DNA from: Croceibacterium aestuarii
GTDB taxonomy: Bacteria > Pseudomonadota > Alphaproteobacteria > Sphingomonadales > Sphingomonadaceae
DNA: 64,000 nt
Direction of reading: 5' to 3'
NCBI RefSeq assembly: GCF_030657335.1
Contig: NZ_CP131039.1
Coordinates: forward strand, 248,001 to 312,000
Position 1 is the first letter of the stretch, and every line of letters starts with the position of its first letter. A model generated the notes under the pieces. It saw nothing but the letters and a program-made list of their open reading frames with translations. It had not been told where the DNA came from and made no database searches. This document shows positions 1 to 64,000 of the stretch, in pieces. The position numbers and the translations under genes are program-made.

Positions 1-2219
1 CCGCGCGGTCCGGTCAGCGACCATGTGACACCCGGCGATGCCGACAAGGCATCGAACAGCAACTGCGTGTTGCTCGCCAGAGTGAAATCGTAGCTCGCCT
101 TCTGTCCCGGAATCAGCGTGTCGGAAATCGTCGTGCCGGGCGCCAACGTGCCGGCGATATCGACCACTTCGAGCAGATCGGCGCTGAATTCGGCGGCTTG
201 CGTCGCGTCGATCTCGCCCTCGATGACGATGGTATAGGTGCCGGTCTGCGGCAGGTCGGAAAGATCGAGGTCCTGCAGGGCAAAGGAGGGTTCGAGCAAT
301 TGCCCGTCCGGCCGGAACACCCGCGCCCGAAGATCGGCGCCGGTGTTGCTGGTCACGTCGAGGAATATATGCGCGCCCTGCGTAGCGTCGAATTCGTAGA
401 TTTTGGTCTCGGTCGCATGCACCGTGCGCTGGGTCGCGACGGCATCTGTAAGCGAGGAGTCGGCGGCAGTGAGCCCGTTCTCCTCGTCGAAATTCCAGTA
501 GCCGACCAGTCCGCTTTCGGCGCCGGTCAGCGGGGTCATCCAGCTGTCGGCGATCTCGTTCTCGGTGCGCGCCCTGTCCCAGATGCGCACGTCGTCGAGC
601 TGGCCGCCCCAGACGTAATCGCCCGAGGGCGTGGCGCCGATCGCCAGCGGCCCGGTGCTGTGCGCAATTCCCCCCGAATAAGCGGTTTCGCCGGCCAGCT
701 CGCCATTGACGAACAGCCGCATCGTGGTCCCGTCATAAGTCGCCGCAACCTGGCTCCAGGCGTCGTCGGCAATCGTGGCGGAGACGTAATTCGTCGACCA
801 GCCATTGATCCAGAAGCGCACCTCGCTGCCGAGCCGGATCAGGCCGTAGCCGTCGCTCCAGCTTGTGCTCGAGGTCTTGGCAAGAATGCCTTCGTAATAT
901 TGCTGGGGGTCGGGCTTGACCCAGGCTTCTAGCGTCAGCTGCGACGGCCGGTGCGCTGCGTTGTCCGGCACCAGCAGGTCGGCATTGCCATTGACGGCCC
1001 ACCCGTGATTGACGCTGCCGGGCATACCTGAATAATCGAGCGGAGCGCCGTCGGGACGCGGGGCATTTTCCGACGCGCCGCCATCGCCGAACACCGAGCC
1101 GAACGTTCCGCCGAGCGGCACTTTTTCGCCGTCCGACAGATCGAGGAGGCGCAGGCCAAACGAACCTTGCGCATCGCCCTCGCCTGAGACGTCGAGCACG
1201 TAATCGCCGCCATCGAGGTCGAGCAGCGAATCCGCATAACTGCCGTCGGAGTGGCGCAGGTCGCGCCCGTCCACCACCGTCCCGTGCGGACCGATCAGGC
1301 TCCAGCGGAAATTGGGCGGGACCTTGAGCGCGTCGAAAAGCAGGCGCGTGTCGCCGGAAAGAGTGAGGTCGTAGCGGATCGAGCTGCCCGCTGCGCCGAT
1401 CCGGTCGAAGATCGCCGTCCCCGGCGTGATTGTGCCACTGCCCTGGGTAACGCGCGACAGCGTGAAGGAATAGTCGAAGGCTTGGCTGTTCGAATCGCGT
1501 CCTTCGATCGCCAGCGTGTAATGCCCCCCGCGGTCGAGCGTGAATGGACCCGAATCGGCGAAACTCGCCGGCGCCGAAACCAGCTCGCCATCGGGACCCA
1601 GCATCCGCCACGAGGTGCTGCCGGAGGTGAGTACATGGGCATCGAAGAAGAAGCTGTCCCCCGCCGTCACGTCGAAACTGTAAAGGTCGGTTTCCTTTCC
1701 GGCATTGTGGCCGGAGACGACCTCGTCCGGCGCAATGTCGGCGGCATCGGCGAGGTTCAGCAGGCGAAAGCCGTAAGTGCCCGTGGCGTCTGCGGCCCCA
1801 TCGACACGCAATGTGTATTCGCCCACTGCGAGGTCGAGAATATTCGAGCCCGGCGCGTCCTGCCCGTCGGAGGAGCCTAAGGCCTGAGGCGACTTTACCA
1901 CCCCGTCGGGACCGACGACCCCCCAGGTGATGGAGGAGGAATCGGTCAGAGAATCGAAATAGAGCTTGGTCGGCTCGTCGATCTTGAACAGATAGCTGTC
2001 GACCTCGCCGGCGGAATCGATCGCCCCGGCTATCGCCGGCGCATCGGCGGAGAGCAGCAGGCGCGGTTCGAGCGGCTCGACCGCGATCCGGTTGCGCAAC
2101 ATGGAGGACGCGCGCAGCGCCGCCCTCTGTCGCTCACGGAAAGAGCGCGGTAGCGCCGATACGCGGCTCGCCCCGCGCGCGAGCACGTTGCGGAAATCGC
2201 CGAAAGTCATGGTGTTCAT
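1..2219 (-). CDS. LEPR-XLL motif giant secreted/surface protein with LamG domain (N-terminal part; C-terminus beyond window)
   Basis: An open frame runs leftward from an ATG at 2219 (preceded by GGGAGGGG) and leaves the window after about 739 codons without a stop. Near residue 40 it carries VEPLEPRLLLSADAP, the LEPR-XLL signature known from the N-termini of very long exported bacterial proteins. Residues of roughly 60-390 are several copies of a beta-rich repeat with a recurring 'Asp-x-Tyr-x-Phe ... W-x-(L/V)-x-GPDG' pattern. Residues of roughly 398-580 form a concanavalin-like LamG (Laminin_G_3) domain with LTLEAWVKP, TYDGTTMRLFVNGE and LDDVRIWDRAR, followed by another repeat. Asp is abundant and Cys is essentially absent, as expected outside the cell. 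It lies downstream of an ECF sigma/Ser-Thr kinase pair and near TolC/HlyD genes, so type I export is plausible but unproven. Ligand and role are unknown. Confidence 0.85.
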   Translation of the reverse strand, partial: MNTMTFGDFRNVLARGASRVSALPRSFRERQRAALRASSMLRNRIAVEPLEPRLLLSADAPAIAGAIDSAGEVDSYLFKIDEPTKLYFDSLTDSSSITWGVVGPDGVVKSPQALGSSDGQDAPGSNILDLAVGEYTLRVDGAADATGTYGFRLLNLADAADIAPDEVVSGHNAGKETDLYSFDVTAGDSFFFDAHVLTSGSTSWRMLGPDGELVSAPASFADSGPFTLDRGGHYTLAIEGRDSNSQAFDYSFTLSRVTQGSGTITPGTAIFDRIGAAGSSIRYDLTLSGDTRLLFDALKVPPNFRWSLIGPHGTVVDGRDLRHSDGSYADSLLDLDGGDYVLDVSGEGDAQGSFGLRLLDLSDGEKVPLGGTFGSVFGDGGASENAPRPDGAPLDYSGMPGSVNHGWAVNGNADLLVPDNAAHRPSQLTLEAWVKPDPQQYYEGILAKTSSTSWSDGYGLIRLGSEVRFWINGWSTNYVSATIADDAWSQVAATYDGTTMRLFVNGELAGETAYSGGIAHSTGPLAIGATPSGDYVWGGQLDDVRIWDRARTENEIADSWMTPLTGAESGLVGYWNFDEENGLTAADSSLTDAVATQRTVHATETKIYEFDATQGAHIFLDVTSNTGADLRARVFRPDGQLLEPSFALQDLDLSDLPQTGTYTIVIEGEIDATQAAEFSADLLEVVDIAGTLAPGTTISDTLIPGQKASYDFTLASNTQLLFDALSASPGVTWSLTGPR

Positions 2220-2441
2220 GCCCGCCCCTCCCGCGGGCCGCCGCCGGCAAGGACCGTCCGATGAGCGGCACGAAGACCGCCGAACATCTGCACTTTCGAA
2301 TGATCGCGTCCCACCAGTCGCCCTCGCTCGATGCGGAGGCGCTCCGTCGCGGCACCTCACCCCTCGTTTAAGAAGGCGTTAAAACTGGGGCTGGGGGATC
2401 ACGAAAAACGGATTCGGGTCATGGCTTGCGCCTGCGCGGAC

Positions 2442-4817
2442 CTATTGCTCGGCCAGCACCTGGAACCGGGTGACCGGAGCGCCGGCGCGGCACAGGTCGA
2501 GATTGGCGTTTATCCCCGGCCGCAGGACGCCGACATAATTTGAAAGCTCGTCGCGCTTGGCCAGTTGCGCCATCAGTCGCTCCGCTTCTTCCCAGTTGCG
2601 GCAAGCCTCCTCGCGCTTTCCCGCCTCACGGTAGATCGAACCGAAGATCGCCCTTCCATAGGCCAGATCGCTAGTCGAGCGCGCCGAATGCGTTCGCTCG
2701 ACCTTGGCCACACGCCCGTCGATCACCTGCTGCATCAAGGGAATAGCCTCGCGGTACCGACCGAGATTGGCGAAATATTCCGCTTGCGCCTCGCGCAGGC
2801 GCTCGTCGAAGGTCTGCAAAGAATTATCGGCCTCCTCGATTTGGATCAGCTTGCCGACCGATTCCCGCGCCTGCGCCAGCAGCCGCGTCGCCATCGGGTC
2901 GTCCTCCAGGGTCGCGGCCGCGGCATAGCCGTAATAGGCGTTCCAGCCGCGCCAGTAGAGCGTCATCGGATCGTTGGGAAAATCCTCGAGGATATCGGCA
3001 TATTCGCCGTCGGCCTTGAGGTAGAGGTCGACCGCCCGGCGATAGCCCTCGTCATTGCCCAGATTGTGCTGCACGATCGCCTTGTAATAAGTACCGATTG
3101 TCCGATCGAAGCGCTCCTCGTAACCGCCTCTCTTGTCGCGCGGCCATTGCTCGATGTCCGCCAACAGCTTGTCCGACGTGTCGGCGATCAACGCACTGTC
3201 GAGTTCGAGATCGCCCCATTCGAGGGCGGCCACGCGGGCGATCCGCCGCGCATCCATCCATCGCCAATCGCGCTGCGGTACCGGCACGCGTTCGAGCGCG
3301 GCATCGGCCTTGGCGATCGCCTGCTTGGATTCATCCGGCTTGCTCTCGCCGTGGGCAAGCAGCAGCGCGCGATAGGCGTAAAGCCGCGCGAGGCCGATAT
3401 CGGCGCGTGCCGAGCCGACCTTCGACAGCGGGCCGAACAGCGCCTCGGCCCGGTCGAGATTGCGACTCGCTGCTTCCGGCTCGCCGAAATTGGGATGAGC
3501 GGGTATCCCTTGGATCTTCGCAAGCTTCAGGAAACCCTCGGCTGTTTCGAGCTGAAGGTCGGCATCCTGGCTGCGGCTTTCGGCGAGACTGACGAGATAG
3601 GCCTGCGAGCGCTCGGCCAGCGCCAGTCGTGCGGCGGTATTGCCGATCACGTGGTCCAACTCGTCGTACAAGTCGAAGATCTGAAAATGGGCGAGGTCAC
3701 GCAATTCGGTGAAGCGTTTCTCGGCCACGACGCGGGAGGCCTCCGCGCGACTATATGCGATGCCGGTGACCAGCAACGCACCGACGATTGCCAGCAGGAT
3801 TGCCCCTGCCGCGCCGACGAGCGCCTTCTCGCGGGTCATGAACTTGCGCAAGCGATAGCCGGGCGTGTCGGCGAAAGTGACGACAGGCAGGCCGGCACGG
3901 TAATTCTCGATCTCGTCAATCATCTCGCTGACGCTGGAATAGCGTTGCTCGCTGTCCTCGTCCGAAGCCTTGGCGGCGATTGCATCGAGTTCGGGCTGCT
4001 TCTCGGCCCCCGTCATCAGGGAGAAGATACGGCCCAGGGAATAGATGTCGGTCAGTGTATTCGACCCAGTGCCCTGCGCGCGCTCTGGTGCGGCGAAGCC
4101 CGGCGTCAGGCTGAGCCCGGTCAGGCGCGACGGTTTGGCATGCTCGTTTTCGTCGGATTGCGGACGGGCGATGCCGAAATCGATCAGCTTGGCCTGCTCA
4201 CCATCCGTGACGAGCACGTTGCCCGGTGTCAGGTCGCGGTGGATGACGAGGTTCTGGTGGGCAAATTCAACTGCGTGCGCCACTTGCAGGAACAAGTCGA
4301 GCTTGCGCTCGAGGCTGGGCGCGTCCTGCGAAATCCAGTCGCGCAGCGTGCGTCCCTGGACATATTCCATGACGATATAGGGCTGCCCGTCCTCGGTTTC
4401 ACCGCCGTCGTGCAAGTGGGCGATATTGGGATGATTGAGCCGGGCGAGAATCTGCCGCTCGCGGCGAAAGCGGTCGACCAGCGTATCCCCCAGCACGCCC
4501 GGCTTGATGACCTTGATCGCCACCTTCTGTTGGAAGTCGCGGGCGGTCCGCTCGGCAAGGAACACCGCGCCCATACCGCCACGTCCGAGCAGGCGCACGA
4601 GGCGGTAGCCAGGCAGGTCGGGCGGTTCGAATTCCTCGTCCGCGTCCCGCAGCGCCTCACCCGCCCCGCCGGTATTGATCGGGACGCGCATCTGGTTTTC
4701 GGATACGAGCAAAGCGAGCGCGAATTTCCGGATTTCCTCGGTCACGCCGGTGTGGTTCTCAATGTAGGCCTTCTGCTCCTCGGAGGGCAGGTCCAGCACC
4801 TCTTCGAGTAGGGCCAT
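2442..4817 (-). CDS. Hanks-type serine/threonine protein kinase with TM segment and TPR-like C-terminus
   Basis: About 791 residues. The kinase domain spans about residues 71-315: glycine loop GRGGMGAVF (78-86), invariant Lys102 in VAIKVIK, HRD at 193-195 with Asn200, DFG at 213-215 and APE near 243. A single membrane helix follows at about 333-355 (GAILLAIVGALLVTGIAYS). The remaining 430 residues are helical and resemble a degenerate TPR sensor. This is the family layout of membrane kinases paired with ECF sigma factors. The start is the ATG at 4817, with GAGGG 9 nt upstream. The frame stays open further upstream (GTG at 4856) but lacks a ribosome binding site there. It lies 49 bp after the sigma gene, so the two are probably co-transcribed and the kinase may phosphorylate the sigma factor or a partner (inference). 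Confidence 0.9.
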   Translation of the reverse strand: MALLEEVLDLPSEEQKAYIENHTGVTEEIRKFALALLVSENQMRVPINTGGAGEALRDADEEFEPPDLPGYRLVRLLGRGGMGAVFLAERTARDFQQKVAIKVIKPGVLGDTLVDRFRRERQILARLNHPNIAHLHDGGETEDGQPYIVMEYVQGRTLRDWISQDAPSLERKLDLFLQVAHAVEFAHQNLVIHRDLTPGNVLVTDGEQAKLIDFGIARPQSDENEHAKPSRLTGLSLTPGFAAPERAQGTGSNTLTDIYSLGRIFSLMTGAEKQPELDAIAAKASDEDSEQRYSSVSEMIDEIENYRAGLPVVTFADTPGYRLRKFMTREKALVGAAGAILLAIVGALLVTGIAYSRAEASRVVAEKRFTELRDLAHFQIFDLYDELDHVIGNTAARLALAERSQAYLVSLAESRSQDADLQLETAEGFLKLAKIQGIPAHPNFGEPEAASRNLDRAEALFGPLSKVGSARADIGLARLYAYRALLLAHGESKPDESKQAIAKADAALERVPVPQRDWRWMDARRIARVAALEWGDLELDSALIADTSDKLLADIEQWPRDKRGGYEERFDRTIGTYYKAIVQHNLGNDEGYRRAVDLYLKADGEYADILEDFPNDPMTLYWRGWNAYYGYAAAATLEDDPMATRLLAQARESVGKLIQIEEADNSLQTFDERLREAQAEYFANLGRYREAIPLMQQVIDGRVAKVERTHSARSTSDLAYGRAIFGSIYREAGKREEACRNWEEAERLMAQLAKRDELSNYVGVLRPGINANLDLCRAGAPVTRFQVLAEQ

Positions 4818-4866
4818 TGCCGCACCCTCGATCGAAGTTTCGGACGTACGGGTCACGCCGAGCCCG

Positions 4867-5406
4867 TCACGCCCGAGCGAGCCGGTGCCTGAGCCAGGCA
4901 CGAGTCGAGGCCCAGCGGCGCTTTACGGTCGGTTCGGATACGCCGAGTACGGTGGCGATATCGCCTGTCGACATGCCGCCGAAGAAGCGCATCTCCACGA
5001 TCTGCGCCCGCTCTTCGTCGATCTCGAACAGGTCCTGAAGCGCCATTTCGATGGTCATAAGATCGAGCGGCACTTCCCACTGCGCGACATTGGTGGTGAG
5101 CGTGATGGCGGTGTGATGGTGTTTGGCGCGGTTGCGTTTGCGCGCCTCGTCGATGAGGATCTGCCGCATCAGTCGCGAAGCCAGCGCGAGAATATGCGCG
5201 CGGCTCTGGATCTCCATGATGTTGAGGCGAAACAGCTTGATGATCGCTTCGTTGACGAGGTCGCCGGTCGATAGCGAGCAGTTGCGCTCCTGCCGCAGCC
5301 GCGCCGCGGCGATCGCTCGCAGTTCGTCGCCAATCGCGTGGAACAACTCGTCGCCCGCCTCCCGGTCGCCATCCTGCCAATCCGATGCCAGCTTCGCGTA
5401 ATCCAC
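4867..5406 (-). CDS. ECF-family RNA polymerase sigma factor (TIGR02999/Sigma70_ECF type)
   Basis: About 179 residues. Region 2 includes GDLVNEAIIKLFR and ALASRLMRQILIDEARKR. Region 4 is a helix-turn-helix, RFFGGMSTGDIATVLGVSEPTVKRRWASTRAWL. This class is known for being encoded next to Ser/Thr kinases, as here (kinase downstream at 49 bp). No anti-sigma gene is visible, which fits kinase-controlled sigma factors. I chose the GTG at 5406 because AAGGGGG sits 6 nt before it and because the family homology begins at DYAKLASDW. A GTG at 5442 would add 12 residues. The regulon is unknown; the large surface protein further downstream is a candidate target by position only. Confidence 0.88.
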   Translation of the reverse strand: MDYAKLASDWQDGDREAGDELFHAIGDELRAIAAARLRQERNCSLSTGDLVNEAIIKLFRLNIMEIQSRAHILALASRLMRQILIDEARKRNRAKHHHTAITLTTNVAQWEVPLDLMTIEMALQDLFEIDEERAQIVEMRFFGGMSTGDIATVLGVSEPTVKRRWASTRAWLRHRLARA

Positions 5407-5570
5407 CCATGCCCCCTTCACCGCATGGTAACCATGCCCCACGTGGCAAGGGCCTGCAAATTGCCAGTTGGTAGTCGTACCGCGACGGTACGTTGGGCAA
5501 GATGCGGCGGACAGGGGAGCCCTGAGCGGAGAGGCGCGGCATTCCCCTCATCGCTACCATTTGGCCCCGC

Positions 5571-7058
5571 TCAGCGGCCGGCACCAGGGGTGACCGGAAT
5601 CGTCAGCTCAGCCGAGGGATCGACGGCAGAATCCTGCTTCGGCGTCTCATGCGTGCCGGTGGATCGTGCTTCGGGCGCGGGATCGGGTTTGAACTGAAAT
5701 ACGCGGGCGTGGACGCGGTCGTAATTGACCGCAGGATCGTAAAGCATCGCCGAATCGAAATTGAGGTGGTGTGCTTCGGCCAAACCCATCGCCGCCAGCA
5801 GGTCGAAACCCGCGACATAGGCGTCGCGTCTCGCGGTCAGCAGAGTGACCTGCGAATTGAGCAATTCCTGTTCGGCATTGAGGCGATCGAGCAGCGGGCG
5901 GAGTCCCGCCTTTGTCTCCGCCACCAACCCCATCAGGGCGCGCTGGTTAGCCGACGCGCCGCGCTCTGCCGAGGCGATAACCCGCATCGCCCCCTGCCAC
6001 GAGGCGAAGGCGGAACGCGTATCCGCGACGGTCGCGCGTTCGGCCTCGTAAATGCGCTCGATAGCGACCGAACTCTTTGCCTGCGCCTGGCGGACGCGCG
6101 CCATTTCGCGCCCGCCTTGGAAGAAAGGAACGCGCAGCCGCATGCCAATGAAGGCGGTCGTACCTTGGTCGCCATTGCGCGGCCCGGTGCCCGTCTGCAA
6201 TGATCCGAGGTAGTCGTACTGGTTAAGCCCTCCGATTGCGCTTAGTTTGGGCAGCCCCTCCGCGCGCACCGCATCGACATCGAGCGCCGCCGCTCGACTC
6301 TGCGAAAGGGCGGCGAGATATTCAGGGTTATTGTCGAGCGCGATATCGACCGCCGCGTCGGCGGTGTCGGGTAATTGCGGTAGCATCGGCGGCCGTTCGA
6401 GATCCTCCGGCGCATGTCCGACGAGTTTGATGTAGTTCTCGCGGCTAGCGATCAAGTCTGACCGGGAGCTTTCGAGCTGACTCTGGGCAAGCGCCAGCCG
6501 CGCTTCGGCCTGCGCCACGTCGGTCGGCCCCCGGTTCCCCGTGCGGTAGCGCTCCTGCGTCTCTTGCAGGGTAAACCGCATGACCTCGGCATTGCTCTCG
6601 TTGAGCGCCACCACCGCCTCGTCGCGCAGGACACCCATGTAGGCGGCGGCGACCGCGACGAAGAGGTCGCTCTCGACGCTGCGCAGACCGAGCCGGCTCG
6701 CTTGGACGCGCTCCTTGGCAGCGGCGATCGAATTGGTAGCGGCACCGAAATCGAACAGGGGCGCATCGGCATTGAGCTGGGCGACCACCTGACGGTCGGG
6801 ATCGGAGAAGAAGCCGCTCGGCGAGGGATCGCCCTTGAGCACATTCTCCTGGTAGGTCGCACTGCCATCGAGCGTGGGCAGAGCGGCGGCACGTGCGATC
6901 GGCACGTCCTCGTCGGCGACCCTCACTTGCCCGCGCTGGGCGGCAAGCGTCGGATTTGTCTGATAGGCCGATTGCAGTGCTTCCTGCAGCGTCTCCGCCC
7001 GCGCGGGCGCTGCGATGGCAAGGGCGCTGCACCCCAAAAAGGCAAGCTTGCGGATCAT
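5571..7058 (-). CDS. TolC-family outer membrane efflux/secretion channel
   Basis: About 495 residues with a clear signal peptide (MIRKLAFLGCSALAIAAPARA, cut before ETLQ). Two OEP repeats of alternating long coiled helices and short beta segments follow, including VAVAAAYMGVLRD, TGNRGPTDVAQAEARLALAQSQLE and the second half with RQAQAKSSVAIERIYEAERATVADTRSAF. The ATG at 7058 is preceded by GGGAG. Upstream in-frame codons back to 7214 are rejected because the signal peptide begins at 7058. It would provide the outer-membrane exit duct of a tripartite efflux or type I secretion system. It lies 31 bp after the adaptor gene in the same direction. The inner membrane pump is not in this window. The short C-terminal tail is Pro/Ala/Glu-rich. 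Confidence 0.9.
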   Translation of the reverse strand: MIRKLAFLGCSALAIAAPARAETLQEALQSAYQTNPTLAAQRGQVRVADEDVPIARAAALPTLDGSATYQENVLKGDPSPSGFFSDPDRQVVAQLNADAPLFDFGAATNSIAAAKERVQASRLGLRSVESDLFVAVAAAYMGVLRDEAVVALNESNAEVMRFTLQETQERYRTGNRGPTDVAQAEARLALAQSQLESSRSDLIASRENYIKLVGHAPEDLERPPMLPQLPDTADAAVDIALDNNPEYLAALSQSRAAALDVDAVRAEGLPKLSAIGGLNQYDYLGSLQTGTGPRNGDQGTTAFIGMRLRVPFFQGGREMARVRQAQAKSSVAIERIYEAERATVADTRSAFASWQGAMRVIASAERGASANQRALMGLVAETKAGLRPLLDRLNAEQELLNSQVTLLTARRDAYVAGFDLLAAMGLAEAHHLNFDSAMLYDPAVNYDRVHARVFQFKPDPAPEARSTGTHETPKQDSAVDPSAELTIPVTPGAGR

Positions 7059-7089
7059 CGTGTGGCTCCCTGTTTCCCCTCGGCACCCA

Positions 7090-8064
7090 TCACATTTTGC
7101 GCCCGTCGCCCGTCTTGGTGGACGCAAGTTCGATGCTGCAGCGCAGCCCCGCTGGCAGGCTGTAATCGGGATTGGGCAGTTCCAGCCGCATGCCGAACGT
7201 ACCGCTGGCGGCATCGAAGACGCGGTCGATCACCTTGATCTTGGCGGTGTATTCGCCGCCCACCGGGGCTTCGGGAATGATTTTCACCGGATCGCCGACA
7301 TGCACCGCGTCGAGCTCGCTGATTGGGGCGAAGACCTCGACAAACAGCGGATCGACTTGCGCAACGGTCACGATGTGCGAAGCGTCGGGCCCTCGATATT
7401 CGCCCGGCGACATGACCCGCTCGGTTACGATGCCGGAGACCGGGCTGCGCACGGTTTTTTCGGCGAGGATGCGCTGCGACTGGACGTATTCGAGCTGCGC
7501 CACGCGCTGGTCCTCAGCCAGCGCCTGGCGCTCCTCGCGCGCGGCGCGGGCGTTGGATTGCGCTTCCTCGACCTTGTCGGCGGCGAGATATTGGCCAATC
7601 TGCTCGCTCCGCCGGCGCACCGCCTCGAGATAAGCGGCGCGCGTCTCGGCGGCGCGCACAGAGTACGAATTGTTGGCCTTGGCCTGCGCGGCAGCGGCGC
7701 CCGCGCGATCGACGTCGCTGCGCAACTGGGCGACCACCTGCCCGCGCCTGACAACGTCTCCGCGATCGACATAGATCGCCTGGATCACCCCCTCGACGCC
7801 GCTATTCACCTTAACAACCTGACTCGGTTCGATCAGGCAATCGGTCGGCCGCGCGGCATCGAGTCCTGGCGCGGCTATTGGCGAGGCGAGATCGGCAGGC
7901 ATGTCCGAAGCCAGGTTGACTTGCCGCGGGACGGGCAAATCGGCTGCCCGCCTCGCCTCGTTCGCTGCGCCCTCGGCATCGTCCGAATTCAGTGCCAAAG
8001 CACCGACGACGACCGCGAACGCGGCAATGCCGCAACCGAGATAGACTTTCTGCCTGCCCTCCAT
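7090..8064 (-). CDS. HlyD/RND-type periplasmic adaptor (membrane fusion protein)
   Basis: About 324 residues. There is an N-terminal membrane anchor at about 7-27 (YLGCGIAAFAVVVGALAL). A biotinyl-lipoyl-like half follows (VVKVNSGVEGVIQAIYVDRGDVVRRGQVVAQL), then a Glu/Ala/Arg-rich coiled-coil hairpin and the second lipoyl half (KTVRSPVSGIVTERVMSPGEYRG). A beta-barrel ends at LPAGLRCSIEL. The adaptor joins an inner membrane transporter to TolC; the 31-bp gap to the tolC-like gene suggests co-transcription. The start is the ATG at 8064 with GGGGA upstream. It is transcribed divergently from the tandem GntR gene, sharing a 289-bp intergenic region. The substrate and the cognate inner membrane pump cannot be told from sequence. 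Confidence 0.88.
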   Translation of the reverse strand: MEGRQKVYLGCGIAAFAVVVGALALNSDDAEGAANEARRAADLPVPRQVNLASDMPADLASPIAAPGLDAARPTDCLIEPSQVVKVNSGVEGVIQAIYVDRGDVVRRGQVVAQLRSDVDRAGAAAAQAKANNSYSVRAAETRAAYLEAVRRRSEQIGQYLAADKVEEAQSNARAAREERQALAEDQRVAQLEYVQSQRILAEKTVRSPVSGIVTERVMSPGEYRGPDASHIVTVAQVDPLFVEVFAPISELDAVHVGDPVKIIPEAPVGGEYTAKIKVIDRVFDAASGTFGMRLELPNPDYSLPAGLRCSIELASTKTGDGRKM

Positions 8065-8353
8065 ACCTCGTCCCCAATTGCGCAGCCTCAATGAGGCCCA
8101 AGGCGAGACGGGTGCCACCGGCATCCCACCCGTCATCTCAATTGGCGACAGAATTGGATTGGCGGTATCAACTAATCGCGGGAAAGATTGTGCCCCCTTG
8201 CGTCTGGCTGGAAAGCTCTGGTGCGAACGCGGCCGAGCGAATGGTTCGTGGCGGCGACCCGAGCCACGGATCAAATTAGTACACTCAAAATGTTGACCAG
8301 CGGGCTTGCATGCAGCCGGCTTAGAGGCTTCAATCGCCTGGGAGAGTGCCGGA
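8065..8353. promoter_or_regulatory. Divergent intergenic region between adaptor and tandem-GntR genes
   Basis: These 289 bp hold no convincing gene. They must contain the promoters of both flanking genes. An AT-richer patch near 8270-8292 (around AAATTAGTACACTC) is the most promoter-like part. It only loosely resembles the AATAGTGCC motif found further right, so I do not call a copy here. Confidence 0.4.
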
Positions 8354-9775
8354 ATGGCGAGTGCCGAACAGATCTATTCGTCCTCGACGAGCGAAGATGC
8401 GACGCCAGCGCGCTTGGCGGAGAAACTCGCCCGGCTGATCGAAGACGAAATCGCCATCAACAACCTCCCTGCGGGCGGAATCGTGGGTTCGCTGCGAGAC
8501 CTGTCGGAGCGCTATTCGGTCGGTCGTGCCGCAACACGCGAGGCTGTCGCCCTGCTCGAGCGTCGGGGCCTGGGGCGACTGCGGCCCGGTCCTTGCGGAG
8601 GCTTTGTTGTCGCGCAGCCGGAGGCGGATTCGATCGGCACCGAACTGGCGAATTACTTCCGCTTGATCGAGGTCACGCGCAGGCAAATACAGGATGCGTA
8701 CGAAGCGGTGGATCTCACAGCCGCCGGAGCCGCGGCCCGTGCAGAGACGAATGAGGATTTGCTCGAGTGGCTGCGCACGCCGCAAGAATTCGCGGGCCCC
8801 CAATGGCATCGCGAGATCAGGCGGGCGGTCGGGCGAATGTCCGGGGAGCCGGTGCTGGAGTTGTTCGTCCAGTGCCTGAACGCCCTCACGGAGCCGCTTG
8901 TCGGATCGGGGGCTCCGGACGCCGAGAGTGAGAGATCCGCGGCCATCGAAGCCGGACGTTTGGCCTCCGCCATCGAAGCCGGCGACGGCGGAGCCGCGAC
9001 AGCCGCGGCGGCCCATCTCCATGCGCGCCTCCGTACCTGGCTTGAAAATGCGGATTCCCGCATCGAGTTGCCCGACATCGAGACCTCGCGAATGGCCGAC
9101 GACCGAACACTCGCCTCGCTCGTCGCCCGGCGCATCGCGGCGGAGGTTGTTCGCGGATCTGGGTCGGGCCAGCGGCTGGGTTCGGAGTGGGACCTGTGCG
9201 AACGGTATAGCGTAAGCCGGACAACGCTCCGTCAGGCGATTAGGCAGTTGCAGGACAGCGGACTCGTCGAGTGCCGCCGGGGACGCGGCAACGGTCTGCT
9301 GACACGCGACCCGAGGGGTACCGGCAGCATCAGGCTCGTCCTCGCCTTCCTGATCAGCCGACAAATGGACCCGCTCAACGCCGGCACGTTCCTGTTCCAG
9401 CTCAACCGCTACGTTCCGGCCCTCGCGGTGAGCCGGGCCAGTCCAGCCCAGCGCGTGAGGCTCGAAAAGCTGCTGGCGCGGGTGCGGCGGAGTGTGTCAA
9501 TCGATCGCTACGACTTGCTTCGCCTGGTCCAGTGCGTCTCGCAGGCAGCGAACAGTCCTATCATCGACCTTTTTTCGCGTTGCCTTGCGGCCTACGAAGC
9601 GAGGTTCCACCCACAGCTGATGGAGCGCCTGCCGACCGATGTGCAGAGCGAATACTTCGACTTGTTGTCTTCCTTGATGGCCGACTTCGACGACGGAAGC
9701 CGGTGGGACATCGATCGGGCAAAGGAGCAGTCGGCCAAGGTCATGCTCGAGATGAGCCGCACGCGGCCGATCTGA
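8354..9775 (+). CDS. Tandem GntR-type regulator with two winged-helix/FCD-like units
   Basis: About 473 residues built of two GntR-like halves in one chain. Half 1 has a winged helix at about 15-90 (LRDLSERYSVGRAATREAVALLERRGLGRLRPGPCGGFVV) and a helical FCD-like domain to about 230. Half 2 repeats this, with a winged helix near 255-320 (LGSEWDLCERYSVSRTTLRQAIRQLQDSGLVECRRGRGNGLL) and a second helical domain. Ordinary GntR/FCD regulators are about 230-250 residues with one DNA-binding domain. The ATG at 8354 follows GGGAG; an in-frame TTG at 8306 is less likely. It is convergent with, and 8 bp from, the MFS gene that ends the accessory cluster, so it is the best local candidate for regulating that cluster. 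The effector is unknown. Confidence 0.85.
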   Translation: MASAEQIYSSSTSEDATPARLAEKLARLIEDEIAINNLPAGGIVGSLRDLSERYSVGRAATREAVALLERRGLGRLRPGPCGGFVVAQPEADSIGTELANYFRLIEVTRRQIQDAYEAVDLTAAGAAARAETNEDLLEWLRTPQEFAGPQWHREIRRAVGRMSGEPVLELFVQCLNALTEPLVGSGAPDAESERSAAIEAGRLASAIEAGDGGAATAAAAHLHARLRTWLENADSRIELPDIETSRMADDRTLASLVARRIAAEVVRGSGSGQRLGSEWDLCERYSVSRTTLRQAIRQLQDSGLVECRRGRGNGLLTRDPRGTGSIRLVLAFLISRQMDPLNAGTFLFQLNRYVPALAVSRASPAQRVRLEKLLARVRRSVSIDRYDLLRLVQCVSQAANSPIIDLFSRCLAAYEARFHPQLMERLPTDVQSEYFDLLSSLMADFDDGSRWDIDRAKEQSAKVMLEMSRTRPI

Positions 9776-9783
9776 ATTTCGCC

Positions 9784-11205
9784 TCAGGGCTGCGGTGGGA
9801 AATACAAGTCTTCCCGCAAGCGGCGGCCAGCAAGCCAGTAATGGAAAGCGGCCCAGGCAAACACCGCCAGAACGCCTAGCAGCGCCAGGCGCAGACCGTG
9901 TGTGGAAGCGACAAGGCAGGCTGTGTCAAGCACGGTGCCCATGCCGTCTTCGCCTCTGCCGCCCGGACAACGGGCGAAGAAATCTCCGCCGGCGAAGGAT
10001 CGAGCGGCGAAGAGATCGCTGAGATAGCCCGTCACCGATGGTCCCAAGCCAGCACTCAAAATACCGACCATGAGCGCCACGATAGCCGCAGTGATGGCCC
10101 GCATTCTCGGACCGGCCAGGTTCTGCATCGTCGCCATGGTCTGCGCCATGTGCGTGCCGAGGATGAGGTTGCCGACGAAGACGAAGCCGAGCGAGACGTA
10201 AAGGTCGCGGGCGAGCAGCGCTCCGGCATAGGCCGGGATGCACAGCACGAGCGCGATCGCCGGCGCCCACATGGCCCAGCGTATGTCGCGCCGAACAAGC
10301 CGGTCGTAGCCGAAACCGCCGACCAGCATGCCGATGCCGTTTGAAAAGAAGCTCACCACGCCGAAGAGGAGGCCGATCGTCGCCAGGGGCACGGCGAACC
10401 CGCGCAAGTAGAAGGGCAGCACGAAGTTGGCGATGGCGTTCATCGCGAAGCCGGCCAGCACGAAACCGGCGAGCAATTGGCGAAATGTCGGCTTGGCCCA
10501 CAGGAAATGGACGACGGTGAGGAATCCGGGAGCCTTCTCGTCTGGCGCGGAGATTGCACTTTCAGCCATTCCGCGAGGCGGCTCGCGCAAGGTGAAAGCC
10601 ACGAGCAGCGCTACGACGAGGCCCGGCACACCCATCGCGTAGAAGGCCGCGCGCCAGCCCCACTGGCTGGCGAGAATTCCGCCTACGGATTGTCCCAACA
10701 GGAAGCCAACTGGGGCGCCGAGCAGGATGATCGCCATCATCGACCCTCGGCGCTCGGAACGGAAATGATCGGAAATCAGCGAATTGCTGATCGGCTGTGC
10801 GCCCGCCTCGCCGATACCAACGCCAACCCGGCCGAGCAGCAGGGTGGCGAAGTTTGTGGCGAAGCCGCAGGCGACCGTCATGATTGACCAAGCGGCGATG
10901 CACGCCGCCAGCAGGCGCGTTCGCATGGTCCGTTCGGCCAGCATGCCCAGGGGGATGCCGAGCACCGAGTAGAGGATGGCGAAACCAAGACCCTGCAACA
11001 GCCCAAGATCGGTATCGGTCAGGTGGAGGTCTTCCTTGATCGGCTGGGCGAGCACGGCCAAGATCGCCCGGTCGGCGAAATTCATCACCGCGACCAGCAG
11101 GAGGACGAATATCACCCACCGGCGATAGCCCGGCTGTAGCAGCGCGTGCTCGCCGCTTCCGGCCGCGTCCCCGGCTGGAACCGGCTCGTTCGCAATGTCT
11201 GCCAC
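9784..11205 (-). CDS. MFS transporter (spinster/Spns-like)
   Basis: About 473 residues with about 12 hydrophobic helices. The MFS signature between helices 2 and 3 is seen as GIPLGMLAERTMRTRLLA, and GRVGVGIGEAGAQPISNSLISDHF is typical of the spinster-like group common in sphingomonad catabolic clusters. The GTG start at 11205 has AAGGGGG 7 nt upstream. It is the last gene of the inferred CmcJ-YciI-LLM-MFS unit, 27 bp after the LLM gene. It probably moves an organic anion or a degradation intermediate across the inner membrane; direction and substrate are not visible. A second MFS gene of similar type lies at 14594-15997. Confidence 0.9.
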   Translation of the reverse strand: MADIANEPVPAGDAAGSGEHALLQPGYRRWVIFVLLLVAVMNFADRAILAVLAQPIKEDLHLTDTDLGLLQGLGFAILYSVLGIPLGMLAERTMRTRLLAACIAAWSIMTVACGFATNFATLLLGRVGVGIGEAGAQPISNSLISDHFRSERRGSMMAIILLGAPVGFLLGQSVGGILASQWGWRAAFYAMGVPGLVVALLVAFTLREPPRGMAESAISAPDEKAPGFLTVVHFLWAKPTFRQLLAGFVLAGFAMNAIANFVLPFYLRGFAVPLATIGLLFGVVSFFSNGIGMLVGGFGYDRLVRRDIRWAMWAPAIALVLCIPAYAGALLARDLYVSLGFVFVGNLILGTHMAQTMATMQNLAGPRMRAITAAIVALMVGILSAGLGPSVTGYLSDLFAARSFAGGDFFARCPGGRGEDGMGTVLDTACLVASTHGLRLALLGVLAVFAWAAFHYWLAGRRLREDLYFPPQP

Positions 11206-11232
11206 TCTCCCGCCCCCTTGTCCGTGCGCACC

Positions 11233-12432
11233 TTATTCAGCGGCATCCTGCAGCTCAGCGTGCGGAACGACGGTCACGTTATGGGCCTGCAGCCTGGGAA
11301 GCACTTCCTCGCCGATGCGGCGGATCTGGTTCATGTACTTCTCGTGCGGCATATCGCCCCGGTTGATCACCAACAGGACATTGTTTGCCCCTGCGTCGCT
11401 GCATTCGGCGGTGATACGCTCGACGATTTCGTCGGCGGTGCCCAGCGGCATGTGCTGCGCCGCGCCGCGCACCGTATCGATATCCCATTCGTTGAAGACG
11501 GTATCGTCCTCCGCCAGCGTGCCCTTCGCCCCATCGCGCAAGTGTTCGAAGGCCGTGGACGAGTAATACTTCGTCTTCTTCACGTCGCTCTGCCAGACTT
11601 GGTCATAGCGCAGCAGCGTGTTGAACAGGTACATAAGGTGTTCGCCATATTCGTCGATCGCCTGGTCCTTTGAATCTGCGACGTAGCAATCGACCATGAT
11701 GCTGACCTTATTCGGATCGACCTTGCGACCGTACTTCGCCTGGCATTGCGCGAAGTAGCGGAGGGTGTCTTCGCGTACCGGACCGGCGAAGATACCGGGC
11801 GTGATGGTGGCATCGTGCTCTGCCGCCCACTCGATGGTTTCCTTGGAGCCGGTCAGAGGCACCCAGACGGGCGGGTGCGGCTGCTGCACTGGGCGGGGCC
11901 AGATGGCCACATCGTTGAACTGGTAATGTTCTCCGTCGAAACTGAAGCTGTCCTGCGTCCAGGCGCGGTGCATGACTTCGTAGGCCTCGTTGAAGCGCGA
12001 GCGCGATTCATCCATCGGCACGTTGAATATCTTGTACTCGCGCGGTGCGCCGCGACCCACGCCGCAGATCAGCCGCCCGCCGGTCATGCAATCGAGCATG
12101 GCGATCTCTTCGGCCAGCCGCAGCGGCTCGTGGATCGGCAGGAGATTGGCGTAGACGAGGATCTTGATCTTCTCGGTCAGCTGCGAAAGCGCCGCCGCCA
12201 TCAGGTTAGGCGAATTGCCCAGACCGAAGGGCGTGCCATGGTGCTCGTTGATCGCGATTCCGTCGAAACCCTGTTTCTCGAGCTCGACCCAAGCTTCGAC
12301 ATGATTCCTATAGGTGTCGATGGCGACCTGCGGCTCGAAGTGCGCCTTTCCGAGCCGGGGCAGTTCGCCATCCTTGCGGAACTTGTCCACGTTTTCGGCG
12401 TAGGCGGTCCAATCGAAAACAAACACCTGCAT
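11233..12432 (-). CDS. LLM-class flavin-dependent oxidoreductase (luciferase-like monooxygenase)
   Basis: About 399 residues of the bacterial luciferase-like TIM-barrel family: AWVELEKQGFDGIAINEHHGTPFG near the N-terminus, KIKILVYANLLPIHEPLRLAEEIAMLDCMTGGRLICGVGRGAPREYKIF in the middle, and WPRPVQQPHPPVWVPLTGSKETIEWAAEH. Family members use reduced FMN or F420 to oxygenate or oxidise small organic compounds. The start is the ATG at 12432 (GGAG 8 nt upstream); the upstream open frame to 12777 overlaps the YciI gene and is not real. It lies 74 bp after the YciI-like gene and 27 bp before the MFS gene, probably one operon. No flavin reductase partner is adjacent. The substrate is unknown. Confidence 0.9.
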   Translation of the reverse strand: MQVFVFDWTAYAENVDKFRKDGELPRLGKAHFEPQVAIDTYRNHVEAWVELEKQGFDGIAINEHHGTPFGLGNSPNLMAAALSQLTEKIKILVYANLLPIHEPLRLAEEIAMLDCMTGGRLICGVGRGAPREYKIFNVPMDESRSRFNEAYEVMHRAWTQDSFSFDGEHYQFNDVAIWPRPVQQPHPPVWVPLTGSKETIEWAAEHDATITPGIFAGPVREDTLRYFAQCQAKYGRKVDPNKVSIMVDCYVADSKDQAIDEYGEHLMYLFNTLLRYDQVWQSDVKKTKYYSSTAFEHLRDGAKGTLAEDDTVFNEWDIDTVRGAAQHMPLGTADEIVERITAECSDAGANNVLLVINRGDMPHEKYMNQIRRIGEEVLPRLQAHNVTVVPHAELQDAAE

Positions 12433-12506
12433 TATCAAATCTCCGCGTACGATTTCGTTAACTTCCCGCGCAGGATGCGCCTTCGACGGCGGTCTCGGGC
12501 GCGGGC

Positions 12507-12827
12507 TCAGCCCGGGCCGGTTCCTTCCGGCGTCCCGATGCGAAACTGCGCTTCCTCCAGCCGGATCACCCGCGCCAGGCCCGACTGCTGCATCGGATCG
12601 CCGGCGAATCCGGCGCGCACCTCGTCGATATCGTTGGCGCGCATGACGAACAGCACCAGCTCGGACTCGGCGAGCAGGCCGGCCATGGCGATCATGCCCG
12701 ACTTCTCGAGCGCTTCCATATAGGCCGCGTGCTCGGCGAAGCCTTCCTGTTCGAATGCAGGCTTGGACCGGTCCCATTTCTCGGTCCGCTCCACCAGCGC
12801 CACGTAACTCTTCAGCATCGTCTCCAT
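12507..12827 (-). CDS. YciI-like (YCII-related) protein
   Basis: About 106 residues with the ferredoxin-like YciI fold: KSYVALVERTEKW at the start, AEHAAYMEALEKSGMIAMAGLL with the conserved His and a strand, ELVLFVMRANDIDEVRAGFAGDPMQQSGLARVIRLEEAQF at the end. Family members are small dimeric proteins, some of them hydrolytic or lyase enzymes in aromatic degradation; most have no known function. It sits 22 bp after the CmcJ-like gene and before the LLM oxygenase, so it may act on a product of one of them (inference). Two ATGs, 12827 and 12818, are both usable; GGGG and GGAG lie upstream. Confidence 0.8.
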   Translation of the reverse strand: METMLKSYVALVERTEKWDRSKPAFEQEGFAEHAAYMEALEKSGMIAMAGLLAESELVLFVMRANDIDEVRAGFAGDPMQQSGLARVIRLEEAQFRIGTPEGTGPG

Positions 12828-12849
12828 CCCCTGTCCCGGCCGGTGTCGG

Positions 12850-13656
12850 TCATTCGTCGAATACCGCGATGGTGCGGACCTCGAAGCTCTCGCGCCTCGG
12901 CGAATCCGGGTCGGCGGTCGGGTCCACGATGGCGGTGTGGCCGGTGAACTTCCAGTCCGGGTCGGCGGTGTCGAACAGCCGGAACACCAGCGCCTCGTCA
13001 GGTTGCATGTCCGGGAAATAGTACCATTCGTGGTTCGGATTGTAGGCCATGTTGAGGCCCGCCGGCATGCCCGGCTTCCAGCCATTCTCCTGCTTGCCGA
13101 AGCAGACCCGCAGGAAGTCGCCCTTGTCCACGCTACGCCGGTCGCACACCGCCAGCGGCGAGTTCTCGACGGGCTTGGTGCCGCGCCAGACATTGACGTT
13201 CATCAGCCGCTTCCTGCCGATCTCCTCTTCCCGGCCGGGCGCCAGGCGAGGAATCCACATGCGCAGCGCCTCCTCGTTGAAATCGACGTGCGCGCTCAGC
13301 GCCGGACCGCCGCCCTTCTCATCCTCGCCGCCGCGCCAGATGCCCATGAAGGCGAAGACCTCGCTGGCGCCGGTGACGCGCTTCACCAGGTCGCAGACCT
13401 GCGGATAGTAGCGGGTCTCGAAATCTTCGGTGTTCGACCAGTCGATGTCGACAGGATGCTTTTCCAGCGTGAAGCCGTGCGTTTCGAACGAGGTGTCGGC
13501 CAGCCGCGCGTTTCGGACCACTGCATCGTGATCCTCCATCGCGAATGAGTAGCTGCCGTTCTTTTCGATCCACCCGCCGTCCGCCGCGCGTTCGGAATAG
13601 CGGACGAAGCTCTCGATTTGCCCGGCCCGCGGCTCCTTTTCCTTCACATCGGTCAT
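12850..13656 (-). CDS. CmcJ/NvfI-family oxidoreductase (putative non-haem iron/2-oxoglutarate enzyme)
   Basis: About 268 residues. The hallmark segments of the CmcJ/NvfI and GA4-desaturase-like family are present: His123-Val-Asp125 in SAHVDFNEEA as probable iron ligands, MNVNVWRGTKPVENSPLAVCD, PNHEWYYFPDMQPDEALVF (His209), TGHTAIVDP (His240) and the C-terminal RESFEVRTIAVF. Relatives in fungi and actinomycetes carry out oxygenation or endoperoxide-type chemistry on natural products. The ATG at 13656 is preceded by AGAGGG 6 nt away. It heads the unit CmcJ-YciI-LLM-MFS and has an AATAGTGCC motif about 95 bp upstream. That it works on the same compound as the TauD-type enzyme of this cluster is inference. 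Confidence 0.85.
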   Translation of the reverse strand: MTDVKEKEPRAGQIESFVRYSERAADGGWIEKNGSYSFAMEDHDAVVRNARLADTSFETHGFTLEKHPVDIDWSNTEDFETRYYPQVCDLVKRVTGASEVFAFMGIWRGGEDEKGGGPALSAHVDFNEEALRMWIPRLAPGREEEIGRKRLMNVNVWRGTKPVENSPLAVCDRRSVDKGDFLRVCFGKQENGWKPGMPAGLNMAYNPNHEWYYFPDMQPDEALVFRLFDTADPDWKFTGHTAIVDPTADPDSPRRESFEVRTIAVFDE

Positions 13657-13723
13657 CGCAGCCCTCTCCATCGGCGCTGTCAGGTCCGTTGCCGCCACGC
13701 GGTTCGATCCGGACCCGTCATCA

Positions 13724-13764
13724 TCAGTTAGTGCCACGCGTGGAGTCGAAAATAGTGCCCACAT
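13724..13764 (+). promoter_or_regulatory. Operator-like motif, copy A (with a weaker second half-copy)
   Basis: On the plus strand AAAATAGTGCCCACATTG at about 13749-13766 lies 95-110 bp upstream of the CmcJ-like start. A weaker copy (CAGTTAGTGCCAC) begins 24 bp to the left, with AGTGCC at 13730 and 13754. The same core occurs before three other units of the cluster at 14570, 20279 and 20417. Read in gene sense it is GGCACTATTTT. A shared operator is the simplest explanation; the regulator is not proven. Confidence 0.55.
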
Positions 13765-13792
13765 TGCCGTGTGGCTGCGCGGCGCCGGCCCA

Positions 13793-14512
13793 TCACGGCA
13801 AAGCGGATTCGATCATGTCGGCGGTTTCTGTGACCGCGACGTGCTGAAGATCGTGGGTGAACGGCATTTCCTCGACCCGCCAACCCTCGCGCTTGCGCAG
13901 CTTTTCGGCCACGGGAACGAAGGTATCGTTCTTGTAGCCGGTGGCTACGACATAGGTCTTGATCGGGATCCGCTCGCGAGCACCGGTAATCCGCGCCGGC
14001 TCGGTAAAACAATAGACCGACTGCGGCGTGCGGCGGTCTTCGTAGGACGCGCGCGCGGCATCGGTCATGTGGGTGTTGAACCCGACCTTGTTGATCCGCG
14101 GCGGCGGAACGAGGTACTCGCCTTCCTGCTCGGGCAGGTGGGCCGGCATCGCGGTGATCTCATTGAGGGTGTCGCCGTCTTCGGGGAAGAAGGCGTCGAG
14201 ATACAGCAGCGAGGCAATCTTCCCTTCCGGGATCAACGACAGCGCCTGCGAAACGGCCATTCCGCCATAGGAATGGGCGACGAGCAGGACGTCGTCGAGA
14301 TCCTCGTACTTGATGACGTTGGCGATGTCCTGCGCATGCAGCGAAAGGTTGACGTCCGGGCTCGTCAGGTGGGCCCGCTCCCCCAGCCCGGTCAGCGTGG
14401 GCGTGAAAACATAGTGGCCGCGATCGCGCAGCAGGTCCGCCACCTCGCGCCAGCGCCAGCCCCCGACCCATGCGCCATGGACGATGACGATATTCGCACG
14501 CTTGTCAGCCAT
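13793..14512 (-). CDS. Alpha/beta hydrolase (EstC-like esterase/hydrolase)
   Basis: About 239 residues. Oxyanion motif HGAW is at 12-15, the TPTLTGLGERAHL segment is typical of EstC/MES-like hydrolases, and the nucleophile elbow AHSYGG has Ser81. The C-terminal THDLQHVAV supplies the likely catalytic His. No signal peptide, so cytoplasmic. Such enzymes split carboxylic esters or lactones. The ATG at 14512 has GGAG 6 nt upstream. It has its own copy of the cluster motif at 14570-14588 and so may be separately initiated; it lies between the CmcJ unit and the TonB-SnoaL-MFS unit. It would suit release of an acid or alcohol from an imported ester (inference). Confidence 0.88.
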   Translation of the reverse strand: MADKRANIVIVHGAWVGGWRWREVADLLRDRGHYVFTPTLTGLGERAHLTSPDVNLSLHAQDIANVIKYEDLDDVLLVAHSYGGMAVSQALSLIPEGKIASLLYLDAFFPEDGDTLNEITAMPAHLPEQEGEYLVPPPRINKVGFNTHMTDAARASYEDRRTPQSVYCFTEPARITGARERIPIKTYVVATGYKNDTFVPVAEKLRKREGWRVEEMPFTHDLQHVAVTETADMIESALP

Positions 14513-14569
14513 TCAGCTCTCCGTTCGATTCGATGGCGATGCGCTCAGTTGTCCAGCGCGACATCGCGT

Positions 14570-14588
14570 AACTAGTGGCGACATTACC
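14570..14588 (+). promoter_or_regulatory. Operator-like motif, copy D (divergent copy)
   Basis: AACTAGTGGCGACATTACC matches copy A (AATAGTGCCCACATTGCC) at 14 of 18 aligned positions. It lies about 58-76 bp before the hydrolase start, in the same orientation relative to its gene as the other copies. It is the weakest of the four. Confidence 0.4.
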
Positions 14589-14593
14589 GCCGG

Positions 14594-15997
14594 TCACACC
14601 GGTAATCCCTCGGCGCGCATCTGAAGAATCCGCTCGCGATAGGCCTTGATCCCCAGCCAGTAGACGGTCGCCGCGGCCGGGAAGAAGATCGCCGCGCTGG
14701 TGGTCATTGCATAGCGCAACATGGCTTCGTCAGCGAAGACGACTTGCGTCAGGTATGCAATCAAGGTGGGCCCGATGGCAAAACCGGCGGCAAGCATCAC
14801 GAACAGGTAGATCGCGGTAACCTGTCCGCGCATCTCGTTGGGTGTCATCACCTGCAAGGCGGTGTTGAGCGAGGGAAGCACCATCAGCATGAGTGCTGGG
14901 CCTATCCCGTGCATGGCCAGGGCCAGCCAGGGCGACGGCATCAGCGGCATGGCGATGGTGAACGGGACGGCGGCGGTTATGCCGATTGCCATCACTCGCA
15001 GGTTGGCATCCGCATGTCCGCGCCGGCTGAAATATTCGTTGATTTTCACCGCGGCATAAAGCGCCGGAGCTGCGAAGGCCAGACTGACGAGGCCATTGAA
15101 CAGGCCGATCTGTGCAGGCTGCCAGCCATAGGTACGGGTGAAGAATGCCGCGTTCCATGCACCGACGCCGGTCATGTGGATCGACGTGAAGGAAAGGCCG
15201 AGGAACATCGGTAAATAGAGCTTCCAGTGCCGAACGAGGTACCGCACCACGTCGCTGAGAGTGGCCCCCCTCACCTTTTCACCTGGAAACGGCGCTATGC
15301 GAATTCCGCGACGCGCGGGCTCGGCCAGGAAGGTGAACAGCAAGGCGATCGGCAGACCGACAAGACCGGTCATCATGAAAACCAACTGCCAGTCGCGAAG
15401 TTCGCCGAGAATGGGAACTTCGATCGTTGGCAAGCCTGCGAGTATGTGGATCAGGAATGCCCCCAGCAGCAATGACATCGCGGTGCCGGCCTGCAGACCG
15501 ACGTTGTAGATGGCGATGCCTCGGGGAAGCTTCTCGGGCCGGAAGTAGTCCGCCAGAAGCGAATAGGACAGCGGCCCCTGGATCGATTCCCCCGCACCGA
15601 TCCCGAAGCGGGCCACGAAGAACTGCCAGAAGGTGACTGTCAGCCCGCACGCTGCGGTCGCGACGCTCCAGACCGCGATGGAAATGATCATCAGCCACTT
15701 GCGATTGTACCGATCCACCAGCCGCGCCGCGGGAATGCCCACCACCGCGTAGAACAGCACGACGGAGAACCCGAGCAGGTAGCTCATCTGCAGATCGGAA
15801 AGCTGGAGGTCGCGCTTCACCGGTTCAACCATCAGTGTCATCACGCCGTTGTTGAGCTGGGCGCACATCTGTGCGGCGGCCAGCGCCCATGCCGCGTAGT
15901 AGGCCTGCCGCATCGGAGGCCAGGAGGCGGCGCCTGCGACATGCGGCTCCTGAACTACCGCGATATCGGCGGGAGCGGACAAGCTTACATCGTCCAC
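14594..15997 (-). CDS. MFS transporter (spinster/Spns-like)
   Basis: About 467 residues, 12 predicted membrane helices. GIPAARLVDRYNRKWLM is the MFS loop 2-3 motif, and FFVARFGIGAGESIQGPLSYSLLADYF matches the spinster-like group. The start is not an ATG: a GTG at 15997 (residues M/VDDVSLSAPADIAVV) has GGGAG 8 nt upstream and begins 43 bp after the double-SnoaL gene. The frame open to 16252 overlaps that gene and is not used. It is the third gene of the TonB receptor-SnoaL-MFS unit. Paired with the outer membrane receptor it probably completes uptake of the cluster's substrate (inference). Confidence 0.88.
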   Translation of the reverse strand: MDDVSLSAPADIAVVQEPHVAGAASWPPMRQAYYAAWALAAAQMCAQLNNGVMTLMVEPVKRDLQLSDLQMSYLLGFSVVLFYAVVGIPAARLVDRYNRKWLMIISIAVWSVATAACGLTVTFWQFFVARFGIGAGESIQGPLSYSLLADYFRPEKLPRGIAIYNVGLQAGTAMSLLLGAFLIHILAGLPTIEVPILGELRDWQLVFMMTGLVGLPIALLFTFLAEPARRGIRIAPFPGEKVRGATLSDVVRYLVRHWKLYLPMFLGLSFTSIHMTGVGAWNAAFFTRTYGWQPAQIGLFNGLVSLAFAAPALYAAVKINEYFSRRGHADANLRVMAIGITAAVPFTIAMPLMPSPWLALAMHGIGPALMLMVLPSLNTALQVMTPNEMRGQVTAIYLFVMLAAGFAIGPTLIAYLTQVVFADEAMLRYAMTTSAAIFFPAAATVYWLGIKAYRERILQMRAEGLPV

Positions 15998-16040
15998 GCA
16001 ATCATCTCCCGGCTTCGCTGCTGGCCATCGGTGTTCTCCC

Positions 16041-17066
16041 TCAATCGTAGACCGGCGGTGGAGCGCCGGCGAGCGCATCGCCGGTCCAATGCTCTGCGAT
16101 CCATCCGTCGGCCATGCGAAACATGTCGAACCCCGTCGTCGTGTAGGTTTCGCCGCGGCGCGCCGGGTGGGGATGGACCCGCGCCGTGACCAGCACGACC
16201 AGGTTCGCTTGCGCCACGACCGCCACGACAGGCTGCGAGACGTGGGACTCAACCGACTTGTCGGGGAAACTCGCCAGTCGCGCTGTCAGCGCCTTGCGTC
16301 CGCTGGCATGGTTGGGGTCGTGCTCGACATAGGCCGCCGCGACGAAGCGTTCGGCTTCGTCTTCGTGAGTGGCTTCGAAGACCGTGCGCCAGGCGTCGAA
16401 TACCAGCCGCTTATTGGCCGCCAGCGTCGGATCCGCTGCTCGCAGGAGGTCCAATTGCGCGTCGCCGACGCGCCCGGTCACACGCTGCGGACCGCCGGCT
16501 TCGGGTGGAGGGGTGGCTGGGCCCGGTGGAAGCTCGACCGAGTGCCAGTGTTCGGCCAGCCTGCCACCGGCGATCCGGAACAGGTTGAAGTGCGTGGTAA
16601 CGAACGGCCTGCCGTCGGGCCCCTTCATCTCCTCGCGCAAGGCCATGACCACGAGGTCGTTCTCGGCCAGGATCGTTATCAGCGGGGGCGAGACGACATC
16701 AGGGATCTTCCGCCGCTCGACACCCGCGAAGACCTTCTTGAAGGCCTCGCGTCCGGTTGAGATGACCGGGCTGTGCTGGATGTATCCTTCGGCCAGCATG
16801 CTGTCGGCCAGTTCTTCGTGCCCGGCATTCACGACGCTGCGCCACATGTCGAAGACCAGGCGCTTGTTGGCCGCGAGCTGTGGATCGGCGTCTGCCAGCA
16901 ATGACAAGGGGTGGGGGTGAGCCCACAGGTCGACCATTCCGTCTTTCGCCGATGGAGGAACGGGCGGCGCCAGCGTCACTTGAACCTTCGACTCGTCTGC
17001 CATCCCGGCACCCGCGCCCGGTATTGCGGCGAGCAGGAAAAGGACGGGGCCCACACCTGCTTTCAC
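16041..17066 (-). CDS. Exported protein with two tandem SnoaL-like (NTF2-fold) domains
   Basis: About 341 residues. Two homologous halves are plain: NKRLVFDMWRSVVNAGHEELADSMLAEGYIQHSP and NKRLVFDAWRTVFEATHEDEAERFVAAAYVEHDP. Each is followed by an 'FxxxRxxxGRxAEHW' type ending (LFRIAGGRLAEHWHS; MFRMADGWIAEHWTG). These are SnoaL-like NTF2 folds, known as cyclases, isomerases or binding proteins. A hydrophobic stretch (VGPVLFLLAAIPGAGAG) suggests export, though it lacks a classic positively charged start. The start is uncertain: GTG at 17066 is chosen because the hydrophobic leader follows directly. The frame extends to a TTG at 17138 that overlaps the stop of the TonB gene. It is the second gene in the receptor unit. 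Confidence 0.8.
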   Translation of the reverse strand: MKAGVGPVLFLLAAIPGAGAGMADESKVQVTLAPPVPPSAKDGMVDLWAHPHPLSLLADADPQLAANKRLVFDMWRSVVNAGHEELADSMLAEGYIQHSPVISTGREAFKKVFAGVERRKIPDVVSPPLITILAENDLVVMALREEMKGPDGRPFVTTHFNLFRIAGGRLAEHWHSVELPPGPATPPPEAGGPQRVTGRVGDAQLDLLRAADPTLAANKRLVFDAWRTVFEATHEDEAERFVAAAYVEHDPNHASGRKALTARLASFPDKSVESHVSQPVVAVVAQANLVVLVTARVHPHPARRGETYTTTGFDMFRMADGWIAEHWTGDALAGAPPPVYD

Positions 17067-17134
17067 TCCCGTTCCGTCCGCCACGACGCGTCGCGCGTCA
17101 CCGCCGTCGCCACACCGTCGGTCCGGGCGGGCGC

Positions 17135-20100
17135 TCAAAACTTCTTGCCGAGTTGGACCTGGAACACCCGCCCGAGCGGGCTGCCGTAGGTCGGATCGAA
17201 CCGCACCGCGCTACCGGCTAGACCGGACTGGTTGACCACCAGCGGCGGGTCGGTGTCGAACAGATTCTGGACGCTCAGGATCAGCGACAGCCCGTTGGCG
17301 AGCCAGTTGCCGGGCGCGTCTCCGGTATCGAAGCCAAGCGTTAGGTCGACGGTGGTGTAGGACGATATCTTCGCATAGTTCGCCGCCACGCCGACCGGCA
17401 ACTGCGCCAGGTCCATCTTGTAGGACCCGCGATAGTTGACGAAGCCATGAGCCGACAGCCGGCCGACGCCGACATCGCGTCCCCAGCCGATCGTGCCGCG
17501 ACCCTGGAATCGCAGCGGATACCCGAACCTGTTGACCTGTTCGGTCAGCGGGGCGCCTGGGATTGGCGAGATCTGCCAGCCCAGCGTATAGGTCGCCACC
17601 ACGCCCAGATCCCACTGGTTCAAGCCGGTGTCGAACGTGTAGTCGGCCGTGAAGTCGATCCCGTCGCCGATGGTCTTGCCGGCATTGATCCGCCGGCCGC
17701 TCACGAGGGCAAGCACGTTGCTCGGCGGCGTCGGCGGACCGAACAGCCCGCCGGTCTCACCCCCGGTGTTGTAGCAAGTGATCATCGAATCGTAGAGCGC
17801 CTGAGTGGTCACGGCCTGGCCGAAAACGGCGGCGCAGGCCGGGTTGCTCGTGTCGATGGTCGGGAATTCGCCGAAGAACGCCACCGGGTTGTTCGCCGCC
17901 AGCGTCGGGAAGAGCGCAGGGTTGTAGATGATCTGCGAATTGTAGATCTGCTGGTTGATCGCCGCCACCGGGCCGACGTTGTAGGCCGGGGTACTGACCT
18001 GTCCGTCGTAGGTGACGTGCCAGTACTTTGCGGAGAGGAAGAGCCCGGGGATTGCAGCCGGTTTCCAGTCGGCCCCGAAGGCGTAGGACTCCGATGTCTC
18101 TGGAGAGAGGTTTCCGTTCGCGCCGCCGATCGCCTGGTATATCGAGGCGAAGCCATATGCCGGGCCCTGGCAGGCGGCACAAATCGAACTGGAGATCTGC
18201 GATCCCGACGCGACTCCCGGAATCACGCCCGTCTGGGAAAACGGATCGTTGTCGGCGAGGCCGGGGGCGTGAAACGCCGTTCCCCAGCTGCCGTAGAGCT
18301 TGAGCCCCTCGACCGGCCACCAGTTCACGCCGACGCGCGGATTGGTCGTCCCCCCGGCGTCGCTGTAGTGGTCGTAGCGCCCGGAGACGTTGAGTTCGAG
18401 CTCGTAGATCGCCGGAGTCTCGCTGCCGGGCGAGACCAGCGGAACGTAGACTTCGCCGAAGACCGAATCGACGTTGCGCTTGTTGAAGTTGCTTCCGCCG
18501 AAGTTGTTCTGGTTGAGCAGCGAGCCGACATAATGCTCCCCGCCGAGTGCAAGCTTCACGTCGCCCGCTGGCAGCGAAAACAGCTTGCCGTTAGCGACTG
18601 CGGAATAGACCTGCATCTCGAACTTGGCGCGGTTCACCAGCGAAAGACCCTTAGCGAGGATCGCCTGAGCCGTCGCGTCGTCGGTACATTCGAACGCGGT
18701 CGGATCGCAGAAGAAATTGAACGTTCCGAAGTTCGGCGCGGGGGCGCCGCCGGTCTGCGTGGTAACGGTGGGTTCGTCGTGGGTGCCGGCGTAGGCCGAC
18801 ACGGTGAGGCCCCAATCGTACGGCAAGGAAATGTCCGCCCCGCCGCCGTAGCTCCAAGTCTCGGTCGTGCCGGTGCGCATCGGCGGGCCGATGTCGTAGA
18901 CCGTGCTGTATGCGACGTTGAGCCCGCCCGACTGGCACGCCGCTACCAGTGCGGCGGGGCCGGTCACCACGCCGCCGGTGTAGTGACTCGGGTTGCAGGG
19001 GCTGAACGGATTGCTGTTGGGGATGACCGGCAGTTGGCCGAAGTTGGTAACCCGGTTGCTGGTCGACGAGTTCGGGCCGTTAATGGCGATATCGCGGTGG
19101 ACGTAGAGACCATCGCCGAACAGCTCGAGCCACGGCGTCAGCCGCTGGCGAAAATTGGCGGCGACGCGGTCGGCCTGCATTTCCGGGATGACTTCGATGC
19201 CGTTCCACGTGTTGAAACGGTTGGCCGTCGTGCTGAGCTGCGACAGCGTCAGTGTCTTGCCGTCCTGCCCTGCGGGAATGCCGTAGTAGACTCCGTTCAC
19301 CACGACGTTGCCGGGCGCCGAGAACAGCGACGATGCAGGGCCGCCGTACGGTGAGAGGTCGTCGTTGTAGAGATCGGGACGCGATGACGCGGCGAACGCG
19401 TCCTGGTCCGAATGCTGGTAGGATGCGATGATGCCGCCTTCGAAATCGCCGCCCTCGCCCCAGGTCGTGCCGGCGATGCCGGTGACGTACCAGCCCTCCT
19501 GCCCGTCGTTCTTGCGATAGCCGCCGTAGGCCTCGAGCGTGCGCTCGGGACGCCGCAGGATGTAATTCACCGTGCCGGCGATCGCGTCGGCGCCGTAGAG
19601 CGCGGAACCGCTGTCCTGCACCACATCGATGCGCTGGATCATTTGCGCGGGATAATTGTCCCCGTCGAAGATGTTCATGTTGGCGCCCTCGTACGGTACG
19701 CGGTGTCCGTTCACGAGACTGAGAGTCGCCCCGACCCCGAGTCCGCGGATGTTGGGCGATTTGCTATAGGTAAAGGCAGTCAGCGTGTTGCCCTGCTGGG
19801 CCTGCCCACCCGCATAACTGTCGCCGCTTCCCAGCTTGAGAATCGAGGGAACGGTGTTGAGAATGTCGGCCGTGCTGGTCAGGCCTGTCGCCTCGAGATC
19901 CTTCTGATCGAGCTGGACGAGCGATGCGCCGACCGGGGCCACACCTTCGATCCGGGTGCCGGTGACGATGATCGTGCTGCCGCCGCCGTCGCTTTCTTCG
20001 GAGGTGCTGCTGTCGGCGGGGTTCGCTTCTGCGGTATCCTGGGCGCTGGCCGATCCGGCGGACGCGAAGATCGAGGCACTCGCGAGAAGTCCGTAAAACG

Positions 20101-20143
20101 CCGCCCGCTTGAGGAAAGCCGGCTCGCTGCGCATCGCATTCAT
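17135..20143 (-). CDS. TonB-dependent outer membrane receptor
   Basis: 1002 residues. The signal peptide ends GSASA before QDTAEA. TonB-box/plug features are STIIVTGTRIEG followed by a plug domain to about 200 (SPNIRGLGVGATLSLVNGHRVP, IDVVQDSGSALYGADAIAGTVNYILRR). A 22-strand barrel follows, ending in the aromatic C-terminus VFQVQLGKKF. This is the oligosaccharide/catechol-like class expanded in sphingomonads. A Cys-containing loop (SSICAACQG) may be disulphide-linked. The ATG at 20143 has GGAGGG 7 nt upstream. It is the first gene of a unit with the double SnoaL and MFS genes. A cluster motif copy lies about 136-150 bp upstream. It probably imports the compound handled by the cluster. Confidence 0.95.
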   Translation of the reverse strand: MNAMRSEPAFLKRAAFYGLLASASIFASAGSASAQDTAEANPADSSTSEESDGGGSTIIVTGTRIEGVAPVGASLVQLDQKDLEATGLTSTADILNTVPSILKLGSGDSYAGGQAQQGNTLTAFTYSKSPNIRGLGVGATLSLVNGHRVPYEGANMNIFDGDNYPAQMIQRIDVVQDSGSALYGADAIAGTVNYILRRPERTLEAYGGYRKNDGQEGWYVTGIAGTTWGEGGDFEGGIIASYQHSDQDAFAASSRPDLYNDDLSPYGGPASSLFSAPGNVVVNGVYYGIPAGQDGKTLTLSQLSTTANRFNTWNGIEVIPEMQADRVAANFRQRLTPWLELFGDGLYVHRDIAINGPNSSTSNRVTNFGQLPVIPNSNPFSPCNPSHYTGGVVTGPAALVAACQSGGLNVAYSTVYDIGPPMRTGTTETWSYGGGADISLPYDWGLTVSAYAGTHDEPTVTTQTGGAPAPNFGTFNFFCDPTAFECTDDATAQAILAKGLSLVNRAKFEMQVYSAVANGKLFSLPAGDVKLALGGEHYVGSLLNQNNFGGSNFNKRNVDSVFGEVYVPLVSPGSETPAIYELELNVSGRYDHYSDAGGTTNPRVGVNWWPVEGLKLYGSWGTAFHAPGLADNDPFSQTGVIPGVASGSQISSSICAACQGPAYGFASIYQAIGGANGNLSPETSESYAFGADWKPAAIPGLFLSAKYWHVTYDGQVSTPAYNVGPVAAINQQIYNSQIIYNPALFPTLAANNPVAFFGEFPTIDTSNPACAAVFGQAVTTQALYDSMITCYNTGGETGGLFGPPTPPSNVLALVSGRRINAGKTIGDGIDFTADYTFDTGLNQWDLGVVATYTLGWQISPIPGAPLTEQVNRFGYPLRFQGRGTIGWGRDVGVGRLSAHGFVNYRGSYKMDLAQLPVGVAANYAKISSYTTVDLTLGFDTGDAPGNWLANGLSLILSVQNLFDTDPPLVVNQSGLAGSAVRFDPTYGSPLGRVFQVQLGKKF

Positions 20144-20278
20144 ATCTTCACCCTCCCAAAGAGCACTCTTCGGCGGCAGCGATTCCGCCCGACTGCCGCG
20201 GCGCGGTGCATATCGCGCGACAAGTCGGCACGCCCGGTGCCTGCTCCCGAGTGCTCATGTGGAGCTTTGCACCTGCGT

Positions 20279-20293
20279 GAAAATAGTGCCGTC
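20279..20293 (+). promoter_or_regulatory. Operator-like motif, copy B (TonB receptor unit)
   Basis: TGAAAATAGTGCCGTCAATTG on the plus strand, 136-150 bp before the TonB receptor start. It is identical to copies A and C over AAAATAGTGCC. Confidence 0.55.
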
Positions 20294-20416
20294 AATTGCG
20301 GCCGGCTCTGGCCGTCGCCCCACGGGCCGGCCTCCCACGCCCTCGGAAGACCGGGCAAGCGGCAGCTTTTTCGCTGCACTTTCCGCGGATTCGGCAACCT
20401 GGAGGATGAGCTGAAA

Positions 20417-20434
20417 TGAGGGCACTATTTTACC
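20417..20434 (-). promoter_or_regulatory. Operator-like motif, copy C (TauD)
   Basis: On the minus strand TAAAATAGTGCCCTCATTT, the inverted partner of copy B, 143-160 bp before the TauD/TfdA start. Relative to its gene it has the same orientation as the other copies. It shares AAAATAGTGCC and the trailing CATT with copy A. Confidence 0.55.
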
Positions 20435-20576
20435 ACGACAACGGAGCGCCAGATGCATGCGACACCGGAACTTGGGTGAACGGGATGAAGTCAAAGCGTG
20501 GGCGCGGCGTGCCCAGGTCGCTTCGAAGACGTCGCCCGTGACCTAGAATAATCTGGCGGGAGGCGAGGTCATCTGC

Positions 20577-21452
20577 ATGCAAATCAACCAACTTCATCCG
20601 CGTTTCGTCGGGGAGCTAGTCGGGCTCGACACGTCCGCGCCGATTTCGCAGGAAACCATTGACCAGGTCGAAGAGGCGATGGCGAAATACGCCGTTTGCG
20701 TGATCCGCGACGCCGCTCTCGGAGATGACGAGCACCTGGCCTTCAGCCGAGCTTTCGGCCCGGTCGAATTCCCGCCCTTCGGCGGGCAGCGCATCGCCAA
20801 GGAAATCTACGACGTCGGCAATCTCACGGCGGACGGTGAGATAAGGCCGTACAATCCCGACGGTCCGCAACCGGTCGACTTCGAACGCTTCCACACCGAC
20901 AGTCCGTTCAATTCCCTGCCGACGAAGTGGTCGCTCCTGCTGGCTTACGAAACGCCGCCTGCCGGCGCAGACACACAATTCGTCGACCTTCGGGCGGTCT
21001 ACGAGGACCTGCCTGACGAACTCAAGGAAGAGATCGATGGACTGCAGGTGGACCATGACATGTTTCGCGCGCTGCAGCGCACCGGGGTCGAGTTCACCGA
21101 TGAAGAGATGCGCCGCACCTATCCGCGCATGACCCATCCGCTCGTACGCACCGCCGCCGATGGCCGCAAGACGCTGTACCTGGGCTGGCACGCAGTTGCG
21201 ATCGAGGGGTGGGAGCGCGAAAAGGGCGAGGAACTGCTCGACCGCCTGTTCGCGCTCGCGGTCCAGGAAAAGTACGTCTATTCGCACAAGTGGCGCCCAC
21301 GTGATCTGGTCATCTGGGACAACCGCTGCACGATGCACAGCGCGACATCGTTCGAGCGCTACAAGTACCGGCGCGACATGCGCCGCACGACCATCAACGA
21401 ATACGGCCCAGAGGTCTCCGCAATCGAGCCGGAACGCAAAGAGGCGGTGTGA
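20577..21452 (+). CDS. TauD/TfdA-family 2-oxoglutarate-dependent dioxygenase
   Basis: 291 residues. The facial triad is visible: His106-Thr-Asp108 in RFHTDSPFN and His254 in CTMHSAT. Arg266 and Arg270 in RRDMRRTTI are the 2-oxoglutarate-binding candidates. Length and layout fit TauD/TfdA enzymes, which hydroxylate carbons next to sulfonate, sulfate-ester, ether or amine groups. No signal peptide. It is divergent from the TonB receptor and shares a 433-bp regulatory region carrying inverted copies of the cluster motif. Together with the CmcJ-like enzyme, the cluster thus has two putative Fe/2OG oxygenases. The ribosome binding site before 20577 is GGAGGC about 9 nt away. Substrate unknown. Confidence 0.92.
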   Translation: MQINQLHPRFVGELVGLDTSAPISQETIDQVEEAMAKYAVCVIRDAALGDDEHLAFSRAFGPVEFPPFGGQRIAKEIYDVGNLTADGEIRPYNPDGPQPVDFERFHTDSPFNSLPTKWSLLLAYETPPAGADTQFVDLRAVYEDLPDELKEEIDGLQVDHDMFRALQRTGVEFTDEEMRRTYPRMTHPLVRTAADGRKTLYLGWHAVAIEGWEREKGEELLDRLFALAVQEKYVYSHKWRPRDLVIWDNRCTMHSATSFERYKYRRDMRRTTINEYGPEVSAIEPERKEAV

Positions 21453-21668
21453 AAGCGGCGCAGACCGGACTGTTCTTGGAGTATTGCGCCAAGCCCCGAC
21501 CCAGGAGAAGCAGCACTGACACGCGGAGCGGTACCATCGCGTGAAGGCCTGCTGGCCCAGCCTCGCGTCACGACAGGCGGGGGTTACCGGAACGCAACTT
21601 CGCAAAGCCGCTCTTCCGCTTTTGCCCCAATCAAAAGCTTCCCGCCAGATCCTGAAGTCAAGAACGAA

Positions 21669-21744
21669 TGGTGCCGCTTACTGGACTCGAACCAGTGACC
21701 CCCTCATTACGAATGAGGTGCTCTACCAACTGAGCTAAAGCGGC
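21669..21744 (-). tRNA. tRNA-Thr (anticodon CGT)
   Basis: A full cloverleaf can be drawn on the minus strand. Acceptor GCCGCTT/AAGCGGC, D-arm TAGCTCAGTTGGTAGAGCA, anticodon arm CCTCA-TTCGTAA-TGAGG giving CGT, T-arm with GGTTCGAGTCC, discriminator A. The terminal CCA is encoded (21669-21671). The gene is followed on its left by no clear terminator. Confidence 0.95.
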
Positions 21745-21841
21745 GTCCGGCGGCCCCTTATCCGCGTTTGGGCTTGCCCGCAACGGTTCGTGGCGCTTTG
21801 TTGTCATTGAGAACTCGGTTCGCACGACAAAGGAACCGCGA

Positions 21842-22834
21842 ATGACGAATCAAATGAAGGTGGACCGGCGCGGAGTGATCCGTGGGGGCGGAGCAATGGT
21901 GGCTGGGGCCATGCTGCCTTGGGCAGGCGCCGCGAGCGCTGCGGGCAGCGGCACGCAACTGCACATCCTCGGCTCGCGTGCCGGGCCTAGCGTCGGGAGC
22001 GGGTCGTACCAGACGAGCTACGCCCTGACCGTCGGCGACGCGCTGTACGTGGTCGACTGCGGCTATGGTGCGACCGAACAGTTGGTCCGCGCCGGCTTGC
22101 GCCCCCAGGACATGCGCGACTTGTTCATCACGCACCACCATCCTGACCACAACATCGAGCTCGGCACGCTGATCTATTTCGCCTGGTACGCCGGGCTGGA
22201 AAAGCCGCTCGGCATCTACGGCCCGCCGCCGATCGAGGCGATGACCAAGTCCTACCTCGCGGCGATCAAGCCCGACATCGACATCTGGCTCGACGATATC
22301 GGCCACGCGCCGCTCGGCCCGATCAACGTTACCGAGCTGAGCAAGCCGCAGGATGTGCTCGACGACGGCACGGTCAAGGTGCGGTGCACGCTGGTCAATC
22401 ACCCGCCGGTGGTCCCGGCGCTCGCCTATCGCTTCGACACGCCCGGCCGTTCGATTGTGTTTTCAGGTGACACCACGCCGATGCAAAGCCTGGTGGAACT
22501 TGCGCGCGGCGCCGACGTGCTGGTGCATGAGGCGATTTACACCAAGGACGGCGTCACCGCGAACCTCACTCTCAACGGCGATGCGCGGGTGGATAGCAGC
22601 GCGGCCGGTTCGGCGATTGCCGGAAACGCGCAGAAGCTGCTCGACCACGTCCTCAATTCGCACACCAAGGCGGAGGATGCAGGGCGCATCGCCGCCGAAG
22701 CCGGAGTCAAGACGCTGGTCCTCGCGCACACGGTCTCGCTGGTGCCGGGTGTCACCGACGGCATGTGGATCGAAGCCGCGCGCAAACACTTCGATGGCGA
22801 GGTAATCTTCGCCCACGACCTGATGGTGATCTGA
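21842..22834 (+). CDS. Exported metallo-beta-lactamase-fold hydrolase
   Basis: 330 residues. It begins with a probable Tat signal (DRRGVIRGGGAMVAGAMLPWAGAASA). The zinc motif HHHPDHN follows at about 98-104, FSGDTTP carries the later metal Asp, and LAHTVSLVPG near the C-terminus carries the last His. This is the RNase Z/arylsulfatase-like branch of the MBL superfamily. Members hydrolyse lactones, sulfate esters or other esters; the substrate is not readable here. The ATG at 21842 has AAGGA 8 nt upstream. It stands alone between two tRNA genes. Confidence 0.88.
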   Translation: MTNQMKVDRRGVIRGGGAMVAGAMLPWAGAASAAGSGTQLHILGSRAGPSVGSGSYQTSYALTVGDALYVVDCGYGATEQLVRAGLRPQDMRDLFITHHHPDHNIELGTLIYFAWYAGLEKPLGIYGPPPIEAMTKSYLAAIKPDIDIWLDDIGHAPLGPINVTELSKPQDVLDDGTVKVRCTLVNHPPVVPALAYRFDTPGRSIVFSGDTTPMQSLVELARGADVLVHEAIYTKDGVTANLTLNGDARVDSSAAGSAIAGNAQKLLDHVLNSHTKAEDAGRIAAEAGVKTLVLAHTVSLVPGVTDGMWIEAARKHFDGEVIFAHDLMVI

Positions 22835-22851
22835 CGCTTTCGGGAAGGATG

Positions 22852-22925
22852 TGGAGGCCCGAGCCGGAATCGAACCGGCGTGCAAGGATTTGCAGTCCTC
22901 TGCGTAACCACTCCGCCATCGGGCC
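22852..22925 (-). tRNA. tRNA-Cys (anticodon GCA)
   Basis: Minus-strand cloverleaf: acceptor GGCCCGA/TCGGGCC, D-arm TGGCGGAGTGGTTACGCA, anticodon arm AGGA-CTGCAAA-TCCT giving GCA, T-loop GGTTCGATTCC, discriminator T, CCA encoded at 22852-22854. Confidence 0.95.
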
Positions 22926-23070
22926 CCCGATCCCGCCGATGGCGGACACCGCCGGAGCGGGGAGACGGGCACCTAGCGAATGGGCGGCAGGGGCGCAATG
23001 CGATTCCGCGCCCCCGCTTGCCCGCGCCGGGCAACACGCTTAGCACGCTAGCGATCGAGGGAGAGCCGCG

Positions 23071-24549
23071 ATGGCCGACGAGGTAAAGCTGCAAAGGGTC
23101 GAGGGCCACAGCGAGGAGCGCTTCCTCGGCTCCGACGTGTTCCAGAGCGACGGACGCGCCCTGCCCGCATCGCGCCGCGGCGGTACCGTTACGGAAGAGG
23201 CGCGCGAGATCGACATCTACCACAGCGCCGACGTGGTCGTGGTCGGCGGTGGCCCGGCAGGCTGCGCCGCGGCCTGGGCTGCCGCCAAGGCCGGTGCCGA
23301 CGTGACGCTGGTCGAGCGCTACAACTGCCTCGGCGGGCTTTCGACCGGCGGCCTCGTCATGTGGATCGACCGCATGACCGACTGGCAGGGCAACCACGTC
23401 ATCCAGGGCTTCGCGCGCCACTTCATCGAGCGCATGCCGAAGGAGGGCGTTGCCGGCCCGCCGCCCGAGGACTGGGGCTCCACCGACGAGAAGAAGGTCG
23501 CCTACTGGGGCCAGCGGACCACCGCGTTCCACGGTATCGTCCAATGGGCGCCGACGCTCGATCCGGAAAAGATGAAGCTCCTGAACCAAGAGATGCTGCT
23601 CGAAGCGGGCGTGCGGATCGTGTTCCATGCCTGGGCGGCGCGGCCGATTGTCGAGCATGGCACGGCAAAGGGCGTGATCTTCGAGAGCAAGGCCGGCCGC
23701 CAGGCGATCATGGCCAAGGTCGTGGTCGACACCACCGGCGACGGCGACATGTTCGCGCGTGCCGGGGCGGAATTCGACACCGACATCGAGGAAGGCGATG
23801 TCCACCATTCGATGAACACCGGCTGGGTGCTCGGCGGGGTCGACATGAACCGGTGGATCAACTGGAAGGTGCTCTACCCCGAGCAGCTACGCGACTTCAT
23901 GGAGAAGGGACGCAAGGAGCTCGGTTTCTTCCAGACGCCCTACGTCAGCTGGCGACCCGACATCGCACTGTTCCTCGGCCCGCGGCAGTCGGGCCTGTCG
24001 GCGCTCGACGTCGACGACATGACCGAGGTCGAGATCCGCAGCCACCGGCTGATGGAAGGCCATTGCCGCTTCTTCCGCGAAAATGCGCCGGGGTTCGAGA
24101 GCGTCTACAGCCAGCAAAGCGCCAGCCAGCTCGGCGTGCGCCACACCCGGCGCATGGCCGGAGTCGAGCGCATCGAGCGGAGCGGCTGGTCAGACCCGGC
24201 GCCGGCGGGAACCGAGGTCGGCGTCAGCCCCTCGATCAGCCCGAAGTTCCCGGTCGTCTCGGTGCCCTACGGCAGCCTCGTACCAAGGAACCTCGACGGG
24301 ATGCTCGCGGCAGGGCGGCACATGAGCTGCGACGCCAACAGCCACGGTTTCATGCGCGAGATCCCGCAGTGCTGGCTGACCGGCCATGCCGCCGGAGTCG
24401 GCGCGGCGGTGGCCGCCAACCGCGGCGTGCAGCCCCGCGAGGTCGATGTCGACGAGGTGCGCAGCATCCTGCGCCGGCAAGGCGCCCACCTGCACGACGA
24501 TGCCGCTGTGGAGGCGGCGAGACACAGCGAGGCGGTCGCGGCGGAGTAA
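23071..24549 (+). CDS. FAD-dependent oxidoreductase (FAD_oxidored family)
   Basis: 492 residues. The Rossmann FAD-binding motif is DVVVVGGGPAGCAAAWAAAKAGADVTLVER at about 53-82. GGLSTGGLV follows, then VVVDTTGDGDMFARAGAEF in the middle and MLAAGRHMSCDANSHGFMREIPQCWLTGHAAGVGAAVA at the C-terminus, all typical of the PF12831 family. These enzymes oxidise small organic acids or alcohols; the specific substrate is unknown. An N-terminal extension of about 50 residues precedes the Rossmann fold. The ATG at 23071 follows GGGAGAG. It is not obviously in an operon; the next gene is convergent and 16 bp away. Confidence 0.9.
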   Translation: MADEVKLQRVEGHSEERFLGSDVFQSDGRALPASRRGGTVTEEAREIDIYHSADVVVVGGGPAGCAAAWAAAKAGADVTLVERYNCLGGLSTGGLVMWIDRMTDWQGNHVIQGFARHFIERMPKEGVAGPPPEDWGSTDEKKVAYWGQRTTAFHGIVQWAPTLDPEKMKLLNQEMLLEAGVRIVFHAWAARPIVEHGTAKGVIFESKAGRQAIMAKVVVDTTGDGDMFARAGAEFDTDIEEGDVHHSMNTGWVLGGVDMNRWINWKVLYPEQLRDFMEKGRKELGFFQTPYVSWRPDIALFLGPRQSGLSALDVDDMTEVEIRSHRLMEGHCRFFRENAPGFESVYSQQSASQLGVRHTRRMAGVERIERSGWSDPAPAGTEVGVSPSISPKFPVVSVPYGSLVPRNLDGMLAAGRHMSCDANSHGFMREIPQCWLTGHAAGVGAAVAANRGVQPREVDVDEVRSILRRQGAHLHDDAAVEAARHSEAVAAE

Positions 24550-24565
24550 CCCTTCGCAGGCTGCC

Positions 24566-25102
24566 TCAGCGCTGGAAGCCGTACTTGCGGCCCAGCTCGG
24601 GATTGCCGAGATCCATGACGATCGTGCGGCGAGCGATTTTCCATTCGCCGTTTTCGCGTGCGTACCGGTCCTCGTAGCGGCCGACCGAGAGCACTTTGGG
24701 ACCCTCCTCGCCGTCGCGGATCAGCGTCGTGACGAAGCTCGTGCCCGTCGCCTCGTCGCCCGACAGAGTCTCGATCACCGTGTTCGTGATGAGATGGCGC
24801 ATGAGGAAGGTGGTCGTTCCGTCGGGGAGCCGGACCGCGAATCGCTCGTGATCGCGCGCCGCCTGTGCCGCTATATTGTCGCGCCCCTGGACCAGCACCC
24901 TGCCTCCCGACGCGATTTCACCGTCGGCGGTGAACAAGGAAGCGTACTCTTCCGGAGCGCCAAAGTCGTGAACCTCGCCGTAGCGCATCATGAGATTGAC
25001 GATCGCAGCGCGGTCATCGGCTTCTCCGGCGCTCGCCGGAATTGTCCATAACAGGCCAAGGGTGGCCGCCGCCGCCAAGGCTCCGCGGATGTTTGATCGC
25101 AT
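24566..25102 (-). CDS. Exported SnoaL-like protein
   Basis: About 178 residues. The signal peptide MRSNIRGALAAAATLGLLWTIPASA is followed by an NTF2/SnoaL_4-type domain (DDRAAIVNLMMRYGEVHDFGAPEEYASLFTADGEI; later GRYEDRYARENGEWKIARRTI). Catalytic-type Tyr, Asp and His residues of the family are partly visible, but no activity can be assigned. The ATG at 25102 has GGGGAG upstream; 17 further upstream codons are open but would bury the signal peptide. It is divergent from the DUF6152 gene, 119 bp away. Confidence 0.85.
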   Translation of the reverse strand: MRSNIRGALAAAATLGLLWTIPASAGEADDRAAIVNLMMRYGEVHDFGAPEEYASLFTADGEIASGGRVLVQGRDNIAAQAARDHERFAVRLPDGTTTFLMRHLITNTVIETLSGDEATGTSFVTTLIRDGEEGPKVLSVGRYEDRYARENGEWKIARRTIVMDLGNPELGRKYGFQR

Positions 25103-25221
25103 TTCGTTCTCCCCTCCCGACTTGCTCGCCGACCGAAGCCTTATCGAACGCATTGGACAAGCGCGCCAGTCGGGTTATTCTTTGCCCGGCGAATTATCTG
25201 CTGCAACCGGGGGAGAGAACG

Positions 25222-25635
25222 GTGACTACAGTGTTCAGGGCCGTGGGGGCGGCATGCGCCCTTGCCGTCTCCGCCGCCGCGGCGGGCCATCACTCGACTG
25301 CGGAATTCGACTATTCGAAGACCGTCCTGCTCGAAGGAACCATCAAGGAGGTGCAGTGGACCAACCCGCACTCCTATGTTCAGGTGATGGTCCCGCAGAA
25401 GGATGGATCGGTCGCCCAGTGGGGGATCGAAATCGGCGCGCCGGCGATCAACGTGGCAATGGGTTGGCGCAAGAACAGCGTCAAGCAAGGCGACAAGGTG
25501 AAGCTCGACGTCGCGCCGGCGCGGAGCGGAGCGACCTACGGCACGCTCCGTCACCTGACCTTTCCCGACGGGCGGACGCTTGACGGCGTGGCGGCGCGCG
25601 TGAAGGCCGGCCCTTCGGGCAGCATTGCGGGCTAG
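25222..25635 (+). CDS. DUF6152-family exported protein
   Basis: About 137 residues. The signal peptide is RAVGAACALAVSAAAAG, followed by HHSTAEFDYSKTVLLEGTIKEVQWTNPHSYVQVMV. This 'HHS...GT(I/V)KE..WTNPHS' pattern is the hallmark of DUF6152. The paired His residues suggest metal binding, but the function is unknown. Family members often sit with other small secreted proteins, as here. The GTG at 25222 is chosen because GGGGGAG precedes it and the signal peptide starts there. The next gene begins 3 bp after the stop. Confidence 0.82.
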   Translation: MTTVFRAVGAACALAVSAAAAGHHSTAEFDYSKTVLLEGTIKEVQWTNPHSYVQVMVPQKDGSVAQWGIEIGAPAINVAMGWRKNSVKQGDKVKLDVAPARSGATYGTLRHLTFPDGRTLDGVAARVKAGPSGSIAG

Positions 25636-25638
25636 ATC

Positions 25639-26361
25639 GTGTCGCACCTGCCCAGCCGCCGCCTCGGAGCCCACCTCGCACTGGTCTTCGCCTGTCTAGT
25701 CCCCGCATCGTCCTGGGCGCGAGCTGCGCCGAGCCCGATCGCCGGGACCTGGATCGCCGACAGTTCCCCAGTCCATGTCCTGACCCGGGAGGGCAAGGAA
25801 CCGCCGATGACTGCGGATGGCAGCGATGCCTACCGCGCCAACCTGGCCGATTCGACATCCGCTCAACCGCAGTTCGATCGAACGAGGTGGTGCGCCGGCC
25901 CCGGGGTCCCGCGCATCATGTTCATGCCGACTCCTTTCGAGATCGTCGTGAACCCGAGGATCGTGGGGTTCATCTATGGTTGGTACCGCTGGCATCGCGC
26001 TGTCGACATGAGTGGAGAGCCGGCCGACCCGTTGCTGCCGCAGCCGATGGGGTATCCGGTGGGCCGCTGGGAGGATGACACGCTCGTCATCGTATCCAAC
26101 GGCCTGTCAGGCGACACGATCATCGACGGTTCGGGTCTGCCGCATAGCGACGACATGGTTCTGGAGGAACGCCTGCACGTGGACGGTAGGGACAAGCTGC
26201 ACGTGCGCTTTCGCATTACCGATCCCGAGTTTTACAGTGCCCCGTGGGAAACCGAGATGACCTATCACCGCGCCCCTGCCGGTCAGCGGGTCGAGGACGA
26301 CGTCTGCCCGGACCGCATTGCGGCCGGCGGACCGGCGATTGAGCGGGAGGTGCGGCCATGA
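25639..26361 (+). CDS. Exported protein of unknown function (paralogue of the next gene)
   Basis: 240 residues starting at a GTG 3 bp after the DUF6152 stop. The signal peptide is about 1-29 (LALVFACLVPASSWARA). The middle shows VGRWEDDTLVIVSN and the C-terminal part RFRITDPEFYSAPWETEMTYHR. Both patterns recur in the following gene (VGTWDGDTLVVDT; EITFEDPEYYSAPFSVKRVW), so the two are homologous. I cannot name a function. The stop overlaps the next start by ATGA, so translation is probably coupled. Confidence 0.78.
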   Translation: MSHLPSRRLGAHLALVFACLVPASSWARAAPSPIAGTWIADSSPVHVLTREGKEPPMTADGSDAYRANLADSTSAQPQFDRTRWCAGPGVPRIMFMPTPFEIVVNPRIVGFIYGWYRWHRAVDMSGEPADPLLPQPMGYPVGRWEDDTLVIVSNGLSGDTIIDGSGLPHSDDMVLEERLHVDGRDKLHVRFRITDPEFYSAPWETEMTYHRAPAGQRVEDDVCPDRIAAGGPAIEREVRP

Positions 26362-27155
26362 AGCGGCTCTCGTTCGTCCTGGCCCTTCCGCTGCTGTTCG
26401 GCACGGCACCGGTCGGCGCACAGGACGCCGCGCGCGACAGGCACGATCTCAGCGGGATGTGGGAGGCCGAGCGGTTCTTCTTCAAGGTAGACGATCCGCC
26501 GCTGCTCCCGGCCACCCAGGCCATGATCGACGGTTATCAGCAACGGATGAAGGCCGGCCAGATCATCTACACCGGCTGGACCTCGTGCCGGCCGGGGGCG
26601 GCGAATGCGATGGTCATGACGATGAACACCATCGCCATCGTGCAGACCGCGGACGAGATCGACCTGCTCTACGAAGAGCCGCGGATGAACCGGCGTATCC
26701 GGCTCGGCGGCAAGCACCCCACCAAGCTCGCGCCCAGCTACCTGGGGGACTCGGTCGGGACCTGGGACGGAGACACGCTGGTGGTGGACACCATCGGCTA
26801 CAACGGCAACTTCGAGCTCGACGCCTTTGCCCTTCCCACCAGCATGAGCATGCACACGGTGGAGCGCTTCACCCCCTCCCCGGACGGCAAGCAGATCGCC
26901 ATCGAAATCACCTTCGAAGACCCGGAGTACTACAGCGCGCCGTTCAGCGTGAAGCGGGTCTGGAAGGCATCCGACAAGCGGCACCAGTTCGATTACGACT
27001 GCTCGGAGAACCCGCGCGAGGAAGAATTCTCGCACACCTATTTCGTCAAGGATCTCTATCGTCCGACCTGCGTGCGTTACGAGGGCAAGGGCGCCGAGCT
27101 GTCGAAGATCGTCTGCACCAAGCCCGACGAGGTCGGGGTCGAAGCGGCGAACTGA
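26358..27155 (+). CDS. Exported protein of unknown function (paralogue of the preceding gene)
   Basis: 265 residues with signal peptide MKRLSFVLALPLLFGTAPVGA and then QDAARDRHDLSGMWEAERFFFK. The motif VGTWDGDTLVVDTIGYNGN is widespread in proteobacterial exported proteins without known activity. Four Cys occur in the mature part (TSCRPG, DYDCSEN, PTCVRYE, IVCTK), possibly in disulphides. It overlaps the previous gene by 4 bp and shares the WxxDTLV and DPExYSAPxE/S segments with it. With DUF6152 it forms a three-gene secreted-protein unit. Confidence 0.8.
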   Translation: MKRLSFVLALPLLFGTAPVGAQDAARDRHDLSGMWEAERFFFKVDDPPLLPATQAMIDGYQQRMKAGQIIYTGWTSCRPGAANAMVMTMNTIAIVQTADEIDLLYEEPRMNRRIRLGGKHPTKLAPSYLGDSVGTWDGDTLVVDTIGYNGNFELDAFALPTSMSMHTVERFTPSPDGKQIAIEITFEDPEYYSAPFSVKRVWKASDKRHQFDYDCSENPREEEFSHTYFVKDLYRPTCVRYEGKGAELSKIVCTKPDEVGVEAAN

Positions 27156-27206
27156 CGTTCCAAGCGGCCTCCGGGAACCGCCGCGCGCGCGGCGGATTGC
27201 CCGGTC

Positions 27207-27647
27207 ATGAGGTTCATCTCCAGTCTCGCCGTCCTGCTGCTCGCCGGGTGCGCCACGACCGACGCGGGCCCGCAACTGCGGCCGGCCTATCTCTCCGAGC
27301 TGGAGCTTGCCGCGCCGCCGCAAGCGGTCGTCGCCGGCGCAACCATTCCCCTGACGCTGACGAACCGCAGCGGACAGGCGGTGGGCGTCGATCTCTGTCG
27401 CGGCGCGCTCGAAAGGCGGGTGGCCGGCATCTGGGTTCCCGCGCTCACCGCTTACCACCCCTGCCCTGAAGGTCTCGCCCCGCTCGCCCCGGGCGCGCAG
27501 GCCAGCGGTGTCGCGATGGTGCCCAGCGAGTTGGAGAGCGACGAGTACCGCTACGTCACCGAAGTCAGCGACGTTGTCGGCACGCCGGTCCCCCAACTCG
27601 TGCGCAGCAATCCGTTTCATGTCTTGGCCGTGTCCGCGCAGGACTAA
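27207..27647 (+). CDS. Putative lipoprotein of unknown function
   Basis: 146 residues. The lipobox LLAGC places the lipidated Cys at about residue 15. The mature part is a predicted beta-sandwich (ATIPLTLTNRSGQAVGVDLCRGALERRV; YRYVTEVSDVVG) like immunoglobulin-type domains of envelope lipoproteins. It lies 51 bp after the preceding secreted-protein gene and may belong to the same unit. Confidence 0.72.
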   Translation: MRFISSLAVLLLAGCATTDAGPQLRPAYLSELELAAPPQAVVAGATIPLTLTNRSGQAVGVDLCRGALERRVAGIWVPALTAYHPCPEGLAPLAPGAQASGVAMVPSELESDEYRYVTEVSDVVGTPVPQLVRSNPFHVLAVSAQD

Positions 27648-27702
27648 CCTGAACGCTATGCGGCTTTGGGCGGCGCGAATGCGCCGCGCCGACATCACGC
27701 GA

Positions 27703-29358
27703 TCAGCAGCTCGGCGGTAGGAGGACGCCTCCGGTCGACATGTCGCGCACATCCTGTCGGAAGGTGCCGAGATAGCCGCGCGCGTCGGTGCGATAGGCGC
27801 CGATCGCGCGCGAAGCCAGTTCGTCGGCCGGCACGTCGATGTCGATGCTGCGGTTCTCGACCGAGATGCGTACGATATCGCCGTCGCGCACCTTGCCGAT
27901 GGGGCCTCCCGTGGCCGCTTCGGGATGGACTTCGGCCACGGTCAGCCCCTTGAGGCACAGGCCCGAGAGCTGTCCATCGGTGACGAAGGCGGCCGTCTTG
28001 GCGAGGCCGGCGGCGTCGAGCGCAAAGAGGATGACGCTGGCCGAACCGCCCATCGCCGGGCCGCCCTTAAGCCCCTGGTTGCGCGCCACGACCACGTCGC
28101 CAGGCTGGACCACGCCGTCCTCGATCGCCTGCATGCATTCGGCGGTGCTTTCGAACACCCGCGCCGGGCCGGCGAATTCCTCTGGACGCGAACCGTCGCG
28201 AATGCCGAGCCGCACGACGGCGGTCTCGGCGAAGCTGCCGCGCAGGATGGCGATACTCGGCCCCTCGCCGACAGGATCGTCTACCGCATGGATAATGTCC
28301 GGGCCCGGGATCACGTAACCCTCGAGGTTCTCGCCCAGCGTCTTACCGGTGCACGTCAGCGCCGCGGTAGCGATCCGGTCCTCGAGCCGTTTGAGCACCG
28401 CCCGCGCCCCGCCCGCATCCTCGAACTGCTCGATGCGGACATGACCGGTAGGCCGAACTGCTGAGAGTACCGGCACGTCGCTCATCTCCTCCCACAGCGC
28501 AAAAACGTCGACGCCGTTCTCGGCCTCGATAGCGGTCGCCTGGAGGTGCTTGATGGCGTTGATCGAGCCGGAGACCGCGAGCACCGTCGCCACCGCGTTC
28601 CTGAAAGCGCCCGGCGTGAGGATGTCGCGCGGCTTGAGGTCTTCGGCGACCATCTCGACGATGCGGCGCGCGGCGGCGCGGGCGTTGTCTCGCATCTTCG
28701 GACTGTTCGCGCGCACCGGGGCGTGGCCCGGCAGGCACATGCCCAGCGCCTCGCCCACAGAGTGCATGGTGTTGGCGGTCGCCATCCCGGCGCACACGCC
28801 CGGACCCATGATTGCGTGCTCGGCCATCTCGGCGACCGGAAACTTCGGCTGCGCGCCGAACCGTTCGCCGACGCTGCCCGACCACACGTCCTCGACATCG
28901 ACCGGCTCGCCGTCGATCTCTCCGGCTTGCTGGTAGCCGCCGATGACCAGGATCGTCGGGATGTTGAGACGCGCCGCCGCCATCAGGTGGCCCGGCGGGG
29001 TCTTGTCGCAGCTGGTCAGGCAGATCATCCCGTCGAGGAGTGCCGCCTCGACCTGGACCTCGATGTCGTTGGCGATGATGTCGCGCCCGGCGAGGATGTA
29101 GCTGCCGGCCTTGTTGGCCCCAGTGATGAAGTCCGACGGCGCCGCGGTGCGGACCTCGAACGGGACCGCCCCGGCGGCGCGGATTTCTTCCTTCACGAGC
29201 TCCGCGATCGCGTCGAGATGGGCGTAGCAGATCGCCAGCTCGCTCGAGGAATTGACCACCGCGATCTTGGGCTTGAGCATGTCCTCCTGCGACAGCCCGA
29301 GCGCGCGCCAGTTGGCACGGCGGCCGGGCGTGTTGGCCGCGAGGCTGCGCAAGGTCAT
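27703..29358 (-). CDS. IlvD/Edd-family dehydratase (dihydroxy-acid or sugar-acid dehydratase type)
   Basis: 551 residues. Fe-S ligand candidates are Cys117 (LTSCDKTPPGHLMAA) and Cys189 (GPGVCAGMATANTM); the first ligand position is near Cys44 (AICYAHLD). The C-terminus has the catalytic/substrate segment VTDGQLSGLCLKGLTVAEVHPEAATGGPIG. The family dehydrates 2,3-dihydroxy acids or aldonates using an iron-sulfur cluster. The ATG at 29358 overlaps the stop of the MFS gene (ATGA). Pairing with an acid transporter rather than with ilv genes suggests a catabolic role for a hydroxy acid or sugar acid (inference), not valine biosynthesis. A frame extending to 29973 overlaps the MFS gene and is ignored. 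Confidence 0.88.
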   Translation of the reverse strand: MTLRSLAANTPGRRANWRALGLSQEDMLKPKIAVVNSSSELAICYAHLDAIAELVKEEIRAAGAVPFEVRTAAPSDFITGANKAGSYILAGRDIIANDIEVQVEAALLDGMICLTSCDKTPPGHLMAAARLNIPTILVIGGYQQAGEIDGEPVDVEDVWSGSVGERFGAQPKFPVAEMAEHAIMGPGVCAGMATANTMHSVGEALGMCLPGHAPVRANSPKMRDNARAAARRIVEMVAEDLKPRDILTPGAFRNAVATVLAVSGSINAIKHLQATAIEAENGVDVFALWEEMSDVPVLSAVRPTGHVRIEQFEDAGGARAVLKRLEDRIATAALTCTGKTLGENLEGYVIPGPDIIHAVDDPVGEGPSIAILRGSFAETAVVRLGIRDGSRPEEFAGPARVFESTAECMQAIEDGVVQPGDVVVARNQGLKGGPAMGGSASVILFALDAAGLAKTAAFVTDGQLSGLCLKGLTVAEVHPEAATGGPIGKVRDGDIVRISVENRSIDIDVPADELASRAIGAYRTDARGYLGTFRQDVRDMSTGGVLLPPSC

Positions 29359-30764
29359 TCGGCCGGCTCGGGAACGGCGCCGGACAGCCCGGCCTCGGCC
29401 TCCTGTTCGCGGCCAAGCCGCCGGGCGAAGAAGGCCAACGCGACGATTCCGACGACGACACCGGCAAGGCACAGGCCGACGAAGCTGTAGCCGTCGAGCA
29501 CATCCTGCTTGGTGGCGACGAACATGTTGGCCGCCACCATCGGGGCGAGCACCGCGGCGAACTTGGCCATGAAGCTCGCCCAGCCGCCGCCGGTCGCGCG
29601 GACCGAACTCGGGTAATAGATGCTGGTAATCGAGATCACCGAGGCATGGCCGACACCGACGGCGATCATGCCAAGCATGATGACCGTGATGAACAGTTGC
29701 GAACCGATCGGTATCGCGCCCGTTCCGATCAGCAACGCCAGCGGCACGCCGATCAGGGGCGCGGCCGCGATCCAGATCGGCCCCTTCTTCTCGGTGACCA
29801 TGAGGAGGAAAACTGCGCCGACCGCGCCGACCAGCCCGCCGACCGAGGAGATGTTGCGCGCCACGTCGGGGGCGAGGCCGAGCACCTGGAGGAACTTCAC
29901 CCCGAAGCTCGCCTTGATGTAGATGGCGAAGGAGGAAAAGAAGTAGGTCACCCAAATGATCGGGGTGATCCATGCGAGCTGGCCTTTGAACAGCGCTGCC
30001 GACTTGGCCAGCGGCGAGGTCCCGCCCTGCTTGCGTTCGTCGGACAGGACCAGTTCGGTATAGCCCTCCTGCCCGACGCCAGGATCGAACCGGCTGAGCA
30101 GTGGCAGCACTTCAGCCACCGGTTTGCCCTTGGCGACCATCCAGCGGGCAGATTCGGGCATGGTGAAGCGCAGCACCAGTGCCAGCAGACCCGTCGTCGC
30201 CCCGGCGAAGAAGAACACCCCTTCCCAGCCGAAAGCCGGCGCAATCAGGTTGGTGATCTGTGCCGCGGCTGCGCCGCCGACGCTGAAGCCGAGCATGATG
30301 ATCGTAACCGCGGTGGCGCGGTACGAGCTCGGCATCGCCTCGATATTGATCGCCCAGGCCGGGGCGAGCAGCCCGCCGATGGCGAGCCCCCCGACCAGCC
30401 GTAGCGCAATCAGCATCTCCGCACTGGAGGCAAATCCGGTGAGGAAGGTGAGCAGTGCGCCGATCGCGGTGCACCACAGGATTACCGGCCGCCGTCCGAA
30501 TACATCGGCCATGTAGGACCCGGCGAGCGAGCCGATCATCTGCCCGAGGAACGCGGCGGAGTTGACCGGACCGAGCATCTCGTTGCTGAGGCGCAACCCG
30601 TTCTGGATCTCCGGCAGCGCGACCGAGACGAGCGAGAAGTCCATCCCGTCGAAGAATGTTACGAAGCACGAGATAATCAGTAGCCGGTAGTGGAACGGCG
30701 TCATCCCCGAACCCTGCAGGAACGCGGTAACGTCAAGCGTCCGGTCTGGCGCGCCATTGGCCAT
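29355..30764 (-). CDS. MFS transporter (aromatic acid:H+ symporter-like)
   Basis: 469 residues with 12 predicted helices. FFDGMDFSLVSVALPEIQ in helix 1 is the D-x-x-D-type motif of AAHS carriers, and GSYMADVFGRRPVILWC is the MFS loop motif. AHS transporters bring aromatic or other organic acids in with protons. The ATG at 30764 has GGGAG upstream. Its stop overlaps the start of the IlvD-type dehydratase gene by 4 bp, so the pair is one operon, and the dehydratase substrate is probably what this carrier imports (inference). Confidence 0.9.
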   Translation of the reverse strand: MANGAPDRTLDVTAFLQGSGMTPFHYRLLIISCFVTFFDGMDFSLVSVALPEIQNGLRLSNEMLGPVNSAAFLGQMIGSLAGSYMADVFGRRPVILWCTAIGALLTFLTGFASSAEMLIALRLVGGLAIGGLLAPAWAINIEAMPSSYRATAVTIIMLGFSVGGAAAAQITNLIAPAFGWEGVFFFAGATTGLLALVLRFTMPESARWMVAKGKPVAEVLPLLSRFDPGVGQEGYTELVLSDERKQGGTSPLAKSAALFKGQLAWITPIIWVTYFFSSFAIYIKASFGVKFLQVLGLAPDVARNISSVGGLVGAVGAVFLLMVTEKKGPIWIAAAPLIGVPLALLIGTGAIPIGSQLFITVIMLGMIAVGVGHASVISITSIYYPSSVRATGGGWASFMAKFAAVLAPMVAANMFVATKQDVLDGYSFVGLCLAGVVVGIVALAFFARRLGREQEAEAGLSGAVPEPAE

Positions 30765-30899
30765 CGACGATCTCTCCCATGCATCGTTAGCACGGCAACA
30801 GTATCGTGCCGCCGCCGGCTAGACCACCCGGATAATCGCTGCGGTCCAAGCGACCGGCACCGCGCGGCTATGCCGTACCGGCGGCGCGCCGCCCGCGTG

Positions 30900-32090
30900 T
30901 CAGACGTTGACGCCCCTGGACTGGAGATAGCGCTTCACGTTGCGCGCCGCCTGGCGCAGGCGCTGCTCGTTTTCGACCATGGCGATGCGCACGAAGCCCT
31001 CGCCCTTCTCGCCGAAACCCACGCCCGGCGCGACCGCCACTTCGGCATGAGTCAGCAAGTCCTTGGCGAACTCGAGGCTGCCCATGTCCTTCAGTGCCGG
31101 GGGCAGCGGAACCCAGGCGAACATCGAGGCCGGCGGAGGCGGGATGTCCCAGCCGGCGCGGCCGAACGATTCGACCATCACGTCGCGGCGCTTCTGGTAG
31201 AGTTCGCGGTTGCGCACGACGATGTCCTCGGGCCCGTTGAGCGCCGCGCAGGCGGCTGCCTGGATCGGGGTGAAAGCACCGTAATCGAGGTACGACTTGA
31301 CCCGTGTGAGCGCAGCGATGACCTGCCTGTTGCCGACCGCAAAGCCGATCCGCCAGCCGGCCATGGAGAAGGTCTTCGACAGCGAAGTGAACTCGACAGC
31401 CACGTCCTTGGCCCCGGGCACTTCGAGGATCGAGCGCGTCGGCTTGCCGTCGTAGTAGAGCTCCGAATAGGCGAGGTCGGAGATTACCCAGACCTTGTTC
31501 TCCTTGGCCCAGGCGACGAGCCGTTCGTAGAACTCGATGCCGACCGTCTCCGCCGTCGGGTTGGAGGGGAAGTTGACGATCAGCACCGTGGGACGCGGCA
31601 CCGTGAAGTTCATCGCCGCCTCGAGCGCCTTCCAGTAGTTCTCGTCCGGCGTGGTCGGCACCGCGCGGATGGTCGCGCCGGCAAGGATGAAGCCGAAGGT
31701 GTGGATCGGGTAGCTCGGGTTGGGCGCGAGGATCACGTCGCCGGGGGCGGAAATCGCCGTCGCCAGGCTGGCGAGCCCTTCCTTCGAGCCCATGGTCACC
31801 ACGACTTCGGTCTCGGGATCGAGGTCGACCCCGAAGCGGCGGCCGTAGTAATTGGCCTGGGCCTTGCGCAGTCCCGGAATGCCCTTGGATTGCGAATAGC
31901 CGTGCGCGTCGGGCTTGCGCGCCACTTCGCACAGCTTCTCGATGACATGGTCGGGCGGCGGCAGGTCGGGGTTGCCCATCCCCAGGTCGATGATGTCGCG
32001 CCCTTCCGTGCGTGCTGCGTGCCGCATCGCATTCACCTCGGCGATGACGTAGGGCGGCAGGCGCTTGATGCGGTAGAAATCGCTGTCCAT
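30900..32090 (-). CDS. Class I/II PLP aminotransferase (AlaC-like)
   Basis: 396 residues. PLP Lys239 is in TSLSKTFSMAGWRIGF. NPSYPIH, NFPSNPTA and SDLAYSELYYDGKP are the conserved cofactor-contact segments. The N-terminus DFYRIKRLPPYVIAEVNAMRHAARTEGRDIIDLGMGNPDLP is characteristic of the AlaC/YfdZ alanine-synthesising group, which transfers an amino group from glutamate to pyruvate. The ATG at 32090 follows AAAGG; an upstream extension to 32168 lacks homology. It is divergent from phaC, with 121 bp between. Confidence 0.9.
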   Translation of the reverse strand: MDSDFYRIKRLPPYVIAEVNAMRHAARTEGRDIIDLGMGNPDLPPPDHVIEKLCEVARKPDAHGYSQSKGIPGLRKAQANYYGRRFGVDLDPETEVVVTMGSKEGLASLATAISAPGDVILAPNPSYPIHTFGFILAGATIRAVPTTPDENYWKALEAAMNFTVPRPTVLIVNFPSNPTAETVGIEFYERLVAWAKENKVWVISDLAYSELYYDGKPTRSILEVPGAKDVAVEFTSLSKTFSMAGWRIGFAVGNRQVIAALTRVKSYLDYGAFTPIQAAACAALNGPEDIVVRNRELYQKRRDVMVESFGRAGWDIPPPPASMFAWVPLPPALKDMGSLEFAKDLLTHAEVAVAPGVGFGEKGEGFVRIAMVENEQRLRQAARNVKRYLQSRGVNV

Positions 32091-32211
32091 GTGACCTTTT
32101 ACTGGCTCGCGCGCGGCGCGATTGCCGCACGGGCCGCGGACATAGGCGGAAACGCGCGGCTTCCGCAATTGATTGCTCGCAACTGCAACGTGCCGGAGCT
32201 AGGCTCCGCGC

Positions 32212-34068
32212 ATGGACGAGACCGAAAGCGGCGATGCGGTGGACGTGTTCGCCGAGATGCTGAAGATGCAGAGCGAGGCGGCGCGCGCGGTGTTGGCAAC
32301 GACGAACCCCGACGAGCGCGCGGTCGCCGAATGGACCGAAGCGGCGGGCCGATTGCAAAAGATGTGGCTCGAATTCCACGTTCCGGGAGATCGCGATCCC
32401 GACGTGCCGGTGCCGATGTTTGCCGATCCCGCGCAATGGTTCGGGCTGGTGCAGGAATGGCAGCGCCAGGTTCCGTGGCTCGACCCTGAGCGGCAGGGTC
32501 AGCTGATGGCCGAAAGTGCGGCCTTGTGGGACCAGGTCCTGACCCAATTCGGCCTCGGTTCGAAACCCGATTCCGACGGCCCCGAGGTGCACCTGCCGCG
32601 CAGCGACCGGCGCTTCAGCGACCCGGCGTGGCGCGAGCAGCCGGTCTATGCGCTGATCCATCAAACCTACCTGCTCTTTGCGGAGCGCATGCAGGACATG
32701 ATCGGCGAAGTCGGCGGGCTCGACGAGGCCGAGCGCGACCAGCTGCGCTTCGCGCTGCGCGGCGTTCTCGACGCGATGAGCCCGGCGAACTTCCCGCTCA
32801 CCAACCCCGTGGTGCTCGAACGAACGCTGGAAACCCACGGAGCGAACCTCGTGAAGGGGATGGAGCGGCTGATCGCCGACCTTGAGAAGGGCCAGCTGAC
32901 CCACACCGATTCGAGCAAGTTCAGGCTGGGCGAAAACATCGCCTGCACGCCCGGCAAGGTGGTCCATGAGACCCGGCTCTACCAGCTGATCCAGTACAGC
33001 CCCGACACCGAAGAGGTCGCCGCGGTGCCGGTGGTCATCTTCCCGCCGTGGATCAACCGCTTCTACATCCTCGACCTCAACCCCAAGAAGAGCTTCGTCA
33101 AATGGGCGGTCGAGCAGGGTCTGACCGTGTTCATGGTCAGTTGGAAGTCGGCCGACGAAACGATGGCCGACGTCACCTGGGACGATTACGTCCGCGCCCA
33201 GATCGACGCGATCGACCATATCCGCGAGCGGCTCGGCGTGCGGGCCGTGCATACCATCGGTTACTGCGTGGCGGGAACGACACTCGCCGCGACCCTGGCG
33301 ATCCTGGCGCGGCGCGGCGAGGCCGACAAGGTTGCGAGCACCACCTTCTTCACTGCCCAGGTCGATTTCGAGCGCGCCGGCGAGCTCAAGTACTTCGTCG
33401 ACGAGACCCAGCTCGCCCTGATCAAGCAGGCCAGCCAGGGCGGGTACCTCGACGGCCGATACATGGCGGCGACCTTCAACCTGCTGCGCGGCACCGACCT
33501 GATCTGGAACTATGTGGTCAACCACTACTTGCTGGGCGAGGACTATCCCGCGTTCGATCTGCTGCACTGGAACGGCGACGTGACCAACCTGCCGGCCAAG
33601 TGGCACGCACGGTACCTGCGCGACCTGTACCGCGACAACAAGCTCGTCCAGCCCGACGTCATGAGCGCCGACGGGACCCCGATCGACCTGAGACTGATCG
33701 AGACCCCGGCCTACGTCCAGGCCGGCCGCGAGGATCACATCGCTCCCGCCGGCAGCGTGTGGAAGCTGACCGGTACGCTGGCGGGGCCCGTCCGCTTCGT
33801 CCTCGCCGGCAGCGGCCACATCGCCGGGGTGGTCAATCCACCCGCGGCGCGCAAGTACCAGTACTGGACCAACGAAACGCCCGCCGGCTCGCTCGAGGCA
33901 TTCGTGGCCGGGGCGACCGAGCATCCCGGCAGTTGGTGGACCGACTGGATCGCCTGGCTCGAGAACCTCGACGCGACCCGCGTCAAAGCGACCGGGAAAC
34001 GAAAGCCCGGAGGCAAGGGCGACACCGTCATAGAAGACGCACCGGGACGCTACGTGGCGATGCGCTAG
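32212..34068 (+). CDS. phaC: Class I poly(3-hydroxyalkanoate) synthase
   Basis: 618 residues. The lipase-like box GYCVAGT has the catalytic Cys352; Asp508 (GREDHIAP) and His536 (GSGHIAGVVNPP) complete the triad. FPPWINRFYILDLNPKKSFVKWAVEQGLTVFMVSWKSAD is a family hallmark. It polymerises 3-hydroxyacyl-CoA into PHA on granule surfaces. Length fits class I synthases, which work without PhaE or PhaR subunits. The start ATG at 32212 lacks a strong ribosome binding site (GGAG is 12 nt upstream). A secreted SnoaL gene and then the phasin follow. phaA, phaB and phaR are not in the window. Confidence 0.95.
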   Translation: MDETESGDAVDVFAEMLKMQSEAARAVLATTNPDERAVAEWTEAAGRLQKMWLEFHVPGDRDPDVPVPMFADPAQWFGLVQEWQRQVPWLDPERQGQLMAESAALWDQVLTQFGLGSKPDSDGPEVHLPRSDRRFSDPAWREQPVYALIHQTYLLFAERMQDMIGEVGGLDEAERDQLRFALRGVLDAMSPANFPLTNPVVLERTLETHGANLVKGMERLIADLEKGQLTHTDSSKFRLGENIACTPGKVVHETRLYQLIQYSPDTEEVAAVPVVIFPPWINRFYILDLNPKKSFVKWAVEQGLTVFMVSWKSADETMADVTWDDYVRAQIDAIDHIRERLGVRAVHTIGYCVAGTTLAATLAILARRGEADKVASTTFFTAQVDFERAGELKYFVDETQLALIKQASQGGYLDGRYMAATFNLLRGTDLIWNYVVNHYLLGEDYPAFDLLHWNGDVTNLPAKWHARYLRDLYRDNKLVQPDVMSADGTPIDLRLIETPAYVQAGREDHIAPAGSVWKLTGTLAGPVRFVLAGSGHIAGVVNPPAARKYQYWTNETPAGSLEAFVAGATEHPGSWWTDWIAWLENLDATRVKATGKRKPGGKGDTVIEDAPGRYVAMR

Positions 34069-34112
34069 CAGCGTGCCGCCGGACAAGTGGAAGACGAGGG
34101 AGAGGACACGAG

Positions 34113-34736
34113 ATGAAGAAGATCATGTTTGCCATCGCGGCGGGAGCCATGCCGCTCGCCCCGGCTGCCGCGCAGATCGGTTCGCCGGGCGCCACCGACT
34201 GGGCGCAGAAGCTGCAGCCACCCGCGGCCAGCCCGTTTTCGCCCGTCGTACCGGCCGGCCGGGCCGACGACTACGTCTCGATCGTCAACCTGCTGAACAC
34301 CTATTTCATTGCCCTCGATGCCGGCGACCTCGACACCTACACCAACACCTTCGCGCCCGATGCGGTGATGTACTGGGTCGGCGGTGTCGAACGCGGGCGC
34401 GAAGCCATTTACAAGAATCTCGCCAGCTTCGGCACGGGGCGGCAGTCGCTCGACAAGGCCGCGACGACCCGCCCGCGCTTCATCCACACCTTCGGAAGCC
34501 AGCGGATCGACTTCACCGGACCCGATACCGCGCACGACGTCGGCATGTGGCTGGGATTCAACAATCAGGCCGAAGATGGCAGCTTCCGCGTCGCCGAGTT
34601 CGGCCATTACGAGGACAAATACGTCAAGATCGAGGGCCGCTGGTACATCTCGGAACGCCGTATCTACAACGAACGGCTCGGCAACAAGGCGCTCTACTAC
34701 CCCGAACTTGGCGAGAAGGACCCGCGGCAGAAGTAG
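34113..34736 (+). CDS. Exported SnoaL-like protein
   Basis: 207 residues with a signal peptide (MKKIMFAIAAGAMPLAPAAA, cut before QIGSP). A SnoaL_4-type NTF2 domain follows (ADDYVSIVNLLNTYFIALDAGDLDTYTNTFAPDAVMYWVGG; GHYEDKYVKIEGRWYISERRIYNE). It resembles the exported SnoaL protein at 24566-25102. The ATG at 34113 has AGAGG 7 nt upstream. It lies 44 bp after phaC, but its export signal makes a direct role in cytoplasmic PHA granules unlikely. Function unknown. Confidence 0.85.
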   Translation: MKKIMFAIAAGAMPLAPAAAQIGSPGATDWAQKLQPPAASPFSPVVPAGRADDYVSIVNLLNTYFIALDAGDLDTYTNTFAPDAVMYWVGGVERGREAIYKNLASFGTGRQSLDKAATTRPRFIHTFGSQRIDFTGPDTAHDVGMWLGFNNQAEDGSFRVAEFGHYEDKYVKIEGRWYISERRIYNERLGNKALYYPELGEKDPRQK

Positions 34737-34812
34737 GGCCGTTCCTGGCGTGAAAGGCCCGCTCCGAACGCAGGCCGACATCCCGCAAGGTCCACGCTCC
34801 AGCACACCTTTG

Positions 34813-34823
34813 CTGCACTGCAC
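34813..34823 (+). promoter_or_regulatory. PhaR-like operator, upstream copy
   Basis: CTGCACTGCAC, close to the CTGC-N3-GCAG motif described for alphaproteobacterial PhaR. It lies 10 bp before the -35 box of the phasin promoter. TGCACTGCA is repeated exactly 48 bp downstream. PhaR represses phasin genes until granules bind it away. Confidence 0.5.
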
Positions 34824-34832
34824 CATTTTTGC

Positions 34833-34860
34833 TTGACTTCGCGTCTGCAGCGCCTATTTT
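34833..34860 (+). promoter_or_regulatory. Housekeeping-type promoter of the phasin gene
   Basis: TTGACT at 34833-34838 and TATTTT at 34855-34860 with a 16-bp spacer form the best sigma-70-like promoter seen in the window. The predicted start near 34867 falls inside the second PhaR-like site, which fits repression. Confidence 0.6.
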
Positions 34861-34861
34861 G

Positions 34862-34870
34862 TGCACTGCA
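34862..34870 (+). promoter_or_regulatory. PhaR-like operator, downstream copy
   Basis: TGCACTGCA overlapping the predicted transcription start of the phasin gene; same nonamer as at 34814-34822. Confidence 0.5.
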
Positions 34871-34914
34871 ACAAGGCCGGCAATCGTCCCCGGTCGGCAT
34901 GGAAGCGAGGAAAG

Positions 34915-35766
34915 ATGGCCGAGTCTCCCGACAACGCCGCCGATAGCGCCGAAAAAGCCTACGCCGCCGCGGCGGAGAAGGCCAAGCCGGTCGCGTCCGT
35001 AACTGCCCAGCCCGAAGCCGCTCCGGTTCCGGACGCGCCCGCCCCCGCCGACAAGCCGGTCGCTGCCGCCAGCGCACCGGAACCGGCGAAGGCCGAGCGC
35101 CCCTCTGTCGCGAAGCCGGTTGTCGCCAGAACCGCCTCGAAGAAGGCGGCGGTAAGAAAGAAGGCCGCGCCGAAAAAGGCAGCGACCAGGAAAGTCAAAA
35201 AGCCGGCGGCGAAAGCCGGGCCGGCCGCAGGAAAGAAACCCGTCGCCGCGAGACAGGCCGCCCGTGCGGACAAGCCTGCCGCGAGCAAATCCGAACCCAC
35301 GATTACCGAACTCAAGGAAAAGATCATGGCTACTGCCAAGACCCCGGATTTCATGAAGACCGTTACCGACGCGATGAGCGAGCTGCAGTCGAAGGCCAAG
35401 GAAACCTTCGAGAAGAGCACTGCCTATGCCGGCGAGATGACCGACTTTGCCAAGGGCAATGTCGAAGCCCTCGTCGAAAGCGGCAAGGTCTTCTCGAGCG
35501 GCATGCAGGACATGAGCAAGACCGTCGTCGACGAAGCCAAGTCGGCTTACGAGACGATGACCGCCGACATGAAGGAAATGGCCGCGATCAAGAGCCCCGC
35601 CGAGCTGTTCCAGCTGCAGGGCAAGCTTGCACGCCGCAACTTCGAAACGATGGTCGCCTATTCGTCGAAAGCCGGCGATTCGGTCATGAAGCTCTACAGC
35701 GAAGCGTTCGCCCCGATTTCGGGCCGCATGAGCCTGGCCGCCGAGAAGGTCTCGAAGGCCGCCTGA
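34915..35766 (+). CDS. phaP: Phasin with long Lys/Ala/Pro-rich N-terminal region
   Basis: 283 residues. Residues of about 1-137 are low-complexity and basic (VRKKAAPKKAATRKVKKPAAKAG), reminiscent of histone H1-like tails. Residues 138-283 are the phasin_2 helical domain (MSELQSKAKETFEKSTAYAGEMTDFAKGNVEALVESGKVF; KSPAELFQLQGKLARRNFETMVAYSSKAGDSVMKLYSEAFAPI). Phasins coat PHA granules. The start is the ATG at 34915 with GAGGA before it. A second in-frame ATG at 35326, exactly at the domain border, has its own AAGGA 7 nt upstream and could give a short phasin. A strong promoter with PhaR-like sites lies upstream and a terminator downstream. Confidence 0.9.
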   Translation: MAESPDNAADSAEKAYAAAAEKAKPVASVTAQPEAAPVPDAPAPADKPVAAASAPEPAKAERPSVAKPVVARTASKKAAVRKKAAPKKAATRKVKKPAAKAGPAAGKKPVAARQAARADKPAASKSEPTITELKEKIMATAKTPDFMKTVTDAMSELQSKAKETFEKSTAYAGEMTDFAKGNVEALVESGKVFSSGMQDMSKTVVDEAKSAYETMTADMKEMAAIKSPAELFQLQGKLARRNFETMVAYSSKAGDSVMKLYSEAFAPISGRMSLAAEKVSKAA

Positions 35767-35819
35767 GCCTAGCTCTCCCGCCGCTCGTTCTCTCTCCTCT
35801 CCCTCGAGCGGCAAAAAAG

Positions 35820-35857
35820 CGGGTCGGACGGTCTTGCCGTCCGGCCCGTTTTCTTTC
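35820..35857 (+). terminator. Rho-independent terminator after the phasin gene
   Basis: A 12-bp stem (CGGGTCGGACGG / CCGTCCGGCCCG with one T-G wobble), loop TCTTG, followed by TTTTCTTTC. Confidence 0.85.
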
Positions 35858-35945
35858 GCGCAGATAGCGCCCGCGAGCCGCGTTAACTCTTCTTGCGGCG
35901 ATCCAACCTTGCCGTTTCACCAATCGATACGATATTTGCGGACCG

Positions 35946-36353
35946 ATGCAGATGAATCGCCCTTTTCGCCCGGTCGTCCCGGCTGCCGCGCACGCGGCCG
36001 GCAGCGGCACGCCCGACGATGGCGATAACGGGGGCGATATCGGCGTGAGCGATGGCGAGGGCCAGGTCGGCATCGCCACCAAGACCCGCACCAGACCGAA
36101 GAAGCCGAGCCAGTACAAGGTGCTGATGCTCAATGACGACTACACGCCGATGGAATTCGTCGTGATGTGTCTCAAGCGCTTCTTCCGCATGGATCTGGAA
36201 CAGGCCACCCGCGTAATGCTTCACGTCCACCAGAAGGGCGTCGGCGTTTGCGGCGTCTTCCCCTACGAAGTGGCCGAAACCAAGGTCAATCAGGTCATGG
36301 ATTTCGCCCGCCAGAACCAGCACCCGCTGCAGTGCACCCTGGAAAAGGCCTGA
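35946..36353 (+). CDS. clpS: ClpS adaptor for the ClpAP protease
   Basis: 135 residues. The core [79 protein letters not shown] is classic ClpS, with the N-degron pocket residues Asn63-Asp64-Asp65 and His in LHVHQKG. It hands proteins with destabilising N-termini to ClpA. The first 50 residues are a disordered Gly/Asp-rich tail, longer than in E. coli. clpA is not adjacent here. Two ATGs (35946 and 35952) are possible starts; neither has a strong ribosome binding site. Confidence 0.94.
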
Positions 36354-36434
36354 GCCCCGGCGCAATCGGCACATGACCTGCGCAGTTTCGGCGGTTATAG
36401 CCCGGCGCACCCCGATGCCGCTAACGATACCAGA

Positions 36435-37688
36435 TTGAAATTCCTTACCGCCCTCGACCGGTACATCCTGCGCCTCGTGCTGATGCCGATGTTCGCGGTG
36501 TTCGTGATCGCCGCCTCGCTGCTGATCCTCGACAAGATGCTGCGCCTGTTCGAGTTCGTGTCGACAGAAGGCGGGCCGGTCGGGGTGGTCTTCCGCATGT
36601 TGGTCAACCTGATCCCGGAATATGCCGGCCTGGCCATCCCGCTTGGCCTCATGCTCGGGATCCTTCTCGCCTTCCGCAAGCTCGCCACCTCGAGCGAGCT
36701 CGACGTCATGCGCGCGGTAGGATGGAGCTACATACGGCTGCTGCGCGTGCCGTTTCTCATCACCCTGGTGCTGATGGCTGTGAACCTGGCGATCGTCGGC
36801 TATCTCCAGCCGCTCAGCCGCTATGCCTATGCCCAGCTCGACTACGAGCTGCGTTCGGGCGCGCTGGGGGCGTCGATCAAGGTCGGCGAGTTCACCACCC
36901 TCAAGGACCGGATGGCGCTGCGCATCGAATCGAGCGAAGACGAAGGCCGCAAGCTCAAGGGCATCTTCGCGCGCTTTGCCGGCAAGAACGGACAGGTGCT
37001 TTCGATCTCGGCGCGCGAGGGTCAGTTTCTCGCCAATCGCGAGGACCGTAACACGATCATTCTTCGCCTGCTCGACGGGACCATCGTTCAGGATGTCGCC
37101 GGCAAGGAGCCGCGCGTGCTCAGCTTCAGCCAGCATGACCTGCCGGTCGACTTGCCGGCGATCGACCGTTTCCGCGCCCGCGGCGACCAGGCGCGCGAAT
37201 ATGTCCTGCCCGAGCTGCTGCGTCTCGGCTGGAGCAATTCGCTCCCCGAGGTCCAACGCGCCGGGTCGCAGGCCAACTTCAACTACCGGCTGGTCGAGGT
37301 CATGATGATGGCGCTGCTGCCCCTGCTTGCGGTGGCGCTGGCGATCCCGCCCAAGCGATCGACCAGCGCGCTCGGCGTCTTCGTGTCGATCGTCTTCGTC
37401 GTCGCCTACCACAAGGTGAACGAGTACGGGCAATCCATCGCCCAACTCGGCCGGATCGATCCCTTTCTCGCCCTGTGGGGCCCGTTTGCGTTGTTCTCTG
37501 TCCTCATTGTGTGGATGTTCTATCGGGTCGCCTACGTGCCCGGCGGGCAGGCCATCGGCGCGCTCGAGTCCGCCTACGCCAAGATCGGCAAGCGCCTGCG
37601 CAAACTGCTCAAGCGGCGGGAGCATGTGCGCGGCGCCGGCCTTGATCCCCTCGCGGATGACGAGGAGCTCGGCCAAGTTGCTGTTTGA
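36435..37688 (+). CDS. lptF: LPS export permease LptF
   Basis: 417 residues, YjgP/YjgQ family. It begins LTALDRYILRLVLMPMFAVFVIAASLLILDKMLRLFEFV and has three N-terminal helices, a central periplasmic beta-jellyroll (KDRMALRIESSEDEGRKLKGIFARF) and three C-terminal helices. With LptG and LptB it extracts LPS from the inner membrane. The start is a TTG at 36435; no ATG is placed to give the conserved N-terminus, and the ribosome binding site is poor. It overlaps lptG by 11 bp. Confidence 0.92.
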   Translation: MKFLTALDRYILRLVLMPMFAVFVIAASLLILDKMLRLFEFVSTEGGPVGVVFRMLVNLIPEYAGLAIPLGLMLGILLAFRKLATSSELDVMRAVGWSYIRLLRVPFLITLVLMAVNLAIVGYLQPLSRYAYAQLDYELRSGALGASIKVGEFTTLKDRMALRIESSEDEGRKLKGIFARFAGKNGQVLSISAREGQFLANREDRNTIILRLLDGTIVQDVAGKEPRVLSFSQHDLPVDLPAIDRFRARGDQAREYVLPELLRLGWSNSLPEVQRAGSQANFNYRLVEVMMMALLPLLAVALAIPPKRSTSALGVFVSIVFVVAYHKVNEYGQSIAQLGRIDPFLALWGPFALFSVLIVWMFYRVAYVPGGQAIGALESAYAKIGKRLRKLLKRREHVRGAGLDPLADDEELGQVAV

Positions 37689-38778
37689 CTTCTTCCCCTC
37701 TCGAACGCTGACGGCGTACCTGGCCCGCACCTTCGTGACGCGGATTCTGGCCGTGCTGGTCATGCTGGTGCTGGTGCTGATGATGCTCGACCTGCTTTCG
37801 AACAGCGGCGACATCCTGGCCCATCCCGGCAACGGCGAAGGTGAGCTTCTGCGCTATGTGGGGTACCGCGTGCCGCAGCTCATCGCCCGCTTCGTGCCGT
37901 ACTCGGTGCTGCTGGCCACGATCATCACGCTGGTCACGTTCAATCAGAACAGCGAGGTCGTTTCGATGAAGGCGGCCGGAATGTCGGCCCACCAGATCCT
38001 CGCCCCGCTGTTGCTCGCGGCGGGGATCGTGTCGCTCGGCTCGATTGCCTTCAACGAACTCGTGGTGACGCGGGCCACGGCTTCGCTCAAGGCTTGGGAG
38101 GCCGCCGATTACGGTCCGGCCCCGCAGGAAACCGAGACTCGCGCCAACGTCTACTTCGCCGACGGCAACAACGTTCTGACCGCGACCCTGATGGAGGGCA
38201 GCGGAACCGACACGATCCTGCGCGGAGTGACCTTCTACGAACGCGATGCCCAGGGCATGATTCAACGCCGCGTGCGCAGTGCCATCGCGACTTATGCCAA
38301 CCCAGGCTGGAAGCTTGCCGCGCCCGACGTGTTCGATGTCCAGCAGGCCGAGGACAGCAAGCTGCCGGCCCCGATCGTCGTCGCCCCCGAACTTACGCTC
38401 GACCAGATCGAACTGAGCAAGGTCGATCCCGATGCGCAGTCGCTGCCCGAACTGTCGCGGTCGATCGCCGCGCTTGACGCAGCCGGTCGCCGCACGGCGG
38501 AACTCAAAGCCAAATGGTGGCACAAACTGTCGGGCCCGCTCTCCGCTGTGCTCATGCCCCTCCTCGGCGCGGTGGCGGGGTTCGGACTCGCCCGCTCAGG
38601 TCAGCTGTTCGCCCGCGCGGTGATCGGCATGGCGCTCGGCTTCGCCTATTTCGTCGTCGACAACGCCGCGCTCGCGATGGGCAGTTTCGGCGGTTATCCG
38701 CCCTTGCTCGCCGCTTGGGCCCCGTTCCTGCTGTTTTTACTGCTCGGAGAAACCGTCCTCGTGCGGACAGAAGAATAG
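37678..38778 (+). CDS. lptG: LPS export permease LptG
   Basis: About 366 residues of the YjgP/YjgQ family: DFFPSRTLTAYLARTFVTRILAVLVMLVLVLMMLDLL at the N-terminus, VSMKAAGMSAHQILAPLLLAAGI coupling region, a periplasmic jellyroll, and HKLSGPLSAVLMPLLGAVAGFGLARSGQLFARAVIGMALGFAYFVVDN. It is the partner of LptF. The start is best placed at a TTG at 37678 with GGAG 10 nt upstream, giving the usual N-terminus; an ATG at 37657 would add seven residues but has no ribosome binding site. It overlaps lptF, so translation is probably coupled. Confidence 0.92.
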   Translation: MLFDFFPSRTLTAYLARTFVTRILAVLVMLVLVLMMLDLLSNSGDILAHPGNGEGELLRYVGYRVPQLIARFVPYSVLLATIITLVTFNQNSEVVSMKAAGMSAHQILAPLLLAAGIVSLGSIAFNELVVTRATASLKAWEAADYGPAPQETETRANVYFADGNNVLTATLMEGSGTDTILRGVTFYERDAQGMIQRRVRSAIATYANPGWKLAAPDVFDVQQAEDSKLPAPIVVAPELTLDQIELSKVDPDAQSLPELSRSIAALDAAGRRTAELKAKWWHKLSGPLSAVLMPLLGAVAGFGLARSGQLFARAVIGMALGFAYFVVDNAALAMGSFGGYPPLLAAWAPFLLFLLLGETVLVRTEE

Positions 38779-38805
38779 TAGTTGCCACATTTTTGCCCTT
38801 TTTCG

Positions 38806-38830
38806 GGAACCCGCCCCGAGGCCGCGCGTC
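38806..38830 (+). promoter_or_regulatory. Possible weak EcfG-type promoter before the small lipoprotein
   Basis: GGAAC-N16-CGTC, one base off the GGAAC-N16/17-CGTT consensus that occurs three times perfectly in the stress locus. It ends 33 bp before the ATG. Confidence 0.35.
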
Positions 38831-38863
38831 CTTGCCTCGATGTCCGAGAAGGAGAATACCGGC

Positions 38864-39148
38864 ATGAAGAAGCTTATCCTGACCGCCGCCGTTGCCGCCG
38901 CCGCGCTTAGCCTCGGGGCCTGCGACAACGATGCCGACGACGCGGCGACCGAAGGCGCCGACACCACCATCGTCGAAACCCAGCCCGCCCCGACCGCAAC
39001 CGAAACGACGGTGGTGACCGAAGAAGCCACGCCTTCCGATGGCAGCACCGTCAGCATGGGCCCGGACGGCGCGAGCGCCGACATCGACGCCGGCGACACT
39101 CGAATTACCGCCGATTCCAGCGGCAACGCGACGGTCAAGACCAACTGA
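38864..39148 (+). CDS. Small acidic lipoprotein
   Basis: 94 residues. Signal peptide MKKLILTAAVAAAALSLGAC with lipobox LGAC, followed by a Thr/Asp/Glu/Ala-rich, probably disordered tail without aromatic residues or recognisable domain. The ATG at 38864 has AAGGAG 9 nt upstream. It is a stand-alone gene with its own terminator. A near-consensus EcfG promoter suggests stress induction (inference). Function unknown. Confidence 0.75.
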   Translation: MKKLILTAAVAAAALSLGACDNDADDAATEGADTTIVETQPAPTATETTVVTEEATPSDGSTVSMGPDGASADIDAGDTRITADSSGNATVKTN

Positions 39149-39165
39149 TCGCCAACAATTAAGTG

Positions 39166-39203
39166 AAGGCCTCCTGCCTCGCGGAGGGGGCCTTTTCTTT
39201 TTC
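39166..39203 (+). terminator. Rho-independent terminator after the small lipoprotein
   Basis: AAGGCCTCC pairs with GGAG(GG)GGCCTT across a GC-rich loop, followed by TTTCTTTTT. Confidence 0.75.
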
Positions 39204-39236
39204 GCGGCGTGCCACCGGGAGTGGCTGAGAACCCGG

Positions 39237-40331
39237 TTAGCGGCGGGCCATCGTCGAGCGGGCAATCCGCGCGACCAGCGGAGCCATGCCCTTGTGCGTC
39301 GTTTGCGCGAAGGTCGACTGCGGTCCGAGCCGGGCGCTGATGCGCTTATGCGCCTCACCCAACGAATGATAAGGGAGCGAAGGCATCAAGTGATGCAGCG
39401 CGTGATAGCGCAGCCCCACCGGTGCCCAGAGCGCGGCCAACGGCGAGGGTGGCGGAACGTTCACGCTGTCGAGATACTGCCCGGTCACCGTCATCGCTTC
39501 GCCCTCGTTCTCCCACAGGTGGGCCACAAGCGTGCGCAGCTGGTTCAACACCGCCACCGCCGAGAACACCGCGAGCGCGATCAACAGCGGGCGCCAGCCG
39601 AGCCAGAAAACGCTCGCCACGAGCAACAGCGCCCAGAGCGCCGCGCCCGCCTCCTGCCAGAAAAACCGGCTCCGAAAGGCGGGCTCCGCAGGGCGGCGGC
39701 GGAATGTCGGATTGATCGACAGCGCCGAGAACCGTTCCCACGTCACCCGTCGCAGCGGCGGTATGAGCAGACCCAGCGGGGCCAGAACGCCGAAACGGAT
39801 GACCAGGGCGGGCGGCGCCAGAAGGGCGATCAGGATGAACACCGGAAGAGACCATGGCTTCATCAGGGCCAGCGGCAGGTACTCCGGATCCTCGACGGTG
39901 CCGTAGCGGGTGCGCGCGTGGTGCAGCGTGTGCACCGCTTCGTACATCAGCGAAGGCGTCAGCATCGGGATGCCGACCAGCGCGTTCCAACCGAACAGGA
40001 AACCGGGCACCTCGTTTTTCCGGAAATGCGAGATCTCGTGGATGAACAGCAGCGCCCGGTACAGCAGCAGCACGGCGGCCGCGCCGCTGGCCCAGGCGAG
40101 CCAGGCCGGCTGAAGCAGGATCGCCCCGGCAAGCAGGGCATAGCCCGCCAGCGCGGAGCCGAGCATGTCGGCCCAGTAGATCGCCGGGCGATGCGCGGCG
40201 ATGTCGCGCGTCAGCTCGGCCGCGGCGCGCATCATCGCCTTGTCGTCAGGGATAGTCGCCAGCACGCGGCGCTCCGCAGCGGGTGCGGAGGACGTTGCGC
40301 CCGCCTCGATCGATCCAGCCGTGTTCATCAT
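39237..40331 (-). CDS. Membrane fatty acid desaturase
   Basis: 364 residues with four or more membrane helices and the three His boxes of membrane di-iron desaturases/hydroxylases: HEISH (98-102), HTLHH (134-138) and HALHH (about 313-317). Such enzymes insert double bonds or hydroxyls into lipid acyl chains or carotenoid-like molecules. The ATG at 40331 (a second at 40328) has AGGA 4 nt upstream. It is divergent from the acyltransferase-like gene, with 137 bp between. The exact substrate is unknown. Confidence 0.88.
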   Translation of the reverse strand: MMNTAGSIEAGATSSAPAAERRVLATIPDDKAMMRAAAELTRDIAAHRPAIYWADMLGSALAGYALLAGAILLQPAWLAWASGAAAVLLLYRALLFIHEISHFRKNEVPGFLFGWNALVGIPMLTPSLMYEAVHTLHHARTRYGTVEDPEYLPLALMKPWSLPVFILIALLAPPALVIRFGVLAPLGLLIPPLRRVTWERFSALSINPTFRRRPAEPAFRSRFFWQEAGAALWALLLVASVFWLGWRPLLIALAVFSAVAVLNQLRTLVAHLWENEGEAMTVTGQYLDSVNVPPPSPLAALWAPVGLRYHALHHLMPSLPYHSLGEAHKRISARLGPQSTFAQTTHKGMAPLVARIARSTMARR

Positions 40332-40468
40332 TCAATCCTATGCCCGTCGTTGTCCGTAGACAATCCGAGGCGGAGTTCCCGTTACAATGGTGCTTGCCGA
40401 CCATTAGCAGGCGTGCAATCCGCGTGCCTTCTTTCGCCATGCCACTAACGGCAAAACGAGGCCTGAAC

Positions 40469-41623
40469 GTGTCCCAGAAGATAGATATCGCCCCCGTGTC
40501 GGGCAAGAAGGACCTCAACGCTTTTGTCGATGTCGGTTATCGACTGAACGAGGCGGACCCCAATTACGTGCCGCAACTGCGTTCCGAGGTGGTCGAGCTA
40601 CTGACCCCGGGCAAGAACCCGTTCTTCGAGCATGCGCGCGTCCAGTTCTTCCTCGCCCGCAGCGAGGGCCGGGTCGTCGGTCGCATCTCCGCGCATATCG
40701 ACGAGCTCGCGCTGGCCCAGCCGCCCGAGCAGGGCATGGGCCCGGGCACCGGCAACTGGGGCCTGTTCGAGGCCGAAAGCGAGGAAATCGGCCGCGCGCT
40801 GATCGCCCGCGCCGAGGACTGGCTGCGGGAACAGGGCATGACCCGGGTGCTGGCGCCGATTTCGATGTCGATCTGGGAAGAACCCGGTCTGCTGGTCAAG
40901 GGCCACGACCACCCGCCGACGGTTATGATGGGGCACCACAATCCCGCCTACCAGGGCTGGTTCGAACGCGCCGGATACAGCGAAGCTAAGAAGTTGCTGA
41001 CCTTCGAACTCGACATCACCAAGGAGTTTCCGCCGCTCGTTCAGCGTATCGTCGCCGCGGGCGAGAAGAACCCGCGCATCACCATCCGCTCGATGGAGAT
41101 CAAGCACTTCGACCGCGAGGCCGGCATCGTCATCGATATCCTCAACGATGCCTGGTCGAGCAACTGGGGCTTCGTGCCGTTTACCGAAGCCGAAGCCGAG
41201 TACGGCGGCAAGAAAATGACCCCGCTGATCCGCGAGGATCTCAACATGGTCGCCGAACTCGACGGCGAGCCTGTCGCCTTCATGCTCACCTGGGGGAACG
41301 CCAACGAGCCGATCAAGCAGATCGGCGGCAAGCTCTTTCCCTTCGGGTGGATCAAGATGCTGCGCTGGCTGCGAAACCCGCAGTGCGAGACCATGCGCGT
41401 GCCGCTGATGGGGGTGAAGAAGGAATACCAGAACTCTCGCCTGGCCAGCCAGCTGGCCTTCATGATGATCGAGTATATCCGCCGCAATGCGGTCAAGAAC
41501 TACGGCGCGACCCGGGGCGAAATCGGCTGGATCCTCGACGACAACAAGGGGATGCTGGCGATTGCCGAGACGATCGGCAGCAAGGTCAACAGGGAATACG
41601 TGATCTACCAGAAGGCATTGTAA
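40469..41623 (+). CDS. GNAT-fold N-acyltransferase-like protein (YghO-like)
   Basis: About 384 residues. It contains FFLARSEGRVVGRISAHID, WGLFEAESEEIGRALIARAEDWLREQGMTRVLAPIS and GHHNPAYQGWFERAGYSEAKKLLTFELD, patterns of a GNAT-like fold seen in large uncharacterised bacterial proteins related to YghO. The C-terminal half (LMGVKKEYQNSRLASQLAFMMIEYIRR) looks like a second GNAT half. The GTG at 40469 is favoured because GAGG lies 7 nt upstream; an ATG at 40439 has none. No partner gene is obvious besides the divergent desaturase, which hints at lipid chemistry. Confidence 0.8.
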   Translation: MSQKIDIAPVSGKKDLNAFVDVGYRLNEADPNYVPQLRSEVVELLTPGKNPFFEHARVQFFLARSEGRVVGRISAHIDELALAQPPEQGMGPGTGNWGLFEAESEEIGRALIARAEDWLREQGMTRVLAPISMSIWEEPGLLVKGHDHPPTVMMGHHNPAYQGWFERAGYSEAKKLLTFELDITKEFPPLVQRIVAAGEKNPRITIRSMEIKHFDREAGIVIDILNDAWSSNWGFVPFTEAEAEYGGKKMTPLIREDLNMVAELDGEPVAFMLTWGNANEPIKQIGGKLFPFGWIKMLRWLRNPQCETMRVPLMGVKKEYQNSRLASQLAFMMIEYIRRNAVKNYGATRGEIGWILDDNKGMLAIAETIGSKVNREYVIYQKAL

Positions 41624-41630
41624 CGCAGCG

Positions 41631-41656
41631 GGAACCGGGCGGCGCCGAGCGCCGTT
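41631..41656 (+). promoter_or_regulatory. EcfG-dependent promoter of the response regulator
   Basis: GGAAC at 41631-41635, 17-bp spacer, CGTT at 41653-41656: an exact match to the alphaproteobacterial general stress sigma consensus, 53 bp before the ATG. Confidence 0.75.
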
Positions 41657-41708
41657 TCCCCAGCGCGAAGGCCCGAACCGTTCCGGCTTTGCATGAGGTG
41701 GCTGGAAA

Positions 41709-42149
41709 ATGGGTACGACGATCGACGAAACCAAGCGCCAACGGGCCCGGCCGGCGCTCGATCGCGTGCTCATCGTCGAAGACGACGCTCTTCTAGCCAT
41801 GGCCATCGAGGACTCGCTGCGCTCTCAGGGGCTGGCCCGCGAAGTCGTCATCTGCCCGAGTACGGCAAAGGCGATGAGCGAACTGGAAAAGGCCCGGCCC
41901 GATGCCATCGTGATCGACGTTCACCTGAGCGACCGCGACGATGGCTGGGCCCTCGCCGAACTGGTCGAACTTCTCGGCGAGAAGCGGCCGCGAATTATCT
42001 TCTCGACCGGCTCGCCCGAAGACATCCCGCCGAACATCGCCGAAATGGGTCTGGTGTTCGACAAGCCCTACGATCCGGACGAGCTTGCCCGGGTCCTGGC
42101 GAGCGACCGCAAGGAAGGGCTGTTCGCCCGCCTCCGCCGCAAGGCCTGA
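41709..42149 (+). CDS. Single-domain response regulator of the general stress locus
   Basis: 146 residues comprising only a receiver domain: acidic pocket EDD (24-26), phosphorylation site Asp70 (IVIDVHLSD), Thr/Ser in IIFSTG and Lys118 in FDKPYDP. The FSTG segment resembles the FATGUY-type receivers (such as SdrG of Sphingomonas) that pass phosphate to PhyR kinases. There is no output domain. A perfect EcfG promoter precedes it and phyR follows 357 bp later, so it is probably a feedback member of the general stress response. Naming it sdrG would need phylogeny. Confidence 0.88.
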   Translation: MGTTIDETKRQRARPALDRVLIVEDDALLAMAIEDSLRSQGLAREVVICPSTAKAMSELEKARPDAIVIDVHLSDRDDGWALAELVELLGEKRPRIIFSTGSPEDIPPNIAEMGLVFDKPYDPDELARVLASDRKEGLFARLRRKA

Positions 42150-42208
42150 TCACCCCTTCCAGACAGCACGACCAGCACCCTGCGGCACTTTCGTGTTCGT
42201 ATGTGTTC

Positions 42209-42248
42209 GACAAAAAAAGGCCTCCGTGCTCTCTGCACGGAGGCCTTT
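42209..42248 (-). terminator. Strong terminator oriented for minus-strand transcription
   Basis: A perfect 14-bp stem AAAGGCCTCCGTGC / GCACGGAGGCCTTT (42216-42229 and 42235-42248) with a 5-nt loop. On the minus strand it is followed by seven T (plus-strand A-run at 42212-42218). On the plus strand only TTTCGGG follows, so the efficient direction is leftward, although no annotated gene is read leftward into it. Confidence 0.8.
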
Positions 42249-42441
42249 CGGGATCGTATCACCAGCCGCTTGGACGGGAGGGGGGGTCTCGGCGGTGACA
42301 TAGCAATAAATGACCGGACAAAAGGTAGGTTCCCGCCGCCTCCAAACTTTTTTCCCAGTCCCCTTTTGCCATGTGCAGTGCAGCGCGCTAGATGGCGCGC
42401 AAGGCCGACCCGGCGGGCCGTACAGACGGTTTTTTGGGGGG
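42209..42441 (-). ncRNA. Candidate stress-induced small RNA divergent from phyR
   Basis: The minus strand has GGAAC-N16-GGTT (plus coordinates 42448-42472), one base off the EcfG consensus and overlapping the phyR promoter. A canonical leftward terminator follows about 200 bp later. No open frame of note lies between. A transcript of about 230 nt ending in the 14-bp hairpin and U-run is therefore predicted. This is inference from promoter and terminator only; no RNA family was recognised. Confidence 0.4.
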
Positions 42442-42445
42442 CCGT

Positions 42446-42470
42446 GGAACCCGGAAGGCGCTTGTCCGTT
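42446..42470 (+). promoter_or_regulatory. EcfG-dependent promoter of phyR (near-symmetric)
   Basis: GGAAC at 42446-42450, 16-bp spacer, CGTT at 42467-42470, 36 bp before the phyR ATG. The flanks make it GGAACC...CGTTCC, so the opposite strand reads GGAAC-N16-GGTT. The rest of the 357-bp gap between the response regulator and phyR holds the hairpin at 42216-42248 and no gene. Confidence 0.8.
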
Positions 42471-42506
42471 CCATGCACGCCTGATCTCTCTCGGGAAGGG
42501 GAATAC

Positions 42507-43304
42507 ATGTCTATCGGTGCCGAAGTCGCCGCTCATTTACCGTACCTCCGCCGTTATGCCCGCGCCCTGACCGGGTCGCAGACCACCGGCGACGCCTTCG
42601 TCAAGGCCACTCTCGAAGCCGCTCTCGCCGACCAGGCGCTGGCGGATTCGCTGCGTGGCGGGCGGGTTCCGCTCTACGCCGCGTTCAACAAGCTGTGGGC
42701 GAGCGCCTATCTCGAAGTCGCCGAAGAAGGCGACGGGACGGGCGGGCTTCACGAGGTCGCCGCGCGCGATCAGCTCAAGAAGATCACCCCTCTCAACCGC
42801 CAGGCGCTGCTCCTGACCACGGTCGAGGATTTCACGCCTGCGGAAGCGGCGCAGATCATGGGCGTCGACGAGAACGATATCGAGCAGCTGGTGCGCGAGG
42901 CGATCGAGGAAATCGACCGCGAAAACTCCACCACGGTCCTGATCATCGAGGACGAGCCGCTGATCTCGATGCAGCTCGAGGATCTCGTCCGCTCGCTCGG
43001 CCACGATATCTGCGGCACCGCGGCCACCCGCTCGCAAGCGCAGAAGGTCGTCGCCGAGGCGATGCCCGGCCTGGTGCTGGCCGACATCCAGCTCGCAGAC
43101 GGGTCCTCCGGTCTCGACGCAGTCGACGACATCCTGTCGATCGGCAGCGTGCCGGTGATCTTCATCACCGCTTATCCCGAGCGCCTGCTCACCGGCGACC
43201 GGCCCGAGCCGACTTACCTCGTCACCAAGCCGTTCCAGGAATCGACCGTGCGCGCGGCTGTCAGCCAGGCGCTGTTCTTCGGCTCGAGCCGCCCGCCGGG
43301 CTAA
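42507..43304 (+). CDS. phyR: Anti-anti-sigma response regulator PhyR
   Basis: 265 residues. The N-terminal 1-140 is sigma-like (PYLRRYARALTGSQTTGDAFVKATLEAAL; PLNRQALLLTTVEDFTPAEAAQIMGV). The C-terminal 141-265 is a receiver domain with Glu/Asp pocket (IIEDEP), phosphorylation Asp193 (LADIQLADG) and Lys in VTKPFQ. Phosphorylated PhyR binds NepR and frees EcfG. The ATG at 42507 follows GAAGGGG. A consensus EcfG promoter gives positive feedback. Neighbours are the kinase gene (convergent) and nepR-ecfG. Confidence 0.97.
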   Translation: MSIGAEVAAHLPYLRRYARALTGSQTTGDAFVKATLEAALADQALADSLRGGRVPLYAAFNKLWASAYLEVAEEGDGTGGLHEVAARDQLKKITPLNRQALLLTTVEDFTPAEAAQIMGVDENDIEQLVREAIEEIDRENSTTVLIIEDEPLISMQLEDLVRSLGHDICGTAATRSQAQKVVAEAMPGLVLADIQLADGSSGLDAVDDILSIGSVPVIFITAYPERLLTGDRPEPTYLVTKPFQESTVRAAVSQALFFGSSRPPG

Positions 43305-43329
43305 GCGTGGGCTGACAAACAGCAAGCAG

Positions 43330-43360
43330 AACGCCCCGCCATCGAGCGGGGCGTTTTTCT
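43330..43360 (+). terminator. Rho-independent terminator of phyR
   Basis: 10-bp stem AACGCCCCGC / GCGGGGCGTT, loop CATCGA, then TTTTTCTTT. It separates phyR from the convergent kinase gene. Confidence 0.85.
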
Positions 43361-43368
43361 TTGCGGGA

Positions 43369-45030
43369 TCAGCTGTCGCGGCGCTGGGCGCGCATCGAGA
43401 ACGGGGTCGGCTCTCGCACCGGAATGGTCATCACGCATTTCACCCCTTCCGGCTCGAAGCTGAGGTCCACGGGGCTTCCGAGCTCGTGTGCGACGATCTT
43501 TTCGATGAGGTCGGTTCCGAACCCCCGGCCCGGCGCCCCGCTGACCGGCGGCCCGCCGCGCTCGACCCATTCGAGCCGTACCCGGTCGTGCGACGATTTG
43601 TGCCAGGAAACGCTCACGCTGCCCCCGTTGCTGCCCAGCGCGCCGTATTTGGCGGCATTGGTCGCGAGTTCGTGGATCGCCAGTCCGAGCGAGAGCGCGT
43701 CGTTGGGCGCGAGCTGAATTTCCGGTCCGCGAACCTCGATCCGTTCCTCGCCGGCGTGGAGGTAGGGAGCCAATTCGGCATCGACGACCGCGCCGATCGG
43801 CGTTGTGCCCCAATCGGACTGGGTCAGCAGATCGTGGGTCGCCGAAAGCGCGCGGATGCGACCGTCGAGACCTTCGGCGAAATCCTCGAGGTTCTCCGCC
43901 CTGCGCCGTGTCAGGGCAATGATCGAGAGGACGTTGGCGAGCGTGTTCTTGACGCGGTGATTGAGCTCGCGGGTGAGCGAGTTGCGGATCGAGGCCTGTT
44001 CCTCGAACCAGCGCAGCGCCGCCTCGTTCTCGGACGCCTGCCGCGTCAGCATGCGCATCACCAACATCAGCAGGCTGGCAACGAGCAGGCCGAAGATCAG
44101 CGTGACCATCGACAGGCCGGTCAGCGTGCGGTCTCCCGGGGCGTCGAGCTGCAGCGTCCAGTCGTGATTGGCGATGGTGATGGGCTGGCTGTAAGTGGTG
44201 CCGTAATCGGAGTCGCGCGCGAAGGTCGCCAGAAGGTTTTGCGGCACCACGTCGCCGTCATAAATCCGCACGCCGTAATTGCCCGGCTCCTCCAGTTCGA
44301 GCGCCGAGGCGAGAAAATCGTCGGCATTGAACGGGCTGTAGATGAAGCCTTTCAGATCCCGGCCCGTGGCGGTGGTGACGAAGACCGGCATGTACATGAG
44401 GAAGCCCGCCCCATCGCCGCCGCCCTCCTGCTGCAGCACGACCTTGCCCGAGACCGTGGGACTGGTCGTGCGCATCGCTTCGTCCATCGCCGCCCGGCGC
44501 GCCGGATCGGAGTACATGTCGTACCCCAGGGCACGGCGGTTTCGCTCGGTATCGGGCTGCAGGAAGGTAACCGGGACCGCGAACGGCTGATTTGCGCCGA
44601 TCGCCGGGTGGAGCTTGGGCGAGCCCGGCGCCTCGCGCTTCATCATCTCGTCGAATTCCTCGACTCCGTCCGGATAGACCAACTGCGCCCAGCCAATTCC
44701 CTCGCCCCCGCGATAATCGGCATCGAGCCGTAGTTCGCTGACGAAGCGGCGGAAACGCGCAGCCGGAATCTCGTCGAGCGAGGCAAGCAGAGCCGCCCCC
44801 GAACGCAGATAGGCGCTATTGGCGTTGGCCCGCCGCTCCAGCGCCGAGGCGACCTCTACCGCGCGGCTGCTCAGTTCGGCCTTCTCGCGTTGCTCCTGCC
44901 CGCGCTCGATGGCGAAGACACTGAGCAAGGTCACGGCGATGACGAGCAGGAAGATCGCGATCGGAATGCCGCGCGGGTGTTGCACCAGCCAGTGGCGCGG
45001 TCGCCGATTCTTGCGTTCCAGCTTCTGCAC
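43369..45030 (-). CDS. CHASE-domain sensor histidine kinase of the HWE/HisKA_2 group (PhyK/PhyP-like)
   Basis: 553 residues. A helix at about 23-42 and another at about 297-320 enclose a periplasmic CHASE-type sensor (YRGGEGIGWAQLVYPDGVEEFDEMM; LGYDMYSDPARRAAMDEAM). The kinase core has His358 in ELNHRVKNTLANVLSI, which is HisKA_2, and an ATP-binding part with HELATNAAKYGALG and GRGFGTDLIEKIV. The GTG start at 45030 has GGAGG 5 nt upstream. Placed between phyR and nepR-ecfG, it is expected to phosphorylate or dephosphorylate PhyR; sphingomonad equivalents include PhyP. The upstream region shows a reverse-strand near-consensus EcfG site. Confidence 0.92.
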   Translation of the reverse strand: MQKLERKNRRPRHWLVQHPRGIPIAIFLLVIAVTLLSVFAIERGQEQREKAELSSRAVEVASALERRANANSAYLRSGAALLASLDEIPAARFRRFVSELRLDADYRGGEGIGWAQLVYPDGVEEFDEMMKREAPGSPKLHPAIGANQPFAVPVTFLQPDTERNRRALGYDMYSDPARRAAMDEAMRTTSPTVSGKVVLQQEGGGDGAGFLMYMPVFVTTATGRDLKGFIYSPFNADDFLASALELEEPGNYGVRIYDGDVVPQNLLATFARDSDYGTTYSQPITIANHDWTLQLDAPGDRTLTGLSMVTLIFGLLVASLLMLVMRMLTRQASENEAALRWFEEQASIRNSLTRELNHRVKNTLANVLSIIALTRRRAENLEDFAEGLDGRIRALSATHDLLTQSDWGTTPIGAVVDAELAPYLHAGEERIEVRGPEIQLAPNDALSLGLAIHELATNAAKYGALGSNGGSVSVSWHKSSHDRVRLEWVERGGPPVSGAPGRGFGTDLIEKIVAHELGSPVDLSFEPEGVKCVMTIPVREPTPFSMRAQRRDS

Positions 45031-45138
45031 CTCTTCCTCCGGCCGCGCGAACCGACCTGTTACGAGCCCTCGTTTGCGCGCAGTCGATCCCGTCGCTCGC
45101 GCGCACCCTGTCGCCAGGTAAAGGGCGGATGTTTTCGG

Positions 45139-45163
45139 GGAACCTTATCCGGCAGGTTTCGTT
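45139..45163 (+). promoter_or_regulatory. EcfG-dependent promoter of nepR-ecfG (near-symmetric, possibly bidirectional)
   Basis: GGAAC at 45139-45143, 16-bp spacer, CGTT at 45160-45163, 96 bp before nepR. As at phyR the site reads GGAACC...CGTTCC, and the minus strand shows GGAAC-N16-GGTT pointing at the kinase gene. Confidence 0.78.
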
Positions 45164-45259
45164 CCACTCCACGTCGCAAGATGCTACAAAGATGCATGCA
45201 TGCAACAGGTATCGGTAGCTCTCGCAGATCATTCTTAGGGACGGGCAAACTTGCAATTC

Positions 45260-45430
45260 ATGGCTGGTAGAACTCAGGATAAGCGCGCGGCGCCGCCCGG
45301 CAAGGGCAAGGCCGCGCCCGGCGAGTCGGATTGGACCAAGGGGCTCAAGAAGCTTTACGATTCGGTCGTCGACGAACCCTTGCCGGACTCGTTTCGGGAT
45401 TTGCTGTCGAAGCTGGATTCCGAGGACTGA
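45260..45430 (+). CDS. nepR: Anti-sigma factor NepR
   Basis: 56 residues. The conserved core is DWTKGLKKLYDSVVDEPLPDSFRDLLSKLD, preceded by a basic, flexible Gly/Pro/Lys tail. NepR binds and blocks EcfG until phosphorylated PhyR captures it. The ATG at 45260 has only a weak ribosome binding site. The stop TGA is directly followed by the ecfG ATG, so the two are translated in series. Confidence 0.95.
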   Translation: MAGRTQDKRAAPPGKGKAAPGESDWTKGLKKLYDSVVDEPLPDSFRDLLSKLDSED

Positions 45431-46063
45431 ATGGCGAAAAGCAGCCCGGACAGGGAACTGCCTGAACGCAGCGCGGATGAACGGCGCGCCTTCAAGCGAG
45501 AACTTACCGAAGTCGTCCCGCACCTGCGCGCGTTTGCCCGCGGGCTTTGCGGCCGGCCCGACATGGCCGACGACCTGGTGCAGGAGGCTCTGCTCAAGGC
45601 ATGGGCTGCGCAGGAGCGTTTCGAACCAGGCACCTCGATGCGCGCCTGGACTTTCGTCATCCTGCGCAATGCCTACCTCACCGACATGCGTCGCAACCGT
45701 TTTCGCGGCGAGTATGACGAGACCGTGGCCGAACGAATCCTCACCGCCCCTGCCGGGCAGGAGGAACCGATCCACCTGTCCGACATGCACCGCGCCTTGT
45801 TGACGCTGCCCCCCGAACGGCGCGAAGCCTTGCTGCTGGTCGGCGCCGGCGGCTTTTCCTACGAAGAGGCGGCGAGCATCTGCGGTTGCGCAGTCGGAAC
45901 GATCAAGAGCCGGGTCGGCCGGGCCCGCGCTGCGCTGACGGCGATGATCGAGGAGGGCAACATTCCCGACCGCTCGCTCGACGATCCCTCCGCCCACCGG
46001 GCGATCCTGGAGGAACTGGAAGATGTGGCCGCCGGCAACGGTCAGGCCGTCGCCACGCGCTGA
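45431..46063 (+). CDS. ecfG: General stress ECF sigma factor EcfG
   Basis: 210 residues. Region 2: VPHLRAFARGLCGRPDMADDLVQEALLKAWAAQERFEPGTSMRAWTFVILRNAYLTDMRRNRF. Region 4: LPPERREALLLVGAGGFSYEEAASICGCAVGTIKSRVGRAR. The sequence and the nepR-ecfG-phyR context identify the EcfG/ECF15 group, which recognises GGAAC-N16/17-CGTT. It starts immediately after nepR and is autoregulated by the promoter at 45139. A C-terminal tail of about 40 residues is acidic. Confidence 0.96.
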   Translation: MAKSSPDRELPERSADERRAFKRELTEVVPHLRAFARGLCGRPDMADDLVQEALLKAWAAQERFEPGTSMRAWTFVILRNAYLTDMRRNRFRGEYDETVAERILTAPAGQEEPIHLSDMHRALLTLPPERREALLLVGAGGFSYEEAASICGCAVGTIKSRVGRARAALTAMIEEGNIPDRSLDDPSAHRAILEELEDVAAGNGQAVATR

Positions 46064-46151
46064 AGCCTTGTGCATACCGGCTTGATCGGCCGGACCGCGC
46101 GCGGCACAGTCCGCGCCCCTGCAGGCCCGCATTTCGAAAGCCCAGCGCGCC

Positions 46152-47330
46152 ATGAGCGATAGCATCCCGCCCGAACCGCAGCCGGCCCAGCCGCCGCGGC
46201 GCCGCGCTCTGACGTTCGCAGCGCAGGAACTGCGGTTGATCTCCTCGCTCGTGCTGCTGCTTGCACTGGGCCTGTTCCTCGCCCTGCCGTTCGTGCTGTC
46301 GATCGGGGCGGTGGTCTTTCTGCCGGTGGTTACGGCGATCATCCTCACCATCGTGCTTTCGCCGCTGGCGGATCGGCTGGCGCAGGCCGGTCTGCCCAAC
46401 CTGCTCGCCAGCCTGCTGTCGCTGATCGTGTTCCTGGCGGTGCTGATACTTGCGCTGACCGCGGTATTCCGCCCCGCGGTCGGTATGTTCGACGAGATGC
46501 CTGCCTTGCTCGGCCGCATCGGCGAACACTTCCGGCATCTACAGCACAACTTCGCCTGGGTTTCCTCGCTTAACCGGCAAGTCCTCGAGCTGACCGGGCG
46601 CGAGGAAGGCCGCGAGGTCGTGCTCAAGACTCCGACAATGCTCGAACAGGTCGCCTTCGCCACGCCCACGGTGGTGCTCGAAATCCTGCTGACCTTCCTG
46701 ATGTCGTTCTTCATGATCGAGGGCCGCGTGCGCATGCGCCGCCGGCTGCTTCTCGACCGCCAGCACTTCGGATCCAGCGTCAAGGCGGCGCGAGTGATCC
46801 GCGACGTGCAGGACCGCGTCGCCGCCTATATTCTGACGGTCGGCCTGATCAACCTCGGCGTCGGTGTGATCGTCACCCTCGGCGCCTGGGCGATGGGGGT
46901 CGATGCGCCGTTCATGTGGGGCGGGCTGGCCATGCTGCTCAACTTCCTGCCCTACATCGGACCGCTGACGATGGTCGCCCTGCTCGCCTTGTTCGGTCTC
47001 GGCAGCTCGGCCTCGCCGTTCCTCGGCATCCTCCCGGCCCTCGCCTATCTCGGCCTCCACGCGATCGAATCCAACGTCGTCACCCCCGCGATCCTTGGCG
47101 CGCGCTTCACCATGAGCCCGGTGATGATCCTCATCGCGCTGAGCTATTTCACGTGGATCTGGGGCGTGACCGGGGCGCTGCTGTCGGTGCCGATCCTCCT
47201 CGCGGTGACGGCGCTGATCGATCACCTCGGCAAGCCCAACCTGATCGGCTTCATCTTCGGCGAACCGCTGTTTACGACCAACCCGCTCGACCTCGGGGTC
47301 GACGACGACGTGACTGCGGATACCCCCTGA
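46152..47330 (+). CDS. AI-2E family membrane permease
   Basis: 392 residues, seven to eight predicted helices. VKAARVIRDVQDRVAAYILTVGLINLGVGVIVTLGAWAMGVDAPFMWGGLAMLLNFLPYIGPL and YLGLHAIESNVVTPAILGARFTMSPVMILIALSYFTWIWGVTGALLSVPIL are hallmark UPF0118/AI-2E segments. Family members include TqsA-type exporters and Na+/H+ antiporters, so the cargo is open. It lies 88 bp after ecfG with no terminator between, and may be read through from the stress promoter. Confidence 0.9.
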   Translation: MSDSIPPEPQPAQPPRRRALTFAAQELRLISSLVLLLALGLFLALPFVLSIGAVVFLPVVTAIILTIVLSPLADRLAQAGLPNLLASLLSLIVFLAVLILALTAVFRPAVGMFDEMPALLGRIGEHFRHLQHNFAWVSSLNRQVLELTGREEGREVVLKTPTMLEQVAFATPTVVLEILLTFLMSFFMIEGRVRMRRRLLLDRQHFGSSVKAARVIRDVQDRVAAYILTVGLINLGVGVIVTLGAWAMGVDAPFMWGGLAMLLNFLPYIGPLTMVALLALFGLGSSASPFLGILPALAYLGLHAIESNVVTPAILGARFTMSPVMILIALSYFTWIWGVTGALLSVPILLAVTALIDHLGKPNLIGFIFGEPLFTTNPLDLGVDDDVTADTP

Positions 47331-47337
47331 CAAACGA

Positions 47338-47373
47338 AAGGGCCCGCCCTGCCGCATGGCGGGGCGGGCCCTT
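47338..47373. terminator. GC-rich hairpin between convergent AI-2E and SOD genes
   Basis: AAGGGCCCGCC / GGCGGGCCCTT with further pairing inside (CCGCATGG). No T-run on either side, so termination efficiency is doubtful, but position and symmetry fit a bidirectional terminator. Confidence 0.5.
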
Positions 47374-47394
47374 CGATCGCGCATCCGTCGGGAC

Positions 47395-48006
47395 CTAGGC
47401 CGGGTAGGTCCAGGCCGATCCGCGGGCCAGGTTCTCGGCCGCGAAGTCCCAGTTGAGGTGATTGTCGATCACCGCCTTGAGATAGCTCGGCCGGGCGTTC
47501 TGGTGATCGAGGTAATAGGCGTGCTCCCACACGTCGATGGTCAGAAGCGGATTGAAGCCGCTGTCGGCCAGCGTGTCGCCATCGTGGGTTTCCTCGATCG
47601 ACAGGTTTCCGCCCTTCTCGGCGAGCCAGACCCAGCCGCTGGCGAAGTGGCCCGCGCCGCGCTCCGCCAGCTTGCTCTTGAGATCGTCGAGACTGCCGAA
47701 GGCGCTGTCGATCTTGCCGGCGAGGTCCCCTGAGGGCGCGGCGGAAGAGCCGGTCAACGAATGCCAGTAGAAACCGTGGTTCCAGCTCTGCGCGGCGTTG
47801 TTGAACAGGCCCTGGTTCGAACCGCGGGCGGCGGCGATGACCGCCTCGAGCGGCTTGCCGTCGAGCTCGCCGCCTTCGATCGCGGCGTTGGTCTTGTCGA
47901 TATAGGCCTTGTGGTGCTTGCCGTGATGGTAGCTGAGCGTCTCGGCGCTGATCGCCGGAGCGAGCGCGTCACTGCTATACGGCAGGTCGATGAGTGCGAA
48001 TGCCAT
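47395..48006 (-). CDS. sodB: Iron superoxide dismutase
   Basis: 203 residues. The metal ligands are in YHHGKHHKAYIDKTN (N-terminal His), NNAAQSWNHGFYWHSL (second His) and IDVWEHAYYLDHQNARPSYL (Asp and His). The AAQxWNHxFYW form is typical of Fe-type SODs. It converts superoxide to peroxide and oxygen in the cytoplasm. The ATG at 48006 has AAGGACGG upstream. No EcfG promoter is seen before it. Confidence 0.95.
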   Translation of the reverse strand: MAFALIDLPYSSDALAPAISAETLSYHHGKHHKAYIDKTNAAIEGGELDGKPLEAVIAAARGSNQGLFNNAAQSWNHGFYWHSLTGSSAAPSGDLAGKIDSAFGSLDDLKSKLAERGAGHFASGWVWLAEKGGNLSIEETHDGDTLADSGFNPLLTIDVWEHAYYLDHQNARPSYLKAVIDNHLNWDFAAENLARGSAWTYPA

Positions 48007-48162
48007 TTCGGTCCGTCCTTCCTGTTTCTTGCGGGGCTTCACGTGCCCAACGCGCGAGAGGCGCGCCGGGTTTCGGACCGGTATGCCATGCACTGGTGAC
48101 AACGCGGCTGCAACGCGCCATTGCGCGTGCAGCGACAAGGAAAACTGTTTCGAGGGGCCTCC

Positions 48163-49503
48163 ATGGCACGTAAGTACTTCGGCACGGACGGAATCCGCGG
48201 ACGCGCCAACGCCGCTGTCCTGACACCCGAACTGGCGATGAAAGTAGGTCAGGCGGCCGGGTGCCACTTCCTGCGCGGCGATCACAAGCACCGGGTGATC
48301 ATCGGCAAGGACACGCGCCTGTCGGGCTACATGATGGAGACCGCGATGGTCGCCGGGTTCACCAGCGTGGGGATGGACGTAATCCTGACCGGCCCGCTGC
48401 CCACGCCCGCGATCGCCATGCTGACGCGGGAGATGCGCGCCGACCTGGGGGTGATGATCTCCGCCAGCCACAACGCCTTTCCGGACAACGGCATCAAGCT
48501 GTTCGGACCCGACGGGCTCAAGCTCTCCGACGAGGACGAGGAAGCGATCGAGGCGCTCATCGCGTCCAAAATGCCGCTGGCCACCGGAGGCGACATCGGC
48601 CGAGCGCGGCGGATCGAGGATTCCCGTGGGCGCTATATCCACGCGGTGAAAGGCTCGATCGGCCAGGACGCCCGGTTCGACGGGCTCAAGGTGGTGATCG
48701 ATTGCGCCAATGGCGCCGCGTACCAGGTCGCGCCAACCGCTATCTGGGAACTCGGCGCCAAGATCTTCGCCGTCGGGGTCGAACCCAACGGCACCAATAT
48801 CAACGACAACGTCGGCTCGACCGCACTCGATGCGGTGAAGGCCAAAGTGATCGAGGAGCAGGCGGACATCGGTCTCGCGCTCGACGGGGACGCGGACCGG
48901 CTGATCGTGGTCGACGAGAAGGGGGAGACGGTCGACGGCGACCAACTTATGGCGCTCATCGCCACCGAGCTTGCCGCAGCGGGCAAGCTCAAGGGCGGCG
49001 GCGTAGTCGCCACGGTGATGAGCAACCTCGGGCTCGAAAGGTACCTCGAAAAACTGGGGCTTCCGCTCGTGCGGACGGCGGTCGGCGACCGTTACGTGCT
49101 CGAAGCGATGCGCGCGGGCGGTTACAACCTGGGCGGCGAGCAATCTGGGCACATGATCCTGCTCGACCACGCGACCACCGGCGACGGCACGATCGCCGCG
49201 CTGCAAGTGCTGGCGGCGCTCGTTCGGTCGGACAAGAAGGCGAGCGAGTTGCTGCACCTGTTCGACCCGGTCCCGCAATTGCTCAAGAACGTGGTCTACG
49301 CCGACGGCGATCCGCTGGCCCACGCCGACGTCAAGGCCGCGATCGCCGAGGGCGAACGCGCGCTCGACGGCCGCGGACGCCTGGTGATTCGCAAGTCGGG
49401 CACCGAGCCGAAGATCCGCGTGATGGCCGAAGGAGACGATGCGGGTGAAGTCGAGCGAGTGGTCGATGCGATCTGCGACGCGGTGACGAAGGCCGCCGCG
49501 TAG
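48163..49503 (+). CDS. glmM: Phosphoglucosamine mutase
   Basis: 446 residues. [16 protein letters not shown] is the family N-terminus. Ser102 in [13 protein letters not shown] is the phosphorylated active-site residue, DGDADR binds Mg, GGEQSGH contacts sugar and [15 protein letters not shown] binds phosphate. It interconverts glucosamine-6-phosphate and glucosamine-1-phosphate for peptidoglycan and LPS. GAGGGG precedes the ATG. The stop overlaps the next GTG, starting a glmM-DUF1272-thiD unit. Confidence 0.97.
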
Positions 49504-49730
49504 TGGCGCTCGAAATGCGCCCCGATTGCGAACGTTGCGGCGCCGCTCTGCCGGCCGAAAGCGCCGGCGCCTTCATCTGCAGTCTCGAGTGCACCTTCTG
49601 CGCAACGTGCGCCGAGGCGATGGACGACATCTGCCCCAACTGCGGAGGCGAACTGGTCGACCGGCCGACTCGCGCGGTGCGGCACCACGCAAGCAACCCG
49701 CCCGGAACGGTGCGCCGGTTCAAGGGATGA
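49503..49730 (+). CDS. DUF1272 small zinc-ribbon-like protein
   Basis: 75 residues with a GTG start overlapping the glmM stop. MRPDCERCGAALPAESAGAFICSLECTFCATCAEAMDDICPNCGGELVDRP matches DUF1272: eight Cys in CxxC-type pairs suggest two zinc sites. Function unknown. Its stop overlaps the thiD start (ATGA), so all three genes are translationally coupled. Confidence 0.9.
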   Translation: MALEMRPDCERCGAALPAESAGAFICSLECTFCATCAEAMDDICPNCGGELVDRPTRAVRHHASNPPGTVRRFKG

Positions 49731-50491
49731 GCAGGCCGCCGCGCGTCCTCGTCATCGCCGGCTCGGACAGCTCGGGCGGCGCCGGAATTCAGGCCGACAT
49801 CAAGACGATAACCATGCTCGGCGGCTACGCGATGACCGCGATCACCGCCGTCACCGCGCAGAACACCCGCGGGCTGCAGGCGGTCGAAACGTTGTCGCCG
49901 CAGCTCGTTGCCGCGCAGATCGACGCCTGCCTCGGCGACATCGGCGCCGATGCGGTCAAGATCGGCATGCTCGGTTCGGCCGACATTGCCGAAGTCGTCG
50001 CCGACCGGCTCGAGGATCTCGGCAAGCCGATCGTGTTCGATCCCGTCATGGTCGCGACCAGCGGCCACGCGCTGGCCGACGCGGCCACCATCGCGGTGTT
50101 CGGCTGGCTGATGGAGATCGCCACGCTGACCACGCCCAACGTGCCCGAACTGGCGGCGCTGGGGGGCCGTGCGGCGCTCGAAGACGCGGACATCGCGTTT
50201 CTAGCCAAAGGCGGCGATGCCGACGGTCCCGAGGTCACCGATTTGCTGGTCCGGCCCGGGCGGCCCGACCGCATGTGGACCGCCCCGCGGATCGACACAC
50301 CTCACACCCATGGCACCGGCTGCACGCTGTCGAGCGCCATCGCTACGCTGCTCGCCCAGGGCAGCACGCTGGAAGAGGCGATCGAGGGTGCCCGGGCCTT
50401 CGTCCGCGCCGCGCTCGATGCCGCGCCCGGGTTCGGCGGCGGAAGCGGCCCGATGGGCCACCAGGCGGTGCGGCCCGGTTGGGCGACCTAG
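49727..50491 (+). CDS. thiD: Hydroxymethylpyrimidine (phosphate) kinase
   Basis: 254 residues. VLVIAGSDSSGGAGIQADIKTITMLGGYAMTAITAVTAQNT is the family N-terminus, IVFDPVMVATSGHALAD follows, and HTHGTGCTLSSAIATLLAQG holds the ribokinase-type catalytic Asp/Gly-rich anion hole region (here THGTGC). It phosphorylates HMP and HMP-P in thiamine synthesis. No TPP riboswitch is visible upstream, as it is embedded in the glmM unit. Confidence 0.94.
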   Translation: MSRPPRVLVIAGSDSSGGAGIQADIKTITMLGGYAMTAITAVTAQNTRGLQAVETLSPQLVAAQIDACLGDIGADAVKIGMLGSADIAEVVADRLEDLGKPIVFDPVMVATSGHALADAATIAVFGWLMEIATLTTPNVPELAALGGRAALEDADIAFLAKGGDADGPEVTDLLVRPGRPDRMWTAPRIDTPHTHGTGCTLSSAIATLLAQGSTLEEAIEGARAFVRAALDAAPGFGGGSGPMGHQAVRPGWAT

Positions 50492-51393
50492 AACTCGGGC
50501 CGGTCCGGGGCGTTGATGCCATAGAAGGCGGAAATGTGGCCCCAGGCCTCCTCGGCCGTCTCGCACCAGCGGAACAGGTCGAGGTCCTTGCGTGACACCG
50601 TGCCTTCCTCGCACAAGGCGTCGAAGTTTATCACCCGGCTCCAGAAATCCTTCCCGAACAGCAGGACCGGGATGGGCTTCATCTTGCCGGTCTGGATCAG
50701 TGTCAGCAGCTCGAGGAACTCGTCCAGCGTTCCGAAGCCGCCGGGAAACACGGCCACCGCGCGGGCGCGGATGAGGAAGTGCATCTTGCGCAGCGCGAAG
50801 TAATGGAACTGGAAGCTGAGGTAGGGCGTGACATAGGGATTGGGCGCCTGCTCGTGCGGGAGGACGATGTTGAGCCCGATGCTTTCCGCCCCGGCGTCGC
50901 TCGCCCCCTTGTTGGCCGCTTCCATGATCGAGGGGCCGCCGCCCGAACAGACGACGAACTGGCGCTGCCCGTCCTCGATGATCGACTTCTCGCTGACCAG
51001 CCGCGCGAGGTCGTAGGCTTCGCGGTAGTACTTTGCCTTGGCGGCCAGACTCTCGACGATCTTGCGCTCATCTTCGGGCAGATCCTTCGCTCCGGCGAGC
51101 GCCGTCTCGACTGCCTCGGGCGGGGGAATGCGAGCCGAGCCATACATCACCAGGGTAGAGCCGACGCCGGCTTCCTCCAGCAGCATCTCGGGTTTGAGCA
51201 ACTCGAGCTGAAAGCGCACCGGGCGCAATTCCTCGCGAAGCAGGAAATCGGTGTCGCGGAAAGCGAGGCGATAGGCCGGATGGCTCGTTTGCGGGGTGTG
51301 AACCGGGCTGGCATCGGCAAACCCGGCTTCCTGCTCCGCACGGTAGAACTTGCGGGCCTTGAGAGCGCGTTCGCGCTTTTCATCTTCTGTCAT
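50488..51393 (-). CDS. LOG-family protein (nucleotide phosphoribohydrolase-like)
   Basis: 301 residues. The Rossmann-like LOG motifs are YGSARIPPPE (conserved Arg), VVCSGGGPSIMEAANKGASDAGAESIGLNI and the active-site AVFPGGFGTLDEFLELLTLIQTGK (PGGxGTxxE). The family cleaves nucleoside monophosphates to ribose phosphate and base. The N-terminal 70 residues are an extension seen in the longer bacterial group. The ATG at 51393 lacks a clear ribosome binding site. The stop overlaps the thiD stop region from the opposite strand. Confidence 0.9.
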   Translation of the reverse strand: MTEDEKRERALKARKFYRAEQEAGFADASPVHTPQTSHPAYRLAFRDTDFLLREELRPVRFQLELLKPEMLLEEAGVGSTLVMYGSARIPPPEAVETALAGAKDLPEDERKIVESLAAKAKYYREAYDLARLVSEKSIIEDGQRQFVVCSGGGPSIMEAANKGASDAGAESIGLNIVLPHEQAPNPYVTPYLSFQFHYFALRKMHFLIRARAVAVFPGGFGTLDEFLELLTLIQTGKMKPIPVLLFGKDFWSRVINFDALCEEGTVSRKDLDLFRWCETAEEAWGHISAFYGINAPDRPEF

Positions 51394-51474
51394 GGGCCGT
51401 CGGTTAGGCGCAGTGCAAAAGCGCCGCAACCGTCAGTTGCCGCGCTACCCTTAAACCGGCGCCCACCCGCCGGA

Positions 51475-53019
51475 TCAGCGCGCTTTCGCGCACTCTTCCC
51501 GCAACATTCGCACAAGCCCCCAGGCCATCGCCAGCAGCACCAGCGCAAAGGGCAGGCCGGTGACGATCGCCGCGGTCTGCAGCGCGGTCAGCCCGCCGGC
51601 CCAGAGCAGGGCTCCGGCAAGCAGCCCCATGGCGACCGCCCAGGTCACCCGCGGCAGGAAACCGGCGTGGTGGTGTCCCCCAGAAGCGATCATCGCGGTG
51701 ACCAGCGCGCCAGAGTCCGCCGAGGTAACGAAGAACGTCGTGACGATGACGATCGACAGCGCCGAAAGCCCGCTCGCCCACGGATAGTGCGCGAAGAAGG
51801 CGAAAAGCGCGTCGGGCATCGAACGGCCGACCGCCTCCGATAACCCGCCTTGCCCGAACAGTTCGATGTACAATGCGCTGTCGCCGAAGATCGTCATCCA
51901 GGCGAAGGTGAACAGCACCGGCACCAGCAGAACCCCGCCGAGGAATTCGCGCACCGTGCGCCCATACGAGATGCGGGCGATGAAGATGCCGACGAAAGGC
52001 GACCAGCTTATCCACCAGGCCCAGTAGAACAGCGTCCAGCTGCTCTGCCATTCGCCGACGTTGTAGGTCTCGGTCCAGGTCGAAAGGTAGATGAAGCGTT
52101 GCAGGTAATAGCCGATGTTCTGCACGAAGGCGTCGAACAGGAACACGGTGGGGCCAAGCACCAGGATGGCGAGCGTCAGCAGCACCGCCAGACCCATGTT
52201 GAATTCCGACAATCGCTTGATGCCGACATCGAGCCCGAGCGCGACCGAGATTGTCGCCAGCGACGTGATCACGGCGATGATGATGGCGTGGCTGACACCG
52301 TTCTGGGGCACCCCCGTCAGCAAGCTCAATCCGGCGTTGACCTGATTTGCGCCGAAGCCGAGCGAGGCGGCGACGCCGCAGACGGTGGCGACGATCGCCA
52401 GCACGTCGATGGCGTCGACCAGCCAGGTGGGAATTTTCGGGTAGGCGGTGCGCAGGAAGGCGCCGATGCTCAGGGTCAGCCCGCGGTTGAACGCCACGTA
52501 GGCAAGCGCGAGGCCGATCATCGCGTAGATTCCCCAAGCATGCAGCCCCCAATGCAGGAACACCAGGCCCATGGCGTGCTGGGCGTTGCCGGCAAGGCCG
52601 CGGGGCAGTGCCGCGTCGGGAGTGGAAAAGGCGCTTACCGGCGGGTTGGAGAAATGCATCACCGGCTCGGCGACGCCGTAGAACATCAGGCCGATGCCCA
52701 TGCCGGCACTGAACAGCATCGCGAACCATGTGGCGCGCGAATATTCGGGGCGCGCCGCCTCGCCGCCGAGCCGGATGTGCCCGGTTCGCCCGAAGGCCAG
52801 CATCACGCAGCCGAGCAACAGGACGTTGACGGTCAGCACCAGCACCCAGCCGAAGGTGTGCGTCGCGACCGCTTGCACTGCGCCGAAGCGCGCGGCGGCG
52901 AGTTCGGGATCGGCGACGGCGGCAACGATCAGGACGGCGATGAGCGCAATCGCGCCAAAGAACACCGTCGGCTTGAACTGCGATCGGTCGGCTCCGGCCG
53001 AAGCTGGACTTGCGCTCAT
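51475..53019 (-). CDS. BCCT-family transporter (betaine/carnitine/choline type)
   Basis: 514 residues with 12 predicted helices. AMLFSAGMGIGLMFYGVAEPVMHF and WTLFYWAWWISWSPFVGIFIARISYGRTVREFL are the BCCT signatures; the latter carries the Trp residues of the substrate box. GMGIGLMF lacks the Met/Asp pattern that would prove Na+ or H+ coupling. It likely brings in glycine betaine, choline or a relative. A short hydrophilic C-terminus suggests no osmosensing extension. The ATG at 53019 is followed upstream by a 320-bp divergent region. Confidence 0.93.
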   Translation of the reverse strand: MSASPASAGADRSQFKPTVFFGAIALIAVLIVAAVADPELAAARFGAVQAVATHTFGWVLVLTVNVLLLGCVMLAFGRTGHIRLGGEAARPEYSRATWFAMLFSAGMGIGLMFYGVAEPVMHFSNPPVSAFSTPDAALPRGLAGNAQHAMGLVFLHWGLHAWGIYAMIGLALAYVAFNRGLTLSIGAFLRTAYPKIPTWLVDAIDVLAIVATVCGVAASLGFGANQVNAGLSLLTGVPQNGVSHAIIIAVITSLATISVALGLDVGIKRLSEFNMGLAVLLTLAILVLGPTVFLFDAFVQNIGYYLQRFIYLSTWTETYNVGEWQSSWTLFYWAWWISWSPFVGIFIARISYGRTVREFLGGVLLVPVLFTFAWMTIFGDSALYIELFGQGGLSEAVGRSMPDALFAFFAHYPWASGLSALSIVIVTTFFVTSADSGALVTAMIASGGHHHAGFLPRVTWAVAMGLLAGALLWAGGLTALQTAAIVTGLPFALVLLAMAWGLVRMLREECAKAR

Positions 53020-53339
53020 CCGCCAAGCCCTGAAATGAACGGTGCAGATAATCGAGTTAGGCGGATGCTATTTCACCTCGGTGCAAAGTAGTTATCCCAC
53101 GAGTTTGCCGCACTTGCGGTCGAAATCGGTCCGGCGCGCCGGCGAATGGCGTCCGCGGTACCGCCGCGCGGCCGCTATTGCAACGATTGCACCCCATCGG
53201 CGCGCATCGGGCCTCCCGTTATTTTCCGACAACTGTCCGAAGCGGGAATTGTTTTTCCACGCTGCGAGCGGCCAGCGCAAACGCCTCATTTTGATGACGA
53301 CAGGCATTCTGGTAATCGTAGACGAGAGGGGGATTTCTC
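53020..53339. other. 320-bp divergent intergenic region (BCCT carrier / serine hydrolase)
   Basis: No gene, RNA or repeat is supported. The right half contains T-rich stretches and GAGAGGGGG at 53323-53331, which is the ribosome binding site of the serine hydrolase. Confidence 0.6.
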
Positions 53340-54557
53340 GTGCGGTATGCGATGGCGTTGCTTGCGCTCCTGTGGACGTCCGGCCTGCTGGCCCGCGATG
53401 CAGACACGCCGATCGATGCGTTTGTCGATCGGGAGCTGCCCGCATCCGGAGCTCCGGGGGTCGCGTATGCCGTTGTCGACAACGGCAAGATCCGCACCGG
53501 CGCGCGAGGCACGGTGCTGGCGGGAGGCGATCGGATAGTCACGCCCGACACCCCCTTCCACATCGGTTCGATCTCCAAGAGCTTTACCGCGCTTGCAATC
53601 ATGCAGTTGGTCGAAGCCGGACAGGTAGACCTGGATACCGGGGTGGCAGACTATCTCGACGTCTTTCGGGGGCGTCCGCAGGGCCAGATAACCGTTCGCC
53701 AGTTGCTCAGCCACACGAGCGGATATTCGACGGTGCAAGGCAATAGCCGGCATGGGGACAGCACGCTTGCGAAGCACGTCGCTCGCCTGGCCCGCTGGAA
53801 ACCGGCCTATTCGGCGGGCGAGCGATGGGAGTATTCCAACGCGAATTACCAGATCCTGGGCGCTTTGATCGAGGCAGTGAGCGGCCAGGATTACGCCACG
53901 TACGTCCAAGTCAACATCTTGATCCCGCTCGGGATGAGCGACAGCTTCGTTGCTGACGGCGGCACGCCGCGAGGCGTCGCCGTCGGACACCGTCCGTGGT
54001 TTGGCGGAAAGCGCGCCTATCAACGAGGCGGGACGGAACCCGCGAACGCGCCCGCGGGAGGCGTGTTTTCTAGCGCTCGCGACCTTGCCCTCTACCTCGC
54101 CATGATGATCAACGGTCAAGACGACCTTATCAGCGTAGCCGGCAAGGCGATGATGTTGAAGCCGGCAAGCGAGGCGTCGCCGTTCTACGGTCTGGGATGG
54201 TTCGTCGACTCTGCGACCGGAACTGCATATCACGACGGCCTCGTCCCGGGGACGGAGACACTCGCCACACTGCTGCCCGATAAAGCACAAGCAGCAGTCG
54301 TGCTGGTCAACGCTAACGGCGGGATTGGCTTCGGCGAAAACCTGCAACTGCGCAAAGGTATCACCGCAAAGGCGTTGGGCGTGCCATACCACGGTGAAGG
54401 CTCGCGTATCTGGTCAAAGGCGACGTACCTGATGGTACTCCTGTTGCCGGTCTTCTTCCTGGCGAGCATCGGCTGGGCCTGGTTCGCCCGCGACAAGATC
54501 AGGGCCAAGTCCGGCGCTGCCGGTCTGTTTAGTCTATGGCTTCGCTCTTTGCCATGA
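53340..54557 (+). CDS. Serine hydrolase of the beta-lactamase/PBP4*-like family, membrane anchored
   Basis: 405 residues from a GTG with GAGGGGG 7 nt upstream. Signal peptide about 1-19. The active-site motifs are Ser77-I-S-Lys80 (HIGSISKSFTALA) and Tyr165-Ser-Asn167 (EYSNANYQILGALIEAVSG), with HDGLVPG as the third element. A helix at about 362-383 (YLMVLLLPVFFLASIGWAWFA) anchors it. Related proteins are esterases or D-aminopeptidases and usually have further C-terminal helices. Here the frame ends after the first helix, and a -1-frame ORF overlapping by 22 bp encodes two more helices. Confidence 0.88.
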   Translation: MRYAMALLALLWTSGLLARDADTPIDAFVDRELPASGAPGVAYAVVDNGKIRTGARGTVLAGGDRIVTPDTPFHIGSISKSFTALAIMQLVEAGQVDLDTGVADYLDVFRGRPQGQITVRQLLSHTSGYSTVQGNSRHGDSTLAKHVARLARWKPAYSAGERWEYSNANYQILGALIEAVSGQDYATYVQVNILIPLGMSDSFVADGGTPRGVAVGHRPWFGGKRAYQRGGTEPANAPAGGVFSSARDLALYLAMMINGQDDLISVAGKAMMLKPASEASPFYGLGWFVDSATGTAYHDGLVPGTETLATLLPDKAQAAVVLVNANGGIGFGENLQLRKGITAKALGVPYHGEGSRIWSKATYLMVLLLPVFFLASIGWAWFARDKIRAKSGAAGLFSLWLRSLP

Positions 54558-54721
54558 TCGTGCTCGCCGCTTTCCTGCTGATTGTCATCCCGCGGATGTT
54601 CGGCGGCTCGATCGGCACTCTTCTGCTATTCCAGCCCGACTTCGCATGGGCGATGGTCGCTGCCGCCGCCTTGGGCCTCCTATGGGCGGTGTTCAGACTT
54701 TCGGTGGCCCACGGCGGCTAA
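54536..54721 (+). CDS. Small two-helix membrane protein overlapping the serine hydrolase end
   Basis: 61 residues from an ATG at 54536. Two hydrophobic helices (MIVLAAFLLIVIPRMFG and FAWAMVAAAALGLLWAVFRL). It overlaps the preceding gene by 22 bp in the -1 frame. Either it is a translationally coupled small protein, or it is the severed C-terminal membrane part of the serine hydrolase (frameshift). No ribosome binding site is obvious. Confidence 0.55.
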   Translation: MASLFAMIVLAAFLLIVIPRMFGGSIGTLLLFQPDFAWAMVAAAALGLLWAVFRLSVAHGG

Positions 54722-54925
54722 ACGCCCTTACCGTGTACGTCAGGAATGTCTGCGGCTGGCCTGCTTTCGGCCTCGGTTTGCGCTTTCAGGACCGTGCGAA
54801 GCGGACCATTCGACAACGGCCTCGATTCGGCCATTTGCATGTATGTAGGATTTCCGTGCATGAAGGATCGGGGACTGGACGGGGCGCATGGCTCCTGGCG
54901 CCCCCGGGCAGCACAGGAGACAGGC

Positions 54926-55279
54926 ATGCCAGCACCGATCGTGTTCTTCGACATCGCCGGGCCCGATGGCGCGGCGGTGCAGGCATTCTATGCCGAGGTG
55001 TTCGGCTGGAAGGTTGCCGCGGACGGCGCGGTGTCGGTCGCGACCGCCGGGCAACTCGAGGGCAATCTGCGCACCGAGGGCACGAACGAAAGCATGCTCT
55101 ATTTCGGCGTGCCCGACGTGACCGTCGCGCTTGCCCGGGTGACCGCCAACGGCGGCACGGTCGAGGCTCCGCGCTTCGAAGTTCCCGGGGTGGTCATCCT
55201 CGGCCTGTTCCGCGATCCGGCTGGCAACCGCATGGGCCTTGTCGAGATCGGCGAGGACGGCCGGGCGATCATTCCATAG
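54926..55279 (+). CDS. VOC-family (glyoxalase-like) protein
   Basis: 117 residues with the paired beta-alpha-beta-beta-beta units of the vicinal oxygen chelate fold: PIVFFDIAGPDGAAVQAFYAEVFGWKV at the start and VVILGLFRDPAGNRMGLVEIG at the end. Only some metal-ligand positions (final Glu in VEIG) are recognisable. Members are glyoxalases, dioxygenases or resistance proteins; the role is open. The ATG at 54926 has AGGAG 8 nt upstream, so the longer frame from 54746 is not used. Confidence 0.85.
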   Translation: MPAPIVFFDIAGPDGAAVQAFYAEVFGWKVAADGAVSVATAGQLEGNLRTEGTNESMLYFGVPDVTVALARVTANGGTVEAPRFEVPGVVILGLFRDPAGNRMGLVEIGEDGRAIIP

Positions 55280-55404
55280 GAGAAGATATTTCCTCGCCCG
55301 AGGGCCGCTTCGCCGCGTTCATTTGCTGAACATCATTTGGCAGCACGGTGGGCGCGCAGCCGCTCTCTAAGAGCTCGCCAAGGAACGATTTTTCAGCGCA
55401 AACC

Positions 55405-55478
55405 TGGATGCCCCGCGTGGATTCGAACCACGATTGACGGAGTCAGAGTCCGTAGTCTTGCCGTTAGACGACGGGGCA
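55405..55478 (-). tRNA. tRNA-Gln (anticodon CTG)
   Basis: Minus-strand cloverleaf: acceptor TGCCCCG/CGGGGCA, D-arm TCGTCTAACGGCAAGA, anticodon arm ACGGA-CTCTGAC-TCCGT giving CTG, T-loop GGTTCGAATCC, discriminator T, CCA encoded at 55405-55407. Confidence 0.94.
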
Positions 55479-55621
55479 ACGAGGGGGCGCACTTAGGCAG
55501 GGGCCGGGGCCACGTCAAGTCGCGCCGAGCGGCAAACTTGCCCCGCCTGCCGCGCTCGGCTAGCCTGCTGGCAGGTTCGGTTCCCGCACGGGGCCGCGAA
55601 TGACAGAGAAGTTGGATTTCC

Positions 55622-56737
55622 ATGGCGGATCACTCACCGCCCGAGCAGCTCCGTTCGGCTGCATCGAAGGCAAACGGCACGACGCAGCCGCCGGAAGGGT
55701 GGCGGCGCCCGCCGCACAATCATTATCGCCAGGCCTATGCCGCGATCGACCTCGGCACCAACAATTGCCGCTTGCTGATCGCCCGCCCGACCTCGGAAAA
55801 CTTCATCGTCATCGACGCCTTCAGCCGCGTCGTGCGGCTCGGCGAAGGGCTGGCGCAGTCCGGCCGCCTGTCGGATGCGGCCATGGACCGCGCCGTCGGG
55901 GCTCTCAAGATTTGCGCCGAAAAGCTGCGCCGCCGCAATGTTCATCTCGCCCGCTCGGTCGCCACCGAGGCGTGCCGCCGCGCCTCGAACGGCGCCAGCT
56001 TCATCGAGCGCGTACAGCGCGAGACGGGTATCCTCCTCGACGTGATCAGCGCGCAGGAAGAGGCGCGGCTCGCGGTGCTCGGCTGCCACATCCTGCTCGA
56101 GGACGGGATCGGCCCGGCGATGATCTTCGACATCGGCGGCGGCTCGACCGAACTTGTCCTGATCGAACCCGGCGGCCCGGTGCCGCGGATCATCGACTGG
56201 CAGAGCGTTCCTTGGGGCGTCGTCTCGCTGACCGAGACGGTCGGGCCTGAAAAAGAGGACGCCGACGACGAGGAGCGCGCCGCGCGCTACGCCGAAATGC
56301 GCCGCATCGTATCCGAAAGCTTCGCCGCGTTCGCCGCGCGGATCGAAGGGCATCGCGCGCCCGACCTGCGGCTGCTCGGCACCAGCGGCACGGTCACGAC
56401 CCTGGCCAGCGTCCATCTCGAACTGCCGCAATACGACCGCAACGCGATCGACGGGCTGGTGGTGCCGTCGGACTCGATGCGCGATATCGCCACGCGGCTT
56501 TCGTCGATGGCCCCGCCGCAGCGGCGCGGTCTGCCGTGCATCGGCAACGAGCGTGCCGATCTGGTGGTGGCGGGCTGCGCCATACTCGAGACGATCCTCG
56601 ACATCTGGCCGGCGCCGCGCCTCGGGGTGGCCGACCGCGGCATTCGCGAAGGCATCCTGCGCTCGCTCATGGCCGCCGACGCCGAGGGCAGCCAGGCCCG
56701 CGCCGAACTCAAGCGCGCAAGGCAGGGGGAAGCATGA
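55622..56737 (+). CDS. Ppx/GppA-family exopolyphosphatase/pppGpp phosphohydrolase
   Basis: 371 residues. The actin-like ATPase motifs are AAIDLGTNNCRLLIARP (phosphate 1), DIGGGSTELVLIEPGG (phosphate 2) and LLGTSGTVTTLASVHL; the catalytic Glu is in SAQEEARLAVLGC. The protein is shorter than E. coli GppA because the C-terminal HD domain is missing, as is common in alphaproteobacteria. A 40-residue Pro/Ala-rich N-terminal extension is present. It overlaps rlmE by 4 bp, a usual alphaproteobacterial pair. Confidence 0.92.
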   Translation: MADHSPPEQLRSAASKANGTTQPPEGWRRPPHNHYRQAYAAIDLGTNNCRLLIARPTSENFIVIDAFSRVVRLGEGLAQSGRLSDAAMDRAVGALKICAEKLRRRNVHLARSVATEACRRASNGASFIERVQRETGILLDVISAQEEARLAVLGCHILLEDGIGPAMIFDIGGGSTELVLIEPGGPVPRIIDWQSVPWGVVSLTETVGPEKEDADDEERAARYAEMRRIVSESFAAFAARIEGHRAPDLRLLGTSGTVTTLASVHLELPQYDRNAIDGLVVPSDSMRDIATRLSSMAPPQRRGLPCIGNERADLVVAGCAILETILDIWPAPRLGVADRGIREGILRSLMAADAEGSQARAELKRARQGEA

Positions 56738-57399
56738 GCCGCTCGGGCAAAGACTCCGATCGCCGGGTCAAGACCGGCCGGGGGCGCACCGCATCCTCGG
56801 TCCGCTGGCTCGAGAGGCAACTCAACGATCCCTACGTCAAGCAGGCCAAAGCCGAGGGCTATCGCAGCCGTGCGGCCTACAAGCTGATCGAGCTCGACGA
56901 CCGTTTCGGGCTGGTCAAGGGAGCGAAGCGGGTGGTCGATCTCGGCATTGCCCCCGGCGGCTGGAGCCAGGTGGTCCGCAAACGCGCGCCGCAGGCGAAG
57001 GTGGCGGGCATCGACCTGCTCGAAACCGAGCCTATCGAAGGGGTGACCATCCTGCTGATGGACTTCCTTTCCGACGAAGCGCCCGCAGCGCTGTCCGAAG
57101 CGCTCGGCGGCGCGCCCGACCTCGTGCTGTCGGACATGGCCGCCAACACCGTCGGTCACAAGCAGACCGATCATTTGCGCACCATGGGGCTGGTCGAGAC
57201 CGCGGCCGACTTCGCGATCGCGACGCTGGAGGAAGGCGGCGCATTCGTCGCCAAGGTCCTGGCCGGCGGGACCGACGCCGACCTCCTGGCGCAGCTCAAG
57301 CAGCACTTTCGCAGCGTCAAGCACGCGAAACCCCCGGCGAGCCGCAAGGGCTCGTCGGAGTGGTACGTGGTAGCGCAGGGGTTCAAGGGGCGCGGTTAG
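56734..57399 (+). CDS. rlmE: 23S rRNA (uridine-2'-O-)-methyltransferase
   Basis: 221 residues, FtsJ/RrmJ family. YRSRAAYKLIELDDRFGLVKGAKRVVDLGIAPGGWSQV carries the first catalytic Lys and the SAM-binding loop. DLVLSDMAANTVGHKQTDH carries the catalytic Asp, and FVAKVLAGG the second Lys. It methylates U2552 of 23S rRNA at the A-loop. The ATG at 56734 overlaps the preceding stop (ATGA). The gene is convergent with the cytochrome c gene, 16 bp apart. Confidence 0.95.
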   Translation: MSRSGKDSDRRVKTGRGRTASSVRWLERQLNDPYVKQAKAEGYRSRAAYKLIELDDRFGLVKGAKRVVDLGIAPGGWSQVVRKRAPQAKVAGIDLLETEPIEGVTILLMDFLSDEAPAALSEALGGAPDLVLSDMAANTVGHKQTDHLRTMGLVETAADFAIATLEEGGAFVAKVLAGGTDADLLAQLKQHFRSVKHAKPPASRKGSSEWYVVAQGFKGRG

Positions 57400-57415
57400 C
57401 GCCCCTGCGCCGAGT

Positions 57416-58099
57416 TTACGGGTTCGTGGTCGCCCCGACCTGCTCTGGCACCGGCTTTTGCATGCCCGTCGCGTCGGCCGCCTCGACCGGCTCGACCGCG
57501 CTGCCTTCGACATCCGCGGTGATCGCTTCTTCGCCGGCGGCAGCGGCATCGCCTTCCGCCGGAGCTGCGGCCGGAGCGGGATAGTCGGGACCGCCGCCGT
57601 TGGCCTTGAGGTAAGCGATGACGTTGGCGCGGTCTTCCGGCTTGCCGAGGCCGGCGAAGCTCATCTTGGTTCCGGGCGCGAAGGCTTTCGGGCTGGTGAG
57701 CCAGGCATCGAGGTTTTCGTAAGTCCAGTTGCCGCCATGGCCGGACAGCGCGCTGGAGAAGGCGTAACCGGCCTTGCCCTGACCGATCGGCTCGCCGACC
57801 GTGCCGTAGAGGTTCGGCCCGATGCCGTTGGCGCCGCCCTGCTCGATCGTGTGGCACGAGGTGCACTTGGCGAAGATCTTTTCGCCCGCCGCCGGGTCGG
57901 CCGCGGCCAGCAGGGTGCCGAGATCCGGCCCCTGGTCCGCCCCGCCGCCTTCGTCCGCCGCCTCGACAGGATAGCCGGCTACTTCCGGCCCTTCATGCGA
58001 ATCGGCCCGGAACACGTGCGAGCTGACGCTGCTGAGGCCAAGTGCGACGATGCCGGAAGCAAGAACCCAGCCTGCGATAGTGTTGAAACGGTCTGTCAT
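57416..58099 (-). CDS. Membrane-anchored class I cytochrome c (CycM/c552-like)
   Basis: 227 residues. N-terminal helix at about 8-25 (IAGWVLASGIVALGLSSV) anchors it. Haem site Cys79-Thr-Ser-Cys82-His83 (KCTSCHTIE), and the axial Met146 is in GTKMSFAG. The long Pro/Ala/Glu-rich C-terminal tail of about 55 residues is unusual and probably disordered. It carries electrons from the bc1 complex to terminal oxidases. The gene is divergent from pheA, with 128 bp between. Confidence 0.92.
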   Translation of the reverse strand: MTDRFNTIAGWVLASGIVALGLSSVSSHVFRADSHEGPEVAGYPVEAADEGGGADQGPDLGTLLAAADPAAGEKIFAKCTSCHTIEQGGANGIGPNLYGTVGEPIGQGKAGYAFSSALSGHGGNWTYENLDAWLTSPKAFAPGTKMSFAGLGKPEDRANVIAYLKANGGGPDYPAPAAAPAEGDAAAAGEEAITADVEGSAVEPVEAADATGMQKPVPEQVGATTNP

Positions 58100-58227
58100 C
58101 GGTGCGGTAAGTCTGCCTAGGGAACTTCGCGCGCCGCTCTAGTGGGGCGCGCCGCGCTTCGCAAGCCCGATACTGGCGCATAAGCGGCTTGTCCCCTGCC
58201 CCCCGCGCGGTTACGCGCCCTTGCACC

Positions 58228-59121
58228 ATGCACAGCTTCCCCCTCCCCGCCCTCGCCCTGGTCGAGCAGATGGCCGCCGCGGCCGCCGAGAACCCGGCGC
58301 AGGCCATCGCCTTTCAGGGCGCGCCGGGGGCCAATTCGCACAAGGCTGCGCTCGAATGGGCGCCCGGCTGCCTGCCGCTGCCGTGCTTCAGTTTCGAGGA
58401 CGCGATCGAGGCGGTGAAATCCGAGCGGGCGGGCTGCGCAATCATCCCGATCGAGAATTCGCAACACGGGCGCGTCGCCGACATTCATTTCCTGCTGCCG
58501 GAAAGCGGCCTGGCCATTGTCGGCGAGCATTTCCTGCCCATCCGCTACGCCGTGATGGCGCTCGGCGAAGGACCGTTCGAAGCGGCCTATTCGCACCCGC
58601 AGGCGCTGGGCCAGACGCGGTTCTGGCTGCGCAAGCGCGGCATCGTGCCGATGACCTACCCCGACACCGCCGGCGCCGCCGCCTTCGTCAAGGAGCAGGG
58701 GGATACCAGGGCCTGCGCCATCGCTCCGCGCATCGCCGCCGACCTCTACGACCTCAAGGTGATCGAGGAAGACGTCGCCGATGCCGACGACAACACGACG
58801 CGCTTCGTGATACTTGCCAATGAGGCGCTCGATCCGGCCGCGCTGCGGGGCGCAGCGGCCATGACGACCTTTGTCTTCGAAGTGAAGAACATCCCCGCGG
58901 CGCTGTACAAGGCCATGGGCGGTTTCGCGACCAACGGGGTCAATATGACCAAGCTCGAGAGCTACCAGAAGGGCGCGAGCTTCGCGGCGACGATGTTCTA
59001 TGCCGATATCGTCGGCGCGCCCGGCGATCCCGCGGTCGATCGCGCGCTCGACGAGCTGGCGTTCCACTGCAAGGAGCTGCGGATCCTCGGCACTTATCCG
59101 CAGGCACTGCAGCGCGGCTGA
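58228..59121 (+). CDS. pheA: Prephenate dehydratase
   Basis: 297 residues. The catalytic domain includes IAFQGAPGANSHKAAL, CAIIPIENSQHGRVADIHFLL and DNTTRFVIL with the essential TRF motif. The C-terminal ACT domain is at about 215-290 (TTFVFEVKNIPAALYKAMGGFATNGVNMTKLESYQ) and binds phenylalanine for feedback control. It makes phenylpyruvate from prephenate; no chorismate mutase domain is fused. The ATG at 58228 has no strong ribosome binding site, and in-frame GTG codons upstream are possible. Confidence 0.94.
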   Translation: MHSFPLPALALVEQMAAAAAENPAQAIAFQGAPGANSHKAALEWAPGCLPLPCFSFEDAIEAVKSERAGCAIIPIENSQHGRVADIHFLLPESGLAIVGEHFLPIRYAVMALGEGPFEAAYSHPQALGQTRFWLRKRGIVPMTYPDTAGAAAFVKEQGDTRACAIAPRIAADLYDLKVIEEDVADADDNTTRFVILANEALDPAALRGAAAMTTFVFEVKNIPAALYKAMGGFATNGVNMTKLESYQKGASFAATMFYADIVGAPGDPAVDRALDELAFHCKELRILGTYPQALQRG

Positions 59122-59124
59122 CGC

Positions 59125-60051
59125 TCATTCACCGCCGAAAATCGCCACTTCGTCGAGCCCCGCGCTGTCGCAGCGGGCGCGGTACATTCCAGCGGTATTG
59201 AAGGCGAAGGCGGTGGTTCCGTCGGCGGCGACGACGATCAATCCGCCGTCGCCGCCGAGAGCCGCCACCTCGGCCAAGGCCGCGTCGGCTGCGGTCTGCG
59301 CGTCCTCTCCCAGCAACCGCATGCGCATCGCCACGAGGTGCGCTGCGGCGGCGCGCAGGAACACCTCGCCCGCGCCGGTCGCGGAAACCGCGCAACACCG
59401 GTCGTCGGCCCAGGTCCCGGCGCCGATCACCGGCGAATCCCCGATCCGGCCCCAGCGCTTGCCGGTCAGCCCGCCGGTCGAGGTGGCGGCCGCGAGATGG
59501 CCGTGAACGTCGCGCGCCGCCGCGCCGACGGTGCCGTATTTGACGTCGGCGTCGAACCAACCGGTCTTGCGCGCGCGGAATTCCTCCCACTGCTGGCGCC
59601 GCCGCGCCGCTTCGAACCAACCCTCGGGCGCTGGCTCGATCCCGTGCAAGCGGGCGAATTCCTCGGCGCCGGCCCCCGCGAGGAAGACGTGCGGCCCTTG
59701 TTCCATGACCTTGCGCGCCAACGAGACCGGGTTCCTTATCGTGCGTACCCCCGCGACCGCCCCGGCGGCGCGGCTGCGGCCGTCCATGACCGCCGCGTCG
59801 AGCTCGAAATGCCCTTCGTAGGCGACGGTCGAACCGCGTCCGGCGTTGAACTGCGGATCGTCTTCCAGGACCCGTACCGCTGCCTCGACCGCATCGAGCG
59901 CAGTTCCGTGTGCGGCAAGAATAGCGGCGGCCGCGCCGCGCGCGGCAGCCAGGGCGGCGCGCACCGCTGCCTCGTCCGCCGCCGATATGGTCGTGCGCGC
60001 GAGCGTGCCTGCGCCGCCGTGGATCGCCAGACTCCAGCCGGTGTGCGTCAT
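59125..60051 (-). CDS. iaaA: Isoaspartyl peptidase/L-asparaginase (Ntn-hydrolase)
   Basis: 308 residues. The precursor contains SLAIHGGAGT, DDPQFNAGRGST and DGRSRAAGAVAGVRTIRNPVSLARKVM. Autocleavage gives the beta subunit starting with Thr174 in KYGTVGAAARDVHGHLAAATSTGG. Thr174 is both nucleophile and new N-terminus. It removes isoaspartyl residues from peptides. The ATG at 60051 starts MTHTGWSLAIHGG; upstream frame to 60231 is not conserved. The stop lies 3 bp from the pheA stop on the other strand. Confidence 0.93.
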   Translation of the reverse strand: MTHTGWSLAIHGGAGTLARTTISAADEAAVRAALAAARGAAAAILAAHGTALDAVEAAVRVLEDDPQFNAGRGSTVAYEGHFELDAAVMDGRSRAAGAVAGVRTIRNPVSLARKVMEQGPHVFLAGAGAEEFARLHGIEPAPEGWFEAARRRQQWEEFRARKTGWFDADVKYGTVGAAARDVHGHLAAATSTGGLTGKRWGRIGDSPVIGAGTWADDRCCAVSATGAGEVFLRAAAAHLVAMRMRLLGEDAQTAADAALAEVAALGGDGGLIVVAADGTTAFAFNTAGMYRARCDSAGLDEVAIFGGE

Positions 60052-60124
60052 GGCGGCACACCTGCCCACCGGCGCGCTCGCTGGCAAGCTTGCGCGCGCG
60101 CTGCGCCCATGCCACCACCCGAGG

Positions 60125-60793
60125 GTGACGACGGGTCGGGGGGATAATACGGCGGGCGGCGCGGGCAGCGATTTCCTCCGCGACTGGGCAGCCGTGCGCC
60201 ACGACAGCTCGATCCAGTTCGCTCCGATCAAGGAGCCCGAACCGGAAGCGACACCGCAATGGCTCGAAAATCTTCTCGACTGGCTCGGCGACCTGTTCGC
60301 ACCGGTGGCGCGCGCACTGGCCGGGTTTTTTCACGCCATCGGTCTGACCGGCCCGGCATGGCCTTGGATCGGCGGCGCACTTCTGGCCGCCTTGCTGGCC
60401 TTCGCGGCGTGGCGGTGGTGGCCGCGCGAGCGAGAGCGCGGCGAGGCGGAGCGCGAGGATAGCACCTGGTCGCCCGAGCGCGGCGCGGCGCTCGGGCTGC
60501 TCGAGGATGCCGATCGGCTCGCTTCGGAAGGACGCTACGGCGACGCGGCGCACCTCTTGCTGCAGCGCTCGGTCCGGCACATTTCCGAAATGCGGCCCGA
60601 TGCGATGCGGCCCTCGTTCACGGCCCGCGACATCGCCGCGCTGCCGGTGCTTTCGGAAGGCGCGCGCGCCGCCTTTGCCGCGATTGCCGAGCGGGTCGAG
60701 CGCAGCCTCTTCGCGCTGCGTCCGCTCGATGCCGGCGACTGGCAGGCGGCGCGCGAGGCCTATGCCTATTTCGCGCTGGGCCGCGGCGCATGA
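60125..60793 (+). CDS. DUF4129 membrane protein
   Basis: About 222 residues with a membrane helix near 78-96 (WPWIGGALLAALLAFAAWRWW). The N-terminal part FLRDWAAVRHDSSIQFAPI and C-terminal DUF4129 region (LLEDADRLASEGRYGDAAHLLLQRSVRHISEMRPDAMRPSFTARDI) are typical of proteins encoded with MoxR and DUF58 genes. The GTG at 60125 is a guess; an ATG at 60050 would add 25 residues and would overlap iaaA. It overlaps the next gene by 4 bp, so the four genes to 64000 form an operon. Confidence 0.75.
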   Translation: MTTGRGDNTAGGAGSDFLRDWAAVRHDSSIQFAPIKEPEPEATPQWLENLLDWLGDLFAPVARALAGFFHAIGLTGPAWPWIGGALLAALLAFAAWRWWPRERERGEAEREDSTWSPERGAALGLLEDADRLASEGRYGDAAHLLLQRSVRHISEMRPDAMRPSFTARDIAALPVLSEGARAAFAAIAERVERSLFALRPLDAGDWQAAREAYAYFALGRGA

Positions 60794-62148
60794 GCCGGCC
60801 CGGCTCGCCGTTCGACCCGCGCGTCGTCCTCGCCGTCGTCGCGGTTGGCGCGGCGACCTTCCTGCTGTTCCTCTACGCGCTCGGAGCGGGCTGGACCGGC
60901 GGCGACCGCGCCACCGGTTCGGGCCACGCGGCGAGCAAGGCGCTCAATGGCTACGCCGCGCTCTACGCCTTGCTCGACCGCCGCGGCTACGACGTATCGA
61001 TGTCGCGCAATCGCGGCACGCTCGACGCCGACGGGCTGCTGGTGCTGACCCCGCCCCACTTCATCGAAGCCAAAGGCCTCGCCGAGCTGCTCGCCAAGCG
61101 GCGCCTGCAGGGACCGACGCTGCTGATCATGCCCAAGTGGTTCGGATTCGATGCGCGGCGCTTCTCCGCGGCCAAGGACGCGCCGCGCGGCTGGGTCATC
61201 GTGTCCAACCCGGAAAGTCCCCCATGGGCCGGCAAGATCGGCCTGCCCGAGCTCGATCTCGAGCTGCGCAAGGAGCCGAAGTGGCGGGCGCGCGGTGCGA
61301 ACGGTGCCATGCCGGCGCCGGGCGCGGTCCAGACGATCGAAGCGCCCGCAATTTCGGCGCTTGTGCGCGGCAGCGACGGCAGGGTGCTCGCGGCTTATCG
61401 CGAGGACGGTGGAGATTATCGGGCGCTGCGCGAATGGTCCGATGCGACGTCGCGCAACCCCGCCGCGCTCGAACGCGCACGGCAGCGCGACAGGCCTATC
61501 GTCACCCTCGATGCCGCTCCGACGCAGGGAAGCGATCCGGCCGAGGACTATTGGCCGCTGGTGGTCGTTGCCGACCCCGATCTGCTCAACAACAGCGGCA
61601 TGGCCGATCCCGACCGCGCGCGGCTCGCGGTCGATCTCGTGGAGGCGACGATCGACGGTTACGATCTGCCGGTGGTGTTCGATCTGACCCTGGCCGGCCT
61701 CGGCAGCCAGCAGAACCTCCTTACGCTGGCCTTCGAACCGCCGTTCCTCGCCGCCACGCTGACCCTGTTGCTCGCCGCCCTGGTGATCGGCTGGCGCAGT
61801 TTCGTGCGCTTCGGGCCGCCGCGTCAGGGCGGCCGCGAGCTGGCCGGCGGCAAGGCGCAGCTCGCGCGCGACGGGGCCCTGCTGATCGAGCGCGGACGCC
61901 GCTTCGCGCTCGTGGGCGCGCCCTACGCCGCGCTGGTCGCGCGCCGGATCGGCCGCGCGCTGGGCATGCGCGATACCGCTCCGCCGGCAATCCGCCGCCT
62001 GGCCATCGTCCGTGCACTCGAACGCCGCGGCGAGGACCGCGACGGCTTTGACCGGGCGAGCGAGGTTCTCAAGGCGGCGCACCGCCCGGCCGACCTCCTG
62101 CGCGCCGCGCAGGCACTCAACACGATTGAAAGGACCCTCCGCAGATGA
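60790..62148 (+). CDS. DUF4350 domain membrane protein
   Basis: 452 residues. An N-terminal helix ([24 protein letters not shown]) precedes the DUF4350 sugar-binding-like domain ([59 protein letters not shown]). A second helix is at about 318-338, and a cytoplasmic tail has [18 protein letters not shown]. This is the middle gene of the DUF4129-DUF4350-MoxR-DUF58 order common in Sphingomonadales. Its function is unknown; an ABC-like or assembly role is proposed for such operons. It overlaps both neighbours by 4 bp. Confidence 0.85.
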
Positions 62149-63107
62149 CCACAGCACTCGACCAGACTCGCCAGCTGGCAGAGGCCATCAGGGCCGAGGT
62201 CGGCAAGGCCATCGTCGGGCAGGACGAGACTGTCGAGCACCTGCTTATCGCGCTCATCGCGCGCGGCCATGTCCTGCTCGAAGGGCCGCCGGGCACGGCC
62301 AAGACCTTCCTCGCGCAGTGCTTCGCCGCCGCGACAGGCCTGGAATTCGGCCGCATCCAATTCACCCCCGACCTGCTGCCGGGCGACATCCTCGGCTCCA
62401 ACTTGTTCAACTTCCAGACCAGCCAGTTCACGCTGACCCGCGGGCCGATCTTCCGCGAGCTGCTCCTCGCCGACGAGATCAACCGCACGCCCCCCAAGAC
62501 CCAGGCCGCGCTGCTCGAGGCGATGCAGGAACGCCGCGTGACGCTCGACGGCGAGAGCCACCCCTTGCCGCAAGAATTCATGGTCGTCGCGACGCAGAAC
62601 CCGATCGAGCACCAGGGCGTCTATCCGCTGCCCGAGGCGCAGCTCGACCGCTTCCTCTTCAAGCTGCTGGTCGGCTATCCAAGCGCCGAGGAAGAGGCGG
62701 CTATTGTCGCCCGCTTCGGCGAGCGCAGCGGACCCCAGGCGCCGGGCGACTTCGGCATCGCCGCGGTGGCCGACAAGGCGACGCTGGCCGCGGCGCAACA
62801 GGCGGTCCTGGCGGTGACGCTGGCGCCCGAGGTGATCGACTACACCGTGGCGCTCGTGCGGGCGACGCGCGAAAGCCCCGATCTCGAAAGCGGGGCCAGT
62901 CCGCGCGCCGCGGTACTGCTCGCCGGCGGCGCCCGCGCCCGAGCGGCGCTGCAGGGCCGCGACTACGTTTTACCCGACGACGTCAAGGCCCTCGCCGCCG
63001 CCGCCTTGCGGCACCGCCTGCTGCTCTCGCCCACGGCCGAAATCGAGGGCCGCCGCATCGAGGACCTCGTTGCGTCCCTGGTCGAACAGGTCGAGGCACC
63101 GAAGTGA
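62145..63107 (+). CDS. MoxR-family AAA+ ATPase
   Basis: 320 residues. Walker A GPPGTAKT at 47-54, Walker [10 protein letters not shown], sensor [25 protein letters not shown], and the C-terminal lid with [43 protein letters not shown]. MoxR proteins act as chaperones that help assemble complexes containing von Willebrand-type proteins. It overlaps the DUF4350 gene by 4 bp and is followed, after a palindromic stretch, by the DUF58 gene. Confidence 0.95.
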
Positions 63108-63112
63108 GCTTT

Positions 63113-63240
63113 CTCCCCGGGATGGGGAGGGCGACCAGCCGCAGGCTGGTGGAGGGACCCGCGCGCCAGGCGCGACAGTGCCGGCGGAGCGACGCCCGAT
63201 GGGGCCCCTCGATCCTCCGTTTCGTGGGCGGTCCCTCTCG
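63113..63240. repeat. Palindromic REP-like element between moxR and DUF58 genes
   Basis: Several nested inverted repeats fill this 128-bp gap: CTCCCC/GGGGAG (63113-63129), ACCAGCC/GGCTGGT (63134-63150) and GAGGGACC with GGTCCCTC about 70 bp later (63152-63159 and 63230-63237). The 'CTCCCC...ACCAGCC...GGCTGGTGGAGGG' order resembles dispersed intergenic repeats of other sphingomonads. It is unusual inside a tightly packed operon. Confidence 0.45.
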
Positions 63241-63258
63241 CCGTGCCTGGGAGGAACG

Positions 63259-64000
63259 ATGATCGCCCCGACGGCCCGGACCCTGGCGCTGATCGTGTTC
63301 GCCGCGCCGGCCGCGCTCGTGGTCGCCGCCTTCGCGCCCGCGGCATGGCCGCTGGTGCCCATCGCCGGGCTCGCCCTGCTCGCGCTGGTGACGCTCGACG
63401 GATGGTTCGCCGGCCCCTTGCGCGATGTGCGGCTGATCGTGCCGCGCGACGCCGAGATCGGCCACCGGACCGAAGTGCCGCTGCTCGCCGAGATCGATCC
63501 CCGCGCTGGCGCCGCCGCCCCCCGCGCGGCACTCGGCTTCGATTACCGGCTCGGCGCGGAAGCCGCGGCCGAATGCCGTCTTGAACCCGACGAAGCGCGC
63601 GGCGTCTGGCGAGGCAGCTTCGCGCTGACCCCGAAGCGGCGGGGAACCGGCACGATCGACACGCTGTGGGTCGCCTGGCGCGGCCCGCTCGGGCTCGCCC
63701 GGCGGCAGGAGCGGCGCGAGATCGGCGAAGAGCTTCGTGTCTGGCCCGACCTTTCGCCGGTCCGCTCTCCGGTGCTCCAGCACTACTTGCGCGACGCCCA
63801 GTTCGGCACGGTCGCGCGGCGCATTCGCGGCGAAGGTACCCAGTTCGAGGCGCTCAGCGAATTCCAGCGGGGGATGGACCGGCGGCAGATCGACTGGAAG
63901 GCCAGCGCGCGCCACACCGGTCTGCTCGCCCGCGAGAACGAGGCCGAGCGCAACAACCAGATCGTCTTCGCGCTCGATTGCGGGGCAGCGATGAGCGAAC
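63259..64000 (+). CDS. DUF58 domain protein (partial, continues beyond window)
   Basis: The frame starts at an ATG at 63259 with a strong GGAGG 4 nt upstream and is open to the window end, about 247 codons. Two N-terminal hydrophobic helices (LALIVFAAPAALVVAAFAPAAWPL; LAGLALLALVTL-type) precede a beta-rich domain. The DUF58 signature follows near residue 190: RRIRGEGTQFEALSEFQ, then RRQIDWKASARHTGLLARENEAERNNQIVFALD. The von Willebrand-like C-terminus lies outside the window. It is the fourth gene of the MoxR operon. Confidence 0.85.
   Translation, partial: MIAPTARTLALIVFAAPAALVVAAFAPAAWPLVPIAGLALLALVTLDGWFAGPLRDVRLIVPRDAEIGHRTEVPLLAEIDPRAGAAAPRAALGFDYRLGAEAAAECRLEPDEARGVWRGSFALTPKRRGTGTIDTLWVAWRGPLGLARRQERREIGEELRVWPDLSPVRSPVLQHYLRDAQFGTVARRIRGEGTQFEALSEFQRGMDRRQIDWKASARHTGLLARENEAERNNQIVFALDCGAAMSE

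Follow-up and report, generated by a model that had tools for sequence, protein, structure and literature searches.

Regulators of the FadR (FCD) subfamily of GntR proteins carry one GntR-FCD unit per chain, CitO likewise has a single GntR unit, and GabR/MocR proteins are homodimers, in contrast to the fused tandem protein described here. According to the part of PMC4494728 on which we draw, the operators of FCD-type GntR regulators are palindromic, with TKGT/ACMA boxes and a GT-AC spacing that is usually 3 or 2. The same part of that source describes divergent regions with two sites, each near its own gene, and names some GntR regulators with direct-repeat, non-palindromic sites.

We analysed a stretch of 64,000 nucleotides from Croceibacterium aestuarii (hereafter the window), in which an operator-like motif precedes the units of a gene cluster that lies beside a candidate GntR regulator. 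As in the FadR/FCD subfamily (DhdR, DgoR, NanR, FadR, VanR Atu1419), GntR winged helices are present, here in both halves of the protein, as are FCD or FCD-like effector domains; the operator has a core resembling TNGT...ACNA, and divergent regions hold two sites, each near its own gene (PMC4494728, in part). Unlike in that subfamily, there are two units per chain, and the operator is asymmetric, polar and locked to a -10-like element, with a GT-AC spacing of 4 instead of the 3 or 2 given in the same part of PMC4494728. GabR/MocR regulators, for which PDB titles (4mgr, 4n0b) speak of a GntR superfamily autorepressor and transcriptional activator, are comparable in the double role proposed below and in their direct-repeat, non-palindromic sites (PMC4494728, in part), but their C-terminal domain has an aminotransferase fold, whereas ours appears to be FCD-like. 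CitO from Enterococcus faecalis, an FCD-containing GntR protein that is reported to bind upstream of the cit promoters and to induce them (PMC4746285, in part), also serves divergent operons (PMC3198936, in part), although its pathway is unrelated. As far as the consulted part of PMC4494728 defines it, the known GntR frame covers the domain types, the GT...AC core and the double sites in divergent regions, while the fused architecture and a polar site locked to a -10-like element lie beyond it. Among the papers listed by literature searches for tandem or fused GntR proteins, none is about such a protein by title.

Operator copies and cluster genes

The genes concerned, which together look like a cluster for the uptake and oxidative breakdown of one organic compound, are the following:

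8354..9775 (+), candidate regulator, single-chain GntR-FCD-GntR-FCD-like protein of 473 aa (from Pfam, alignment, models and co-occurrence; start codon chosen from the alignment)
9784..11205 (-), MFS transporter 1, end of unit A
11233..12441 (-), luciferase-like flavin monooxygenase (LLM)
12507..12845 (-), YciI-like protein
12850..13662 (-), CmcJ/NvfI family oxidoreductase (NF041278, 209.9 bits)
13793..14512 (-), alpha/beta hydrolase
14594..16120 (-), MFS transporter 2 (start chosen by hand, uncertain)
16041..17060 (-), double SnoaL-domain protein (start chosen by hand, uncertain)
17135..20143 (-), TonB-dependent receptor, 1002 aa
20577..21452 (+), TauD/TfdA-type dioxygenase

After TauD, at 21842-25153, the window holds metallo-beta-lactamase-fold, FAD-type and SnoaL2 genes, for which the regions mapped in the relatives gave no match and which seem to lie outside the regulon.

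The original prediction held that an 11-mer, AAAATAGTGCC (GGCACTATTTT in gene sense), occurs in three exact copies here, and a scan of the whole 3,347,658-base genome agrees, with three copies, all within the cluster. They lie at 13749-13759 (+), 20280-20290 (+) and 20421-20431 (-); of the positions first given, 13749 (+) stands, while 20279 and 20434 (-) were off by 1 and 3 bases. When up to one mismatch is allowed, the window still yields three matches, against 0.28 expected, and none of 100 shuffles reached three. Over the whole genome, eight scattered copies with one mismatch are added (11 matches in total), and the reversed control pattern gives seven. The many unrelated genomic copies that the original prediction had named as grounds for abandoning it did not appear, in that no further exact copy was found. 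The sites upstream of the four units are as follows:

13747..13767 (-), operator A, upstream of the CmcJ-YciI-LLM-MFS unit, gene sense GCAATGTGGGCACTATTTTCG
20278..20298 (-), operator B, upstream of the TonB receptor-SnoaL-MFS unit, gene sense CAATTGACGGCACTATTTTCA
20413..20433 (+), operator C, upstream of TauD, gene sense GAAATGAGGGCACTATTTTAC
14567..14587 (-), operator D (degenerate), upstream of the alpha/beta hydrolase gene, gene sense GTAATGTCGCCACTAGTTACG

All four have the orientation relative to their genes and the upstream placement that had been proposed, with distances of 87 bp to CmcJ, 137 bp to TonB, 146 bp to TauD and 57 bp to the hydrolase gene. A matrix built from the sites of other genomes only puts the same four places at the top of the window, at 37.0 bits for B, 32.4 for C, 29.9 for A and 11.6 for D. 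By itself, the score of D falls inside the range of the best scores from 10 random sequences (6.0-15.0), and we accept this fourth copy, as originally proposed, because the hydrolase gene is also preceded by a site in 9 of the 10 other genomes. The looser pattern AWWGWNNNCACTAKTTW, which was written after D had been seen, matches the genome at exactly four places, A, B, C and D, and its control at none. One claim was set aside, namely that of a second half-copy 24 bp from A (GGCACTAACT): this stretch overlaps the predicted -10 hexamer CTAACT at 13726-13731, and no repeat like it was seen in the downstream flanks of the other sites.

The motif in related genomes

A protein search with CmcJ gave some match in 58 of 397 family genomes, with orthologues at 67-75% identity in 10 genomes besides its own and, among the matches listed, at most 42% identity in the others. 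The orthologous clusters include those of Sphingobium sp. SYK-6 (G144), Croceibacterium selenioxidans and Croceibacterium salegens, six of the clusters coming from named records. Around each CmcJ orthologue, we mapped the homologues of the window genes and the motif, with gene starts extrapolated from the window proteins. The motif lies upstream of CmcJ and of TauD in all 11 genomes, of TonB in all 10 that have the receptor, and of the hydrolase gene in 10 of 11, where the site in the window is the weak D. Gene order varies, the hydrolase gene having moved in SYK-6 and the order being rearranged in G138, yet the motif still tracks the first gene of each unit. The original prediction was to fall if orthologous clusters that keep the genes had lost the motif; instead, the motif is kept where the genes are kept, and its conservation before all four units supports the idea that a single regulator would control them. 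The YciI-like gene runs in the CmcJ direction here, in G191 and in G138 and is inverted in the other eight cluster genomes.

At a threshold of 10 of 11 letters, 46 sites lie outside mapped genes in the 11 genomes, two such matches inside G147 genes having been dropped before the counts. Their targets are TauD (11), TonB (10), CmcJ (10), the hydrolase (7), a flavin reductase (3), SnoaL (1, in the genome without a TonB match) and MFS1 (1), and the remaining three have no cluster gene in gene sense. Leave-one-genome-out matrices add the CmcJ and hydrolase sites of G102, the hydrolase and regulator sites of G076, one site in G144, and D. Footprinting of the 11 clusters plus 600 bp with such matrices gave 50 sites of at least 19 bits outside mapped cluster genes, plus D, and only two matches of at least 9 bits inside them. 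The G102 site at 28111, a 10-of-11-letter match that adjoins the gene for another tandem GntR protein, is counted among the 46 sites and the 47 used below but was left out of the footprinting matrix, the -10-like test and the dyad test. G390 and G193, as near repeats of G144 and G069, were dropped from both tests and from matrix training, and the matrices applied to these two genomes did contain their near twins.

Specificity was assessed at three scales. Across the 397 family genomes, the pattern AWWSWSRGCACTATTTT matches 38 times, with the 11 cluster genomes accounting for 34 of these matches, and the reversed control matches twice; the 386 genomes without the cluster contribute four single matches, three of which are inside reading frames. 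A relaxed pattern run over the 11 whole genomes placed 46 of its 49 matches in the cluster (reversed control, 3), in keeping with the enrichment before this cluster only that had been predicted. In a same-genus sample of four, G191 has the cluster, the motif and the tandem GntR gene, while in G066, G136 and G232 a close CmcJ orthologue, a pattern match and a tandem GntR match are all missing. The motif is confined to this cluster and is probably the operator of one local regulon. If so, a cluster that is also present in a model organism for lignin degradation, SYK-6, gains a defined regulon, an operator and a candidate regulator.

The operator can also serve as a query with which to locate the cluster, and parts of it that are missing, in genomes. 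For instance, in three relatives, a flavin reductase gene is divergent from the regulator gene, with an operator facing it (L048:14579-15196 in G147, L050:2184-2807 in G240, and near 325.3-326.0 kb of C1 in G102). PF01613 is found in the two relatives tested, and the third was recognised by 48% tblastn identity; no homologue was found in the window or in the other cluster regions. Its presence fits a two-component flavin monooxygenase, and the reductase is a likely missing partner of the luciferase-like monooxygenase and a likely regulon member in these three relatives. In SYK-6 (G144 cluster region, 27260), an extra site of 19.3 bits lies past TauD with no mapped cluster gene behind it, and it may mark another regulon member.

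Among 23 records with a match, none was a plasmid relative of the CmcJ gene with at least 60% identity. Literature searches yielded no paper for the gene names of the cluster taken together and, among the matches listed, none about this cluster by title for the motif letters. A locus tag for the SYK-6 cluster was not found in the available portions of PMC7376174 and PMC6874591.

Site polarity and the -10-like element

Beyond the initial observation of a shared motif, the site proved to be polar, asymmetric and locked to a -10-like element. In the 47 sites (the 46 plus D), conservation extends only from -7 to +10, numbered from the first G of GGCAC; CACTATTTT is almost invariant, and AAWTGWS precedes the GG. 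The operator is an 18-bp asymmetric site with the gene-sense consensus AAWTGWSGGCACTATTTT, in which a degenerate left half-site, WTGW, is paired with a near-invariant right half-site, ACTATTTT, ACTA included, at a GT-AC spacing of 4. A simple palindrome was rejected: the best centre of symmetry is at -5.5 (score -6.47) and the second at 0.5 (-6.80), and dyad symmetry is not significant against column shuffles (p = 0.41, 36 sites). Partial dyad elements are nevertheless present at centre 0.5, and a homodimer may bind the site as an imperfect palindrome in place of the polar reading that we favour.

Polarity is evident from the arrangement of the sites, since a cluster gene lies in gene sense for 43 of 46. 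Eleven divergent regions lie away from the regulator gene (ten are TauD-TonB or TauD-SnoaL and one is TonB-hydrolase), and in these 22 of 22 sites are closer to the gene they face, by extrapolated starts. A DNA loop of constant length joining the two sites of a divergent region was discarded, their spacing ranging from 61 to 163 bp in 10 genomes.

A -10-like hexamer, CAAWWT, occupies +28 to +33, counted from the same G of GGCAC. Its second base, A, and its sixth, T, occur together at offset 28 in 11 of 35 sites, whereas the mean over offsets is 1.2, and the information of the six bases, 1.89 bits, is above that of all 2000 shuffles, although the hexamer is weak and orthologous promoters are not independent of each other. 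In a reduced set of 23 sites from six genomes, positions 28, 29, 33, 41 and 42 are still among the top six; the sixth, +50, is as conserved as the hexamer and has no explanation. The fixed-spacing test places the hexamers of the window as follows:

13726..13731 (-), -10-like hexamer CTAACT, promoter A
20257..20262 (-), -10-like hexamer CCACAT, promoter B
20449..20454 (+), -10-like hexamer CCAGAT, promoter C

Given a -10-like hexamer at +28 to +33, the TATTTT that lies 17 bp before it occupies the -35 position, and no -35-like hexamer is present at the cluster promoters. The centre of the site is 27.5 bp before the hexamer; if transcription starts about 7 nt past the hexamer, as we infer, the operator centre would therefore fall near -40. 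A class II activator site is centred near -41, overlaps the -35 position and is found at promoters without a good -35 box, and the operator may be placed in the same way.

The tandem GntR protein and its possible mode of action

The protein encoded at 8354-9775 is the only DNA-binding protein among the window genes that are common to the clusters. Pfam finds two GntR domains and one FCD domain in it, with PF00392 (GntR winged helix) scoring 63.3 bits against a cutoff of 27 over two stretches and matching all 10 aligned orthologues (G390 was left out of the regulator protein alignments). The two halves are homologous (hhalign probability 97.8). In a model of the full protein (pLDDT 81.7, pTM 0.80), the N-terminal half contains the FCD effector domain and matches FCD-type GntR structures; the C-terminal half modelled alone (pLDDT 73.9, pTM 0.55) matches GntR winged helices and, weakly, FCD domains. 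Mean column identity over ten sequences is higher in the C-terminal half (78%) than in the N-terminal half (63%), and the recognition-helix regions are each conserved yet unlike each other, reading about VGRAxxRE and VSRxTLRQ.

Full-length orthologues with 54-63% identity were found in each of the 11 cluster genomes and in none of the 386 others, and the gene is at the cluster in all 11. The next match by E-value has 29% identity over residues 18-422, with shorter matches reaching 42%, and at E<=1e-20 a search of 385 class genomes gave a single match, in the window's own genome. Seven of the 10 relatives have the site in reverse in the promoter of the regulator gene itself; a TATA-like hexamer always follows 29 nt from the start of the site (hexamers counted by eye), and the start codon is 102-104 nt away, G144 and G390 being nearly identical there. 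The corresponding promoter of this genome has no detectable site (best 5.1 bits), and those of G191, G069 and G193 have none of at least 9 bits; in G138, the divergent regulator and CmcJ genes share a single site, which is nearer to the regulator start than to the CmcJ start. The designation of the tandem GntR protein as reader of the sites is backed by co-occurrence and by own-promoter sites in 7 of 11 genomes but not by the regulator promoter of this genome, and we consider that the adjacent protein probably reads the operator.

We propose, with a probability of about 0.5, that the tandem GntR protein is a class-II-like activator acting on the polar operator of one regulon and repressing its own gene in most relatives. 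The half-sites are unlike, with WTGW on the left and ACTATTTT on the right, and each would be contacted by one of the protein's two differing winged helices, so that binding would occur in one direction only. A pathway compound would occupy one or both FCD domains, and the loaded protein could then bring RNA polymerase to the promoters of CmcJ, the hydrolase, TonB and TauD, whereas the same site, reversed over the regulator's own promoter, would repress the regulator in most relatives. If this polar reading is true, a regulator made by fusing two GntR units no longer depends on a palindrome, and the direction of a site encodes activation versus autorepression. Counting against this proposal are the regulator promoters without a site here and in G191, G069 and G193, the shared site in G138, the GT-AC spacing of 4, the weak -10-like hexamer with its equally conserved rival at +50, the partial dyad elements, and the fact that GntR proteins are more often repressors.

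Its strongest competitor, less probable but to be taken seriously, keeps the same regulator and sites and makes the protein an ordinary repressor that covers the -35 region of all promoters and is relieved by the substrate. Most FCD-type GntR proteins of catabolic clusters do repress, promoter and site overlap, and in 7 of 11 genomes a site is also present in the promoter of the regulator gene. Yet repressor sites need neither a fixed direction nor a fixed distance from the -10 element, and here 43 of 46 are polar and the -10-like element is locked in spacing; moreover, with TATTTT in place of a -35-like hexamer, there would be no strong promoter to repress.

It is improbable that a different, unlinked regulator reads the site and that the tandem GntR protein is a mere neighbour. 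The lack of an own-promoter site in this genome would suit such a regulator, and another shared one may have been overlooked, the relatives having been annotated systematically only for homologues of window genes. However, of the 397 genomes, the 11 that have the motif cluster are also those with the tandem GntR gene, which lies at the cluster in every one, and in seven genomes the reversed site stands at its fixed place before the start codon.

Still less credible is that the motif is no operator but one half of a promoter recognised by an alternative sigma factor dedicated to it. Fixed direction and a fixed distance to a second conserved hexamer would be expected of such a promoter, and GGCAC recalls what we take to be alternative-sigma -35/-24 boxes; on the other hand, the conserved block of 18 bp is wider than a -35 element, no sigma factor is among the scanned cluster proteins of the window, and the sites are reversed in the regulator's promoter. 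A sigma-54 promoter in particular was rejected, there being no conserved GC at the -12 position. Finally, chance repetition of an 11-mer in AT-rich intergenic stretches can practically be dismissed, since, although 11-mers can repeat and one-mismatch genome matches outnumber those of the reversed control (11 versus 7), no shuffle equalled the window, the exact copies are found only here, and the motif is conserved in 10 other genomes.

In a wider and more tentative version of the activator proposal, the protein would be a single-chain GntR-FCD pseudo-dimer that activates the promoters its sites face and represses its own, and the fused architecture would define a sphingomonad family, each member with a polar operator and a TonB-linked catabolic cluster. 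More distant tandem GntR proteins occur in other sphingomonads (L108:1327-2823, L110:1054-2427, L112:655-1929, and 26584-28041 of the G102 cluster region), and that of L108 has two GntR and two FCD stretches. The G102 gene adjoins another reading frame that resembles a TonB receptor gene and has what may be a variant of the site, GGCAGTATTTT.
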